Of a stretch of DNA of 49,547 nt, positions 1 to 49,547 are shown in pieces; position 1 is the first letter of the stretch; each line of letters opens with the position of its first letter. The position numbers and the translations under genes are program-made. The DNA comes from Rhodobacter calidifons (GTDB lineage: Bacteria; Pseudomonadota; Alphaproteobacteria; Rhodobacterales; Rhodobacteraceae). Where the stretch lies: the NCBI RefSeq assembly GCF_011174775.1, contig NZ_JAANHS010000018.1:1-49547 (forward strand), written 5' to 3'. The notes beneath the pieces are model-generated. The model did no database searches, was not told the origin of the DNA, and saw only the letters and a list, made by a program, of their open reading frames with translations.

Positions 1-744
1 CCATGGATCGACGTGATGCGCCCCTCGGGTCGGGACTTCCCCCTGCAGCCGCATTTCGGAGTGAACCGCATCGCGACCTGGTCGCCCTCGGTCACGACGA
101 CAATCACCACCGAAGGTCTGCCCATCACTTCGGTCGGCACAGTCTCGCATCCCACCCTTGCTTCGACCAACCTCGCGGCATCGATGCGCCGCTGGCGGCT
201 GACCTCGGCGGCAGTCGCGGACTCGGTGGCCGACCAGCGCTCCGCAGGCTGGGCCTGCTGGCGCGGTAATGCGGCAGGCTTGGGCGGGTGGACCTTCGTG
301 ACGCGAGTTTCGCTGACAACGCTGCAGGCCACCGGCATGGGCTTCTTCGGCCTCTACGGATCGACGGCGGCGCTGGCCACCACCCTCACGCTGGCGGCAG
401 CCATCAACTGCATCGGCATCGGCTTCCAGCGCGGCACCCACACCCGTTGGCAACTGGTCGCAAACGATGGGACCGGCGCACCGACCCTGACCGACATGGG
501 GGCGAGCTTTGCCATCGCGACGGGCGGCGTGCTGACCCTGTTCATCGCCGCGCCGCCGAACAGCAGTTCCGTCTGGGTGCGGGTGGTCGACGAGGTATCC
601 AGCGCGATCTTCGAGCAGGAGATCACCGCCGACCTTCCCGCCGCAACCCAATTCCTGTCGCCCCGGCTCTTCCTCAACACCGGCGCAACAGCGGCCGCTG
701 TCGCCTACGACTGCGCCGGGGTTTATCTGGAGACGGACTTCTGA
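1..744 (+). CDS. Phage virion/tail-associated protein, 3' part (cut by window start)
   Basis: The frame is open from base 1 and runs to a TGA at 742-744, so the first 247 codons seen are the C-terminal part of a longer protein whose start lies outside the window. The first residues read PWIDVMRPSGRDFPLQPHFG, a segment I associate with structural proteins near the end of Rhodobacteraceae phage tail regions; that is recall, not a search. The rest is rich in Ala, Thr, Ser and hydrophobic residues with no enzyme motif, which fits a beta-rich virion or fibre-type protein. No gene follows on this strand until the integration region, so it appears to be the last gene of a late operon. It could instead belong to a neighbouring prophage. 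Confidence 0.6.
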   Translation, partial: PWIDVMRPSGRDFPLQPHFGVNRIATWSPSVTTTITTEGLPITSVGTVSHPTLASTNLAASMRRWRLTSAAVADSVADQRSAGWACWRGNAAGLGGWTFVTRVSLTTLQATGMGFFGLYGSTAALATTLTLAAAINCIGIGFQRGTHTRWQLVANDGTGAPTLTDMGASFAIATGGVLTLFIAAPPNSSSVWVRVVDEVSSAIFEQEITADLPAATQFLSPRLFLNTGATAAAVAYDCAGVYLETDF

Positions 745-970
745 TCCGGCTTCATGGAGAATCAACTCGAGTGAAGCCCGGGCCGGGCGACATCAATACG
801 GGAAGCGCCGAACGCCTTAACCGCCGCGCATCGCACGGCCCGGTTCACAGGTTCACGGTTTCAAGGAACGGCAGGGATTCGTTGCGCCGGAACAGTGGCA
901 CGGCAAGGCGGCACCTGTCTCGTACGGCGATGGGCACAATTGTGCACCTGTCAGCGGATCGCGCGAGGTT
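745..970. other. Intergenic region between phage gene and defence operon
   Basis: No credible gene is visible here. The region separates the rightward phage gene from the end of the leftward defence operon, so it is a convergent junction. It contains a perfect 12-bp palindrome GCACAATTGTGC at 934-945 and two copies of GCACCTGTC (911-919 and 944-952). I see no clear terminator with a T-run. Confidence 0.5.
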
Positions 971-1732
971 TCACGGTTCGATGTCCTCAAAGGCTTCCGT
1001 CCGATGCCAGACAAGGCGGGCGCGGTGTTTGTCGGTGAGCGGGATGGGCGATTGCCAGCGCAGCTCTGCGCGCGCCGTTTCGCTCAGCTTGGGTGAGAAT
1101 TGAGGCAGTCCCTCTTCATCGAAGGTCACCAGCCCTCGGTCGAAGGCGGCGTCCCACAACGCCGAGAGCAACAGACCGTTGTGCACGTCCAGCCGTTCGG
1201 AGTCGGTGGCGCAATCCTTCCAAGGGATGATGTGGCTGGCACGCAGCAGGGCTGGATCGGTGATCCCGGTCAGGGGGCAGCGACCTTGCCAATAGGTCAT
1301 CAACCGATCGCGGAAGATATCCTGGCCAATGCGCTGGATGACCAGCCGCTCGGCCTCGGTGCTCTTGGGCAGGTTGGCCACGGCGGCACGGAATTCCTCC
1401 AGCGGGCCGTCGGGCAGCGTCACGCCCAACTGGTAGACCCGGGGCATCACGGCATAGAGCGCGGTCAGGTTCGGGAAGGCATAGCGCACGAGGCCCGGGC
1501 CCGGCACGTCGGCCTTGGGCAGGTTCAATTCCTCGACGATACCAAGGTGATCGAGGGCCAGAAACCAGGGCCCGTCATGCCCCGCCGCCGCGAACCACAC
1601 GGTGCCCTTCGCGGTTGTCGACCCATAGCGCGCCCAGCCTTCCGCCTCGCCCAGGGCGCGGCGATAGCCGTTCTGCCAGGCGGCCTTCCGGCATTCCTCG
1701 CTGACGACAAAGCTCTGGGGCGACTGGATCAT
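971..1732 (-). CDS. HNH endonuclease, last gene of the DISARM-like operon
   Basis: A 253-aa protein whose C-terminal half is an HNH_2-type nuclease domain. Visible features are C152 in GRCPLTGI, the ASHIIPW motif with H167, then RLDVHNGLLLS with N185 and WDAAFDRGL with D198. In this family the motif forms a beta-beta-alpha-metal fold that cuts DNA; HNH_2 proteins are common in restriction systems. The first 130 residues have no domain I recognise and may bind DNA or partners. Its ATG (1732-1730) overlaps the TGA of the methyltransferase (ATGA), so the two are translationally coupled. It occupies the nuclease slot that the phospholipase-D protein DrmC fills in classical DISARM, so I infer it is the effector or processing nuclease of this operon. 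Confidence 0.82.
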   Translation of the reverse strand: MIQSPQSFVVSEECRKAAWQNGYRRALGEAEGWARYGSTTAKGTVWFAAAGHDGPWFLALDHLGIVEELNLPKADVPGPGLVRYAFPNLTALYAVMPRVYQLGVTLPDGPLEEFRAAVANLPKSTEAERLVIQRIGQDIFRDRLMTYWQGRCPLTGITDPALLRASHIIPWKDCATDSERLDVHNGLLLSALWDAAFDRGLVTFDEEGLPQFSPKLSETARAELRWQSPIPLTDKHRARLVWHRTEAFEDIEP

Positions 1733-4700
1733 CCCATCCCCATGGCCTTGAACTCGCCACTCGCTTCCATCCGGTCCCAGGCGGCGAGGACGAGGCGGCG
1801 GGTGCGGTATTCGCCGTGGTGGCGGATTTCCTTTTCCTTGAGGACGCGGAAGGTTTCCGAGGGGTAGTCGGGGCCCTTCACGTCGGCGGGATCGAGGATA
1901 TAGCGCAGCTCGTCGCGGGTCAGGCCGTAGGCGCGGGCGTAGAAGGCGTCGAGATCGGCGCGGAGGTGGGCGCGTCGGTCCTCGTCCCAGGCGAAGGGCG
2001 GGCCGTCATGACCCAGATCGCGGGCAAAGGGGGCGAGGGTGTGCGAGGTGTAGGTGAGTTCCAGCACCTTCGGGGTGATAAAGGCGAGGCGGAGTTCGGT
2101 GTAGAAGCTCGGCGCAAAAATCGGGAACTGCTTGAGGTAGCCATATGTCAGGTGCAGACCTGCGACACCATTTCGAGCTGTATAGTCCGTCACCAATGCG
2201 TTCAAGTTCGCGTACAGTCCGACGAGCAGTGCGGTAGTGGCGGTAGAGAACATAAGCGGAAGGGTATGGCCGACTGCCACGCGGGGGATGACGGAAAAGA
2301 TCGCGGTCCGCTCGTTCGTTGCTGCCGTTACGTCTTTCCACCCAAGAAGCCATCCCGCCTTTGTCCGCTCGGACAACCTATCTTCAAGATCAGATTTTGT
2401 AACCCAGTAAAATGGTTCGACATCGAAACCTGGATCTGCGTGTTCTTCAGGCGTTGTCTCAGGAAGGACACGATACCCTCGATCATCGCCGCGCGCGCCA
2501 TAACCCGAAAACCGGTGATCGAACTGGTGGATCATCTTCGCCTCGTAAAGCGGCACCAGGCGGTCGGGGCCGCGCGTCCAGTCGGTGCCGTCGCGGGCAA
2601 AGCCCTCGGCGGCCAGCTGAGCGGCGGTGCGGAACAGGGCGCTGTCCGAGGTCATGTTGAACAGACCCTGCCGGAACGCGACGCCCCAGGGGTTGCCCGC
2701 CGCGCCCCGCCCCTCGTCGATCAGCACCGGGGCGTTGCCGTAGATCTTCGCGGTCAGCGCGGCATCGGCGCGGCTGCGGAAGACCGGCGCGGTGCGAGTG
2801 TTGGGGTTGATCGCGGCGATCTGATCGGGCGAAAGGGTGAAGCTGCGCTCGGGTTCGGTCCGTTGCGCGGGATCGGTCAGGAAGAAGGCGAAATGCGCCT
2901 CGGGCTCGTCGCGGCCGAGGGTGAGCAGGGCGAATTTCATGCGGCTGTCCACTGCCGGGAACAGGCCCGCGCGGTTCTCGAAATCCACCAGCCGCGCCAG
3001 CCGCCGCGTCTCGACCAGATGGGCGAAAAAGGGCGCGGTGGTGGCATCGGTGGCGATGCCGGTGGGCACGATGACCCCGGCCCTCTGGCGGGCGAGATCG
3101 GCGAAAAGCTCGGCGAACAGGGCATAGGTGTTCACCTTGCCCCGCGCCGTCAGGTCGAACCGCCCCGATTCCCGGGCGAATTCGTTGGTGGCCTCGAACT
3201 GGCGCTTGTCTCGGACGAAGGCTTGGAAGGTGGTCGGATCACCGGTTTCCAGCGCGGCGATGGCGCGCTTGCGTGCGGCCCCAGCGAGGGCGGCGATCTC
3301 GGGTTTCCAGGTGGCAAAGTATTCCTCTTCGCCAAGCTGCATCACCTCCCACGGCGGGTTGCCGATCACCACGTCGAAGCCGCCGCGGGCCATCACGTCG
3401 GGGAACTCGAGCGGCCAGTGGAAGGCGCGGGCGGCCCGGGCGGCGTCGATGGCGGCGCCGAACAGGGGGCCATAGGGCGGCACGCCGCGCAGCCATTCCC
3501 AGAGCGTGCCCGAGGTCGGCACCATCTCGGCCCCGCGCCGGGGCAGGCCATCGGGGCCGGCGTGCGGGCCGCCCCTGAGCCTGGGCAACAGGAAGGCCGC
3601 GGTGCAGAGGTCGCAGGCGGTTTCAAGTTGCCATGCCGCGGCCCCCTGCGCCGTCAGGGCGCGCAGGCGGGCGGCCTTGGCCTCGATCTGCGCCAGGGTT
3701 TCCTCGGGCATGGCGCGCAGGGCGGCGAAGTCGCGCATCAGGTCGCGCGCGCGGTTGAAGCCGAAGCCGGATTCGACCTTTCCGCGTTCCCTGCGCTCGC
3801 GCTTGTTCTTGTCGGCATAGTGTTTCGCCACGGCCTTGTCGTCGCCGGTCAGCGGCTTGTAGGCGGCATCGGGGATGCCGTCTTGCAGCACCTTCAGGTC
3901 GAACACGCCCAAGAGCGCATCGCCGCAGCGGATCTGCGCGTCGAAGAAGCCGAGGGGAAGGCCGGGGTCCACCGTCTCGATCCAGAGCGCGACCTTGGTC
4001 AGTTCCACCGCCATCGGGTTGCGGTCCACCCCGTGCAGGCAGGACCGCGCGACATCGCGCAGGGCATGGCGGAAATCGGCGAGCGAGGGCGTGCCATCGG
4101 CGCGGATCCGCGCGAGCCGCGTTGCGATGCGGCGCGCAGCGGCCAGCAGGAAGTGGCCCGAGCCGCAGGCGGGGTCGATGACCGACAGTTTCAGCAGGGC
4201 CTTGGCGGGATCGACCGCCTCGGCCTCGGTCCTGTCGAGCACGGGGTCGAGCGCCGTGTCGAGCAGCGCCTGAACCAGGCTGTCGGGCGTGTAGTAGGAG
4301 CCGGTGGTCTTGCGCTGGTTGCCCTTCTGCTCGGCGGCCTCGGAGGCGAAGACCAGCGTCTTGCCGTCGTCGCCCAGCTGCGGCTGCAGTTCGAGGAGGG
4401 ATTCGTAGACGGAGCCCAGCTCCTCGGTCTCCATCGCGCGCCAGTTGACGGGGACCATGCCGGTTTTCTGGTCAAGCCAGGACAGGCGGTAGAGCGCCTC
4501 CATGAAGGCGCGGTTGCGCAGGCGGGCGGTTTCGAGGTGGGGCAGCATGGCGCGCGCGAACAGGCCGCCCAGCGCCGGAAGGGCGAGCCGCTCTTCGCCA
4601 AGGGCCAGCGCACGGAAGACGATCTTGATGCCCTCGTAGCGGTCGTGATGCTTGTCCCACGAGGCGGCGCGGGTGCATTGGGCGCGCAGGGCAGCGAGGC

Positions 4701-5640
4701 TGTAGCCCTCGGCGTAAAGCTTTCGGGCGTCGGGCTTGGCCTGTTCGGGGTGCAGAAGGTTGCGATCCTCGGCCACCATCAGGAAGATGAGCCGGTAGAC
4801 GAGGCGCAGGAGTTCGTTGAACCATTCGGTCAGGTTGATTTCGCCCGATGTCAGCTTGTCGCGCAGGTCGGGGTTTGCCTCGAGGAAGCCGGAGCCGAGG
4901 ACCTTGAGCGCGAGCTGGACCTGGACAGCCAGGCGGTCGCGGGCGACCTCGCCTTCCTTGGACCCGGCATCGCGCCAGCGCTCCAGCGCGCAATCGGTGG
5001 CCGGGCTGCCCGCGACGCCAAAGCGGCTGCGGTGGATCAGCAGCCAGAGGACGGCGAAGGACGCCGCATCCTCGTTGGTAAAGATCTGTGAAAGGTCGGC
5101 CTCGATATAGGCCGGGCGGGTCAGCGAGGCGTTGTCCCGCATCAGGCGGATCAGGGTGCCGTTGGTGACAAGGCCCCACAGGGTATCGTCATGTTCGTTC
5201 AGGTGGTCCTGAAGGGCGAAGGCGGGCGAGCGCGTGCGGTCGGTCGAGAGGGTCGCGCTGCGCCGGTCGAGTTTCTCGTCAGAGGGCGGAACGACCACGA
5301 TCGGCACCCTGCCGCCCGCGATGAAGGACAGAGCACCATCCGCCGGGACGAGGTCGTCAAAGCCGAAAGTTTCCTGCAGGAAGGCCTTTACGAAGCGCCG
5401 CGTTGCATCGGCCGAGGGGTTTGCAATCCTGGCGAAAGTATCGAAATGCGACTGGCCGACGCGGAAGGCGGTCGAGATTTCCTCGCGGATCGTCAGGCCC
5501 TTGCGAATGCGATAGTCGGCCTCGGTCTGCTCGGACGCCTCGCGGCGGTCCACGCTGGCGACCATGGCAGGTGCGATCAGATTGCCCTCGAGGCTGAGAG
5601 ACGGCCAGGCGGACATGTCAACGACGGATTTGCGCGCCAT
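1729..5640 (-). CDS. Large N6-adenine DNA methyltransferase (DrmMI/PglX-like)
   Basis: A 1303-aa Eco57I/PglX-style methyltransferase. The SAM-binding motif I reads DPACGSGHF (about residue 490) and the catalytic motif IV reads GNPPWEV (about 760), the order and spacing of gamma-class adenine methylases. The N-terminal 400 residues resemble the helical or degenerate-nuclease N-domain of such enzymes, but I see no intact PD-(D/E)XK triad. The C-terminal part (about 1040-1200) should hold the target-recognition region. The start lies 2 nt after the SNF2 stop. In class 1 DISARM, DrmMI methylates host DNA to mark self; the same role is inferred here. Bases about 2140-2520 are clearly less GC-rich (near 50-60%) than the rest of the gene (near 75% in places), which suggests a recombined patch in the recognition region. 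Confidence 0.88.
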   Translation of the reverse strand: MARKSVVDMSAWPSLSLEGNLIAPAMVASVDRREASEQTEADYRIRKGLTIREEISTAFRVGQSHFDTFARIANPSADATRRFVKAFLQETFGFDDLVPADGALSFIAGGRVPIVVVPPSDEKLDRRSATLSTDRTRSPAFALQDHLNEHDDTLWGLVTNGTLIRLMRDNASLTRPAYIEADLSQIFTNEDAASFAVLWLLIHRSRFGVAGSPATDCALERWRDAGSKEGEVARDRLAVQVQLALKVLGSGFLEANPDLRDKLTSGEINLTEWFNELLRLVYRLIFLMVAEDRNLLHPEQAKPDARKLYAEGYSLAALRAQCTRAASWDKHHDRYEGIKIVFRALALGEERLALPALGGLFARAMLPHLETARLRNRAFMEALYRLSWLDQKTGMVPVNWRAMETEELGSVYESLLELQPQLGDDGKTLVFASEAAEQKGNQRKTTGSYYTPDSLVQALLDTALDPVLDRTEAEAVDPAKALLKLSVIDPACGSGHFLLAAARRIATRLARIRADGTPSLADFRHALRDVARSCLHGVDRNPMAVELTKVALWIETVDPGLPLGFFDAQIRCGDALLGVFDLKVLQDGIPDAAYKPLTGDDKAVAKHYADKNKRERRERGKVESGFGFNRARDLMRDFAALRAMPEETLAQIEAKAARLRALTAQGAAAWQLETACDLCTAAFLLPRLRGGPHAGPDGLPRRGAEMVPTSGTLWEWLRGVPPYGPLFGAAIDAARAARAFHWPLEFPDVMARGGFDVVIGNPPWEVMQLGEEEYFATWKPEIAALAGAARKRAIAALETGDPTTFQAFVRDKRQFEATNEFARESGRFDLTARGKVNTYALFAELFADLARQRAGVIVPTGIATDATTAPFFAHLVETRRLARLVDFENRAGLFPAVDSRMKFALLTLGRDEPEAHFAFFLTDPAQRTEPERSFTLSPDQIAAINPNTRTAPVFRSRADAALTAKIYGNAPVLIDEGRGAAGNPWGVAFRQGLFNMTSDSALFRTAAQLAAEGFARDGTDWTRGPDRLVPLYEAKMIHQFDHRFSGYGARGDDRGYRVLPETTPEEHADPGFDVEPFYWVTKSDLEDRLSERTKAGWLLGWKDVTAATNERTAIFSVIPRVAVGHTLPLMFSTATTALLVGLYANLNALVTDYTARNGVAGLHLTYGYLKQFPIFAPSFYTELRLAFITPKVLELTYTSHTLAPFARDLGHDGPPFAWDEDRRAHLRADLDAFYARAYGLTRDELRYILDPADVKGPDYPSETFRVLKEKEIRHHGEYRTRRLVLAAWDRMEASGEFKAMGMG

Positions 5641-5642
5641 GA

Positions 5643-8405
5643 TCAGACCTCGCTCGGCATCAGGACGAAAAGACCGATCACATCCGGCGGCAGAACAGCC
5701 TCAACCGTGACGCGGGATGCCGATCCGGCGGCGGCGCGCAGGCGGGCATGATCCTGCATGAGTTCTTCGGCACGGGTTCTGACGAATTCGGCCAGCGGGC
5801 CGTCGAGCAGGGCGGGCAAATCTTCCTTGGCTTTAGCGATGAAGCGGTCGCGGGCTGATGGCGCGAGGTCAGCATCCGCAGGCGTGTTCAGAAGTTCGCG
5901 GGCCGCTTCGCCTGCAGCGACGATCCGGCCACCCTGTATCGCGACAAGGGCGGCCTCCTCGGCCAGGAGCAGGCGCTCCTTCCGTGCATGGACGGTCAGC
6001 TTGAACCGGATCCGAAGGAGCGCCAGCCGGGTCATCTGCTGGACAGCGGAGGTGGGCCAAGCACCAACCCGGCCGATCCCGAGACCGGACAGCGCCTCCG
6101 GATCGAGCGAAGCCTCTACAAGCGCCTCTGCAAGGGTTGCGGTCAGGGGATGCGTCCTGGTGAGCAGCTCGGTTCCCGACGGTGCCGGTTCAGTCATGGC
6201 AAGTCGGACCGAGCCGGTCAGGTTGCGTTGGGCCAGACGTTCTTTAAGGCCCGCCTCCAACGCATGGACATGGGCGATCAGAAGCGTCTTGCGCGGCTCC
6301 AGCGGCACACCGAAACGCGACATTGCCCGTTCGATGAATTGCTTGGCATCCTCTGGAGATCCCAGAAGGGTGCGGACTTTCTCCCATTCCGGGGCAACCT
6401 CCTGTGGCTTCATCGCATTCTGGGCGAAACGCGCGCGGGATTTCTTTTCGTTCTCGGAGGCATCACGCCACCGCGCCTCCATCGCCCGGGTGCCGTCTTC
6501 AAGGCGCAAGTCGAAGGCCAGCTGCTGGGATTTTCCCTGCCGCAACATGACGGCAGCCATCAGGGCGTCCGTGACCGGCCCACGCTCATCCGGCAAAGGA
6601 ACGGTGATCCCAGTCGCCTTGCGGATTTCTTCCGCCTTGCGCAACACGACATCCAGGACGGCCCCGTCGATGGCGCTGTCCGGTGAGAACATCATGATCG
6701 AGCGGACAAGCGCGGCTGGCTGGCCGAAGCGATCAACCCGCCCCTCGCGCTGCTGATGCCGGGTGGGGTTCCAGGAAAGGTCGTAGTGAATGACGGTATC
6801 GAACAACTGCTGAAGGTTGATCCCCTCGGACAAGCAGTCGGTGGCCACCAGGATGCGTTGGACTTCCTTCTCGTCGTCTGAGGCCATTTCGGCTACGCGG
6901 TCACGGCGCTCGTCGGGCGTCAGAACGCCTGTCACAGCCTCGACGACCAGCTTGGGAAATGCCTTCCGCAGGCCATCCCGAACGTGCTCGGCCGTGGCCA
7001 AGAAGCGACAGAACACGACGGGATTTGCGCCCTTCTTGATTAGCGGTGTGAGAGCATCAATGAGGGCCGCAAGCTTCGGATCGGGCTTGTGGATTAACTC
7101 TTCCGCTTGGGAGACCAAAGCCAGAAGGGCCGGATCCGTGTCAAAGCCGGTCCCGGGCTCGATATCCACCGCGTCTTCGTCATCGGAGTCCTCGTCGTAG
7201 ATCTGCGGTTCAAGCCGGTCGCTTTCGTTGGATATCCGGTTGCGGAGCGCACTGAGGGCGGCGGCTGGCGACGAACCGACACAGCGCATCAGGGCGAGCG
7301 TGCCCCAGAAGGCCAGACGCCGTTCCCGAAGCCCGGAGCCCGCGCGCGCGACGACTCCGAAGCAGTAGTCGAGCACTGCGTCCTGGAAATCGAGGTGCGC
7401 CTGCGACAACCGGTAAGGGGACTCGGTGGTTTCATGCTTGGGGAAAGCGCGGTTCTCGTCCCAATCGCCGGAAATAAGATCGATCCTTTGGCGCTGCACG
7501 AAATGTCGCGCCAAACGTTCCCGGTAGCGGGCGTCCTCGAAGTTCATTGTGCCGAAGGACGGGTCGATCAGCGAAAGCAGGCGGCCGAAAGCATCTTCGT
7601 CGCCAGAGTGGGGCGTTGCCGTGAGAAAGATCATCCGGCGCTCCGGATCGCGGGCAAGCCCAGCGAGAAGTTCGAATCGCTGCTGCTTGCCTTTGTGCGT
7701 GCCCACAGAGGCATGGGCTTCGTCCACGATCACGAAGTCAGGGCAAGCACGCGCGAAGCCTTCACGGCGCTTTTCTGCCTTGATGTAGTCGAGGCTGACC
7801 ACGGTGTAGGGGTAAGCATCGAACAGCGTCTGGGCTAGCGGAAGGCCGCGTTCAAGCCGCGCGGCACTGCCTGATGTCACGGCGACCGCGTCGATCCCGA
7901 AGCGATGCTTCAGTTCCCCGACCCACTGCTCGACGAGGTGCGGTGGGCAAAGCACCGAGAAACCATCGACCTCGCCGCGGTCCATCAGTTCACGGAGGAT
8001 GAGGCCCGCCTCGATCGTCTTCCCGATTCCGACATCATCAGCGATCAGAAGACGGGGCACCTGCAGGCGAAGCGCCATCAGCAAGGGCACGAGTTGATAG
8101 GTTCTGGGCTCGAAAGCCAGTTGCGCGGCCGAACGGAAAGGGCCCGCTCCCCGACGAAGGGTGAGCCGCATCGCATCTGCGAGGAGTGCTGCCTTCGCCT
8201 GGACAGTCGGCACCGCATCGGCGGGCAAGTCGAAACGTGCCGGGGCAACCGGCTGGGTTTCAAGCGAAGGGTCGAGGATGACCGTGTCATTCTCGCTGCC
8301 GGAAAGAGGGCGTAGCGCCAGAATACCCTCGCGCGGGGACGGCAATGCCACCCACTCCCGCCCACGGGCGCGCACTAGGTCTCCGGGAGCAAAATTCACG
8401 GTCAT
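5643..8405 (-). CDS. SNF2-family helicase/translocase (DrmD-like)
   Basis: A 920-aa SF2 ATPase of the SNF2/HepA group. Walker A is in IADDVGIGKTIEAG (about 121-134), motif II is DEAH at 228-231, motif III is LTATPHSG, and the C-terminal helicase lobe has the SEGINLQ and QQREGRVDRFGQ motifs V and VI. The IADDVGIGKT form is characteristic of the DrmD-type helicases of class 1 DISARM. The remaining 300 residues are helical and charged, with no recognised domain. It sits between the DUF1998 helicase (4-nt gap) and the methyltransferase (2-nt gap). The probable job is ATP-driven translocation on invading dsDNA as part of a defence complex. The biochemical role is inferred from family and context. 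Confidence 0.87.
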   Translation of the reverse strand: MTVNFAPGDLVRARGREWVALPSPREGILALRPLSGSENDTVILDPSLETQPVAPARFDLPADAVPTVQAKAALLADAMRLTLRRGAGPFRSAAQLAFEPRTYQLVPLLMALRLQVPRLLIADDVGIGKTIEAGLILRELMDRGEVDGFSVLCPPHLVEQWVGELKHRFGIDAVAVTSGSAARLERGLPLAQTLFDAYPYTVVSLDYIKAEKRREGFARACPDFVIVDEAHASVGTHKGKQQRFELLAGLARDPERRMIFLTATPHSGDEDAFGRLLSLIDPSFGTMNFEDARYRERLARHFVQRQRIDLISGDWDENRAFPKHETTESPYRLSQAHLDFQDAVLDYCFGVVARAGSGLRERRLAFWGTLALMRCVGSSPAAALSALRNRISNESDRLEPQIYDEDSDDEDAVDIEPGTGFDTDPALLALVSQAEELIHKPDPKLAALIDALTPLIKKGANPVVFCRFLATAEHVRDGLRKAFPKLVVEAVTGVLTPDERRDRVAEMASDDEKEVQRILVATDCLSEGINLQQLFDTVIHYDLSWNPTRHQQREGRVDRFGQPAALVRSIMMFSPDSAIDGAVLDVVLRKAEEIRKATGITVPLPDERGPVTDALMAAVMLRQGKSQQLAFDLRLEDGTRAMEARWRDASENEKKSRARFAQNAMKPQEVAPEWEKVRTLLGSPEDAKQFIERAMSRFGVPLEPRKTLLIAHVHALEAGLKERLAQRNLTGSVRLAMTEPAPSGTELLTRTHPLTATLAEALVEASLDPEALSGLGIGRVGAWPTSAVQQMTRLALLRIRFKLTVHARKERLLLAEEAALVAIQGGRIVAAGEAARELLNTPADADLAPSARDRFIAKAKEDLPALLDGPLAEFVRTRAEELMQDHARLRAAAGSASRVTVEAVLPPDVIGLFVLMPSEV

Positions 8406-8409
8406 CAGA

Positions 8410-11400
8410 TCAATCCTTGAACATCGAAATCAACGCGTCGGGCAGTCCGTCCGCGCAAGTCTCGGGCAATTCGAAAAGGGTCCAGCCCTTGGCGTCAGCG
8501 ATCTCTCGCGAAGCTTCGGACAGGGCGCTGGTGCAGGCAGCAACAAAATGGGTGCGCCAGGCAAACCGCAACTCCTGGTCGGCAAAGCTGACGGAAGCGC
8601 CATCCGGGGCCGGGATGCCCGCATCCTTGAAGGCTGCGGCCCATCCGTCGACATCGGCATGGCGTGACGAACCGGTAGCCAGAACGATCTCACCCCGAGC
8701 CAGATCGATCAGCATCTGCTTTGCCTCGGCGCTGGCGCGGTCGATCAGCTCGTGATCTGGCTGGTTGAAGTAGGACAGCAGGCAGCGATAGCAGCCCCGG
8801 ACACAGGCGCCACTTTCCCGATCCACAAGGAGCGACGCATCCCCCGCAGCGATGGCGTCATCGACCTTGTCGAAATGCATAAGGGAAAGAGCCTCCCGTG
8901 CGACCTTGCCCAAGGCGTGGGCGTCTTCAACGAGGCGGTTCAGGACGCCGGCACCACCCTCGGTCGCTTCATAGGCAAGGATTGAACGCCGGTTGTCCCG
9001 GGCGGGCAATGGCTCGCCGAGGATCTCGCCCTCTTCAAGCTGATAGGTGACAGCGATCCCGCGCAAAAGCGCATGTTGCACCGTCGCGATCGTTTCAGGG
9101 GCGTAGGCATCCGGATCAAGTAAGCGGAGCAGCAGCGCGTTCTTGCGATCGCGCACGATCGGCACGATGCGGACCGGTCGCACGACATCGGGCGGCACAT
9201 CGACGTCCGGTTCCTCGTCTTCCGACTTTGCCCAATAGCCACTGCGCGGATCGATGTTGAAACCGAAGACCGTCTGGTTCTTCCGCCGTTTCAGGCCCTT
9301 GTTGATGCGGCTGATCTCGGCACTGTTGGCATACTGCAGGGCGAGGATGGATGTCTCGCCGCAACGGAAATCAGCCTCTGTCACCTGGAGCCGCCCATCC
9401 TTTCGGGGCCAGGAGAACACGGTCTGGATATCGAAGCCCTGTCGAACGCGTTCCTCGTCATTCGCGGTGATCCGGTCCGCAGGTGCAGCCTCGACGTTGT
9501 CAATCCGAAGCGTCCGCTGCACCGGCACTTCGCCCGCCATCGGTGAGTTGCAGGCGTGACATCTTTCGACTTCACCTTCGTGGCAGGCGCCGCAGTTGGA
9601 GCAGATAAAGATGTCCTTGGTGGCCAATTCCGAGCCATCCCCAGTGCGGACCTCGGGCGGCAGCTTGGCCTTCATCACCCTGTAAGCCCGGCCCTCATGG
9701 TAGATCAGGCTGCGCGGTCCGAACTCGGAAATCGCAAGGAACCTTGCGCGTTGCAGGAAGGAACCGGCTTTGCCCTCACCGGGGACGAAGGCGTACAGCG
9801 GCAACCGCGGGAAGTTGTATCCCGGCAGGAAACCTTCGGTCGCAAGGTATCTGTAGGAATAGAAATCGGATCCATTGGTGGCCTTTCCCTGTTCGAGGAT
9901 CGCGATCTGGTCGCTTGCCTGCATTTGGGCGGCCTTGATCTTTCGCCGGTCTGCAGCGGAGAGGCCCGTGATCTCAGAGCGGCTGTTCGCCTCCATCAGC
10001 TGGGTCCGCGCCGAATTATAGAGCTCGCGCCAGCGATCAAACGCACGGTCGAACTCTTGCGGCGCGCGCATCGCGACCTCGAGGATGAAATCGTCCTCGT
10101 CGCCGATCCACGCAGGCTTATTGCCGTCCGTCGATGCAAGTATCTGGTCCAGAATCCGCTTCATCGGCGCGCGCGCTGCCGTTGCGAGGCCTGGCCGGTT
10201 GATGACCTCGATCACCTCTTGTTTCAGCGGGTACTTCGCTTCCTTCAGCTCAAGGATTTCAGGGATATCCGGCGAAAGAGCCAGCTTGGCCTCTGCCAGC
10301 CAAACGGCGTGCAAGTGCGAGCGAACCAGTTCCTCATTGGTGATATCGAGCGCGGGCGGCCGGACAACTCCGGCCACCATTTCGGTGCGCCGCTCGAAGA
10401 AATACTGGTCGTGCGGAGACTGCGCCGCGCAGTAGGTGACGATAACCGCTGCCTGCCCGGATCGACCGGCCCGGCCTGCCCGTTGTGCATAGTTGGCAGG
10501 CGTTGGCGGTACGTTGCGCAGATAGACGGCATTCAGCGCTGAGATGTCGACGCCGAGTTCCATTGTTGGTGAGCAGAAGAGCGCAGGCAGGAACTGATCG
10601 GACTCCCCGGACGCCTTGATTTCGGCTGCGTTCTCCTTGAGCTTCTCGCGATCGTCATCCTCGAAGCGGAACCGCCACTCCCGCCACTCGCGCTGTCTCT
10701 GCGAAACCTGAGCGGTGTGTTCACGACCTTCCAGACCCCAATATGTGCTGCGTCCCCTTTTCAGGTCGGTCGCTATGGCGTTGTAGAGACCGTGAAAATA
10801 CCGGTTACCCTGCGCCCGCCCGGTTCGGACCGCCTGTCCCGGAACAAGACGAACAGCCGAGGGCGACAACCGCCAACCGAGTAGATCGGCCTCGATCTCG
10901 ACAAGTGAGGCCAGACCCTCGCGTGCCATCAGTTCCAGAAGGCCGGTCATCACGGTCAGGTATTCGTCCTTGTTCAGTTTGGTTCCGATCACGCTCTTGC
11001 GGTTGATCGACCTGCCGATCCGGGAGTTGTGCCCTGCGCGGATGATGGTCTGCTCTTCGCGTAGCCCGACCCGATCCTTTCCGGGTGCCTGCAGGAACAA
11101 GGTGGACCGGCTTCGGGGCGTTTCCTTCTGATCGATGGCCCAAGGCGCTCGCAACAGGTTTCGCGATTTTTGTCCGACCGTGTCGAGAACGGTCAGATCA
11201 AGGGCCTCGGTGCTGACGGCCAAACCTTCCAGCATCGCGCCAAGAATTTCCTTGAGCAGCTTCTTGCAGGCTTCCGCGCCCAGATCCCCGAGCGCTGGAT
11301 GCACCGCCATCAGGGCTTCCCGGTCTTGCGCGATGTCGTCGAGTCCGATGAATTCGACGTCGATCAGCTTCAGGACCGACAGGCTGGGATTGGTATAGCG

Positions 11401-13581
11401 CCAGCCCCGCCGCAGATCCGTCCAGACCCGGTGGGCAAGAACCTTGGCAAGGGATCGCTGGGCATCCTCGCGCACCACGGCCCCGGCTTCGGGATCGAGC
11501 ATCCAATGGATGCGCGCGTCCTTGTTCGCTGCCGTGAAGCCGAGCGCTTTCACCACTCGCAGGCCGAACTCATCCTCTGCGATACCGTCCGAGCCCGCAT
11601 CGATCACAGCACGCAAGATGGCGCCGCGCAGCAAGCTCACGAACAGGTAGTCGTTGAAGTGACCTGCCTGAAGGGCTGCGTCCTGGCGGTTGTCCGTGAA
11701 CCCGAGCAGCTTTCGCTTCTCGGCGGGAACGCCGCTGCCATCGCCGTTCATCCATTCAAGGGCGGTCGATACAAGGTGCGTGGTTGCCGAGCTTCGGCCT
11801 TCACCCGATAGGCCCGCAAGTTTGCTGCGCTCCCGCATGCTGGGATGGGTTTGATCGAGGCAGCAGGGACAGAACCCGAACTTGCCCGGGATGAACCAGA
11901 AACTGACGCCGTCCGGGCTGTAACGTCCATCGGGTCGCACGGTGACCTGCTCGGGCAGTCGGCCCTTCCGGTTGGCACGCAGGCGTTCGACACCATTGCG
12001 CTCTTCACGCCAATCCTCGGGGTAGGTCTCCACCTCGCCGGTGAAGGCGTAATCCGGGTCATTCCCGCCAACGGGCGTCAGATAGCCGGCGATATCGCCG
12101 TCTGGGTCTGCGATTGGTGTGTCATCAATGTTTCTGGGCAGGAAGCGAAGCCCGTCGGCATCCTCGGACTTTGTAACGACATGGACTTCGTGCCCGCATT
12201 CCCTGCAGAATCGCGTCGGATAGAGGCGGTGGCCTGGCGCATCGGGGTCTTCCAACTGACCCTCGAACATGACCCGCCGAGGGCGATCGGTCAGCGTCGT
12301 GAAGATTTCTCCGGCGCCTGAAATGAAGCGATGCAGCTTGAATGCAAGGAAGGCGGCTGACCCTTCGCCGCCGCGCTCGGTTTCTGGCAGGCTGACGCGC
12401 GTCAGGAATTGCTCGAACCCAACCCGGCAGGTTTCCTTGTCGAGACCGCTGTCCTGCGAAAGTTGTTCAACAGCATCGTCGAAGGGGACAGGCTTCTTGC
12501 GCTTCAGTTCCTGCCCGTCATCAAGGCCTATCGCCAGCTCGGCCCAGACAGCGAGTGGATGGCGCCGCAGCGCCTCATCTGTGAGGGTTTCCGGCAGGTC
12601 GCTTCCAAGTGCTGTCGCAAGCTGCGGCCGAACATCTTCCAGCTTCAGGCGATCATCCGTCGCGCGTTGGAGGGACTCGTCGATGACGGCATCAGGGCCG
12701 ATCGAGGCACCGAACAGGCGCGAGGCGACGTCAGCCACCGCTTTGGCGCGACCAGCCTCCGATCCTTCGCTCGCCATCGTTGCAGAGGTGCCGATGCAGA
12801 TCGGCGCTTTGGTCGGTGCGCAGCGGTTCCGGAGCCGGCGCACGAGGATCGCCACATCGGCGCCCTGGCGCCCGCGATAGGTATGCAGTTCGTCGAGCAC
12901 GATGAACTCGAGCCCGCTGGCGTTGTCGATGACTTTGGTATCAAGGGCGTCCTGCCGTGTCAGGAGCAGTTCGGCCATCATGAAGTTCGTGAGCAAGATA
13001 TCGGGCGGATTGTCAGCGATCCGCTGGCGTTCTTCCTGGCTTTCCTGACCGGTGTAGCGTCGCACCACCGGCTTCAGCTCGTCCGGCAACCCGGATTGGG
13101 TAATGAACTTCTCGATTTCCTTGATCTGGCTGTTTGCCAAGGCGTTCATCGGGTACACGATGATCGCGCGCGTCTTGCGCGGCTGTCCGGCCTTGCGCGA
13201 ACGAACGATGGCATCGACGACAGGGACGAAGAAGCACAGGGATTTCCCTGAGCCTGTGCCCGTCGTCACGACGAAGCTTTGACCCGCTCGCGCCTTGGCG
13301 ATGGCCTGCGCCTGGTGCCGGTGAAACCGGATGGGCGTGGCGCCAATCCGGAAAATCCGGGCCGTTGCCTCGTCCAGATCCCCCGATGCGACAAGGTCAT
13401 CCACCGTGGGGCCTGACAGGAACCTGGGGTTCAGCGAAAGCAGGGCGCCGGGCCAGAAGCGGGCGTCGTCATATTGGCGCTTGACCTCGGCGGCGATGTC
13501 CGGTGCCCGGATGGTGCTGAACGACCGCGAGAAGCGCGCATAGGAGTCGATGAGATTGTGGTCGAATTCAAAAGCTTTCAT
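8410..13581 (-). CDS. Giant DEAD/DEAH helicase with DUF1998 C-terminus (DruE/DrmA-DrmB-like)
   Basis: A 1723-aa protein. A Q-motif-like HRHQAQAI (87-94) is followed by Walker A TTGTGSGKS (106-114), motif II DELH (230-233), GTSATM (motif III), and a second helicase lobe with TMELGVDIS and YAQRAGRAGRSG (about 1030-1043). A four-Cys cluster near 1310-1335 (CSNCGAC...CHAC) is followed by the DUF1998 region with ATEGGAGVLNRL and CVRGCYRCLLSYF (about 1594-1606). This layout matches DruE of Druantia. In DISARM the helicase (DrmA) and DUF1998 (DrmB) functions are on two proteins, so this could be read as a fusion of both. The start follows the WYL gene by 7 nt. The inferred role is sensing and unwinding of foreign DNA. 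Confidence 0.87.
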   Translation of the reverse strand: MKAFEFDHNLIDSYARFSRSFSTIRAPDIAAEVKRQYDDARFWPGALLSLNPRFLSGPTVDDLVASGDLDEATARIFRIGATPIRFHRHQAQAIAKARAGQSFVVTTGTGSGKSLCFFVPVVDAIVRSRKAGQPRKTRAIIVYPMNALANSQIKEIEKFITQSGLPDELKPVVRRYTGQESQEERQRIADNPPDILLTNFMMAELLLTRQDALDTKVIDNASGLEFIVLDELHTYRGRQGADVAILVRRLRNRCAPTKAPICIGTSATMASEGSEAGRAKAVADVASRLFGASIGPDAVIDESLQRATDDRLKLEDVRPQLATALGSDLPETLTDEALRRHPLAVWAELAIGLDDGQELKRKKPVPFDDAVEQLSQDSGLDKETCRVGFEQFLTRVSLPETERGGEGSAAFLAFKLHRFISGAGEIFTTLTDRPRRVMFEGQLEDPDAPGHRLYPTRFCRECGHEVHVVTKSEDADGLRFLPRNIDDTPIADPDGDIAGYLTPVGGNDPDYAFTGEVETYPEDWREERNGVERLRANRKGRLPEQVTVRPDGRYSPDGVSFWFIPGKFGFCPCCLDQTHPSMRERSKLAGLSGEGRSSATTHLVSTALEWMNGDGSGVPAEKRKLLGFTDNRQDAALQAGHFNDYLFVSLLRGAILRAVIDAGSDGIAEDEFGLRVVKALGFTAANKDARIHWMLDPEAGAVVREDAQRSLAKVLAHRVWTDLRRGWRYTNPSLSVLKLIDVEFIGLDDIAQDREALMAVHPALGDLGAEACKKLLKEILGAMLEGLAVSTEALDLTVLDTVGQKSRNLLRAPWAIDQKETPRSRSTLFLQAPGKDRVGLREEQTIIRAGHNSRIGRSINRKSVIGTKLNKDEYLTVMTGLLELMAREGLASLVEIEADLLGWRLSPSAVRLVPGQAVRTGRAQGNRYFHGLYNAIATDLKRGRSTYWGLEGREHTAQVSQRQREWREWRFRFEDDDREKLKENAAEIKASGESDQFLPALFCSPTMELGVDISALNAVYLRNVPPTPANYAQRAGRAGRSGQAAVIVTYCAAQSPHDQYFFERRTEMVAGVVRPPALDITNEELVRSHLHAVWLAEAKLALSPDIPEILELKEAKYPLKQEVIEVINRPGLATAARAPMKRILDQILASTDGNKPAWIGDEDDFILEVAMRAPQEFDRAFDRWRELYNSARTQLMEANSRSEITGLSAADRRKIKAAQMQASDQIAILEQGKATNGSDFYSYRYLATEGFLPGYNFPRLPLYAFVPGEGKAGSFLQRARFLAISEFGPRSLIYHEGRAYRVMKAKLPPEVRTGDGSELATKDIFICSNCGACHEGEVERCHACNSPMAGEVPVQRTLRIDNVEAAPADRITANDEERVRQGFDIQTVFSWPRKDGRLQVTEADFRCGETSILALQYANSAEISRINKGLKRRKNQTVFGFNIDPRSGYWAKSEDEEPDVDVPPDVVRPVRIVPIVRDRKNALLLRLLDPDAYAPETIATVQHALLRGIAVTYQLEEGEILGEPLPARDNRRSILAYEATEGGAGVLNRLVEDAHALGKVAREALSLMHFDKVDDAIAAGDASLLVDRESGACVRGCYRCLLSYFNQPDHELIDRASAEAKQMLIDLARGEIVLATGSSRHADVDGWAAAFKDAGIPAPDGASVSFADQELRFAWRTHFVAACTSALSEASREIADAKGWTLFELPETCADGLPDALISMFKD

Positions 13582-13588
13582 GGAAATC

Positions 13589-14467
13589 CTACTGCTCTAC
13601 TGCTTGACGCTGGCGGCCGAGGACTAGGGCACTGTTCAAAAGCACGATCTGCTGATCCTGCGGCTTCCTGGCGGCCGGATCGGTATCGAGGCCAAGCCGC
13701 CGGAGCGCATAGTAAAGCAACGCGCGTCGAACCCTGATATCGGCCTTGCCACTGATCATGCCGTAGTCGAGCGCGATCACCTCAGCCTGCGTGTCGGAAA
13801 GAGCAGGGTGGGGGCCGATTTCCAGCGTTGCGAAGGTGTGCCAGTCCTGATCGTTGAAGGCCAGAACATCGGACGCTCGCGAGCCGCGGATGTCGATGAT
13901 CCGGGACAGCAGGAAGTCCTTGAACACCTCGTCGCCGAAGCAGAACGCACGGGCGTGCCAGCGGAAGCCGTCGAACGCGATGGCATGCGGCGCGATCCAG
14001 CGCCACCGGGGCTCCGGGTTGGACAGGGATTGGTACTGTACCTCGATCGCCTCGGATCGGCGGATCGCGTCGACCACGGAGCGAAGGGTTGCTGGATCGA
14101 CGCCGCGCGCAGGGGTGGGTGCGGAATCATAGGCAGGTAGTCCTGCGATCCAGCAATCGTCCTGATCGAGGATGCCGTCGGCGACCGACCGCAGTTGCGC
14201 CAGGTATCGACCGGCATCCAGCTTGTCGAAGACCGGCCTGAAGCCCGGCTGGCGCACATAGGTCCGCAGGCTGCGATCGTAGTCCATGTTGTTGGGGGCG
14301 AGGCCGATGTAGCGGCTCAGGTCGGATGACGCCTGGTTCACCGACAGCCCGAACTGCTCCATCACATCGCTGCGGTTCACATGCCCCTCCCAGAACAGAC
14401 GGAACTCGATGAACTCGAGCCTTTGCTCGACCCCCCAACGAAGTTCCGACCTGTCGTTGCTCACCAC
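13589..14467 (-). CDS. WYL-domain transcriptional regulator (BrxR/CapW-like)
   Basis: A 292-aa protein and the first gene of the defence operon. Residues about 10-65 form a winged helix-turn-helix (VNRSDVMEQFGLSVNQASSD), about 125-205 a WYL domain (IEVQYQSLSN, then WIAPHAIAFDGFRWHARAF, where WHA replaces the signature WYL triplet), and the C-terminus a helical domain as in BrxR and CapW. Members of this family repress defence operons and respond to a ligand or DNA signal, and they usually bind inverted repeats in their own promoter. Two adjoining inverted repeats lie 22-55 bp upstream of this start (14489-14522). Likely autorepressor of the whole 13.5-kb operon. Confidence 0.85.
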   Translation of the reverse strand: MVSNDRSELRWGVEQRLEFIEFRLFWEGHVNRSDVMEQFGLSVNQASSDLSRYIGLAPNNMDYDRSLRTYVRQPGFRPVFDKLDAGRYLAQLRSVADGILDQDDCWIAGLPAYDSAPTPARGVDPATLRSVVDAIRRSEAIEVQYQSLSNPEPRWRWIAPHAIAFDGFRWHARAFCFGDEVFKDFLLSRIIDIRGSRASDVLAFNDQDWHTFATLEIGPHPALSDTQAEVIALDYGMISGKADIRVRRALLYYALRRLGLDTDPAARKPQDQQIVLLNSALVLGRQRQAVEQ

Positions 14468-14488
14468 GCTCTCCCGTCATCGGTCGAT

Positions 14489-14522
14489 GCGCATGGAAAT
14501 TATGCGCGCCCAATTTCTGGGC
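14489..14522 (-). promoter_or_regulatory. Candidate operator of the defence operon: two abutting inverted repeats
   Basis: GCGCAT-7 nt-ATGCGC (14489-14507) is directly followed by GCCCA-5 nt-TGGGC (14508-14522). Both lie in the 118-bp gap between the integrase stop and the start of the WYL regulator, at a typical distance for a repressor site overlapping a promoter. Binding by the WYL protein is inferred. The second repeat could also act as a weak rightward terminator, since it is followed by TTTCTT. Confidence 0.45.
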
Positions 14523-14585
14523 TTTCTTAGACCGTAGCCGCGCGATGCTTGGGGATCAATCGAAAAGGGAAGGGTTGGCGCGCAA

Positions 14586-15740
14586 TTATCCCAAGGATTG
14601 CCGCAGGTTCTGCGCGACCGCGTCGGCAGCCATTCGCACTGGTTCCGCCGCGAGATGGGCGTATCGTGCCGTGGTCTGGACCTGGGTATGGCCGAGGAGC
14701 TTGCCGATCATCGGCAGTCCTTGACCCGACGCCACGGCCGTGGAAGCGAAAGTGTGACGCAGGTCATGGATACGGACGTCCTTGACCCCTGCACGGGCAC
14801 GGGCGCGCTGCCAGAAGGGTTGCAGATCGCTCAGCGGCTTGCCGGGCAGAGTGCCGGTGATCACCCATGGGTTGCCGTCGATGCGCTGGGCGTCCCGCAG
14901 CAGGTCCGCCACTGGCTGACCAACGTGGACGACCTTCGCCCCAGTCTTGGAATCCGGCAGGCGCAGGGCAGGGACGTCGAGATCGACATAGGACCACTTC
15001 AAGGACATGATCTCGTTCAGGCGGCACCCTGTCAGGATCAGGAGGCGCACGGCGAGGATGGCCGAGGGCAGTTCAACCCCTTCCGCCTCCATCTCGCGCA
15101 GCACCTCGCCGATCCGGCGCAGCTCGGCCGCGCTCAGGAACCGTTCGCGCCTTTGCTCGGGGTACTTCCGGATGTGCTTGCGCGGGTTGGTGCCGTCCGG
15201 ACGCAGCCCCCACATCTCTGCGAGGCTGAACATCTTCGAGATCACCTCGAGGCAGCGGTTGGCCTGATAGGGGATGTGGCGCAGGTCGTGGTGGAATTTG
15301 GCGACATCCGCCCGCGTAATCCCCGTGACCGTCAACTGACCGAGAGCGGGCAGGATGAACCGCTGCAGGTTCCGGCGATACTCCTTCCCCGTGCTGGCTT
15401 TCACGCGGATGGCGATGTGTTCCTTGTCGAACCGTTCCGCTAGCTCCTTGATGGTGATCGCCTTGCGCCCGGCGTCGCGCTCGGCCGCAGGGTCTTGCCC
15501 GCTGCGCGCGGCGGCGACGATGGTGATGGCGCGGGTGCGTGCCTGTTCGCAGGTCAGAACCGTGCTGGGCCCAAGGCTGATGCGCCGGGACCGGCGCCCG
15601 GCGCGGTATTGCACGACATAGCCTTTGCGCCCGCTTGGCAGCACCCGCAATCCGAAGCTGGGGATGTCGGTGTCCCAGATGAAGTATTCGGCGGCTTGGG
15701 TTTCTGCGGCATCGACGATGCGCTTTGTGAGTTTGGGCAT
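14586..15740 (-). CDS. int: Tyrosine recombinase / phage integrase
   Basis: A 384-aa site-specific recombinase. The N-terminal part (1-90) is an arm-binding DUF4102-like domain (FGLRVLPSGRKGYVVQYR), about 95-175 is the core-binding SAM-like domain, and the catalytic domain shows R240 (LTGCRLNEI), K265 (DSKTG), HDLRH with H325 and R328, LGHT with H351 and nucleophile Y360. I start it at the ATG at 15740 (MPKLTKRIV), the usual start for the family, rather than 22 codons upstream. It reads toward the defence operon and lies 1.8 kb from a tRNA-fMet 3' fragment, its probable core site. A 13-bp copy of the putative arm site lies just upstream at 15764-15776, suggesting autoregulation. Confidence 0.93.
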   Translation of the reverse strand: MPKLTKRIVDAAETQAAEYFIWDTDIPSFGLRVLPSGRKGYVVQYRAGRRSRRISLGPSTVLTCEQARTRAITIVAAARSGQDPAAERDAGRKAITIKELAERFDKEHIAIRVKASTGKEYRRNLQRFILPALGQLTVTGITRADVAKFHHDLRHIPYQANRCLEVISKMFSLAEMWGLRPDGTNPRKHIRKYPEQRRERFLSAAELRRIGEVLREMEAEGVELPSAILAVRLLILTGCRLNEIMSLKWSYVDLDVPALRLPDSKTGAKVVHVGQPVADLLRDAQRIDGNPWVITGTLPGKPLSDLQPFWQRARARAGVKDVRIHDLRHTFASTAVASGQGLPMIGKLLGHTQVQTTARYAHLAAEPVRMAADAVAQNLRQSLG

Positions 15741-15763
15741 GGGCGGGTCTTCCGGGTTGACTG

Positions 15764-15776
15764 GCTTCCACAGTGC
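15764..15776 (-). repeat. Third copy of the att-flanking repeat, upstream of integrase
   Basis: Read on the minus strand these bases are GCACTGTGGAAGC, identical to 13 bases of the right-hand att repeat (17699-17711). The position 24 bp before the integrase start would suit an integrase-binding site that controls its own gene. An exact 13-mer match to a neighbouring repeat is unlikely by chance, but function is inferred. Confidence 0.5.
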
Positions 15777-15956
15777 GCAACGCAGAGGGCTAGTCAACGA
15801 ACACATTGATATTACGTGGAAAAAGGAAAATCCAAGTAATGCCGCGCAGGGGCTGAATCGCAGTCGTGGGCGAAAACTCTGGCCAGAGCGAATCAGAACG
15901 CAGGTTCCGGTCGCCCTGTCGCGCTGCTAAGGTCCGCGAAAAGAACTGGAATCCCG

Positions 15957-17396
15957 ATGGTGTCAAAATCCACCCTCAATGCAAAGAACCTGGAGGCGCT
16001 GGGCGCCGAACGCCTGGCGCAGCTGCTGATCGAGATCAGCGCGGGCGATGCAGCCGCCAAGCGCAAGCTGCGCCTTGCCTTGGCCGGAGCGAAAGGGCCG
16101 AGGGAGGCGGCGCGGGAGATCACGAAGCGGCTGACCAGCATCGCAAAGGCGCGGACCTTCGTGAACTGGCAGAACCGCAAGCTGCTGGTGAAGGACCTCC
16201 AGACCCAGCGCAGCGCCATCATGGAACAGATCGCCCCACATGATCCGGATGAGGCGCTGGCGCTCTTATGGCGGTTCATGGGGCTGGCCACGCCGGTGTT
16301 CGAACGCTGCGACGACAGCAGCGGCACCGTCATCGACATCTTCCACCAGGCCTGCGCCGATCTGGGCGAGGTGGCCAAGGCGGCAGGTGCTGTGCCCGAG
16401 GCGCTGGCGCGGCAGGTTCTTGATGCACTGCAGGACAATGGGTTTGGCCAGTATGACGGCCTGATCGCCATCATCGCCCCGGCGCTTGGCCCCGAGGGCG
16501 TAGCGCATCTGAAGGCACTGGTCGAGGAGCTTGGGCGCACGCCCGTGACGGTGCCGCCAAAGAGCGAATGGCAGGCCGTCGGCTGGGGCAGTGGTGGCAC
16601 GCGCTATGCCCACGAGATGGAAGAGCGCGCTCGGCAGAGCACGGTCGAGATGGCGCTGAAGGACATCGCCGACTTGCAGGGCGATGTCGATGGCTTCATT
16701 GCGCAGTACGATCCCAAGACCCGCAAGGTGCCAAAGATCGCGGCCGAGATCGCGCAGCGCCTGCTGGCGGCGGGCAGGGCAGGGGACGCGCTTGGTTTCA
16801 TCGAGCGGGCCGAGGTAAACGACGCGCGCTGGATCCCGCCCGAGTGGCAGGACGCGCGTCTTGCCGTGCTGGAGGCGCTTGATCGGAAGGATGAGGCGCA
16901 GGCGTTCCGCTGGGCGTGTTTCGAGCGCGACCTGTCGGGGGAGCACCTGCGGGCCTATCTGAAGCGTCTGCCCGATTTCGAAGACATCGAGGCCGAGGAG
17001 CGCGCGATGGCGCACGCCGCCGGGCACGCCGACCTTCTGGCCGCACTGGACTTCTTCCTGAACTGGCCAGCGCTTGCCCATGCCGCGCGATTGCTGATCG
17101 ACCGGCAGGACGAGGTTGACGGCGATCACTACGAATTCCTGGCCCCGGCTGCCGAGACATTGGCCGAGAAGCATCCGCTCGCCGCAACAGTGGCGCTTCG
17201 GGCGATGATCGATTTCACGCTGACCGAGGGAAGGCAGAAGCGCTATGGCTATGCCGCCCAGCACCTGGCGACCTGTGCCGATCTCGCCGGACGGATCGAG
17301 GACTTCGGACCGGTCGAGCCGCATCACGCCTATGCCGCGCGCCTGAAGACGGAGCATGGCAAGAAGACTTGCTTCTGGTCGCGGATGGACGGTTGA
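15957..17396 (+). CDS. DUF6880-like protein of unknown function
   Basis: A 479-aa, largely alpha-helical protein starting MVSKSTLNAKNLEALGAERL; I associate this opening with the DUF6880 family. It has no transmembrane segment or catalytic motif that I can see. Helical repeats rich in Ala, Leu and Glu (for example the ALGFIERAEV and EAERAMAHAAGHADLL-type stretches) suggest a TPR-like scaffold. It is transcribed away from the integrase across a 216-bp divergent region and ends just before the att-like site. Its position beside integrase and att suggests it is element cargo. No function is known to me. Confidence 0.65.
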   Translation: MVSKSTLNAKNLEALGAERLAQLLIEISAGDAAAKRKLRLALAGAKGPREAAREITKRLTSIAKARTFVNWQNRKLLVKDLQTQRSAIMEQIAPHDPDEALALLWRFMGLATPVFERCDDSSGTVIDIFHQACADLGEVAKAAGAVPEALARQVLDALQDNGFGQYDGLIAIIAPALGPEGVAHLKALVEELGRTPVTVPPKSEWQAVGWGSGGTRYAHEMEERARQSTVEMALKDIADLQGDVDGFIAQYDPKTRKVPKIAAEIAQRLLAAGRAGDALGFIERAEVNDARWIPPEWQDARLAVLEALDRKDEAQAFRWACFERDLSGEHLRAYLKRLPDFEDIEAEERAMAHAAGHADLLAALDFFLNWPALAHAARLLIDRQDEVDGDHYEFLAPAAETLAEKHPLAATVALRAMIDFTLTEGRQKRYGYAAQHLATCADLAGRIEDFGPVEPHHAYAARLKTEHGKKTCFWSRMDG

Positions 17397-17431
17397 TTGC
17401 CGTGCTACCGGAACATCATTGCGCCACCCAA

Positions 17432-17457
17432 TGGAAGCATGGTGGAAGCACGAGGGG
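17432..17457 (+). repeat. Left att-flanking repeat (candidate integrase arm site)
   Basis: A 26-bp sequence with two TGGAAGCA octamers whose starts are 11 bp apart (17432 and 17443), followed by GAGGGG. It matches the copy at 17694-17719 in 23 of 26 positions and in the same orientation. The helical-turn spacing and the position left of the tRNA core fit arm-type binding sites of a tyrosine integrase. The function is inferred. Confidence 0.55.
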
Positions 17458-17581
17458 AAAAACCGCTGCGCAATCCTGACAATCCGCGCGCAGGCCACCC
17501 ACGCGGACTTGGCTCGCAACTGGCGGAAACTGCGCAACAATTCGCGATTTCGCGCGATTGTTCATGGTTCGTTCGACACGA

Positions 17582-17626
17582 CTCATAACCTGAAGGTCAC
17601 AGGTTCAAATCCTATCCCCGCAACCA
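17582..17626 (+). other. attP: Attachment core: 3' 45 nt of an initiator tRNA-Met gene
   Basis: The bases run from the CAT anticodon loop (CTCATAACC) through the T arm (GGTTCAAATCC) to the acceptor strand and CCGCAACCA. They agree with alphaproteobacterial tRNA-fMet as I remember it. The 5' half and the matching acceptor strand TGCGGGG are absent upstream, so this is not a functional tRNA gene. Tyrosine integrases commonly use such 3' tRNA segments as the crossover identity block. Repeats flank it on both sides, which suits an intact attP; the alternative is a right-end attR. Confidence 0.75.
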
Positions 17627-17654
17627 AATTCCTACGCGCTATCAAACACTTACG

Positions 17655-17674
17655 CGCCGCCCTCCGGGGCGGCG
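17655..17674 (+). terminator. GC-rich hairpin downstream of the tRNA fragment
   Basis: CGCCGCCC-TCCG-GGGCGGCG forms a perfect 8-bp stem with a 4-nt loop, 28 bp after the CCA end. The tail is only TTCG, so the terminator is weak by the T-run criterion, but hairpins like this commonly end tRNA transcripts. A phage att site that restores a tRNA often brings its own terminator. Confidence 0.55.
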
Positions 17675-17693
17675 TTCGCGTTTCCAGCCACCG

Positions 17694-17719
17694 TGGAAGC
17701 ACTGTGGAAGCAAGAGGGG
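17694..17719 (+). repeat. Right att-flanking repeat (candidate integrase arm site)
   Basis: The second copy of the 26-bp paired repeat: TGGAAGCA at 17694 and 17705, then AGAGGGG. It differs from the left copy at three positions and lies 68 bp right of the tRNA core. Confidence 0.55.
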
Positions 17720-17817
17720 ACGAAGTCTTTCATGTTGCTTCGAAAAATCGGGCTGCCTTTCGCCGGCAGGCCTCATCGCAGTCCTCGACGCGCCGCGGCG
17801 TAGGTGCTTTCTGACCG

Positions 17818-20800
17818 TCAGCGCGTTTCTGCCTGGATCTGCAACTCCAACTCGTGGGCTTCTGACACGCCGAGGCTGACGAGGCGGCCAAGGATCGCGT
17901 CAATCCGACTGCGCGACGGGTGAACCTGACGATACAGTGAAGGATCCTCGGCCGCCGCCGCTTCGCACCACTCAGCGATCTTTCGACCAATTCCTAGCTC
18001 ATTCCACATTGCACTGTCGCCATTCGTTACTTCGAGCCACGTCTCGACTGCGAACATGAGGAAGTCGAGATGCCGCGCGGTTGGCGCGACGTTCAAGGTG
18101 TTCATCGTACAGAGCGCGATGAAGGCTGTCGGGCCGCCCCGCATCATGGGGCGCACCGTTTCAAGAAGCGGATCAACGCGGTCAAACACGGCGGGAACTA
18201 GATAGGTTTTAGTACCGGAGAAGGAATTGTGAAGGTTCATCAGTAGCATGCCGATTGTCGGACCGGTTTCGATGTCGATCCCGAGGTCTCCTCGGCGACG
18301 GTCCCAAGACCAACGGTCCAGCGCGAGCGTCCTCGTTACGAGCCGCTGCCGCAGAGCGAGCGCGCGATCTGACGGCCGGTTCGACTCGTTGAAGTAACGG
18401 ACATCGGCGGCGTGAATGAGCGTCTCGGCCACATCGCAGAAGGACCGATCGGGCAGCTCGAGGATCGGCTGCAAGATGAACTCGAAACGACCCTGCGCGT
18501 CGTCCATCAAAGCTGACGCAGCCAACGAGTAGAACTGATGATTCCATGCGTCGGGCGTCTGATTCAGCTCGGCATCAGCGGAATAGCCATGACCGTTCAA
18601 CCGCGCAGACCAAAGCGCATAGGCATCAACAATCTCCCCATACCAGCTTGGCAGAGCGCTAGCTTCAACGTTGAGTAGACTGACCCACTTTGCGAGCTCT
18701 TGGTCGTCGACGCGAACAATGGCTTCTCTAGAACTGCGCCTGAAGGGGGCGTCATCATGCTTGATCTCGATGCGTGAACCGCTCGGTGAGAGGATCGCAA
18801 GAGGCTGACGCGAGAACGACGGCGTCTCTTCGGGGAGGTCTGGCCAGTTTGGTTCGAGCCCGCCATCGAGCCAGGCGATCTCCGCGGCAACCGCGTCGGC
18901 GTCCTGTCCCGCCTTCTCCTTCTCGTAAGTCTCTCTCGTAGACGCGTCCTCGTCATGGGGATGCCAACGCCAACGACACGAGGTGAAAGCGATACGCATC
19001 GCGGCCTTGATCAGTTGCGGGTTGATCTCGCTGATGCTCTCGCGCGCTGCGGTGATCGCAATTACGGCGGCGTGATCTTGACGACCGACCGTGCGAAGCA
19101 AGTGGTTACGGTCCGAAACAAGCTGCCTCCGCCGCCAAAGATGGATGAGGGAGCATATGCCCTGCGCTGGCCGGTGGAAGTCCAGCCGTTCGTTCGAGCC
19201 GTAGCGGTCGACCTCTTCGGCCAAAGCCGTGGCAATCACGGTCCGAACCCAGTCCTCATGCTCGTCAAGGAGGGCATCTTCGCCGTCCCGCGCAACAAGC
19301 ATGGCGGTCGAAATCAACCGCGTCGATCGTGACTTGAGGTGATCTGTATCGCTGTAGTCGGGCAGATCACCGGCAGCGTAATCGACGGCTTCTCGCGCCA
19401 GATCCGGCGAACCTTTCGCTGGATCGCTGATAGCCAGCTGAATTCTCGCCTCAATCGTGCTGGAACGCTCATGCGCCTGTCGGCGGGCCTCGAGGCGCTC
19501 GAGATGCTCGGCCTCAGCCGGTGGCGACTTGTAAGCGAAGCCGCCTTCGACCTCGACCCAGTTCGCTTGGTCGAGCATGTTGAGTGCATAGGATCCCATG
19601 AAAGCGGGATCGCCGAAGTCCGCTTCGTCGCTATATGAGCCAGTCTCATTGACTGCCTCAGCCAATAAGGCGCGCACCTTCTGCCCGGGGTCATCCTCGC
19701 TGAGGTAATAGGGGATTAGCCGCTCGAGCGAGATGGAGCGCGATTGGCGCTTCGCGAGATCGGCAAGCATGACGCGGCCTCTGGGCTCCTTCTGCAGTAT
19801 CATCGCGCCTCCAAGCCTCTCCAACGTCAAGCGGGTACGATCGTTGGCAAGCAGGTTGGGGTTAGCCACAAACGGGACGAGCGCATCGCGCGTCGCCGGC
19901 CAATGCGATAGCAGCACGTCGAGGACGATCAGCAGATAGGCGGCGCAGCTACCTTCCGGTCCGAAGATGTCCCGAAGAACCGCGTCAACATCTTCTCCCC
20001 TGTCGAGGCGCTCTTGCGACCAGGCTTCAAGCGCCATGAGACCGGATGCAGCGGAATATTCATGCGCCTGCATCGGGCGCGACCAGAAATATGTCCGCAC
20101 CCATGGAAAGAATCGAGGTTTCCCGTCGATGGAGATTGTGAAGCCGTTCGTCCCCGCCTTCTTCCGGCCCGTTTTGTGTTCGACCGCCGCGTCGACGAGT
20201 GTACGGATGAGGTCGAGCCCGACCTCGGGGTTTGCATCAAGCAAGTCGAGAAAAGGGGACTGCGCTGGCGATGCCGGCATGTAGCCGGTATCCGCAAAAC
20301 CGAACGCGCGGCCCAAGGAATCCCGCTGCGAGTGCCCTCGACGTGGCTGTTCGATCAGGCTGGCCTTGATAAGCGCCGCAAGCTCGAACGGGGCGACGCC
20401 GACCAAGACCTTGCTGAACGGCCGGATCGCCTTGACCTTGTAGTGATTGTTCTCGTCCGCTGCCGCGGTCAAATAGGCCTTCGAGTCATCTGGCGCGTGT
20501 GACGCCATAAGTAGCGCCATGGTCCGAAGGTCCTCGATCATCGTTATGCGCGACTGGCGTACTAACCGTGGCGCATCCCCGGCACCCGCGATCGTGATGT
20601 TGGTGTCACGCAAGTCGAGCTGCATCAGCCAACCGAAGAGCATCTTCGCCGTTGCCCGCCCGAGTTCGCGGACGCTCATCATTGTGAGGGACTGGACTTC
20701 AGCGAGCTTCACGATGGCAGCGATCGCTTGCATTGGAATTTCGCTGGCATTCACAGTGCACCACATGAGAACCGTGGGCGCCGATAGGGTCGTGGCGATG

Positions 20801-22947
20801 CGCAAGGAGCCCGGTGCCTCGACAGGAAGCTCAACGCCCTTCGCGGCGATCTGCTTGAAGGCGGATGCGGCCGAAATCGTTTCGGTCGCGACGATGGCGG
20901 TACAGATCTCGACGAGCAGCGCGCCCCCGTCGGCAAGCAATGCCGCGCGGCCGCGGTTCAAGAGCTGCGACGACAGCTCGGATCGCACGATCGCCATGAG
21001 CGCTTGGCGACGCCATGCATCATGGGCGCCTGGTCGCGAGAGGGCCCCAAGGAGGGCCGTCCAGTTCGAGCCATCCGGTCCCTTTTCGAGTGCGAAGCGA
21101 CCGGCAAACTCGATGCCACGCGCCACCCGTGGCGAAGGTGGCACCGAAAGATCGACGCTGTCGAGCAGCGTGATGTCTTCATTGAGGCGCGCGCCGATCG
21201 CCCAGTCGCGCAGCACGTCATGATAGAAGCTGAGACGGTCGCGCCTCGGTTCGGACAGCGTCAGGCGACGCAGTAGATGAGCTCGTGCCGGTGTGTCCGT
21301 CGACGCCTCGACTAGGTCCTGTCCTGCCAGTGCCGCTTCTGCTAACTCGGCCAAGAGCCGTTGCGACGGGCGGACATCATCTGGCTTTGCGCCGTCGGCA
21401 CTCTTCCACCAACGGTCGGCGAGTGCCGCTTCAGTTCGAATGTCGGCCGAGCTCGGGACCTTTAGCAATTGGGCCAACCGATAGAGATTGCGCGCAATGC
21501 TCGCAGCCGGATGATCCCGTGACAGCAGTGTGCGGAGTTCCGGGGCGGCAGTGCTCAGAGCTTCAACCTCGTCGTCGTTCAGCTCGTCTACGACCACTTG
21601 GCAAGGCGTACCCAACTTCGCGAGCGCGTCTTGGGCGACCCAGTCAGTGTCTTCGACGCCGACATCGGGCCGCCTGGACACGACTACTGAGAAGCTTGGG
21701 ACATCCGCAATCTCGCGCAGCAAGTCATTCACTGTGCGGCGGCGCTCGACGGACGTGAACATCTCGAGGCCGTCAATGAACAAGACCCCGCCACCTCCGG
21801 CCGCCAGGTCCCACAGGAAATTCTTGGCGGTCCCACGCATATCGAGACGTTGCGCAAGCGCTGACCATCCCCCGTCTGGCGTGCCTACGGGATCAAGGAC
21901 GATGACATGGCCCTCGCGGCCTATCCGCTCCGCAAGATGTCTCAAGACCGACGATTTGCCCACGCCTGGTTTGCCGGTGATCTCGATGAAGCGATGCTTG
22001 TTGCGCGCTGTCTCAAGATCAGCAAACGCACCGAGGCGGGGGAGATTGACGCCGCCAACTTTGGTCCCGATCTCCGAAAGCGCATGGCGCGACATTTCCG
22101 CCAGTTTGGCACGGGAGAGCGCGAAATTCTGACCGCCTGCGAGGTGGAAGCCGCGCGAAGTCAGTCTCTCGATGAGCGCTTGGCGCGTGATCGAGCCTCC
22201 CGCCTTACCCGTCTCGATGACGATTTCGATGAGATTGCTCCAAAGTGCCTCGGCACGTGTCGCATCGTCCGGCGCGAGGACCTGACGGGCCAGTGTCAGG
22301 GCATGGGCCTTCGCCTCCGGTGCAGCAGACTCGAAATCGAACTCGAGGATCATGAACCTGCGGATTATGGCCCAGACGGCTTCGTCCTCGTCCGCCACTC
22401 CGTAAGCCACAAGATTGCTGCGGAACGCTTTGGCGAAACTGCGCATCTCCTCGCTGGCGACACCTGGGAGGGCTAACCGAGCGAAAAATTGAACGCCGCT
22501 TTCCGCTCTATGCGCCCATTCGAGCATGTCCTGATAGGGGCCAGAGATAGAATAGCTGGTTCGCTGGGTCGCAACCGCCAGTAAATGGCGGTCCGTTGGC
22601 TTCTGAGCGGGATTGCTGCGCACGATCTGTTCGCAGACGCCCTTAAAGATAGGGTCTTTGGGCGAAAAGCGGATTGTGCGTTTCGACTGGATCTCGAGAA
22701 GCGCAGTGCCTTTGTCCGAAACACCGTGCACGATTAGGTCATCGAGGGCATAGCCTTCATTCTCGCCCTGAAGCTGCACCCGCTCGATCCTGGCATTGGG
22801 GAGGCCGCGCGCGTCGCTGCCAGCGAGCATCTGGAGGAGATAATAGGCGCCAAGCTGGCCCTCAATATAGGTGCCGGCACCCCCGCGCCCGACCGGACTG
22901 GAGCCGCTCTGTTCTGCCTTCACATCTTTCTTGGGAGCTTGGCTCAT
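17818..22947 (-). CDS. Avs-like nuclease-STAND NTPase (phage sensor), 1709 aa
   Basis: Residue numbers here count from a possible TTG start at 22956; the ATG at 22947 (MSQAPKKDV) is preferred because it overlaps the preceding stop (TAATG). The N-terminus has a PD-(D/E)XK/Cap4-like nuclease core: DD at 72-73 (LDDLIVHG) and E88-Q90-K92 (LLEIQSK). A STAND-type ATPase follows: Walker A GKPGVGKSS (328-336), Walker B VLFIDG (391-396), then VVVSRRP. The remaining 1200 residues are helical repeats, as in the target-sensing part of Avs proteins. Avs enzymes recognise phage terminase or portal and then activate a nuclease; the same is inferred here. It lies in an operon with an XRE/ImmA pair. The base composition is lower in GC than the phage genes. 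Confidence 0.78.
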   Translation of the reverse strand: MSQAPKKDVKAEQSGSSPVGRGGAGTYIEGQLGAYYLLQMLAGSDARGLPNARIERVQLQGENEGYALDDLIVHGVSDKGTALLEIQSKRTIRFSPKDPIFKGVCEQIVRSNPAQKPTDRHLLAVATQRTSYSISGPYQDMLEWAHRAESGVQFFARLALPGVASEEMRSFAKAFRSNLVAYGVADEDEAVWAIIRRFMILEFDFESAAPEAKAHALTLARQVLAPDDATRAEALWSNLIEIVIETGKAGGSITRQALIERLTSRGFHLAGGQNFALSRAKLAEMSRHALSEIGTKVGGVNLPRLGAFADLETARNKHRFIEITGKPGVGKSSVLRHLAERIGREGHVIVLDPVGTPDGGWSALAQRLDMRGTAKNFLWDLAAGGGGVLFIDGLEMFTSVERRRTVNDLLREIADVPSFSVVVSRRPDVGVEDTDWVAQDALAKLGTPCQVVVDELNDDEVEALSTAAPELRTLLSRDHPAASIARNLYRLAQLLKVPSSADIRTEAALADRWWKSADGAKPDDVRPSQRLLAELAEAALAGQDLVEASTDTPARAHLLRRLTLSEPRRDRLSFYHDVLRDWAIGARLNEDITLLDSVDLSVPPSPRVARGIEFAGRFALEKGPDGSNWTALLGALSRPGAHDAWRRQALMAIVRSELSSQLLNRGRAALLADGGALLVEICTAIVATETISAASAFKQIAAKGVELPVEAPGSLRIATTLSAPTVLMWCTVNASEIPMQAIAAIVKLAEVQSLTMMSVRELGRATAKMLFGWLMQLDLRDTNITIAGAGDAPRLVRQSRITMIEDLRTMALLMASHAPDDSKAYLTAAADENNHYKVKAIRPFSKVLVGVAPFELAALIKASLIEQPRRGHSQRDSLGRAFGFADTGYMPASPAQSPFLDLLDANPEVGLDLIRTLVDAAVEHKTGRKKAGTNGFTISIDGKPRFFPWVRTYFWSRPMQAHEYSAASGLMALEAWSQERLDRGEDVDAVLRDIFGPEGSCAAYLLIVLDVLLSHWPATRDALVPFVANPNLLANDRTRLTLERLGGAMILQKEPRGRVMLADLAKRQSRSISLERLIPYYLSEDDPGQKVRALLAEAVNETGSYSDEADFGDPAFMGSYALNMLDQANWVEVEGGFAYKSPPAEAEHLERLEARRQAHERSSTIEARIQLAISDPAKGSPDLAREAVDYAAGDLPDYSDTDHLKSRSTRLISTAMLVARDGEDALLDEHEDWVRTVIATALAEEVDRYGSNERLDFHRPAQGICSLIHLWRRRQLVSDRNHLLRTVGRQDHAAVIAITAARESISEINPQLIKAAMRIAFTSCRWRWHPHDEDASTRETYEKEKAGQDADAVAAEIAWLDGGLEPNWPDLPEETPSFSRQPLAILSPSGSRIEIKHDDAPFRRSSREAIVRVDDQELAKWVSLLNVEASALPSWYGEIVDAYALWSARLNGHGYSADAELNQTPDAWNHQFYSLAASALMDDAQGRFEFILQPILELPDRSFCDVAETLIHAADVRYFNESNRPSDRALALRQRLVTRTLALDRWSWDRRRGDLGIDIETGPTIGMLLMNLHNSFSGTKTYLVPAVFDRVDPLLETVRPMMRGGPTAFIALCTMNTLNVAPTARHLDFLMFAVETWLEVTNGDSAMWNELGIGRKIAEWCEAAAAEDPSLYRQVHPSRSRIDAILGRLVSLGVSEAHELELQIQAETR

Positions 22948-23084
22948 TACCCGCAACCGTCTCCACAGCTCTCCTGTCGTCCGTTCACGACCAAGTCGGC
23001 ATGCAGCGACATCGCGATCTCGGCTGCGCCGACGTCCGCACCGAGTCGGCGGCCTTTCTTGCGGCGTTTGATGACGTGGCTCAT
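22947..23084 (-). CDS. Small basic protein (45 aa) linking ImmA and the STAND gene
   Basis: The sequence starts MSHVIKRRKKGRRLG and ends with a Cys-Gly tail (ESCGDGCG). The ImmA stop overlaps an ATG (23087) in a TGATG, with a second ATG at 23084 that is better spaced from GGGAGG; its own TAA overlaps the ATG of the STAND gene in TAATG. These exact overlaps at both ends strongly suggest a translated, coupled gene. There is no family I recognise. A lysine/arginine-rich N-terminus could bind nucleic acid or be a protease-sensitive regulator. The function is unknown. Confidence 0.62.
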   Translation of the reverse strand: MSHVIKRRKKGRRLGADVGAAEIAMSLHADLVVNGRQESCGDGCG

Positions 23085-23086
23085 CA

Positions 23087-24022
23087 TCAGCCTCCCGCTT
23101 TCCCCGCCATGAACCTTTCGAACGTATCCTCTGTTGGCTCTTCCTCGAGTTCGGCTGCTTCCCAACGCGACGGCGCCCGGTCGGGATAGATCAGCAAGGA
23201 GATGGTCATCTCGTTGCTGGGCGAAAACACCATCATCTCATTAACGGATTCGTTCCCTAGCCAAACGCCGGGTTCGTGACGCTCACCATGTCGGCCGGTG
23301 TCTGCATCCACCTCCCGCGCTGCCAGTGAGCGTGCAGGAAGCTCGATCACAGTTTGCCGCGCGGCGTAGAAGATCCCGGATCTGAGCAAGGGCTGGCTCG
23401 ACCAGGCCCAGTCGATGAAACCCTCCTTTCCGACGACGATCATGGCGCGCTTGTCGGTGACGGTCAGCCATTTCAGGATCGCCGCGGTCAGTGAGACGGC
23501 ATAGCGATCGGCCAACTCGGTCATCATATCGATGTCGATGGCGCGTCCCCTGATCTGCGCCCGGAAATCGTCGAGCGGCATCAGGAGATAGGAGGCGAAG
23601 GTGTTCGCCTCCGCCTCGATCCTGTTCCGGGCACCATCCCAATCGGCCATGTTCCGGTTGGTGCATTGGAGCCCGCCGGGATAATCTCGCCGATGCAGGA
23701 GGTAGTGGCCCAGCTCGTGAGCGAGCGTGAAGTTGCGCCGCCCGGCGGACCGGATGGACCCGTTGTAGATGATGCCCCATTCGCCAGAGCCGTTTGGGTG
23801 CGGCATGAGCATGCCCTCGACGCCCTTGGACAGGTTCAGGCCGCCGACCATCGCGATCGGCGCATCCGGAAAGACCTGTCGCGAGAAATCCTGCGCCAAC
23901 GCCGCCACGTCCACCGGAAACCGCGGCAGGCGATGTGCTGCCTGATGGAGCGACAGGATCTGCGTCAGGCGGATTGCCCAACCCTGCGGCGTCGTGGGCA
24001 AGCTCAATCCTTCTTCCCCCAC
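23087..24022 (-). CDS. ImmA/IrrE-family zinc metallopeptidase
   Basis: A 311-aa protein with the zinc site HELGH at 102-106 (FTLAHELGHYLLHR) and the third ligand probably E138 in EAEANTFASYLLMP, the signature of ImmA/IrrE proteases. In ICEBs1 and in Deinococcus such enzymes cut a partner HTH repressor to relieve repression. The gene directly follows the XRE regulator and overlaps its 3' end, so the pair is probably a repressor/anti-repressor switch. The GTG at 24022 has no good ribosome site; a TTG at 24001, following AAGGA, is an alternative start. The C-terminal 150 residues, including a motif-rich ALTAAILKWLTVTD helix, have no assigned role. Confidence 0.88.
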   Translation of the reverse strand: MGEEGLSLPTTPQGWAIRLTQILSLHQAAHRLPRFPVDVAALAQDFSRQVFPDAPIAMVGGLNLSKGVEGMLMPHPNGSGEWGIIYNGSIRSAGRRNFTLAHELGHYLLHRRDYPGGLQCTNRNMADWDGARNRIEAEANTFASYLLMPLDDFRAQIRGRAIDIDMMTELADRYAVSLTAAILKWLTVTDKRAMIVVGKEGFIDWAWSSQPLLRSGIFYAARQTVIELPARSLAAREVDADTGRHGERHEPGVWLGNESVNEMMVFSPSNEMTISLLIYPDRAPSRWEAAELEEEPTEDTFERFMAGKAGG

Positions 24023-24324
24023 ATGTCGATCATCTGCTGGATCTTCTCCTGATCCTCCGGCTTCAGCTTGCTGAACTTCCGAAAAAACGCCTCCTTCAGA
24101 ACCTCATGACCAGGCTCCGCGGTGTCGTCGAGCAGATAGTCTGTGGTGACTTCCAGAGCCTGGGCGATGCGCGTCAGCTTTTCGCCGGAGGGCTTGCGGG
24201 TGTCGCGGTTCTCCAGTTCCCAGATGTAGCTCTTGCTCGAGTCGGTGAGCTCGGCGAGCTTGTCGAGCGAATATCCCTTCTCCTGGCGGTGGCGCTTGAT
24301 CTTTGCGCCGAGGGACGTGGTCAT
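24004..24324 (-). CDS. XRE-family HTH repressor
   Basis: A 106-aa protein with a Cro/CI-type helix-turn-helix at about 5-60 (IKRHRQEKGYSLDKLAELTDSS as helices 1-3; the recognition helix is near SKSYIWELE). The C-terminal 45 residues are charged and end MWGKKD, and may be the segment targeted by the adjoining ImmA protease. The ATG at 24324 is chosen; longer upstream reading is a shadow of the opposite-strand gene. It is divergent from the gene at 24490 across 165 bp with clear operator-like inverted repeats. It could be the prophage repressor, the regulator of the STAND operon, or both. Confidence 0.88.
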   Translation of the reverse strand: MTTSLGAKIKRHRQEKGYSLDKLAELTDSSKSYIWELENRDTRKPSGEKLTRIAQALEVTTDYLLDDTAEPGHEVLKEAFFRKFSKLKPEDQEKIQQMIDMWGKKD

Positions 24325-24358
24325 CGAGTCATCCTTGATTCCTTGGTGCTGGCGGCGT

Positions 24359-24425
24359 GTTCGGTATGCTGAACGATTTCGTGCCGCGCAAGTAGACACG
24401 ATGGCTTGTTCGATAGATATCGAAC
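24359..24425. promoter_or_regulatory. Divergent operator region with two inverted repeats
   Basis: At 24408-24425 there is a perfect repeat GTTCGATA-GA-TATCGAAC. At 24359-24374 there is an imperfect version (GTTCGGTA/TGCTGAAC, 6 of 8 pairs). Both share GTTCG...GAAC ends and lie about 50 bp apart, centre to centre, between the XRE start (24324) and the rightward gene (24490). This is the classic arrangement for an XRE repressor that controls both directions. Binding is inferred. Confidence 0.65.
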
Positions 24426-24489
24426 GCCAGCGTATCGCTGCGCTGATTCCCTCATCCTCCTCCTCCTCCCCGGCACGAAAGGGCCCCCG

Positions 24490-25713
24490 ATGACCGCCAT
24501 TACCGCATTCCTCCGCAAGACCCCGATCTCCCGCCTGAAGGACTACTTCACGGCCGGTGGGTTCACCTCGCTTCCGCCGATCGACTGGGCCAAGCCCGAG
24601 CCAGACGTGGTCGAGCCGTTGGTCAAGGCCGTGGACGGCATGTCCGAAGGCGAAAAGCAGCGCGTCATTCTCGACGCCGGCCGTGTCGCGGCGCTCGCCG
24701 ATGAACCGGGTCAGAACGCGCTGCAGAACGTCGTGCAGGACCGTGCGTTCTTCGACACTCTCGAAGGCGCCAACAACCGCTCGCTCTGGGTGTTCCTCAA
24801 GGAGCCGGATCGCTTCCGCCTGGCGGAAGAGGTCCGCTACAACGACGAACGGCGCCGGGGGCGCTCGTGGAACGGCTTCGAGGTCGAGAAGGACTGCACC
24901 GTCCGCCGCGATCCGATCTCCGTTGCAGCCTTTACCAAGGCCATCCGCGACCGCTTCGAGACCCCGCATGTCCATGTCGATATCTTCGACCGGCATCGCA
25001 TCATCCTCGATGACCAGGAATGCGATCTGGTGCAGATCGCAGTTTATCGCGAGGGGCGGCCGGAGGACATGCTGGGCTTCGATGCAAACAGCACGCTGTC
25101 GCGGCGCATCGTGAAGCCGGTGTTCGAGGCGGCCCTGACGTATGAGGCCGAAACCGGCGTCATCGAGGTCGTCGCCAACACGCTGGAAGACAGGAAGGAC
25201 CTGACCGCGTACATGGCGCGGGATCTGCTCGGGATCGACTTCAAGGAGAAGCCCATCCCCCTGCGGGAATACGACCTGAGCATGCTCCTGAAGCCCTTCG
25301 ATTTCCCGACCGATCCCGAGGACGGGATCATGGGGGTCACCGTGAAGGAGCTGCGCTTCATGGAGTTGGGGGAGCGCGGCGAGCGGATCACGCTCGAGTC
25401 CATGTCGGGCGCCGAGCGGACGATCTGGGAGATGGCCGAGAAGCGGATCGGCCTCGACATCGGTGGCACGGGGCATTTGATGCCGGTCGCGACCGAGGCG
25501 CCGGATTGGGTCATCACGCGCGCCCGGTTCACCATCAAGTTCCATCCCGGACCCGAAGGTGGCCGCGGGAAATCCCTGACGCTCACTGTCACGATGCCCC
25601 ATGGCTGCAACCTCAAGGACATGACCCCGCATGAGCGCCTGATCGGCGAGAAGTATCTGCGGCGCTGGGGGATCCTGACCGACACCGCCGACATCGGTGA
25701 TCTCGTTGACTAA
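24490..25713 (+). CDS. Unrecognised 407-aa protein, divergent from XRE/ImmA/STAND operon
   Basis: I do not recognise the family. The protein starts MTAITAFLRKTPISRL after a GAAAGG ribosome site and is soluble, acidic and mixed alpha/beta, with no transmembrane segment or Walker motif. Segments such as RSWNGFEVEKDCTV and HVHVDIFDRHRIILDD look like beta-rich binding folds. It forms an operon with the next gene, which overlaps it by 17 nt, and the pair ends in a strong terminator at 26667. The shared operator region with the XRE repressor suggests it is induced when the repressor is removed, so it may be a partner of the STAND module or an early lysogeny-control protein. Confidence 0.72.
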   Translation: MTAITAFLRKTPISRLKDYFTAGGFTSLPPIDWAKPEPDVVEPLVKAVDGMSEGEKQRVILDAGRVAALADEPGQNALQNVVQDRAFFDTLEGANNRSLWVFLKEPDRFRLAEEVRYNDERRRGRSWNGFEVEKDCTVRRDPISVAAFTKAIRDRFETPHVHVDIFDRHRIILDDQECDLVQIAVYREGRPEDMLGFDANSTLSRRIVKPVFEAALTYEAETGVIEVVANTLEDRKDLTAYMARDLLGIDFKEKPIPLREYDLSMLLKPFDFPTDPEDGIMGVTVKELRFMELGERGERITLESMSGAERTIWEMAEKRIGLDIGGTGHLMPVATEAPDWVITRARFTIKFHPGPEGGRGKSLTLTVTMPHGCNLKDMTPHERLIGEKYLRRWGILTDTADIGDLVD

Positions 25714-26644
25714 GACGGCTGTCGATCTGCTGCTCCAGGCGATGGAAACCCGCGCCGGCAAGGTGCAGGTGGCGACGCTTAGGCAGGTGGCGCCTCAGGC
25801 AGCGGACAAGCTGCTCGAGGCCAGGCTGCTGGTGGCGACCGGGCGCATCCCGGTCGTCGCCGCCATGGATGCCTATGAGGACGAGCCCATTCCGGCGGAG
25901 TGGTGCCCGGAGCGCGGGCAGTACGGTTATCGCGACAGCGTCGGTCGTTGGATCACCGTCGAGGCGGCGGAGATCGCTGCCTGTGCCGTCGACTATCCGC
26001 TGGTTTTGGCGAAGATGCTGGTGGCCTTCGAGCGTGCCGGGCCATCGCGTCCGAACCCTTTGATCGACGGATTCGTCTGGGACGTCGGAACCATCAGGCT
26101 GACGGGCGCGAAGTCGCCGGTGCCGGTCTGGTTCGCGCGCCGTCTTGCTGATCCAGCCGTCTGGACCAAACTCGGTTCACTCCTCGAGCGCAGGCCGCCT
26201 GAAGAGGTCCGGGTCATCCTGACGTCGACCACGGGCGATCGCATCCCGGTCACCAACCACAAGCGCAACATCTTCATGAGTGTGACTGACGTGCTCCGCG
26301 CACCGGGCAAGCTCGCGATCTCACCGCAGGTCTTGGGCGCGCGCATCTTCCCGGGGCAGCGTCAGCGCCGATTCCCGATCGAGCATTCGGAGGATTGCGG
26401 GATCGTCTGGTTTCACGACAAGGAATACCGGTTCCGGGGTCCGAAGCATCGGCAGATCCTCTCGATGCTCTTCGAAGCCTACTGGGCAGGCAAACCTGTA
26501 TTGCGCACCTCCGAGGTCTTGCAAGGCGGAGACCATGTGCATCGCGATACCAAGGTGACGACCCTCGGCCGCGCCTTCAGCGGCCGAAGCGACTGGCGCG
26601 ACTTCATCCGCGAAGCTGAGGGCAATTGCTGGATCGAAGTCTGA
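25697..26644 (+). CDS. Unrecognised 315-aa protein with a possible winged-helix C-terminus
   Basis: It starts at GTG 25697 (a TTG at 25706 is also possible), overlapping the end of the previous gene. The N-terminal half has no known domain. The last 90 residues (IVWFHDKEYRFRGPKHRQIL, a short helix, then KVTTLGRAFSGRSDWRDFI) resemble the OmpR-type winged helix in layout, so DNA binding is plausible. It is followed after 22 bp by a perfect Rho-independent terminator, so the two genes are a self-contained unit between the immunity region and the replication module. The function is unknown. Confidence 0.7.
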   Translation: MISLTKTAVDLLLQAMETRAGKVQVATLRQVAPQAADKLLEARLLVATGRIPVVAAMDAYEDEPIPAEWCPERGQYGYRDSVGRWITVEAAEIAACAVDYPLVLAKMLVAFERAGPSRPNPLIDGFVWDVGTIRLTGAKSPVPVWFARRLADPAVWTKLGSLLERRPPEEVRVILTSTTGDRIPVTNHKRNIFMSVTDVLRAPGKLAISPQVLGARIFPGQRQRRFPIEHSEDCGIVWFHDKEYRFRGPKHRQILSMLFEAYWAGKPVLRTSEVLQGGDHVHRDTKVTTLGRAFSGRSDWRDFIREAEGNCWIEV

Positions 26645-26666
26645 GAGTCCCCCGTTCAAGCTGACC

Positions 26667-26697
26667 AAGGCCGCCCACGAGGCGGCCTTTTCCGTTT
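26667..26697 (+). terminator. Rho-independent terminator of the 24490-26644 operon
   Basis: AAGGCCGCC-CACGA-GGCGGCCTT gives a perfect 9-bp stem, followed by TTCCGTTTT. It marks the end of the two-gene unit and the boundary before the replication module. The A-rich start of the stem also allows use in the opposite direction. Confidence 0.88.
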
Positions 26698-26814
26698 TCA
26701 GGGGGCGTTTTGTGGCTCTCCTTACCGTGCTCCTTCCTTCCCCCTTCCCGGCCCCTTCCTCGCCCTCGGCGATGGTCCTTCGCAGGCATTCGGCCAATCG
26801 CGAAGGAGACGACG

Positions 26815-27024
26815 ATGTCAGTCACGCATCTCAACCAGGTCGAGCTGGCAGCTCGATGGAAGATCAGCCCGCGCACGTTGGAGCGCTGGCGTTGGACCGG
26901 TGAGGGCCCCGCCTTCATCAAGATCGGCGGCCGGGTCGTGTACCGGCTCGAGGATGTCGAGGCCTACGAGGCCAACCGGCACTGCTCAAGCACGGCCGAC
27001 AAGCCCGCCGTGAAGCTGGCGTGA
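26815..27024 (+). CDS. Small MerR/AlpA-type HTH protein
   Basis: A 69-aa protein beginning MSVTHLNQVELAARW, with a clear GAAGGAG ribosome site 5-13 nt upstream. It is a single HTH_17/excisionase-type winged helix (AARWKISPRTLERWRWTGEGP, then FIKIGGRVVYRLEDVEAYE). Such proteins act as excisionases or as small transcription activators. It is the first gene of the replication block, and there is no other excisionase candidate in the window, so it could be the directionality factor for the integrase at 14586; an early-gene regulator is equally possible. Confidence 0.85.
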   Translation: MSVTHLNQVELAARWKISPRTLERWRWTGEGPAFIKIGGRVVYRLEDVEAYEANRHCSSTADKPAVKLA

Positions 27025-27035
27025 GGGGGGCGGCC

Positions 27036-27521
27036 ATGACGATCCCCAACCGCATCCCCCTCGACGACCTTCCCACCATGCCGGTCGGCGAGATCGCCGA
27101 TCTTCCCGGCGACCAGCTGGCGCTCCTGAAGCAGGACGCCGACGAGCGGCTGCGCTCCGCGAAGACCCTCTGCGACTGGGTCGATGGCGCCATCGCGCTG
27201 AAGTATGGCGACAAGGCGCAGGAGGCGCGCCACGCGGAGGGCAAGGACACCGGCACCGTCCGGCTGCAGGACGGCCCGGTCACCGTGGTCGCCGAACTCC
27301 CCAAGCGCGTGGATTGGGACCAGGCGATGCTCGCCAACCTGGTTGAGCGCATCCGGGCCGATGGCGCCGATCCCGCCGAGTACGTCGACATCGCGTTCAG
27401 CGTGCCCGAGCGCAAGTACACCGCCTGGCCCACGGACATCCGCCAGGAGTTCGAGCCCGCGCGCACGGTCCGCACCGGCAAGCCGAAGTTCCAGCTGCTG
27501 CTCGGCGAGGAGGCGCGCTGA
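27036..27521 (+). CDS. Conserved phage protein of the recombination block, unknown function
   Basis: A 161-aa protein (MTIPNRIPLDDLPTMPVGEI) with a short coiled region around 28-60 and no catalytic motif. Its TGA overlaps the ATG of the next ATPase gene (TGATG), so the two are coupled. I have seen proteins of this type directly upstream of Sak4-like ATPases in alphaproteobacterial phages, which suggests a role in recombination or replication. The function is not known. Confidence 0.72.
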   Translation: MTIPNRIPLDDLPTMPVGEIADLPGDQLALLKQDADERLRSAKTLCDWVDGAIALKYGDKAQEARHAEGKDTGTVRLQDGPVTVVAELPKRVDWDQAMLANLVERIRADGADPAEYVDIAFSVPERKYTAWPTDIRQEFEPARTVRTGKPKFQLLLGEEAR

Positions 27522-28267
27522 TGGCCATCTCGCTCGCATCCCTGCAAACCTCGACGGTGCTGCGCCCGCCGCGCGTCCTGATCCACGGCGTCGCCGGCAT
27601 CGGCAAATCCACCTTCGCCGCGTCCGCCGACAGCCCCGTATTCGTCCTCACCGAGGACGGTCTCGGCAAGCTGCAGGTGCCGCACTTCCCGCTGGCGACG
27701 AGCTACGCGGAGGTCGCGGAGGCGCTCGACGCGCTGCTCGACGAGGACCATCCCTATTCCACGGTGGTGGTCGACAGCGTGGACTGGCTGGAGCCGCTGA
27801 TCTGGGCCGAGGCCTGCCGGCGCAACGGCTGGCAGTCGATCGAAAGCCCGGGCTTCGGCAAGGGCTACGCCGAGGCGCTGACCATCTGGCGCGAGTACAT
27901 CGACAGGCTGAACGCGCTCCGCGACCGGAAGGGCATGGCGGTCATCCAGATCGCCCATACCGACATCAAGCGGTTCGACAGCCCAGAGCACGAACCCTAC
28001 GACCGGTACGTGATCAAGCTGCAGGCCCGCGCATCCGCGCTGCTGCAGGAACACTCGGACGTCGTGCTCTTCGCCAACTACCGGATCTCGGTCAGCAAGT
28101 CCGACGTCGGCTTCAACAAGAAGGTGACCCGGGCGCTCGGGTCCGGTGCGCGCGTCATGCACACCGAGGAGCGCCCCGCCTTCCTCGCCAAGAACCGCTA
28201 CGGCCTGCCGGAAACCCTCCCGCTCGAGTGGTCGGAGTTCCTGGCCGCCATGCCCCAATCCGCCTGA
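27521..28267 (+). CDS. Phage AAA/RecA-like ATP-binding protein (Sak4-like)
   Basis: A 248-aa protein with Walker A GVAGIGKST (23-31) near the N-terminus and a Walker B-like STVVVDSVDWL at about 83-90. This is the compact RecA core of Sak4/gp-type phage nucleotide-binding proteins that promote single-strand annealing or strand exchange. The following DUF669 and exonuclease-type genes give the usual recombination set. Translation is coupled to the previous gene by TGATG. Confidence 0.87.
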   Translation: MAISLASLQTSTVLRPPRVLIHGVAGIGKSTFAASADSPVFVLTEDGLGKLQVPHFPLATSYAEVAEALDALLDEDHPYSTVVVDSVDWLEPLIWAEACRRNGWQSIESPGFGKGYAEALTIWREYIDRLNALRDRKGMAVIQIAHTDIKRFDSPEHEPYDRYVIKLQARASALLQEHSDVVLFANYRISVSKSDVGFNKKVTRALGSGARVMHTEERPAFLAKNRYGLPETLPLEWSEFLAAMPQSA

Positions 28268-28288
28268 TACGACCGAAAGGACAGAACG

Positions 28289-28795
28289 ATGGCACGTTTC
28301 GACACCGCCTTTGACGCCGCCGGCATCGAGCCCACCACCGCCTACGAGATCCTGCCCGCGGGCAAGTACCGCGCCCAGATCGTCGAGAGCGAGATGCGCG
28401 TCACGAAGAACGGGATGGGGAAGTATCTCTGGCTGATGCTCGACATCCTCGAGGGGCCGCAGCAGGGCCGCAAGGTCTTCGACCAGCTTAACCTCGTGAA
28501 CGCCAACCCGACCACGGTCGAGATCGCACAGCGCACGCTGTCGGCGATCTGCCACGCCACAGGCAAGCTGCAGGTGAACGACAGCGAGGAGCTGCACCTG
28601 ATCCCGATGACGATCCAGGTCGGCGTGAAGCCCCCGAAGGACGGCTACGGCGAGCGCAACACGATCCGCTACCTGGTGCCGGAATCCCCGGCGCAGGCGA
28701 CCCCGCCGAGGCCCGCCGCCACGCATCCGGCCAGCGCGCCCCCGCAGTCGGCGCCTGCTCGCCCCGCCACCGCGCCCTGGAACCGCAAGAGCTGA
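28289..28795 (+). CDS. DUF669-family protein (probable ssDNA-binding)
   Basis: A 168-aa protein starting MARFDTAFDAAGIEP with an AAAGGA ribosome site. The core (KYRAQIVESEMRVTKNGMGK, then WLMLDILEGPQQGRKVFDQL) is typical of DUF669, an OB-fold-like phage family found next to Sak4-type ATPases and thought to act as single-strand binding protein. The C-terminal 40 residues are a Pro/Ala-rich flexible tail ending WNRKS, which resembles the disordered tail of SSB proteins. The role is inferred from the family and neighbours. Confidence 0.83.
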   Translation: MARFDTAFDAAGIEPTTAYEILPAGKYRAQIVESEMRVTKNGMGKYLWLMLDILEGPQQGRKVFDQLNLVNANPTTVEIAQRTLSAICHATGKLQVNDSEELHLIPMTIQVGVKPPKDGYGERNTIRYLVPESPAQATPPRPAATHPASAPPQSAPARPATAPWNRKS

Positions 28796-28863
28796 CGCCC
28801 TCGGCCGCCGCGGGCTGAGACTCGGCTCGCGGCCCGGACATCGCCAGACCTGAGAGACAGTTC

Positions 28864-29229
28864 ATGACGAACACCACCGACGCGGCCTGCGTGGCCGCGA
28901 ATGCCCCCGGCCTGCCTGACGACACCCAGCGCCTGATCGAGATCGAGGACGCCATCGCGAAGATCCGCACGCAGATCGCGACCGCGGATCTGGCGCGGCA
29001 GCGGACGGCCAGGCCGATCGACCCCGACTGGTTTCACCGCGCGCGCACGGCGCTGCGCCACCTCAACCGCGAGCGCGCCGAGATCGTCGCCCGTCATGGC
29101 GGCCGCCGCCGGCGCGAACGTCTCAAGGACATGATCATCGCCGTCCTGCGCGAACGCCATGACAGCGCCGCCTGGACGGCGGTGCTGGCTGAGGCGCGGG
29201 CGCGGCTCGAGCGGGAGGAGGCATGCTGA
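28864..29229 (+). CDS. Small helical phage protein, unknown function
   Basis: A 121-aa protein (MTNTTDAACVAANAPGLPDD) that is mostly alpha-helical and basic from residue 25 on, with repeated Arg/Glu heptads suggesting a coiled coil. No family is recognised. It overlaps the start of the exonuclease gene (stop TGA at 29227-29229), which places it in the recombination operon. Confidence 0.65.
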   Translation: MTNTTDAACVAANAPGLPDDTQRLIEIEDAIAKIRTQIATADLARQRTARPIDPDWFHRARTALRHLNRERAEIVARHGGRRRRERLKDMIIAVLRERHDSAAWTAVLAEARARLEREEAC

Positions 29230-30173
29230 TGGCCGATCTCCCCGAACCCCCGACGCCGACGCTGTCCGCGATCTACGCCTCCTACGAGGCCCGGCAGGGC
29301 GACGGCTTCCGCGACCATCTTGGCGCCTCGCTGATCGGCAAGCCCTGCGCCCGGGCGCTCTGGTACGATTTCCGCTGGGCGACGCCGGCGCGGCACACCG
29401 GTCGCATCCTACGGTTGTTCGAGACCGGCCAGCTGGAAGAGGCCCGGCTCGTCCGCGATCTGCGCGCCACCGGGGCGACGGTGCTGGAGGTCGATCCCGA
29501 AACCGGACGGCAGTTCCGCGTCGAGGCCCATGGCGGGCATTTCGGCGGATCGCTCGATGCCGTCGCCCTCGGCCTGCTGGAAGCGCCGAAAACCTGGCAC
29601 GTCGTCGAGTTCAAGACGCACTCCGCGAAGAGCTTTGCCGAGCTCGTCGGCAAGGGCGTCGCGCTCGCCAAGCCCCAGCACGCCGCGCAGATGCAAATCT
29701 ACATGCACCTGACCGGCATCACGCGGGCGCTCTACGTCGCGGTCTGCAAGGACACGGACGCGCTGCACATCGAGCGCGTCCCGGCCGACCCCGAGACGGG
29801 CGAACGCCTGCTGGAGAAGGCGGGCCGGATCATCTTCGCCCAGCACCCGCCCGAGCGGATAAGCGCGGATCCCGCCTGGTTCGAATGCCGGTTCTGCGAC
29901 CACCACGGGCTCTGCCACGGCGAGGGTGCCGCGGCGGTCACCTGCCGGTCCTGCCTGCATTCCACGCCCGTCGAAGGCGGCTGGCACTGCGCGCGCCACG
30001 ACCGGTTGCTTGAGCCCGCCGACCAGCGTCGCGCCTGCGGCCGGCACCTGTTCATCCCCGATCTCGTCCCCGGCGAGGTGACCGACGCAGGCGAGGACTT
30101 CGTCGCTTACCGCATGAGTGACGGCTCCCCCTGGACCAACGACGCCCGCGAGAAGGAGGCCGCCGCATGCTGA
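29229..30173 (+). CDS. PD-(D/E)XK exonuclease (Cas4/RecB-like)
   Basis: A 314-aa nuclease. The catalytic core shows GSLDAV (D at about 109), VVEFKTH (E and K at about 127 and 129) and HAAQMQIYMHLTG, the QxxxY helix of RecB-family nucleases. Five to seven Cys/His residues in the C-terminal part (CRFCDHHGLCHGEG, then CRSCLH) may bind an Fe-S cluster or zinc, as in Cas4. I use the ATG at 29229, 8 nt after GGAGGAG, rather than the one at 29223, which is too close. It probably resects dsDNA ends for the Sak4/DUF669 recombination proteins. Its 3' end overlaps the helicase start by 7 nt. Confidence 0.84.
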   Translation: MADLPEPPTPTLSAIYASYEARQGDGFRDHLGASLIGKPCARALWYDFRWATPARHTGRILRLFETGQLEEARLVRDLRATGATVLEVDPETGRQFRVEAHGGHFGGSLDAVALGLLEAPKTWHVVEFKTHSAKSFAELVGKGVALAKPQHAAQMQIYMHLTGITRALYVAVCKDTDALHIERVPADPETGERLLEKAGRIIFAQHPPERISADPAWFECRFCDHHGLCHGEGAAAVTCRSCLHSTPVEGGWHCARHDRLLEPADQRRACGRHLFIPDLVPGEVTDAGEDFVAYRMSDGSPWTNDAREKEAAAC

Positions 30174-31906
30174 CCCTGCGCCCCTACCAGCAGGCCGCGA
30201 TCACCTCGATCTACGGCTATTTCGAGAAGGAGAGCGGCAACCCGCTCGTCGTGATCCCCACGGCCGGCGGCAAGAGCCTCGTCATGGCCGCCTTCATTGA
30301 CGGCGTGCTCAAGGCCTGGCCCGATCAGCGCGTGCTCGTCGTCACCCATGTCCGCGAACTGATCGCGCAGAACCATGCGGAGATGCTGGGGCTCTGGCCC
30401 GAGGCGCCGGCTGGCATCTACTCGGCCGGACTCGGCCGCCGCGATGCGCGGGCCCGGATCCTCTTCGCCGGCATCCAGTCCATCCACGACAAGGCGACGC
30501 GCATCGGCCATGCCGATCTGGTGCTGATCGACGAGGCCCATCTGATCCCCGGCCGGTCGAACACCATGTATCGCCGCTTCCTCACCGACCTGCAGGCGAT
30601 CAACCCCGCGCTGAAGGTGATCGGGCTGACGGCGACGCCCTTCCGGCTCGACAGCGGCATGCTGCACGAGGGCGAGAACGCGCTCTTCACCGACATCGCC
30701 TACGAGGTGTCGGTCCGTGACCTGATCGATCAGGGCTACCTCTCCCCGCTCATCTCGAAGCAGACCAAGACCCGGCTCGACGTGACGGGCGTGGGATCGC
30801 GGGGCGGCGAGTTCATCGCGCGCGATCTCGAGGACGCGGTCGACCAGGACGCCATCACGCGCGCGGCCGTGGCCGAGGTGATCGCGCATGGCGAGCCGCG
30901 CCGGTCCTGGCTGGCCTTCTGCTCGGGCGTCCGCCACGCCACCCATGTCGCCGAGGAGTTCCGCCGCCGCGGGGTCAGCTGCGCCACCATCTTCGGCAAG
31001 ACGCCAAAGGACGAGCGTGACGCGATCATCGCCGCCTTCAAGCGCGGCGAGATCCGGGCGCTGGCCTCCATGGGCGTGCTGACGACGGGCTTCAACGCGC
31101 CGGCCGTTGACCTGATCGCCATGCTGCGGCCCACCAAGTCGGCCGGGCTCTACGTCCAGATGGCCGGACGGGGCACGCGGCTCGCCGAGGGCAAGGAAAA
31201 CTGCCTCGTTCTCGATTTCGCGGGCAATGTCCGCCGGCATGGCCCCATCGATCTGGTGCGGCCGAAGCGGCCGGGCGGTCCGGGCGACGGGCCGCCCCCC
31301 ACGAAGATCTGCCCCGAATGCGGGACCATCGTGGCCATCGCGGCTCTCGAATGTCCCGGCTGCGGCTTCGAGTTCCCCGGCCGCGAGGTGAAGCTTGAGC
31401 CCACCGCGTCGACGCTGGAGGTTCTGTCCTCGGGCAAGCCGCAATGGGTCCGCGTCACCGACGTTACCTACAGCCGCCACGAGAAGCGCGGCGGGCGGGT
31501 CTCGCTGAAGGTGACCTACCGCTGCGGTCTCGCCTTCCACACCGAATGGATCTGCTTCGAGCACGAGGGCTATCCGCGCCGGAAGGCCGCGAGCTGGTGG
31601 TGCGAACGGGCGCCCGAGCTGGAGGTGCCCGAGTCCGTCGACGAGGCGCTCCTGCTGGCGGACCGGCTGCGCCGCCCCACCGAGATCGCCGTCCGCCCCG
31701 CGGGCCGCTTCACCGAAATCACCGCCTACAGGTTCGCCCCATGCCTTACAGCCGTGCCGGGCTCTGCGCCGTCTGCCACCGAGAACCCCGCGGCTGGGGC
31801 TGGTTCGACGCGCGCTTCCGCGTCTCCGACCCGCGGCGCGACACGAGCCGCAGAGACCTCTGCAGCCGGGTTTGCCAGGACATCTGCCACCGGAGGTCGG
31901 GCATGA
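30167..31906 (+). CDS. SF2 DEAD/DEAH-box helicase with C-terminal zinc finger
   Basis: A 579-aa helicase: PTAGGKS (31-37), DEAH at about 121-124 (LIDEAHLI), LTATPFR (motif III), then the second lobe with TTGFNAPAVD and MAGRGTRLAEGK. A four-Cys finger CPECG...CPGCG lies near 381-400. It resembles phage and RadD/Irc3-type helicases that process forks or recombination intermediates. From about residue 525 the sequence turns into an Ala/Ser/Thr/Gly-rich tail because the frame overlaps the next gene by more than 160 nt, so the natural stop may have been lost. Confidence 0.88.
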   Translation: MLTLRPYQQAAITSIYGYFEKESGNPLVVIPTAGGKSLVMAAFIDGVLKAWPDQRVLVVTHVRELIAQNHAEMLGLWPEAPAGIYSAGLGRRDARARILFAGIQSIHDKATRIGHADLVLIDEAHLIPGRSNTMYRRFLTDLQAINPALKVIGLTATPFRLDSGMLHEGENALFTDIAYEVSVRDLIDQGYLSPLISKQTKTRLDVTGVGSRGGEFIARDLEDAVDQDAITRAAVAEVIAHGEPRRSWLAFCSGVRHATHVAEEFRRRGVSCATIFGKTPKDERDAIIAAFKRGEIRALASMGVLTTGFNAPAVDLIAMLRPTKSAGLYVQMAGRGTRLAEGKENCLVLDFAGNVRRHGPIDLVRPKRPGGPGDGPPPTKICPECGTIVAIAALECPGCGFEFPGREVKLEPTASTLEVLSSGKPQWVRVTDVTYSRHEKRGGRVSLKVTYRCGLAFHTEWICFEHEGYPRRKAASWWCERAPELEVPESVDEALLLADRLRRPTEIAVRPAGRFTEITAYRFAPCLTAVPGSAPSATENPAAGAGSTRASASPTRGATRAAETSAAGFARTSATGGRA

Positions 31907-32127
31907 TCGATCCGACCCCGAACGAGACGGCGGCCATGGTCGAGGGCGGCAAGGCCGGCGGCGCCTATCTCGACAGCCTCGGCCGGACCGATCTCGCCCT
32001 GCTGAGCGAGGAGGAGTGGGACACCTTCGTCGAGGTGATCGTCACCGGCTATTGCGACCACCTGCGCGATCTGGCGGCGAAGGACCGCGCCCGGCTCGAC
32101 GGCATGATCCCGGAGGTGCCCTTCTGA
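31741..32127 (+). CDS. DUF6511-like Cys-rich small protein
   Basis: A 128-aa protein beginning MPYSRAGLCAVCHREPRG. Two CxxC-type pairs (CAVC, then LCSRVCQDIC) are followed by MIDPTPNETAAM, an order I associate with DUF6511 in alphaproteobacterial phages. The first 166 nt overlap the helicase in another frame. An ATG at 31904 would give only a 74-aa version, without the Cys pairs. Its stop TGA overlaps the ATG of the primase gene (TGATG). The role is unknown; metal binding is likely. Confidence 0.7.
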   Translation: MPYSRAGLCAVCHREPRGWGWFDARFRVSDPRRDTSRRDLCSRVCQDICHRRSGMIDPTPNETAAMVEGGKAGGAYLDSLGRTDLALLSEEEWDTFVEVIVTGYCDHLRDLAAKDRARLDGMIPEVPF

Positions 32128-34403
32128 TGGCGGACATCTCGTGGATGGCGCGCGTCGGCGCGCGACTCCTGACCAACGGCTACGCGATCCTGCCGATCGC
32201 GCCCGGCACGAAGAAACCCGGCCAGTTCGCCCGCGCGGTCTGGCACGACTACCCGCAGTGGAACCGTCATGCGACCCGCGCGACGACCGAGTTCGAGGTC
32301 GCGACCTGGTCGACCTGGCCCGGCTGCGGCGTCGGCGTCGTCGGCGGCGCGGTCGCCGCGCTCGATATCGACATCGCCGAGGATGGCGAGCTGGCGCTGC
32401 GCATCGAGCGGCTGGCGCGCGAGCGGCTGGGCGACACGCCGGCGCTCAGGATCGGCAAGCCGCCGAAGCGGCTTCTCGTCTATCGCACGACCGAGCCCTT
32501 CGCCGGGATCCGGCGCGCGCCTCTGGAAATGCTCTGCCTCGGGCAGCAGTTCGTGGCCTATGCCGATCATCCCGACACCGGCCAGCCCTATGCCTGGCCG
32601 GACGAGGGCTTGGCCGACCTCGATATCGAGAGCCTGCCCGCCATCGATGCCGCGCAGGCAGCGACGTTCATCGAGGAGGCACTGGCGTTCATCCCGCCGG
32701 AGATGCGGCCGAAGAGCCTCGCTGCCAATGGCGCGAACGGGGCCGGCCAACCCTGCCTGCCATCGCATTCGCAGGCTGGCACGCTGGCGGCGATCCGCAG
32801 CGCGCTCGCATGGCTGCCCAATACGGACCTCGACTACGACAGCTGGATGCGTATTGGCATGGCGCTGAAGGGCGCGCTTGGCGATCAGGGCGCGCCGCTT
32901 TTCGACGAGTGGTCCGCGCAGGCGGCCAAGAACGACCCGGCCTACACCGCGAAGTCATGGGCGAGCTTCAAGCCCGAGCGGATCGGCGCGGGGACGATCT
33001 ATCACCTGGCCATGGAGCGCGGCTGGCAGCCCGAACCCGAGCTCATGCTCGACGGAAGCCTGTCGGCAGACACCGGCGCTCATCCGGCCGCAGGCCTCAT
33101 CGCGCGGCTGGCGCAGCCGAAGTCGCCGCCTCCCAAGGCGACGCCGGGATTCGCGCTGACGATCCCGGACGGGCTGGTGGGCGATCTCGCCCGGTACATG
33201 ATCGACACCGCCCGGCGCCCGCAGCCGCTGCTTGCGGTTGGCGCAAGCCTCTGCGCGCTGGGCACGCTTATGGGGCGGCGATACCGGACCGAGAGCAACC
33301 TGCGCTCGAACCTCTATGTCGTCGGCATCGCCGACAGCGGCTCGGGCAAGAACCACGCCCGCGAGGTCGTCAACGAGGTCTTCTTCGAGGCGGGGCTCGC
33401 GCACCACCTAGGCGGCAACAAGATCGCCTCCGGTGCGGGCCTTCTGACTGCACTGCACCGCCAGCCCGCGATCCTCTTCCAGATCGACGAGTTCGGCATG
33501 TTCCTCGCGGCGGCGGCCGACCGCAAGCGCAGCCCGCGCCACATCACCGAGATCCTCGACAACATGACCGAGCTCTACACCGCCGCCGCCGGGATCTTCC
33601 TCGGCGCGGAATACGCCAACCGGGACGGCTCGAACGAGCGGCGCGACATCGTCCAGCCCTGCCTCTGCGTCTACGGCACGACGACGCCGCTGCATTTCTG
33701 GGGAGCGCTGCAGGGCGCCAATGTGGTGGACGGCTCGCTTGCGCGCTTCCTGATCCTGCCGAGCGACGAGGACTATCCCGATGAGAATCTGACCGCCGGT
33801 CTGCGCCAGGCGCCCTGCGCGCTGATCGAGGGTTTGCAGCGCGTGGCGGCGGGCGGAGGGCGCTTGGCCGGTAACCTGACCGGGCGGACGGCCGGGTCTG
33901 AGACGGCCGTGGATCCCATGGTCGTGCCGATGTCCGACGATGCGCGCACCCGGTTCAGCGCGCTCAGCATCGACATCACGGCCGAGCTCCGCGCCGCCGC
34001 GGGCACGCCCTACACCTCGATCCTTGCCCGGGTGGCCGAGAACGCCGCCAAGCTCGCGCTGATCGTGGCGGTGGGGCGCGATCCACACGCCCCGTCGATC
34101 CGGATCGAGGATGCGGTCTGGGCGATCAACTTCGTGCGCCATCACGCGAGGCGCACCATCGAGGCCGTCGAACGCCATGTCGCCGACACGGAGACCGAGG
34201 CCAACGTCAAGCGACTACGCGAGATCATCCGCAAGGCAGGGGCAGGGGGTATCACCAAGTCCGAGATCACCCGCGCCTCGCAGTGGATCCGTGCACGGGA
34301 TCGCGACGACATCCTGCTCACCCTGATCGAGAGCGGCGATGTCACCACGGCGATGCGGGAGACGGGCGGCCGCCGTGCCATGATCTTCCAGGTGGCACGG
34401 TGA
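32127..34403 (+). CDS. Bifunctional DNA primase-polymerase / replicative helicase
   Basis: A 758-aa protein. The N-terminal prim-pol domain (1-200) carries D80-I-D82 in AALDIDIA as metal ligands. A PriCT-2-like segment (DYDSWMRIGMALKG) follows at about 235-290. The C-terminal DUF3987-like ATPase has Walker A SGSGKNHA (about 403-410) and Walker B ILFQIDEFGMF (about 449-459). Such proteins both make primers and unwind DNA, so this is probably the replication initiator of the element. The start at 32127 is fixed by TGATG coupling with the previous gene. Confidence 0.88.
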   Translation: MADISWMARVGARLLTNGYAILPIAPGTKKPGQFARAVWHDYPQWNRHATRATTEFEVATWSTWPGCGVGVVGGAVAALDIDIAEDGELALRIERLARERLGDTPALRIGKPPKRLLVYRTTEPFAGIRRAPLEMLCLGQQFVAYADHPDTGQPYAWPDEGLADLDIESLPAIDAAQAATFIEEALAFIPPEMRPKSLAANGANGAGQPCLPSHSQAGTLAAIRSALAWLPNTDLDYDSWMRIGMALKGALGDQGAPLFDEWSAQAAKNDPAYTAKSWASFKPERIGAGTIYHLAMERGWQPEPELMLDGSLSADTGAHPAAGLIARLAQPKSPPPKATPGFALTIPDGLVGDLARYMIDTARRPQPLLAVGASLCALGTLMGRRYRTESNLRSNLYVVGIADSGSGKNHAREVVNEVFFEAGLAHHLGGNKIASGAGLLTALHRQPAILFQIDEFGMFLAAAADRKRSPRHITEILDNMTELYTAAAGIFLGAEYANRDGSNERRDIVQPCLCVYGTTTPLHFWGALQGANVVDGSLARFLILPSDEDYPDENLTAGLRQAPCALIEGLQRVAAGGGRLAGNLTGRTAGSETAVDPMVVPMSDDARTRFSALSIDITAELRAAAGTPYTSILARVAENAAKLALIVAVGRDPHAPSIRIEDAVWAINFVRHHARRTIEAVERHVADTETEANVKRLREIIRKAGAGGITKSEITRASQWIRARDRDDILLTLIESGDVTTAMRETGGRRAMIFQVAR

Positions 34404-34800
34404 GGGGCAGGACATGCTTCATTCAGCCAGCCCCTTTCCTCAATTGAAGGAAGTCGGCGCGCAAGCGCCTGACCTACAATGGCAATCCGGCGCCTCGGAC
34501 TTCTTTCAATATTTCACGCAGAGCACCCTGTCCTCTCGCGCGTGCGCGCGGATGGAAGAAGGAGACATACCCCATGAAATGAATGAAATAATGAAAGAAC
34601 ATACATACTCTCGTGTTTCCAGTGGCTTGCGCTCCGGCTTCCTTCAAGGACCGGGGTTGAAGCCGATGAAGGATGTGCCGGGCGCCCCCGGCATCGACAT
34701 CGTGACCATGACCAGACCCCGCGATCCGGGTCCGGGCGGGCGGACGGCCCTCACCAGGCTGACGCATCGCCCGAGCCTCCCAATCGAAGAGGAGGTCGTC
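34404..34800. other. Noncoding gap with an inverted repeat beside the primase gene
   Basis: No gene is supported, although one frame stays open into the next gene. ATTGAAGGAAGTC (34443-34455) and GACTTCTTTCAAT (34498-34510) form a 12-of-13 inverted repeat enclosing a GGCGC-GCAA-GCGCC hairpin (34456-34469). An AT-rich run with tandem ATGA units lies at about 34574-34612. This is a candidate replication origin or attenuator, by position only. Confidence 0.35.
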
Positions 34801-35322
34801 ATGGACCGATCCCATCCCATCGCCGACGCGTCTGCCATGGCCGTCGGCACTCCAGACCGCTGCATTCTCGCGCTCGATCTCGGCACCAGCACCGGCTGGG
34901 CGTTGCGCGCGCCGGACGGGCTGATCACCAGCGGGACCGCGAGCTTCAGGCCCGGCCGTTATGACGGCGGCGGCATGCGCTACCTGCGCTTCACGGGCTG
35001 GCTCACCGAGATCGACCGGCTGTCGGGGCCGATCGCCGCGATCTGGTTCGAGGAGGTGCGCCGCCACGCCGGAACCGATGCGGCCCACGTCTATGGCGGG
35101 CTCATGGCCACGCTGACCGCGTGGGCGGAACTGCGGGGCGTGCCCTATGCCGGCGTTCCCGTCGGCACGATCAAGCGTCACGCCACCGGCAAGGGCAATG
35201 CGCCGAAGGAGGCGATGATCGCATCCGCACGGGCCCGGGGCTTCAGCCCCGCCGACGACAACGAGGCCGATGCCATTGCGCTATTGCTCTGGGTGATCGA
35301 GACGAACGGGGGTGTCGCATGA
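34801..35322 (+). CDS. RuvC-like Holliday junction resolvase
   Basis: A 173-aa protein of the RuvC/RNase H fold: D26 in LALDLGTSTGWA, E84 in IWFEEV, and DDNEADAIALLLW with D153 and D157, the four acidic residues that bind two metals. It should cut recombination junctions or branched DNA before packaging. The ATG at 34801, with AGGAGG 6 nt upstream, is chosen over in-frame upstream starts, which would add a non-conserved extension. Its stop overlaps the next start (ATGA). Confidence 0.88.
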   Translation: MDRSHPIADASAMAVGTPDRCILALDLGTSTGWALRAPDGLITSGTASFRPGRYDGGGMRYLRFTGWLTEIDRLSGPIAAIWFEEVRRHAGTDAAHVYGGLMATLTAWAELRGVPYAGVPVGTIKRHATGKGNAPKEAMIASARARGFSPADDNEADAIALLLWVIETNGGVA

Positions 35323-35519
35323 GGTGGCATCCCAAGGGCTACGGCGGCCATCGCCGGGATCCGGAACAGGTGAAGCGCGAGGGCTGGCGCGAGCAGGGTC
35401 TGCTCGCCGTCTCGCTTGAGGACGCGCGCCTGACATGGCCGGAACGGGAACTCGTCCGACAGCTGGGTGAAAAGCTCTACGGGCCGCCCCCCTCCGACGA
35501 GGGAGGGCGCCATGGATAA
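35319..35519 (+). CDS. Small phage protein, 66 aa
   Basis: MRWHPKGYGGHRRDPEQVKR is a basic, Arg/Gly/His-rich start with no recognised domain. The ATG overlaps the RuvC stop (ATGA), and its 3' end overlaps the following gene by 8 nt, so it is translated as part of the same transcript. Confidence 0.65.
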   Translation: MRWHPKGYGGHRRDPEQVKREGWREQGLLAVSLEDARLTWPERELVRQLGEKLYGPPPSDEGGRHG

Positions 35520-35940
35520 GTGGACCCCGTCCATCGTCGAGGCCCGTCTCGCCGAGGCGGCCTACGTGCTCAAGCGCCTGCCCGAGCCGCGACGGCGGGG
35601 CTACTTCAGCACCTGGCCGGAGATCGTCCACTCCTTCGCCGACAAGGTGGGCCAGGAGCCGAAGCCCATGCGCGTTCTGCCCTCGCCTCAGGCGATCAGC
35701 CGGATGGAGGAGACGCTTACCTGGACCGCGTGCCTCGACCCCGTCGATGGCAAGATCGTCTGGATGCGCGCCCATGGCGAGCGGTGGAAGACCATCTGCT
35801 GGACGGTCGGACTGCAACGTTCGGCCGCCCACCAGCACTGGCTCTACGGGCTTTGCGTCATCTCGCTGCGGCTCAACCGGCGTCGGTTCAACCGCAACCT
35901 GTCGAAGCGGCACGTGATCGAGCTGGCTGGTGGCGCGTAA
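35512..35940 (+). CDS. DUF6362-like phage protein
   Basis: A 142-aa protein (MDKWTPSIVEARLAEAAYVL) that I associate with DUF6362, a family found between the replication and packaging genes of alphaproteobacterial phages. The central part (RMEETLTWTACLD, then IVWMRAHGERWKTICWTVGL) looks like a sigma-region-4 or HTH-type helix pair, so a late-gene regulator is possible. No catalytic residues are seen. It is the last gene of the rightward replication operon before a 449-bp gap. Confidence 0.7.
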   Translation: MDKWTPSIVEARLAEAAYVLKRLPEPRRRGYFSTWPEIVHSFADKVGQEPKPMRVLPSPQAISRMEETLTWTACLDPVDGKIVWMRAHGERWKTICWTVGLQRSAAHQHWLYGLCVISLRLNRRRFNRNLSKRHVIELAGGA

Positions 35941-36389
35941 ACCTGCGCGCCAGCGGGGAAGGTGTGCGGCGGACACATTTCGACGGGACAGAAAACCGGC
36001 TCGCGGGCTAGGTTCCGGATAAGCTCGGGAGAGGCGCGCGCAGCGCGGACCCGAACGAAACCATCCTTTCGTTGGCGTGTCCGTTGGCAAAGGAAAGGCG
36101 CTTATCCTTTCCTTGCGGGCCGCTGTCCGCCGCCGCCACCGAGGTCGCGGTTCCTTCCGGGCCGGAATCCTATGCTGGCGGGCGAAGCGCGGGACATCGC
36201 CAGCGACAGGGCCGGTTTTTTGGGAAGCCACCCGGAAGCCGGACCCACTCACACCCCGCGCAAACACCAATGAACGCTGGCCTTCCGACCGGACACCGCT
36301 GGTAGCCGCTGGACCCCGTGTGGAGTCCAGCCCGGCATCCGGAGTCCGGAAGCCACCGGCATCCACCCGACCGAGGAACCTTGCCCACC
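35941..36389. other. 449-bp noncoding gap with two tandem hairpins
   Basis: No convincing gene. Two hairpins lie side by side: AACGAAA-CCATCC-TTTCGTT (36054-36073) and AAGGAAAGG-CGCTTAT-CCTTTCCTT (36090-36114). Neither has a following T-run. The second, a 9-bp stem, is the better candidate for a terminator or regulatory RNA structure between the replication and methyltransferase operons. Confidence 0.5.
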
Positions 36390-37730
36390 ATGACGCTGAA
36401 CTTCGCCCCGGACGCGATCGAGACGTGGCCGCTGTCGCGCCTCCAGCCCTACGCGAAGAACGCGAAGGCGCATGGCGCGGACCAGGTCGCGAAGATCGCC
36501 GCCAGCATGGCCGAGTTCGGTTGGACCGTGCCGTGCCTCGTCGCCGAGGATGGCGAGCTGATCGCGGGCCACGGGCGCGTGCTGGCCGCGACGCAGCTGG
36601 GGCTGACAGAGGCGCCGGTGATCGTGCTGGGTCATCTGACCGAGGCGCAGCGGCGGGCCTATCGCATCGCGGACAACAAGCTGACGGAGCTTGGCACCTG
36701 GGACGAGGCGCTGCTGTCGGCGGAACTGAACGACCTCCTGGCCGATGATTTCGACCTGTCGCTGGTCGGGTTTTCTGACGGCGAACTCGACAAGCTGCTG
36801 GCCTTCGCGCCGGAGGGGGACGGTGAAGAAGGTGGCGCCGGGGGCTCCGTGCCGCCGGTGACCATCCCCGAACCCCCGCGCAATCCGGCGTCGCGCAGGG
36901 GCGATCTGTGGATCCTCGGCGATCATCGGTTGCTGTGTGGCGACTCGACCTCGCACGACGACGTGCGACGCCTGATGGATGGCGAACGCGCGATCCTCTT
37001 CGCGACCGACCCGCCATACCTCGTCGATTACGACGGCTCCAACCATCCGACGCGGAACAAGGACTGGTCGCAGTCCTATGGCGTCACCTGGGATGACAGT
37101 TCGCAAGGCGCCGAGCTCTATGACGGCTTCATCGCAGCGGCCGTGGCCGAGGCGATCACCGAGGATGCGGCCTGGTATTGCTGGCACGCGTCACGCCGTC
37201 AGGCGATGCTGGAAGCCTGCTGGGAGAAGGCAGGCGCCTTCGTGCACCAGCAGATCATCTGGGTGAAGGACCGCGGGGTTCTTACCCGCTCGCATTACCT
37301 CTGGAAGCACGAGCCCTGCTTCATGGGCTGGCGGCGTCCCAACCGCCCGCCAAAGGTGGCGGAGCAGACGCTGCCCTCGACCTGGGAGATGCCGTCCTTT
37401 GCCAAGGACGAGCGCCCCGACCACCCGACACCGAAACCGCTCGACGCCTTCGGGATCCCGATGCGCCAGCATGTTGCGCGGGGCGGGCTCTGCTACGAGC
37501 CATTCTCGGGCTCCGGCTCACAGATCATGGCTGGCGAGGCCAATGGCCGCCGGGTCTTCGCGATGGAAATCAGCCCGGCTTACGTCGATGTCGCCGTGGA
37601 ACGCTGGCAGGCCGAGACCGGCAAGGACGCGATCCTCGATGGCGATGGCCGCACCTTTGCCGCGGTGAAGGCCGAGCGGCTGGGCGAAACCCCGGCCGCA
37701 CCCGAACACCAACCCGAAGCCGCCGCGTGA
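36390..37730 (+). CDS. Phage DNA methyltransferase with N-terminal ParB domain (beta class)
   Basis: A 446-aa protein. The N-terminal 130 residues are ParB/Srx-like (PLSRLQPYAKNAKAHG, then ELIAGHGRVLAA). The methylase follows with motif IV TDPPYLVDY (about 205-213) before the SAM motif FSGSGS (about 371-377), the order of beta-class N6-adenine or N4-cytosine enzymes. No restriction partner is adjacent, so it is an orphan phage enzyme, probably protecting the genome from host restriction or marking DNA for packaging. The ATG at 36390 is chosen from the conserved ParB start. It ends directly before the C5-methyltransferase gene. Confidence 0.9.
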   Translation: MTLNFAPDAIETWPLSRLQPYAKNAKAHGADQVAKIAASMAEFGWTVPCLVAEDGELIAGHGRVLAATQLGLTEAPVIVLGHLTEAQRRAYRIADNKLTELGTWDEALLSAELNDLLADDFDLSLVGFSDGELDKLLAFAPEGDGEEGGAGGSVPPVTIPEPPRNPASRRGDLWILGDHRLLCGDSTSHDDVRRLMDGERAILFATDPPYLVDYDGSNHPTRNKDWSQSYGVTWDDSSQGAELYDGFIAAAVAEAITEDAAWYCWHASRRQAMLEACWEKAGAFVHQQIIWVKDRGVLTRSHYLWKHEPCFMGWRRPNRPPKVAEQTLPSTWEMPSFAKDERPDHPTPKPLDAFGIPMRQHVARGGLCYEPFSGSGSQIMAGEANGRRVFAMEISPAYVDVAVERWQAETGKDAILDGDGRTFAAVKAERLGETPAAPEHQPEAAA

Positions 37731-37731
37731 C

Positions 37732-38913
37732 ATGCATGACTTGGCTCTACCTTCCTCCGGACGCACTTCCGGAGCCGGAGACGCATGCCTCTTCGGTCTC
37801 TCCCTCTGCTCGGGCGCGGGCAAGCTCGACCTCGGGCTCGCCATCGCCATCCCCGGATATCGTGCTGTGGGCCATGTCGAACGGGAAACCTACGCCGCAG
37901 CCACTCTCGTGGCGCGGATGGAAGACGCGTCCCTGGATCAGGCTGTTGTCTGGGACGACGTTGGAACCTTCGACGGCCGCCCTTGGCGCGGCGCGGTGGA
38001 CATCGTCACTGCGGGCTATCCGTGCCAACCGTTCTCGGTCGCGGGCAAGCGCCGGGGCGCGGACGACCCGCGACACCTCTGGCCGCATGTGGCCCGCATC
38101 ATCGGCGAGGTCGAACCGCCTTTCGTCTTCCTCGAGAATGTCGCCCATCATCTCCGCCTCGGTTTCCCCGAAGTCGCCAGCGGACTGGTCGGCATGGGCT
38201 ACCGCCTTGCGGCAGGCCTCTTCACGGCGGCGGAAGTCGGCGCGCCCCACAGGCGAGAGCGGCTCTTCATCCTCGCCATCCGCGAGGGCGGCGAGCTGGC
38301 CGACCCCGCGCGCCTGCTCTGGCACCCGGTCGAGTGGCGGGAACCGGACGGAACTGCCGCGGCTGTGGCCGACGCCGAGGGCCAGCGCCAACGAGAACCG
38401 GCAGACGAAGCCGACACCCTCGCAGACAGCGGGCCAGCACGGGATGAACCTCGCGACGACGGCCGCGCTCTGGCCCACGCCGCAGATCGACAGCTTCCGC
38501 AGTCGGGGCGGCGAACGGAAGGACGAAAAGGGTCTGGACCGGATGGCGCGCGACTGGCCGACGCCGATGGCCAACGACGGCTGCAAGCCGAGTGCGGGCA
38601 ACCGTCGGTCGGCCGATCTGACCCACGCCAGCCGCATGTGGATGACGCCGACGGCTCGGGACCACAAGGACGGAGCGACGACATTGGCGAACACGCCGGT
38701 GAACGGCCTGCTTGGCCGCCAGGTCCTGGTGACGCCGATGGCTGGGAGCGATACCTCCGAGCCGCGCCGGACCTTGAACCCGCTGTTCGTCGAGGCGCTG
38801 ATGGGCTGGCCCACCGGGTGGACCGGCTTCGCCTCTGTGGCAATGGCGTGGTCCCCCTGGTTGCGGCGCATGCGCTGCGAACTCTGGCGGCTGAACTGCT
38901 GGACCATGGATGA
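37732..38913 (+). CDS. C5-cytosine DNA methyltransferase
   Basis: A 393-aa enzyme with all key motifs: LSLCSGAGKLDLG (motif I), AGYPCQPFS with nucleophile C98 (IV), FLENV (VI, 133-137), GAPHRRERLF (VIII) and RLCGNGVVPL (X). The target-recognition region (about 200-350) is unusual: Asp/Ala/Arg-rich, with repeated LADA-type segments. It is the second orphan phage methylase and probably shields against host restriction. A second long frame (37736-38926) runs along almost the whole gene. Confidence 0.88.
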   Translation: MHDLALPSSGRTSGAGDACLFGLSLCSGAGKLDLGLAIAIPGYRAVGHVERETYAAATLVARMEDASLDQAVVWDDVGTFDGRPWRGAVDIVTAGYPCQPFSVAGKRRGADDPRHLWPHVARIIGEVEPPFVFLENVAHHLRLGFPEVASGLVGMGYRLAAGLFTAAEVGAPHRRERLFILAIREGGELADPARLLWHPVEWREPDGTAAAVADAEGQRQREPADEADTLADSGPARDEPRDDGRALAHAADRQLPQSGRRTEGRKGSGPDGARLADADGQRRLQAECGQPSVGRSDPRQPHVDDADGSGPQGRSDDIGEHAGERPAWPPGPGDADGWERYLRAAPDLEPAVRRGADGLAHRVDRLRLCGNGVVPLVAAHALRTLAAELLDHG

Positions 38914-38926
38914 GGCAGCGGCGTGA
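37736..38926 (+). CDS. Possible overprinted second gene inside the C5-methyltransferase gene
   Basis: A 396-codon frame that starts at an ATG 4 nt after the methylase start and ends 13 nt after its stop. It begins MTWLYLPPDALPEPE and contains five WPTP/MTPT motifs (for example RLWPTPRAS, ALWPTPQID, DWPTPMAND) and LNPLFVEALMGWPTGWT, a signature I remember from separate phage proteins elsewhere. Its TGA overlaps the GTG of the next gene. GC-rich genes often carry long open shadow frames, so coding is not proven; the motif content is the reason to list it. Confidence 0.35.
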   Translation: MTWLYLPPDALPEPETHASSVSPSARARASSTSGSPSPSPDIVLWAMSNGKPTPQPLSWRGWKTRPWIRLLSGTTLEPSTAALGAARWTSSLRAIRANRSRSRASAGARTTRDTSGRMWPASSARSNRLSSSSRMSPIISASVSPKSPADWSAWATALRQASSRRRKSARPTGESGSSSSPSARAASWPTPRACSGTRSSGGNRTELPRLWPTPRASANENRQTKPTPSQTAGQHGMNLATTAALWPTPQIDSFRSRGGERKDEKGLDRMARDWPTPMANDGCKPSAGNRRSADLTHASRMWMTPTARDHKDGATTLANTPVNGLLGRQVLVTPMAGSDTSEPRRTLNPLFVEALMGWPTGWTGFASVAMAWSPWLRRMRCELWRLNCWTMDEAAA

Positions 38927-39147
38927 AGCAGTCCCGCCTCATGTCGCTGGTCGAGTCCGTCGCCAACGTCGTCGTCGGCTACGGCGTCGCGGTCGCGACG
39001 CAAATCCTGATCTTCCCGGTCTTCGGGCTGCACACGACGCTGGCGCAGAACCTGAAGATGGGCGCCATCTTCACCATCGTATCGATCGCGCGTTCCTTCG
39101 CCTTGCGGCGGGTGTTCGAGGCGATCCGGATGCGGAGCGCCAAATGA
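38923..39147 (+). CDS. Small membrane protein (DUF7220-like)
   Basis: A 74-aa protein starting at GTG 38923, overlapping the stop of the alternative frame. Two hydrophobic segments (about 10-31, VANVVVGYGVAVATQILIFPVF, and about 43-58) suggest a double-pass inner-membrane protein. I associate it with DUF7220 of phages. The role is unknown; superinfection exclusion or holin-like functions are possible but unsupported. Confidence 0.72.
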   Translation: MKQSRLMSLVESVANVVVGYGVAVATQILIFPVFGLHTTLAQNLKMGAIFTIVSIARSFALRRVFEAIRMRSAK

Positions 39148-39200
39148 TCGACCGCCGCCCCGGAGGGACGGCGGCCATCAACTTGTCGGGGTCCGGTGCG

Positions 39201-39725
39201 TCAGGCGGCGGGAAGTTTGTACACGCGCCCCCGATCCTCGACCTTCTCCGAGCTCACTTCGAGCCCGAGCTTCTTCTTCAGGGCGCCGGACATGGCGCCG
39301 CGAACGGTGTGGGCCTGCCAGCCGGTGGCGGCGACGATCTCCTCGATGGTGGCGCCCCCCTCGGCGCGGAGCATGGCGATCAGTGCCTCCTGCTTGGTGC
39401 CACTGCGGCGTCGGACGGGCTCGGGCGTGGTCTCGGCCCGACCGTCCTGTTGCTGCTCCGGATCCTCAGTGATCCCGAGGGTGCTGTAGGCCAGCGGGGT
39501 GGCGCGCAGGGTGATCGGTCCATGTTCATCGTCGTGCCGCCAGACGGTGTTGAGGTCGGTGGCGGACACCTCCTCGATCAGCCCGTGCTTGAGGAGGCTC
39601 TTGCAGACGTTGCCGACGGCGCCGCCCTTGAGGCTGGCGGTGACGGGAAACACCATCCCGTCCTCGCGCGCGCAGGCGGTGGACAGGATGACGGCTTGGG
39701 CGTCGGAAAGCTGAATCTGGGTCAT
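39201..39725 (-). CDS. DUF3489-domain protein
   Basis: A 174-aa protein. The C-terminal 75 residues (RSGTKQEALIAMLRAEGGAT, then AATGWQAHTVRGAMSGALKK) are a winged-helix-like DUF3489 domain, common in phages and plasmids of Alphaproteobacteria. The N-terminal half is a second small helical region. It probably binds DNA, possibly as a regulator. It is the last gene of the leftward accessory group and convergent with the membrane-protein gene. Confidence 0.82.
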   Translation of the reverse strand: MTQIQLSDAQAVILSTACAREDGMVFPVTASLKGGAVGNVCKSLLKHGLIEEVSATDLNTVWRHDDEHGPITLRATPLAYSTLGITEDPEQQQDGRAETTPEPVRRRSGTKQEALIAMLRAEGGATIEEIVAATGWQAHTVRGAMSGALKKKLGLEVSSEKVEDRGRVYKLPAA

Positions 39726-39820
39726 GGGGTCGTCTCCGTATTCGGGCCCGCGACATGCGGCGCCTTCTACGACCCCGAGCCGCGCAGGGCGCGCGGCAGG
39801 TGTTCCGGCAGTGCCGGAGA

Positions 39821-40087
39821 TCAGCGGGCGTGTTCGCCTTCGCCGAAGGCGCTGTCGGTGATGCGCTTCAGGAGGCTGGCGTAGTGTTCGAGGGTGCCGA
39901 CCATCGCCCAGCCCGCCTCGTCGGGATGGCAGTTGAAATGGTCGTCGCTGAGTGCCTGCAGGCGGGCGAGCATCTCGTCGATCTCGGCCTTCTTGCCGAT
40001 GAAGGCGCTCAGGGCCGCTTCCTTGTTGCGGCGCGCCTTCTCGGCGCGGAGTTCAAAGCGTGGGGTGGCGATGGTGGTGCTGGTCAT
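39821..40087 (-). CDS. Small helical protein (88 aa) with duplicated leader
   Basis: The protein (MTSTTIATPRFELRAEKARR) is helical and charged, with no recognised domain; an HFNCHPDEAGW stretch near the middle has possible metal-binding residues. Its upstream region carries the first copy of a 20-bp repeat and promoter segment also found before the gene at 40625. Conserved in layout with other small genes of phage accessory blocks. Confidence 0.6.
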   Translation of the reverse strand: MTSTTIATPRFELRAEKARRNKEAALSAFIGKKAEIDEMLARLQALSDDHFNCHPDEAGWAMVGTLEHYASLLKRITDSAFGEGEHAR

Positions 40088-40104
40088 GGCGGTGGTCCTT
40101 GGGC

Positions 40105-40180
40105 TGAGTTACATCGTCCTTGTGCAATCAGAATCGCTCTCCAGGGCCGGAAAGTGTAGGCAATTCAGAGCCATATGATT
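40105..40180 (-). promoter_or_regulatory. Promoter/leader copy 1
   Basis: TGAGTTACATCGTCCTTGTG (40105-40124, plus strand) and CATATGATT (40172-40180) recur upstream of the next leftward gene with 19 of 20 identity and similar spacing (47 against 43 bp between blocks). On the mRNA the first block contains an ATG directly followed by TAA, a minimal start-stop, 25 nt before the gene start. Confidence 0.45.
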
Positions 40181-40199
40181 GCTTTCTGGCCGATCCCGC

Positions 40200-40415
40200 T
40201 CAGATCAGCCCCATCCCGACCAGCGATGCGCTGGCGGCGGCGAGCTGCGCGGTGGGCAGTTCGATCTTGAGGTGCGAGATGACGTCCGAGACCTCGGCCC
40301 TGATCCCGTCCTCGCGCAGGGCGGTCTCGATCACCTCGGCAACGGCATCGGGGCGCGAGCGGTCGAACTGGTCCGGAAGGGCGGCGTGGTCGATGCGGAT
40401 GGTGGATGTGCTCAT
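40200..40415 (-). CDS. Small protein (71 aa), unknown function
   Basis: MSTSTIRIDHAALPDQFDRS starts an acidic, helical protein. It follows the gene at 40428 by 12 nt and is read from the same transcript. No family is recognised. The Leu/Ala-rich C-terminus (AQLAAASASLVGMGLI) may be amphipathic. Confidence 0.6.
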   Translation of the reverse strand: MSTSTIRIDHAALPDQFDRSRPDAVAEVIETALREDGIRAEVSDVISHLKIELPTAQLAAASASLVGMGLI

Positions 40416-40427
40416 GGCAGGGTCCTT

Positions 40428-40625
40428 TCAGGATTGGGCGGCGTCGCGACGTCCGGCCTCATAGGCCTCCGCGAGCGCGTCGCGGATCGCCCAGACGGCG
40501 ACATCGTGGAAGTCGAGCCGGTCGGAGTTCCGGGTCTCGAGCGTCTCGAGGAAGAAGCGGCGCTGCGCGATCTCCAGGATCAGGGCATCGCGGGCGGCGG
40601 CGGGGTCGGTCTTGCGGCGGGTCAT
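40428..40625 (-). CDS. DUF6900-like small protein (65 aa)
   Basis: MTRRKTDPAAARDALILEIA begins a helical protein that I associate with DUF6900, a family of short proteins in phages and plasmids (core RFFLETLETRNSDRLDFHDV). It is the first gene of a two-gene leftward unit with 40200-40415. Upstream lies the second copy of the duplicated leader, in which a possible 9-codon reading frame ends in TGA overlapping this ATG. Confidence 0.66.
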   Translation of the reverse strand: MTRRKTDPAAARDALILEIAQRRFFLETLETRNSDRLDFHDVAVWAIRDALAEAYEAGRRDAAQS

Positions 40626-40641
40626 CGGGGTGGCTCCGTGG

Positions 40642-40713
40642 TGAGTTGCATCGTCCTTGTGGAGACACGTTCCCTCTGCCCGCGAGGCTTATCAACTCTA
40701 TAAGCATATGATT
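40642..40713 (-). promoter_or_regulatory. Promoter/leader copy 2
   Basis: TGAGTTGCATCGTCCTTGTG (40642-40661) and CATATGATT (40705-40713). AT-rich bases around 40690-40725 (TATAAG and AATAAT) fit a promoter facing left, and possibly a second facing the terminase genes. Confidence 0.45.
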
Positions 40714-40736
40714 CTGAATAATAATCGGGGCCGTCG

Positions 40737-41333
40737 ATGCGGGGCATGAGCGAGCGCCAGTACGCCGCCCATGTCGGGCTGTCGCGGGGCGCGATCCAGA
40801 AGGCGAAGACGGCCGAGCGGCTGGTCCTCTATCCGGACGGCAGCATCAACGCGTCCGCCAGCGATGCCCGGCGCGCCGAGACGACGGACCCGTCCAAGAC
40901 TCGCAAGCCGCCCGCGCCGAAGCTGAAGCCCGTCCCCGAGGCGGCGGTGACCGCTGTTGGCGACACGCTGCGCGAACAGGGGCTGGCGGTCCCGGCGGTC
41001 GGCGGCGGCACGACCTTCCTGCAGGCGAAGACGGCGAACGAGGTGCTGAAGGCGCAGGAGCGCCGCATCCGGCTTCAGAAGCTGAAGGGGGAGTTGATCG
41101 AGCGGGCCCGCGCGCTGTCGCTGGTGTTCCGCCTGGCGCGGGAGGTCCGGGACGCATGGGTGAACTGGCCCGCGCGTGCGGCGGCGCTGATGGCGGCCGA
41201 GATCTCGGGCTCATGCAGCGAAGCGACGGGCCAGCAGATCACCGTGGAGCCAGCCGCGATGCAGAAGGTCCTGGAAAAACATGTACGCGCCCACCTCGAC
41301 GAGCTTGCCGAGGTCCGGCCCGACTTCCGGTGA
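40737..41333 (+). CDS. Terminase small subunit (Nu1-like)
   Basis: A 198-aa protein. An N-terminal HTH (MSERQYAAHVGLSRGAIQKA) binds packaging sites; a linker rich in Lys and Pro follows, and the C-terminal half (about 95-195) is helical and should contact the large subunit. It directly precedes and overlaps (53 nt) the large terminase gene, as in lambda-like phages. A GGGG run lies 7 nt before the ATG at 40737; ATG 40746 is a second choice. Confidence 0.82.
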   Translation: MRGMSERQYAAHVGLSRGAIQKAKTAERLVLYPDGSINASASDARRAETTDPSKTRKPPAPKLKPVPEAAVTAVGDTLREQGLAVPAVGGGTTFLQAKTANEVLKAQERRIRLQKLKGELIERARALSLVFRLAREVRDAWVNWPARAAALMAAEISGSCSEATGQQITVEPAAMQKVLEKHVRAHLDELAEVRPDFR

Positions 41334-43284
41334 CGATGACGCGCTGACGGACTTCGACGGCGCGGGCGAGATCCTGCGCGCCTGGGGCAACGGGCTGCGG
41401 CCCGACCCGGACCTGACCGTCTCGGAATGGGCGGACCGGCACCGGATGCTCTCGGGCCGCGCTTCGGCCGAGCCCGGGCGGTATCGCACGGTGCGCACGC
41501 CCTACATGCGAGAGATCATGGACCGGCTGAGCCCCGGCGATCCCACGCAGCGGATTGTGTTCATGAAGGCGGCGCAGGTCGGCGCGACCGAGGCGGGTAA
41601 CAACTGGATCGGGTTCGCCATCCACCAGGCGCCGGGTCCGATGCTGGCCGTCCAGCCGACCGTGGAACTGGCCAAGCGCAACTCGCGGCAGCGGATCGAC
41701 CCGCTGATCGACGAAAGCCCCGAGCTGCGGGAGCGGGTGAAGCCCGCGCGCTCGCGCGACGCGGGCAACACGATGCTGTCGAAGGAGTTCGCGGGCGGCA
41801 TCCTGATCATGACCGGGGCGAACTCGGCCGTCGGGCTGCGGTCGACCCCGGCGCGCTACATCTTCCTCGACGAGGTCGATGCCTATCCGGCCTCGGCCGA
41901 CGAGGAAGGCGATCCGGTCACGCTGGCCGAGGCGCGGTCGCTGACCTTCGCCCACCGCCGCAAGGTCTTCCTGGTCTCGACCCCGACCATCCGGGGGCTG
42001 AGCCGGATCGAGCGGGAGTTCGAGGCGAGCGACCAGCGGCGGTTCTTCGTGCCGTGCCCGCACTGTGGCCATGCGCAATGGCTGAAGTTCGACCGGCTGC
42101 GCTGGCAGAAGGGCCGCCCGGAGACGGCGGAATATCACTGCGAAGGCTGCGACGCGGCAATCGCGGAGCACCACAAGACGGCCATGCTGGAGGGCGGCGA
42201 ATGGCGCGCGACCGCCATGGCCGCCGATCCGACCACGGTCGGGTATCACCTCTCGGCGCTCTATTCGCCGATCGGCTGGCTGAGCTGGGAGCGGATCGTG
42301 CGAGCTTGGGACGCGGCGCAGGGGTCGGACGAGGCGATCAAGGCGTTCCGCAACACGATCCTCGGCGAGACCTGGGTCGAAACCGGGGAAGCGCCGGACT
42401 GGCAGCGGCTCTACGACCGCCGCGAGCGCTGGACATCCGGCACGGTGCCAGCGGGCGGGCTGTTCCTGACCGCCGGGGCCGATGTGCAGAAGGACCGGAT
42501 CGAGGTCGATGTCTGGGCCTGGGGTCGCGGACTTGAGTCCTGGCTCGTCGATCACGTCGTGATCGAGGGCGGGCCCGACCGGCATGACGCCTGGTCGGAG
42601 CTGACCGCGCTGCTGGATCGAAGCTGGCCGCACGAGCGGGGGGCGCATCTCAGGATCGCGCGGCTCGCCGTCGACACCGGCTACGAGGCCCCGGCGGTCT
42701 ATTCCTGGTCGCGGGCGCAGGGGTTCGGGCAGGTCTCGCCGGTCAAGGGCGTCGAGGGGTTCAACCGCTCGAGCCCGGTCTCGGGGCCGACCTTCGTCGA
42801 CGCGACCGAGGGCGGGAAACGCCTGCGGCGCGGGGCGCGGCTCTGGACCGTGGCGGTCTCGACCTTCAAGGCCGAGACCTACCGCTTCCTCCGGCTGGCC
42901 CGGCCGACCGAGGAGGACATGGCCGACGGGGCGGCGTTCCCACCCGGCTCGGTGCACCTGCCGCATTGGGTCGAGAACGAATGGCTGAAGCAGTTCGTGG
43001 CCGAACAGCTGGTGACGGTGCGCACGAAGCGCGGCTTCGCGCGGCTGGAATGGCAGAAGCTGCGCGAGCGCAACGAGGCGCTGGACTGCCGGGTCTATGC
43101 CCGCGCCGCCGCCTGGATCGCGGGCGCGGACCGCTGGCCCGATGAGAAATGGCGCGACCTCGAGGATCAGCTCGGGGCGGCCCCCACCGACAGCGATCCC
43201 GCCGGGCAGATCAACCGGCCGGGACAGGCCCCGCAGGGCAAGCGCCGCTCCGACTGGCTCGGACGGCGCGGAGGATGGTTCTGA
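41281..43284 (+). CDS. Terminase large subunit (GpA family)
   Basis: A 667-aa packaging motor. The ATPase domain has a Walker A-like FMKAAQVGATE (95-105) and Walker B YIFLDEVDAY (about 194-203); a zinc-binding pair CPHCGH...CEGC lies near 259-285. The C-terminal nuclease has AGADVQKDRIEVDVW (about 399-413) and LAVDTGYE, acidic residues of the RNase H-like fold that cut concatemers. The start at 41281 overlaps the small subunit; a later start is possible. In Avs systems, large terminases of this kind can act as the sensed trigger, which is relevant given the STAND gene in the same element. Confidence 0.93.
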   Translation: MYAPTSTSLPRSGPTSGDDDALTDFDGAGEILRAWGNGLRPDPDLTVSEWADRHRMLSGRASAEPGRYRTVRTPYMREIMDRLSPGDPTQRIVFMKAAQVGATEAGNNWIGFAIHQAPGPMLAVQPTVELAKRNSRQRIDPLIDESPELRERVKPARSRDAGNTMLSKEFAGGILIMTGANSAVGLRSTPARYIFLDEVDAYPASADEEGDPVTLAEARSLTFAHRRKVFLVSTPTIRGLSRIEREFEASDQRRFFVPCPHCGHAQWLKFDRLRWQKGRPETAEYHCEGCDAAIAEHHKTAMLEGGEWRATAMAADPTTVGYHLSALYSPIGWLSWERIVRAWDAAQGSDEAIKAFRNTILGETWVETGEAPDWQRLYDRRERWTSGTVPAGGLFLTAGADVQKDRIEVDVWAWGRGLESWLVDHVVIEGGPDRHDAWSELTALLDRSWPHERGAHLRIARLAVDTGYEAPAVYSWSRAQGFGQVSPVKGVEGFNRSSPVSGPTFVDATEGGKRLRRGARLWTVAVSTFKAETYRFLRLARPTEEDMADGAAFPPGSVHLPHWVENEWLKQFVAEQLVTVRTKRGFARLEWQKLRERNEALDCRVYARAAAWIAGADRWPDEKWRDLEDQLGAAPTDSDPAGQINRPGQAPQGKRRSDWLGRRGGWF

Positions 43285-43370
43285 CATGGTGAGGACCGGT
43301 CCGCGCAGCGGATGCGAGGCTCCAGTGGAGCGTCGCAAGGGAACGAACGCACTGAGCGGGAGCGAAGGGC

Positions 43371-43577
43371 ATGGACTGGACGGAAACCGAACTTTCGGCG
43401 CTGCGCCGGGCCTATGCCAGCGGCACGACCCGTGTCAGCTATGACGGCAAGTCGGTGGACTATGGCTCGGCCGAGGATCTGCTGGCCCGCATCCGCACCA
43501 TCGAGCGGGCTATCGCGGGCGTCGGCCGTCCGCTGCCAGTGGCCGGGCTCGCAGGCTTCTCGCGCGGGGATCGCTGA
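43371..43577 (+). CDS. gpW-like head-tail joining protein
   Basis: A 68-aa protein (MDWTETELSALRRAYASGTT, then VDYGSAEDLLARIRTIE) with the small helix-beta-helix layout of the lambda gpW family, which seals the portal after packaging. Its TGA overlaps the ATG of the portal gene (TGATG). The position between terminase and portal is the normal one. Confidence 0.85.
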   Translation: MDWTETELSALRRAYASGTTRVSYDGKSVDYGSAEDLLARIRTIERAIAGVGRPLPVAGLAGFSRGDR

Positions 43578-45073
43578 TGTCGGCGACCTGGTTCGATCAC
43601 GCCATCGCCACGGTGGCGCCGCGCATGGCGGCCCGGCGCGTGATGGCGCGTCAGGCGTTCGAGACCCTGACGCGGGGCTATGACGGCGCCGCGCGCGGGC
43701 GGAGGACAGAGGGCTGGCGTGCGCCGGGATCCTCGGCCGACACCGAGATCGGCGTGGCCGGGGCGCTGCTGCGCGACCGGATGCGGGATCTGGTGCGCAA
43801 CAACCCGCATGCGGCCAAGGCCGTGGCGGTGCTGGTCAACAATATCGTCGGTGCGGGCATCATGCCGCGCGCCGCAAGCGGGGACGAGGCGCTGGACCGC
43901 CGCGTCGACGACCTCTTCGAGCGCTGGACGGCGGAGTGCGACGCTGACGGCCAGCTCGATTTCTATGGGCTGCAGACGCTGATCTGCCGCGAGATGGTCG
44001 AGGCGGGCGAGGTTCTGGTGCGCCGCCGTCTGCGCCGCGCCGCGGATGGCCTGCCCGTGCCGCTGCAATTGCAGGTGCTGGAAGCCGACTTCCTCGACGC
44101 GACCAAATCCGGCGCTCTCGGCGCGGGACGGCTGGTCCAGGGGATCGAGTTCGACGCGGTCGGCAAGCGCCGGGCCTACTGGCTGCACAAGGAGCATCCG
44201 GGCGACGTCTGGGGCGCGCTGCAGGGCGGGCTCGGATCGCACGCGGTCCCTGCGGCCGAGATCGCCCACATCTATGAGAAGCAGCGCACACAGGCGCGCG
44301 GCGTTCCCTGGGGCGCGCCGGTGATCCGCAGCTTGCGCGATCTCGACGATTACGAGGTCGCGGAACTGGTCCGCAAGAAGACCGAGGCCTGCGTCACCGC
44401 CATCGTCTTCGGCGACGACGAGGCGCAGCAGGGCATCGCGCCCTCGGTGGTCGATGCCGATGGCAACCGGGTGGAGCAGTTCGAGCCGGGGCTGATCGCC
44501 TATGCCCGTGGCGGGAAGGACATCCGGTTCAACCAGCCCGCCGCCACCGGAGGATACGGCGAGTACAAGCGTGCGAGCCTGCACACGATCTCGGCCGGGT
44601 TCAGGGTGCCCTACGAGCTGCTGACCGGGGACCTCAGCCAGGTCAACTATTCCTCGATCCGGGCGGGGCTCGTGGAGTTCCGCCGCATGATCGACGCCGT
44701 GCAGTGGCAGCTCTTCATCCCGATGTTCTGCGCTCCGGTCTGGCGCTGGTTCACCGAGGCTGCGTGGGCAGCGGGGCAGATCCCGACGCCGGATGTCCCC
44801 GTCGAATGGTCGCCGCCGAAGTTCGACGCTGTCGATCCCTACAAGGACGCGATGGCCGATCTTCTGGCGATCCGGACCGGCACCATGACGCTGGCGCAGG
44901 CCATCGCCCGGCAAGGCCACAACCCGGACGCGGTCCTCGCGGAAATCGCCGCGACCAACGCCAAGCTCGACGGCCTCGGCCTCGTGCTCGACAGCGACCC
45001 GCGCCGCGTCACCAAGACCGGCAGCGCGCAGACGAAAGACCCCGGCGACCCCGGCGGCGACCAGCAGGACTGA
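43577..45073 (+). CDS. Portal protein (lambda family)
   Basis: A 498-aa protein of the lambda gpB portal family. Typical segments are LLRDRMRDLVRNNPHAAKAV near the N-terminus, VLEADFLD, and ELLTGDLSQVNYSSIRAGLV with RRMIDAVQWQLFIPMF in the second half. It forms the dodecameric channel at the head vertex. The start is coupled to gpW, and the protease-capsid fusion starts 4 nt after the stop. Confidence 0.92.
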   Translation: MSATWFDHAIATVAPRMAARRVMARQAFETLTRGYDGAARGRRTEGWRAPGSSADTEIGVAGALLRDRMRDLVRNNPHAAKAVAVLVNNIVGAGIMPRAASGDEALDRRVDDLFERWTAECDADGQLDFYGLQTLICREMVEAGEVLVRRRLRRAADGLPVPLQLQVLEADFLDATKSGALGAGRLVQGIEFDAVGKRRAYWLHKEHPGDVWGALQGGLGSHAVPAAEIAHIYEKQRTQARGVPWGAPVIRSLRDLDDYEVAELVRKKTEACVTAIVFGDDEAQQGIAPSVVDADGNRVEQFEPGLIAYARGGKDIRFNQPAATGGYGEYKRASLHTISAGFRVPYELLTGDLSQVNYSSIRAGLVEFRRMIDAVQWQLFIPMFCAPVWRWFTEAAWAAGQIPTPDVPVEWSPPKFDAVDPYKDAMADLLAIRTGTMTLAQAIARQGHNPDAVLAEIAATNAKLDGLGLVLDSDPRRVTKTGSAQTKDPGDPGGDQQD

Positions 45074-45077
45074 CCCC

Positions 45078-47126
45078 ATGAACACGATGATCGCACTGCC
45101 GGCCATGCGCCGGTCGGCGGAGCTTGCGCCGAACAGCGTCGACCCGGACGCCCGCACCGTCGAGGTGATCTGGTCGGCAGGCGCCCGCGTCCGCCGCGCC
45201 AGCTTCTTCGGCGAGCCCTATGACGAGGAGCTGAGCCTCGATCCCGCCCATGTCCGGCTCGACCGGCTGAACGCGGGCGCGCCCTTCCTGAAGGTGCACG
45301 AGGTCGACACGCTCGACGCCGTCATCGGCTCGGTCGTGCCGGGCTCCGCGCGCATCGAGAACGGACGCGGCATCGCGCAGGTACGGATCAGCGAACGCGC
45401 CGATGTCGAGCCGATCTGGCGCGACATCCAGGCCGGGCACATCCGGGCGGTCTCCATCGGCTACCAGGTCCACCGCTTCGACATCTCCAAGCCCGATGGC
45501 GGGCGCGAGCTCTGGCGGGCGGTCGACTGGACGCCGTTCGAGGTCTCAGCCGTGCCGGTCGGCGCCGACCCGGCCGCGGGGTTCCGCGCCAAGGGCGAAC
45601 ATCACGACTGCGTCCTCCATCGCCGGGACGCCCCCACGCAAGAAGGAGCATCCCCGATGACGGACAAGACCCAGACCCAGGCGAGCGACGCCGCAACCGC
45701 CGCAACCCCCGCCACCACCCAGCCGACCGAGCCGGTCGAAACCGAGGATACCCCCATGACCGACGACAAGACCGGCGCGGCTGAGGCGCAGACGCGCAAC
45801 CAGCCGAAGTCGCAGGCAACGCCCGCGCCCGACACCGAGGCCATCGCCACCCGAGCCCGCGAGGCCGAGCGCGACCGTGTCTCCACCATCTACGATCTGG
45901 CGGGCCGCCTGAACCTCGTGCGCAGCTTCGCCGAGGATCTGGTCAAGCGCGGTATCAGCGTCGACGAATCCCGCCGCCTGATCCTCGACCAGGTCGCGGC
46001 GAAGTCGGACGAGACCCGGACCTTCCCCAATGTCTCCGTCCCGCTCGGCGGCCGGGACGAGCGCATCACCCGCCGCGACGCGGTGGCGAACGCGCTGCTG
46101 CACCGCTACAGCCCGACGCTCTTCACTTTGGAAGACGCCGCGCGCCAGTATCGCGGCATGACGCTGCTGGAACTGGCCCGCGAAAGCCTCGGCAATGCGG
46201 GGGTGAACACGCGGGGCCTGTCGCGCGACGAGGTGGCGACGCGCGCGCTGCATTCGACCTCGGACTTCCCCGAGATCCTGTCCGCCGTCACCAACAAGAC
46301 CCTGCGGCAGGCCTACGAGGCCTATCCACGAACCTTCATGCTGTTCTGCCGCCAGGTGCTGGCCACCGACTTCAAGGCCATGCACCGGGTCCAGCTGGGC
46401 GAAGCCCCGCAGCTGCTCGAGGTCGGCGAGAGCGGCGAGTTCAAACGCGGCACGCTCGGCGAGAGCAAGGAGAGCTACAAGGTCAAGACCTATGGCCGGG
46501 TGGTCGCCATCACTCGCCAGACGCTGATCAACGACGATCTCGACGCCTTCACCCGGATCCCGGCGATGTACGGCAACTCGATTGCGCAGCTGGAGTCGGA
46601 CGTGGTCTGGGGGATCATCACCGCCAACCCGGCGATGGCCGACGGCAACGCGCTGTTCCACACGACCCACAAGAACCTCGCGGGCACCGGCACGGCGCTG
46701 GCGGTCGATGCGGTGGGGGCGGCCCGCGCCGCGATGGCCAAGCAGACCGGGCTCGACAAGAAGACGGTGCTGAACGTTCGGCCCGCCTTCCTGATCGTTC
46801 CCGCCTCGCTGGAGCTGAAGGCCGAGCAGCTGGTCGCCCAGAATCTGTTGCCCGCCGCGACCTCCAGCGTGGTGCCGCAGTCGATCCGCACCCTCGCGCC
46901 GATCAGCGAGCCGCGCCTCGACGCCGCCAGCGAGACCGCCTGGTATCTGGCGGCCTCGCCCAACCAGATCGACACCATCGAATACGCCTATCTCGAGGGC
47001 CAGCAGGGCGCCTATATCGAGACGCGCAACGGCTTCGACGTCGACGGGGTCGAGATCAAGTGCCGCCTCGACTTCGGCGCCAAGGCCATCGACTGGCGCG
47101 GCCTCTACAAGAACCCGGGCGCGTAA
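45078..47126 (+). CDS. Fused prohead protease and major capsid protein
   Basis: A 682-aa fusion. Residues about 1-185 look like an HK97/U35-type prohead protease (FLKVHEVDTLDAVIGSV with the candidate His, HIRAVSIGYQ with the candidate Ser). A long linker rich in Thr, Ala, Gln and Pro (about 190-265) follows; the capsid domain resembles Mu gpT (LRQAYEAYPRTFMLFCRQV, then VQLGEAPQLLEVGESGEFKR, RQTLINDDLDAFTRIPAMYG). In a fused gene the protease should act as scaffold and release the capsid by cleavage. The role assignment is by family layout. Confidence 0.86.
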   Translation: MNTMIALPAMRRSAELAPNSVDPDARTVEVIWSAGARVRRASFFGEPYDEELSLDPAHVRLDRLNAGAPFLKVHEVDTLDAVIGSVVPGSARIENGRGIAQVRISERADVEPIWRDIQAGHIRAVSIGYQVHRFDISKPDGGRELWRAVDWTPFEVSAVPVGADPAAGFRAKGEHHDCVLHRRDAPTQEGASPMTDKTQTQASDAATAATPATTQPTEPVETEDTPMTDDKTGAAEAQTRNQPKSQATPAPDTEAIATRAREAERDRVSTIYDLAGRLNLVRSFAEDLVKRGISVDESRRLILDQVAAKSDETRTFPNVSVPLGGRDERITRRDAVANALLHRYSPTLFTLEDAARQYRGMTLLELARESLGNAGVNTRGLSRDEVATRALHSTSDFPEILSAVTNKTLRQAYEAYPRTFMLFCRQVLATDFKAMHRVQLGEAPQLLEVGESGEFKRGTLGESKESYKVKTYGRVVAITRQTLINDDLDAFTRIPAMYGNSIAQLESDVVWGIITANPAMADGNALFHTTHKNLAGTGTALAVDAVGAARAAMAKQTGLDKKTVLNVRPAFLIVPASLELKAEQLVAQNLLPAATSSVVPQSIRTLAPISEPRLDAASETAWYLAASPNQIDTIEYAYLEGQQGAYIETRNGFDVDGVEIKCRLDFGAKAIDWRGLYKNPGA

Positions 47127-47155
47127 CCTGAACTCCATCCTGAACCCTGACATGC

Positions 47156-47177
47156 GGGCGGTCCTGACGGGCCGCCC
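47156..47177 (+). terminator. Hairpin after the capsid gene (partial terminator)
   Basis: GGGCGG (47156-47161) pairs with CCGCCC (47172-47177), with extra CC/GG pairing inside, and is followed by TTCATCTTT. It lies 30 bp after the capsid stop and 27 bp before the next gene, so it may lower downstream transcription relative to capsid. Confidence 0.5.
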
Positions 47178-47203
47178 TTCATCTTTCCACGAGGATCCTC
47201 CCC

Positions 47204-47539
47204 ATGAAAAACTACGTCCAGCCCGGCAACACCATCACCCTGACCGCGCCCTACGCCGTCGCCTCGGGCGATGGCCTGCTCGTCGGCTCCATCTTCGGCG
47301 TTGCCTCGGGCGCCGCCGCCCTCGGCGAGCCCGTCGAGGCAGCACTCGTCGGCGTGTTCGATCTGACCAAGGTCGGCTCCCAGGCCTGGACCGTCGGCGC
47401 CAAGGTCTATTGGGACAACACCAACAAGCGCTGCACCACGGTCGCGACCGACAACACCCTCATCGGTGTCGCGACCGAGGCCGTGGCCAGCGGCGCGGGC
47501 GACACCATCGGCCGGGTGCGCCTGAACGCGAGCTTCTGA
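47204..47539 (+). CDS. DUF2190-like capsid-decoration protein
   Basis: A 111-aa protein (MKNYVQPGNTITLTAPYAVA) with repeated Gly/Ala/Val beta-rich segments, typical of DUF2190, which is found directly after capsid genes and acts as a capsid-cement or decoration protein. A GAGGA site lies upstream. The stop overlaps the next start (TGATG). Confidence 0.82.
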   Translation: MKNYVQPGNTITLTAPYAVASGDGLLVGSIFGVASGAAALGEPVEAALVGVFDLTKVGSQAWTVGAKVYWDNTNKRCTTVATDNTLIGVATEAVASGAGDTIGRVRLNASF

Positions 47540-47850
47540 TGAGCGCCTTCGCAGCCGCCGTCGGCGCCCTCTTCGCCGATCCGAACATCGGCCGGGACGC
47601 GGTCTACATCGCCGATGGCGGCGCGCCCCAGCCGGTGCGCGTCGTTGCCCGGCGCGCAGATGCGATCACCGACTTCGGCGATGCGCGGCTCTGGTCCGAG
47701 ACCACCCGCATTGACCTGCGCGTCGCCGAGGTGGCCAACCCACGCCCCGGTGACCGCATCGAGATCGACGGTGACGCGTTCCTCATTCAGGGCGAGCCCG
47801 TCCGTGATCGCGAGCGGCTGGTCTGGACCGTCGATCTGAGGCCCGGGTGA
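47539..47850 (+). CDS. Head-tail connector protein (gpFII-like)
   Basis: A 103-aa protein starting MSAFAAAVGALFADPNIGRD. The compact beta-rich segment (RIDLRVAEVANPRPGDRIEI, then AFLIQGEPVRDRERLVWTV) is that of small head-tail joining proteins such as lambda gpFII. It is coupled upstream (TGATG) and downstream (GTGA). The position between decoration and tail-completion genes supports the call. Confidence 0.72.
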   Translation: MSAFAAAVGALFADPNIGRDAVYIADGGAPQPVRVVARRADAITDFGDARLWSETTRIDLRVAEVANPRPGDRIEIDGDAFLIQGEPVRDRERLVWTVDLRPG

Positions 47851-48476
47851 AACTGAAGCTCGACATCGATCCCGACATCGTCGCGATGATGCAGGCGGAG
47901 GTCGCGGCCGGCGAACGCGCCGTGACGGCCGCCATGCGCGAGGCCGGGACCGGGCTGAAGGACGCCTGGCGCGCGCAGATCACTGGCGCGGGTCTCGGGG
48001 CCCGGCTCGCCCGCACCATCCGGTCCGAGCAGTTCCCGAAGGGCAAGCCCAGCCTGAGCGCGGCGGCGCTTGTGTGGTCGAGGGCCCCGGTCATCATCGG
48101 CGCCCATGACACCGGGCCGCTGATCCGCTCGAAAAACGGCTTCTGGTTAGCGATCCCGCTGCCCGCAGCAGGCAAATCCCTGCGCGGCGGCCGGATCACC
48201 CCCGGCGAATGGGAGCGCCGCTCGGGCTTGCGCCTGCGCTTCGTCTATCGGCGCGCGTGGCCGAGCCTGCTCGTCGCAGAAGGGCGGCTGAACACCAAGG
48301 GCCGCGCCGTGGCATCACGCTCGAAGACCGGCCGGGGCGTGGTCACAGTCCCGATCTTCCTGCTGGTGCCACAGGTCAAGCTGCCGAAGCGGCTGGACCT
48401 GGCGCGGGATGCGGAGCGGGCATTGGACGGTGTGCCGGGGCTGATCGTGGCGAACTGGGTGGAGGAAAAGCTCTAG
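47847..48476 (+). CDS. DUF6441-like tail-completion protein
   Basis: A 209-aa protein starting at GTG 47847 (overlapping the previous stop). I associate it with DUF6441, the HK97-gp10-like family that completes the head-tail junction. It is basic and helical at the N-terminus (MMQAEVAAGERAVTAAMREA), with a beta-rich middle. Its TAG shares the CTAG at 48473-48476 with the stop of the opposite-strand CHAT gene, so the two genes converge with a 4-bp overlap. Confidence 0.72.
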   Translation: MKLKLDIDPDIVAMMQAEVAAGERAVTAAMREAGTGLKDAWRAQITGAGLGARLARTIRSEQFPKGKPSLSAAALVWSRAPVIIGAHDTGPLIRSKNGFWLAIPLPAAGKSLRGGRITPGEWERRSGLRLRFVYRRAWPSLLVAEGRLNTKGRAVASRSKTGRGVVTVPIFLLVPQVKLPKRLDLARDAERALDGVPGLIVANWVEEKL

Positions 48477-49075
48477 CGTCGCCTTTTCATTATGTCCGAC
48501 GTGTATCCACGCTTGAGCTTCTTCGACTTTGAGAAGTAACCGATCTCTGTGTCAAACAGATCGGAAACTCTAAGAAGGTTTTCCTTCAATGTCCCGTGGC
48601 TTATCGCGGTGTCCTTGATTGTGAAGATCAAGTGATAAAGGGCCGGCCAAAACACCGCCGCCGTTGTGAATGGAATATCCTCGCGCGGCCCGACCACGGA
48701 ATAGCACCCTGTTTTGGGGATGATTTCCTTCGCCATGTCCTCATGAACCATCGAGCAGGCGGAGAGGAACAACCGTCGACCGCCAAGGTGTGGAGCCAAG
48801 ATTTCTGCTAGCTCGTCGTAATCGATCTCGTCTTGGTTTGTCGTACACATCCCCTCAGGTTCAGCATGTGCTGAGATATGCAAATACCGGTACCGTGACT
48901 TCCCGAAATCCAAGGCAGCTTGCTCGAACTGCTCTCTGGTCCGGACATACGAGTATTTTGGATTCTTTCCATGGAGCCGTAGGACATGGGAAACGACACT
49001 GCCTTCGAATCGTCCATTCCCCTCATCGTCCGGGTCCAAGGACTCGATAATGAAAACATCTGGAACTGTAGCCAA
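48473..49075 (-). CDS. CHAT-type caspase-like protease, accessory (moron) gene
   Basis: A 200-aa protein with a caspase-like dyad: H70 in YLHISAHAEPEG and C107 in LFLSACSMV, plus SVVGPREDIPFTTAAVFW, as in CHAT domains. In bacterial defence such proteases are effectors activated by a sensor; here the protease stands alone. It lies on the opposite strand between two tail-connector genes and has much lower GC (28 of 60 bases at 48541-48600, 31 of 60 at 48961-49020) than its neighbours. This is the pattern of a moron gene expressed from the prophage. A partner sensor is not seen next to it. The family call rests on the motifs. Confidence 0.72.
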   Translation of the reverse strand: MATVPDVFIIESLDPDDEGNGRFEGSVVSHVLRLHGKNPKYSYVRTREQFEQAALDFGKSRYRYLHISAHAEPEGMCTTNQDEIDYDELAEILAPHLGGRRLFLSACSMVHEDMAKEIIPKTGCYSVVGPREDIPFTTAAVFWPALYHLIFTIKDTAISHGTLKENLLRVSDLFDTEIGYFSKSKKLKRGYTSDIMKRRR

Positions 49076-49122
49076 TAGTCGCTCCTGTGCAGCTACTGTG
49101 AGTATCCTTTGGGAGCTTCTCT

Positions 49123-49542
49123 ATGGCAACCGCTCGCGAAAACATCCTCACCGCGCTGCACGCGCGGCTGTCGGCGTTGCCCGCCACGGCCCTGCGCGGC
49201 GAGGTGCTGCCCGAACGTATCCCGAGCGAGGGGCTGCTTATCCTGCGCGATGGCGAGCCGGGCGAACCTGAGGTGACGCTGTCGCCCCTGCGATACCACT
49301 ACCAGCACCGCGCCGAGATCGAGGCTGTCGTCCAGGGCGCCGCCCGTGACGCGGCCTTCGACACCCTCGTCGCAAGCATCGGCACAGCGCTCGACGCCGA
49401 CCGCACGCTGGGCGGGCGCTGCGACTGGATCGAGGCCGAAGCCCCACGCCCGGTCGATCTGCCGGTAGAGGGCGCGGCCAGCCTGAAGGCGGCCGTGATC
49501 CCGGTGATCCTTCACTACACCACGGCCGACCCGCTGGCCTGA
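49123..49542 (+). CDS. Tail terminator / minor tail protein
   Basis: A 139-aa protein (MATARENILTALHARLSALP) with a GGGAG site upstream. The layout (helix, then RRYHYQHRAEIEAVVQG-type beta segments, ILHYTTADPLA at the end) is that of small tail-completion proteins of siphophages; related genes are sometimes annotated as acyl-CoA transferase without reason. It resumes the rightward tail operon after the inserted CHAT gene and stops 5 bases before the window end. Confidence 0.72.
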   Translation: MATARENILTALHARLSALPATALRGEVLPERIPSEGLLILRDGEPGEPEVTLSPLRYHYQHRAEIEAVVQGAARDAAFDTLVASIGTALDADRTLGGRCDWIEAEAPRPVDLPVEGAASLKAAVIPVILHYTTADPLA

Positions 49543-49547
49543 CCCCC

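Follow-up and report, generated by a model that had tools for sequence, protein, structure and literature searches.

Bell et al. (bioRxiv Sept 2025, PMC12458937) named ARMADA, a widespread class of defence system, and called it a 'missing link' that connects DISARM with Druantia. Its components are a YprA/DUF1998 helicase in one piece, a second helicase resembling RapA/BrxHII and a PglX-like methylase. Type I systems generally follow the order YprA, BrxHII-like, PglX-like, with a Vsr nuclease, predicted to be active, at the C-terminus of the YprA-like helicase (PMC12458937). Type II systems, to which those tested in the same paper belong and for which integrase-bearing islands were reported, contain the same three protein families in the order RapA-like, methylase, YprA, followed by a GajB-like RelE fusion (PMC12458937). 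In addition to ARMADA, BREX-related Type-1 systems have been described in which nearby nucleases were proposed to compensate for a missing fused nuclease (PMC12839542).

The window analysed here is a 49,547-nt stretch of the Rhodobacter calidifons contig NZ_JAANHS010000018.1. It carries five open reading frames on the minus strand in the order WYL regulator, helicase, SNF2 helicase, methylase and HNH nuclease, spaced by 7, 4 and 2 nt in turn, with the last two overlapping by 4 nt (Table 1). This layout had been proposed from the sequence alone and is real, as are the domain labels given to the five proteins, which agree with profile searches (WYL, DEAD plus MZB/DUF1998, SNF2-rel, Eco57I and HNH_2), and the IADDVGIGKT motif of the 920-aa SNF2 helicase. 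The start of the WYL gene was placed at 14522, but an in-frame stop codon lies between 14522 and 14467, so the start is at 14467. Against PADLOC models the helicase scores best on DruE (3.3e-82) and the methylase on DrmMI. The core order is also present in genomes of the same family, at helicase identities of 68-95%, and far more widely at lower identity; its recurrence in other genomes means that the arrangement is more than chance.

Table 1. Features of the operon and its surroundings in the window.
Feature	Position	Strand	Evidence
WYL-domain regulator, CapW/BrxR family (P0006, 292 aa, GTG start)	13589..14467	-	PF13280 1.4e-10; phmmer
YprA/DUF1998 SF2 helicase, ARMADA-type, ArmC-like (P0004, 1723 aa)	8410..13581	-	DEAD 3.7e-26, MZB/DUF1998 2.5e-08
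Decayed Vsr-like (EDxHD) nuclease domain, helicase C-terminus, residues 1640-1723	8413..8664	-	catalytic columns lost
RapA/BrxHII/DrmD-like SNF2 helicase, ArmA-like (P0003, 920 aa)	5643..8405	-	SNF2-rel 5.8e-12; PADLOC
DrmMI/PglX-like N6-adenine methylase, ArmB-like (P0002, 1303 aa)	1729..5640	-	DrmMI 2.3e-74, Eco57I 1.6e-17, DPACGSG and NPPW
Exchangeable, probable target-recognition, methylase block, about residues 603-1179	2106..3834	-	identity drop relative to L038
HNH endonuclease in trans (P0001, 253 aa, predicted active-site histidine H167); ATG overlaps methylase stop	971..1732	-	HNH_2 1.7e-12
Candidate regulator dyad GCGCATAATTTCCATGCGC, lead only; 22-40 nt upstream of WYL start codon	14489..14507	-	
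Tyrosine integrase, probably of the operon-carrying island	14586..15806	-	Phage_integrase 1.2e-20; adjoins WYL in L038, L048

The operon is probably an ARMADA Type I-like anti-phage system in a variant form, carried on an integrase-bearing island and cutting DNA through an HNH nuclease acting in trans. Its gene set and order are those of Type I as published, compared by description (PMC12458937): the YprA-like protein comes first, as a one-piece helicase with DUF1998, followed by the BrxHII/RapA-like protein and the PglX-like methylase. Here, however, the fused Vsr domain is decayed, an HNH gene is added downstream and a WYL regulator stands in front. Since the catalytic columns of the Vsr domain are lost, the operon is filed as a variant of Type I and not as a typical member. 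The gene order and the RelE fusion of Type II are absent.

Kinship of this defence-type operon to both DISARM, through its SNF2 and methylase partners, and Druantia, through its one-piece helicase, had been suggested from the sequence alone and is supported. The sequence-only reading offered this hybrid as a possible new evolutionary link. As the Type I order in PMC12458937 is the order found here, that proposal is already in print under the 'missing link' description, and with the publication of ARMADA the order of the three core genes is that of a named subtype. The nuclease arrangement is a different matter. A term search of the main text of PMC12458937 found HNH once only, in a reference title, and no description of an HNH in ARMADA was found in the literature searched, which for that paper means its main text; HNH neighbours may be listed in its supplements.

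Comparison with the other known systems helps to delimit the operon. With DISARM Class 1 it shares DrmD-like and DrmMI-like partners, but its five genes include neither separate DrmA and DrmB proteins nor a PLD-family DrmC. In contrast to Druantia, the DruE-like helicase has a RapA-like motor and a methylase as partners, and no Druantia partner is among the PADLOC matches listed, up to 25 per protein, for the other four operon proteins. BREX also has a PglX-like methylase and a BrxR-family regulator, whereas PglZ, BrxC and the DUF499 ATPase are absent from these PADLOC lists of up to 25 matches for each of the five operon proteins. The BREX-related systems of PMC12839542, which are centred on a DUF499 ATPase, were likewise rejected as the identity of the operon.

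The SNF2 protein matches several families. Its PADLOC matches are DpdE (PDLC02853, 1.1e-186), DrmD (3.2e-75), BrxHI (7.5e-53) and HmaA (1.5e-47), and it matches RapA structures at 2.9e-24. The DrmD score, together with that of the methylase on DrmMI, is what a DISARM Class 1 system that had lost DrmB and DrmC would give, the fallback explanation of the sequence-only reading. We think such a remnant very improbable, because the helicase is in one piece and DruE/ARMADA-like, with its own DUF1998 module; moreover, the NCBIfam DrmD score of 284.6 bits lies below the cut-off of 610, and the annotation tables of the 14 plasmid relatives used (one record being unannotated) show no DrmB or DrmC inside the operon. 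Similarly, the best PADLOC model, which covers the full length of the SNF2 protein, would imply a fragment of a Dpd (7-deazaguanine) system. The probability of this is close to negligible: NCBIfam DpdE scores 192.7 bits against a cut-off of 500, a methylase is present instead, and the reading was rejected on the result that DpdA had no match in the whole genome at E <= 0.001.

The relatives used to follow the nuclease were collected by helicase searches. Whole genomes searched at 1e-100 gave 15/292 in the order, 7/385 in the class and 14/398 in the phylum, in overlapping samples that each include the window's own genome, and further relatives came from plasmids (64 records, 14 of which were taken in for loci) and viral contigs (14 loci). 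A scan with one genome per species kept the 80 most similar of 543, so the sample is weighted toward relatives of the window. The annotation tables also list a drmA/drmB set as neighbours at one plasmid relative (L076), and a phospholipase D-family gene upstream in one plasmid relative. The helicase set comprised the window and loci L038-L169; after 11 truncated sequences were dropped, 122 reached the C-terminal region, and removal of 6 near-duplicates left 116 non-redundant helicases, window included. A FastTree phylogeny was built from the helicase core (residues up to 1588) with four helicases of ~2100 aa as the outgroup, two of which (L172, L175) are preceded by SNF2- and MTase-like ORFs and one (L171) by an MTase-like ORF. 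Within this sample, the tree nests the window among same-order operons with an intact Vsr domain, apart from the outgroup.

EDxHD nucleases and I-Bth0305I are relatives of Vsr. The fused C-terminal domain was called intact when its D and H were present, which was the case in 45 of the 116 helicases and not in the other 71. Three columns outside this definition are kept in the intact set (E in 44/45, D in 45/45 and D in 45/45) and are scattered among the 71; the window reads V, R, S and gaps. By this alignment, the fused domain has lost its catalytic residues, whereas its fold, judged from a model, seems to be kept. Divergence was compared for two helicases per group at matched distance. With the core at 0.77 identity to the window, the domain of two decayed relatives is at 0.34 and 0.35, whereas an intact clade with the core at 0.82 and 0.75 still has 0.77 and 0.67 in the domain, and the clade with both nucleases has 0.60 and 0.50 (core 0.77 and 0.74); closer pairs trend the same way. 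Thus the domain diverges more rapidly in operons that have HNH, which points in the same direction as nuclease replacement.

The window falls in a clade of 67 helicases (support 0.96), all 67 with a decayed Vsr domain. An HNH gene on the same strand downstream, here called linked, accompanies 60 of the 62 operons in this clade for which its presence could be determined; 2 are without one and 5 are undeterminable. Over the whole set, linked HNH genes occur in 62 of the 71 operons with a decayed domain (4 without, 5 undeterminable) and in 6 of the 45 with an intact domain (35 without, 4 undeterminable). The earlier suggestion that HNH stands in for DrmC is probably wrong: of the 39 relatives for which the lack of a linked HNH could be established, 35 have an intact fused Vsr-like nuclease, and as this fused domain is the part decayed here, HNH need not be taken as a replacement of DrmC.

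These counts are based on more than the fetched stretches, in which HNH was seen in 49/71 non-intact and 0/45 intact loci and several HNH ORFs were cut by the stretch end. Whole genomes or records were then searched for 22 decayed loci with two controls (L145, L130) and for 41 of 42 intact loci (L119 was left out), and the intervening stretches were read for 20 loci. Absence refers to a search with P0001 at 1e-5. Of the two controls, this search recovered L145 and missed L130, where the contig end leaves 150 aa of an HNH that the profile alone had revealed; some of the absences may therefore be misses. The whole records showed the rule 'HNH only where Vsr is dead' to be too strong, as six intact operons have an HNH further downstream. 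All six, a Thauera operon among them, belong to one betaproteobacterial clade, with HNH lying 2.1-10.7 kb after the methylase and 10-19 kb beyond the helicase, and with other genes between; since the intact Vsr is also there, HNH is not simply a replacement in those six. The four decayed operons without a linked HNH comprise a Kozakia plasmid (L079) with IS21 genes directly after the methylase, a locus whose HNH match is on another contig only (L133), and two loci of lineages beyond the HNH clade, where the neighbour of the methylase is an Mrr_N-AAA protein (L159) or an EVE protein (L077).

The tree needs a minimum of 5 changes in the fused domain and 4 in HNH, and an independent-pairs test was not significant (3-4 pairs, median p 1; too few pairs). 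Consequently the replacement of the nuclease is firm as a clade-level pattern and is not statistically repeated. These few independent events, the non-significant pairs test and the operons with both nucleases would also suit an HNH that is an auxiliary or backup effector, with the decayed domain still contributing in some other way and Vsr loss and HNH being coincident traits of the lineage; auxiliary HNH nucleases have been reported beside the primary effector in BREX-related systems (PMC12839542). We judge this rather unlikely, since HNH is retained in nearly all operons of the clade that could be scored for it, the HNH catalytic residues are conserved in 43 of the 44 sequences examined (the remaining one has a gap), and the fused domain drifts. 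Distances between HNH proteins correlate with those between helicases (r 0.81, n=44, Mantel p 0.001), in line with co-inheritance of the two genes; for comparison, the values are 0.97 for helicase-SNF2 and 0.75 for helicase-methylase. The 4-nt overlap of HNH with the methylase stop, which recurs at 14 of the 67 loci when ORFs are called automatically, also counts in favour of the replacement.

On the other side, HNH homologues lie away from the operon in some genomes, and other genes intervene between methylase and HNH in many relatives, which would also suit an HNH that is just one accessory among several. In another reading, HNH acts independently of ARMADA as a modification-dependent (Type IV) endonuclease. 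It would accompany the operon and target modified phage DNA missed by the methylase-based system, while the ARMADA core would restrict without cutting or cut in another way. This we regard as unlikely, if worth keeping in mind. VcaM4I, an EVE-HNH enzyme, and TagI share the HNH domain fold with the protein of the window, whose own N-terminal domain, in contrast, weakly resembles T4 MotA.

Most likely, the operon is a restriction-like ARMADA Type I system in which a nuclease in trans has taken over from the one in cis. The PglX-like methylase would recognise a short DNA motif through its exchangeable block and methylate host DNA. Incoming unmethylated DNA, or DNA structures associated with infection, may then recruit the RapA/BrxHII-like motor and the YprA helicase, which would translocate along the DNA or open it. 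In the ancestral form, the helicase would make the cut with its own Vsr domain. Here that domain is without its catalytic residues, so the cut would fall to the HNH endonuclease, the product of a separate but translationally coupled gene, and the decayed domain may serve as a docking surface. A WYL protein of the CapW/BrxR family would repress the operon until infection or damage occurs.

More tentatively, HNH-ARMADA could be a distinct and widespread subtype in which HNH joined the operon first, the Vsr domain afterwards decayed into a docking platform that recruits and gates HNH, and the swappable methylase block sets the target motif of the whole complex; we regard this as possible, short of probable. 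The stage with both nucleases would, in that order of events, survive in Betaproteobacteria. ARMADA helicases have been described with a fused, predicted active nuclease, and in the large clade studied here the Vsr active site is lost and an HNH gene is nearly always kept instead. If the replacement is true, the rules for detecting ARMADA need an HNH component, the nuclease step is separable and can be tested in trans, and a natural series for studying effector swapping in defence complexes is at hand in those operons that have two nucleases.

The idea that the operon has its own WYL repressor stands as regards the family of the protein, which by phmmer matches CapW structures (4.4e-66 and 3.3e-65) and BrxR (3.5e-42), and repression itself is suggested by these homologues. 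CapW is a repressor of CBASS that recognises a palindromic site (PMC9122588), and the sites bound by BrxR are inverted repeats (PMC9122601). Inverted repeats also lie near -40 upstream of several WYL relatives, and in 6 of 8 upstream regions, including that of L038, which stands for the window, the dyads were no better than in shuffled sequence. The gene is optional, being found on the same strand in 9 of 116 operons by blastp (at least 1 kb of upstream sequence was available for 103 of the 116).

A same-family relative, L038, provides a close view of the methylase. Between L038 and the window, identity is 96.6% for the integrase, 90% for WYL, 95% for the helicase, 97% for SNF2 and 90.5% for HNH. 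The methylases, compared in 100-residue bins, are 90-98% identical over residues 1-600; identity then falls to 25-65% as far as about residue 1200 and is back at 95% in the bin that follows. At the DNA level, only 99 bases of 2106-3834 align to L038, whereas the flanks are 91 and 93% identical. The difference is a block swap. The C-terminal domain of PglX recognises the motif (PMC11341690), and by analogy the swapped part should be the one that reads the target, which argues that the methylase may set the target and that the motors and nuclease follow. The swap thus provides two near-identical systems for mapping specificity. In L038 a further gene, about 370 codons long, separates the methylase from HNH, and the integrase adjoins WYL there as it does in L048, where its identity to that of the window is 89.1%.

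The SNF2 helicase of the operon is an annotation trap with respect to its DpdE label: the PADLOC DpdE model PDLC02853 covers the protein over its full length, yet a search for DpdA gave zero matches in the genome.

Phage-type genes flank the integrase-bearing island on both sides (see table), and the island may therefore lie in or beside a prophage. The window also holds a possible second defence module, composed of a STAND-like NTPase, an M78/IrrE-type peptidase and an HTH protein.

Features of the window and the matches or order recorded for them
Feature	Position	Strand	Match or order
Phage-type gene	13-744	+	phrog_13925, its C-terminal 242 positions matched, 3.2e-141
SNF2 helicase	5643-8405	-	PDLC02853
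STAND-like NTPase, 1712 aa	17818-22956	-	PADLOC candidate PDC-M54A, weak, 8e-14
M78/IrrE-type peptidase	23087-24022		next after STAND-like NTPase
HTH protein	24004-25761		after M78/IrrE-type peptidase
Phage-type gene	31872-34403	+	phage primase family, 6.4e-85

Upstream of the WYL gene, two loci of helicase relatives (L041 and L089) carry the dyad GGGCCCGCATA(G/C)TTTGCGGGTCC around -43, which is stronger than the candidate dyad of the window and was equalled by shuffled sequence in 6/200 and 9/200.

A Myxococcales locus, whose branch in the tree is long, combines an HNH gene with a YprA helicase bearing a decayed Vsr-like domain, and neither SNF2 nor methylase was recognised in this operon by blastp. 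The search gave no HNH match on a Kozakia plasmid with a related operon, in which IS21 istA/istB lie immediately 3' of the methylase, at the expected HNH position. On the Nocardioides plasmid pNOCA01, an ARMADA-like operon with an intact Vsr domain adjoins drmA/drmB and is followed by AAA and McrC-like genes. Compared with the same-family locus L038, the methylase block at 2106-3834 of the window is swapped, while the remaining operon is closely related and the integrase is common to both.
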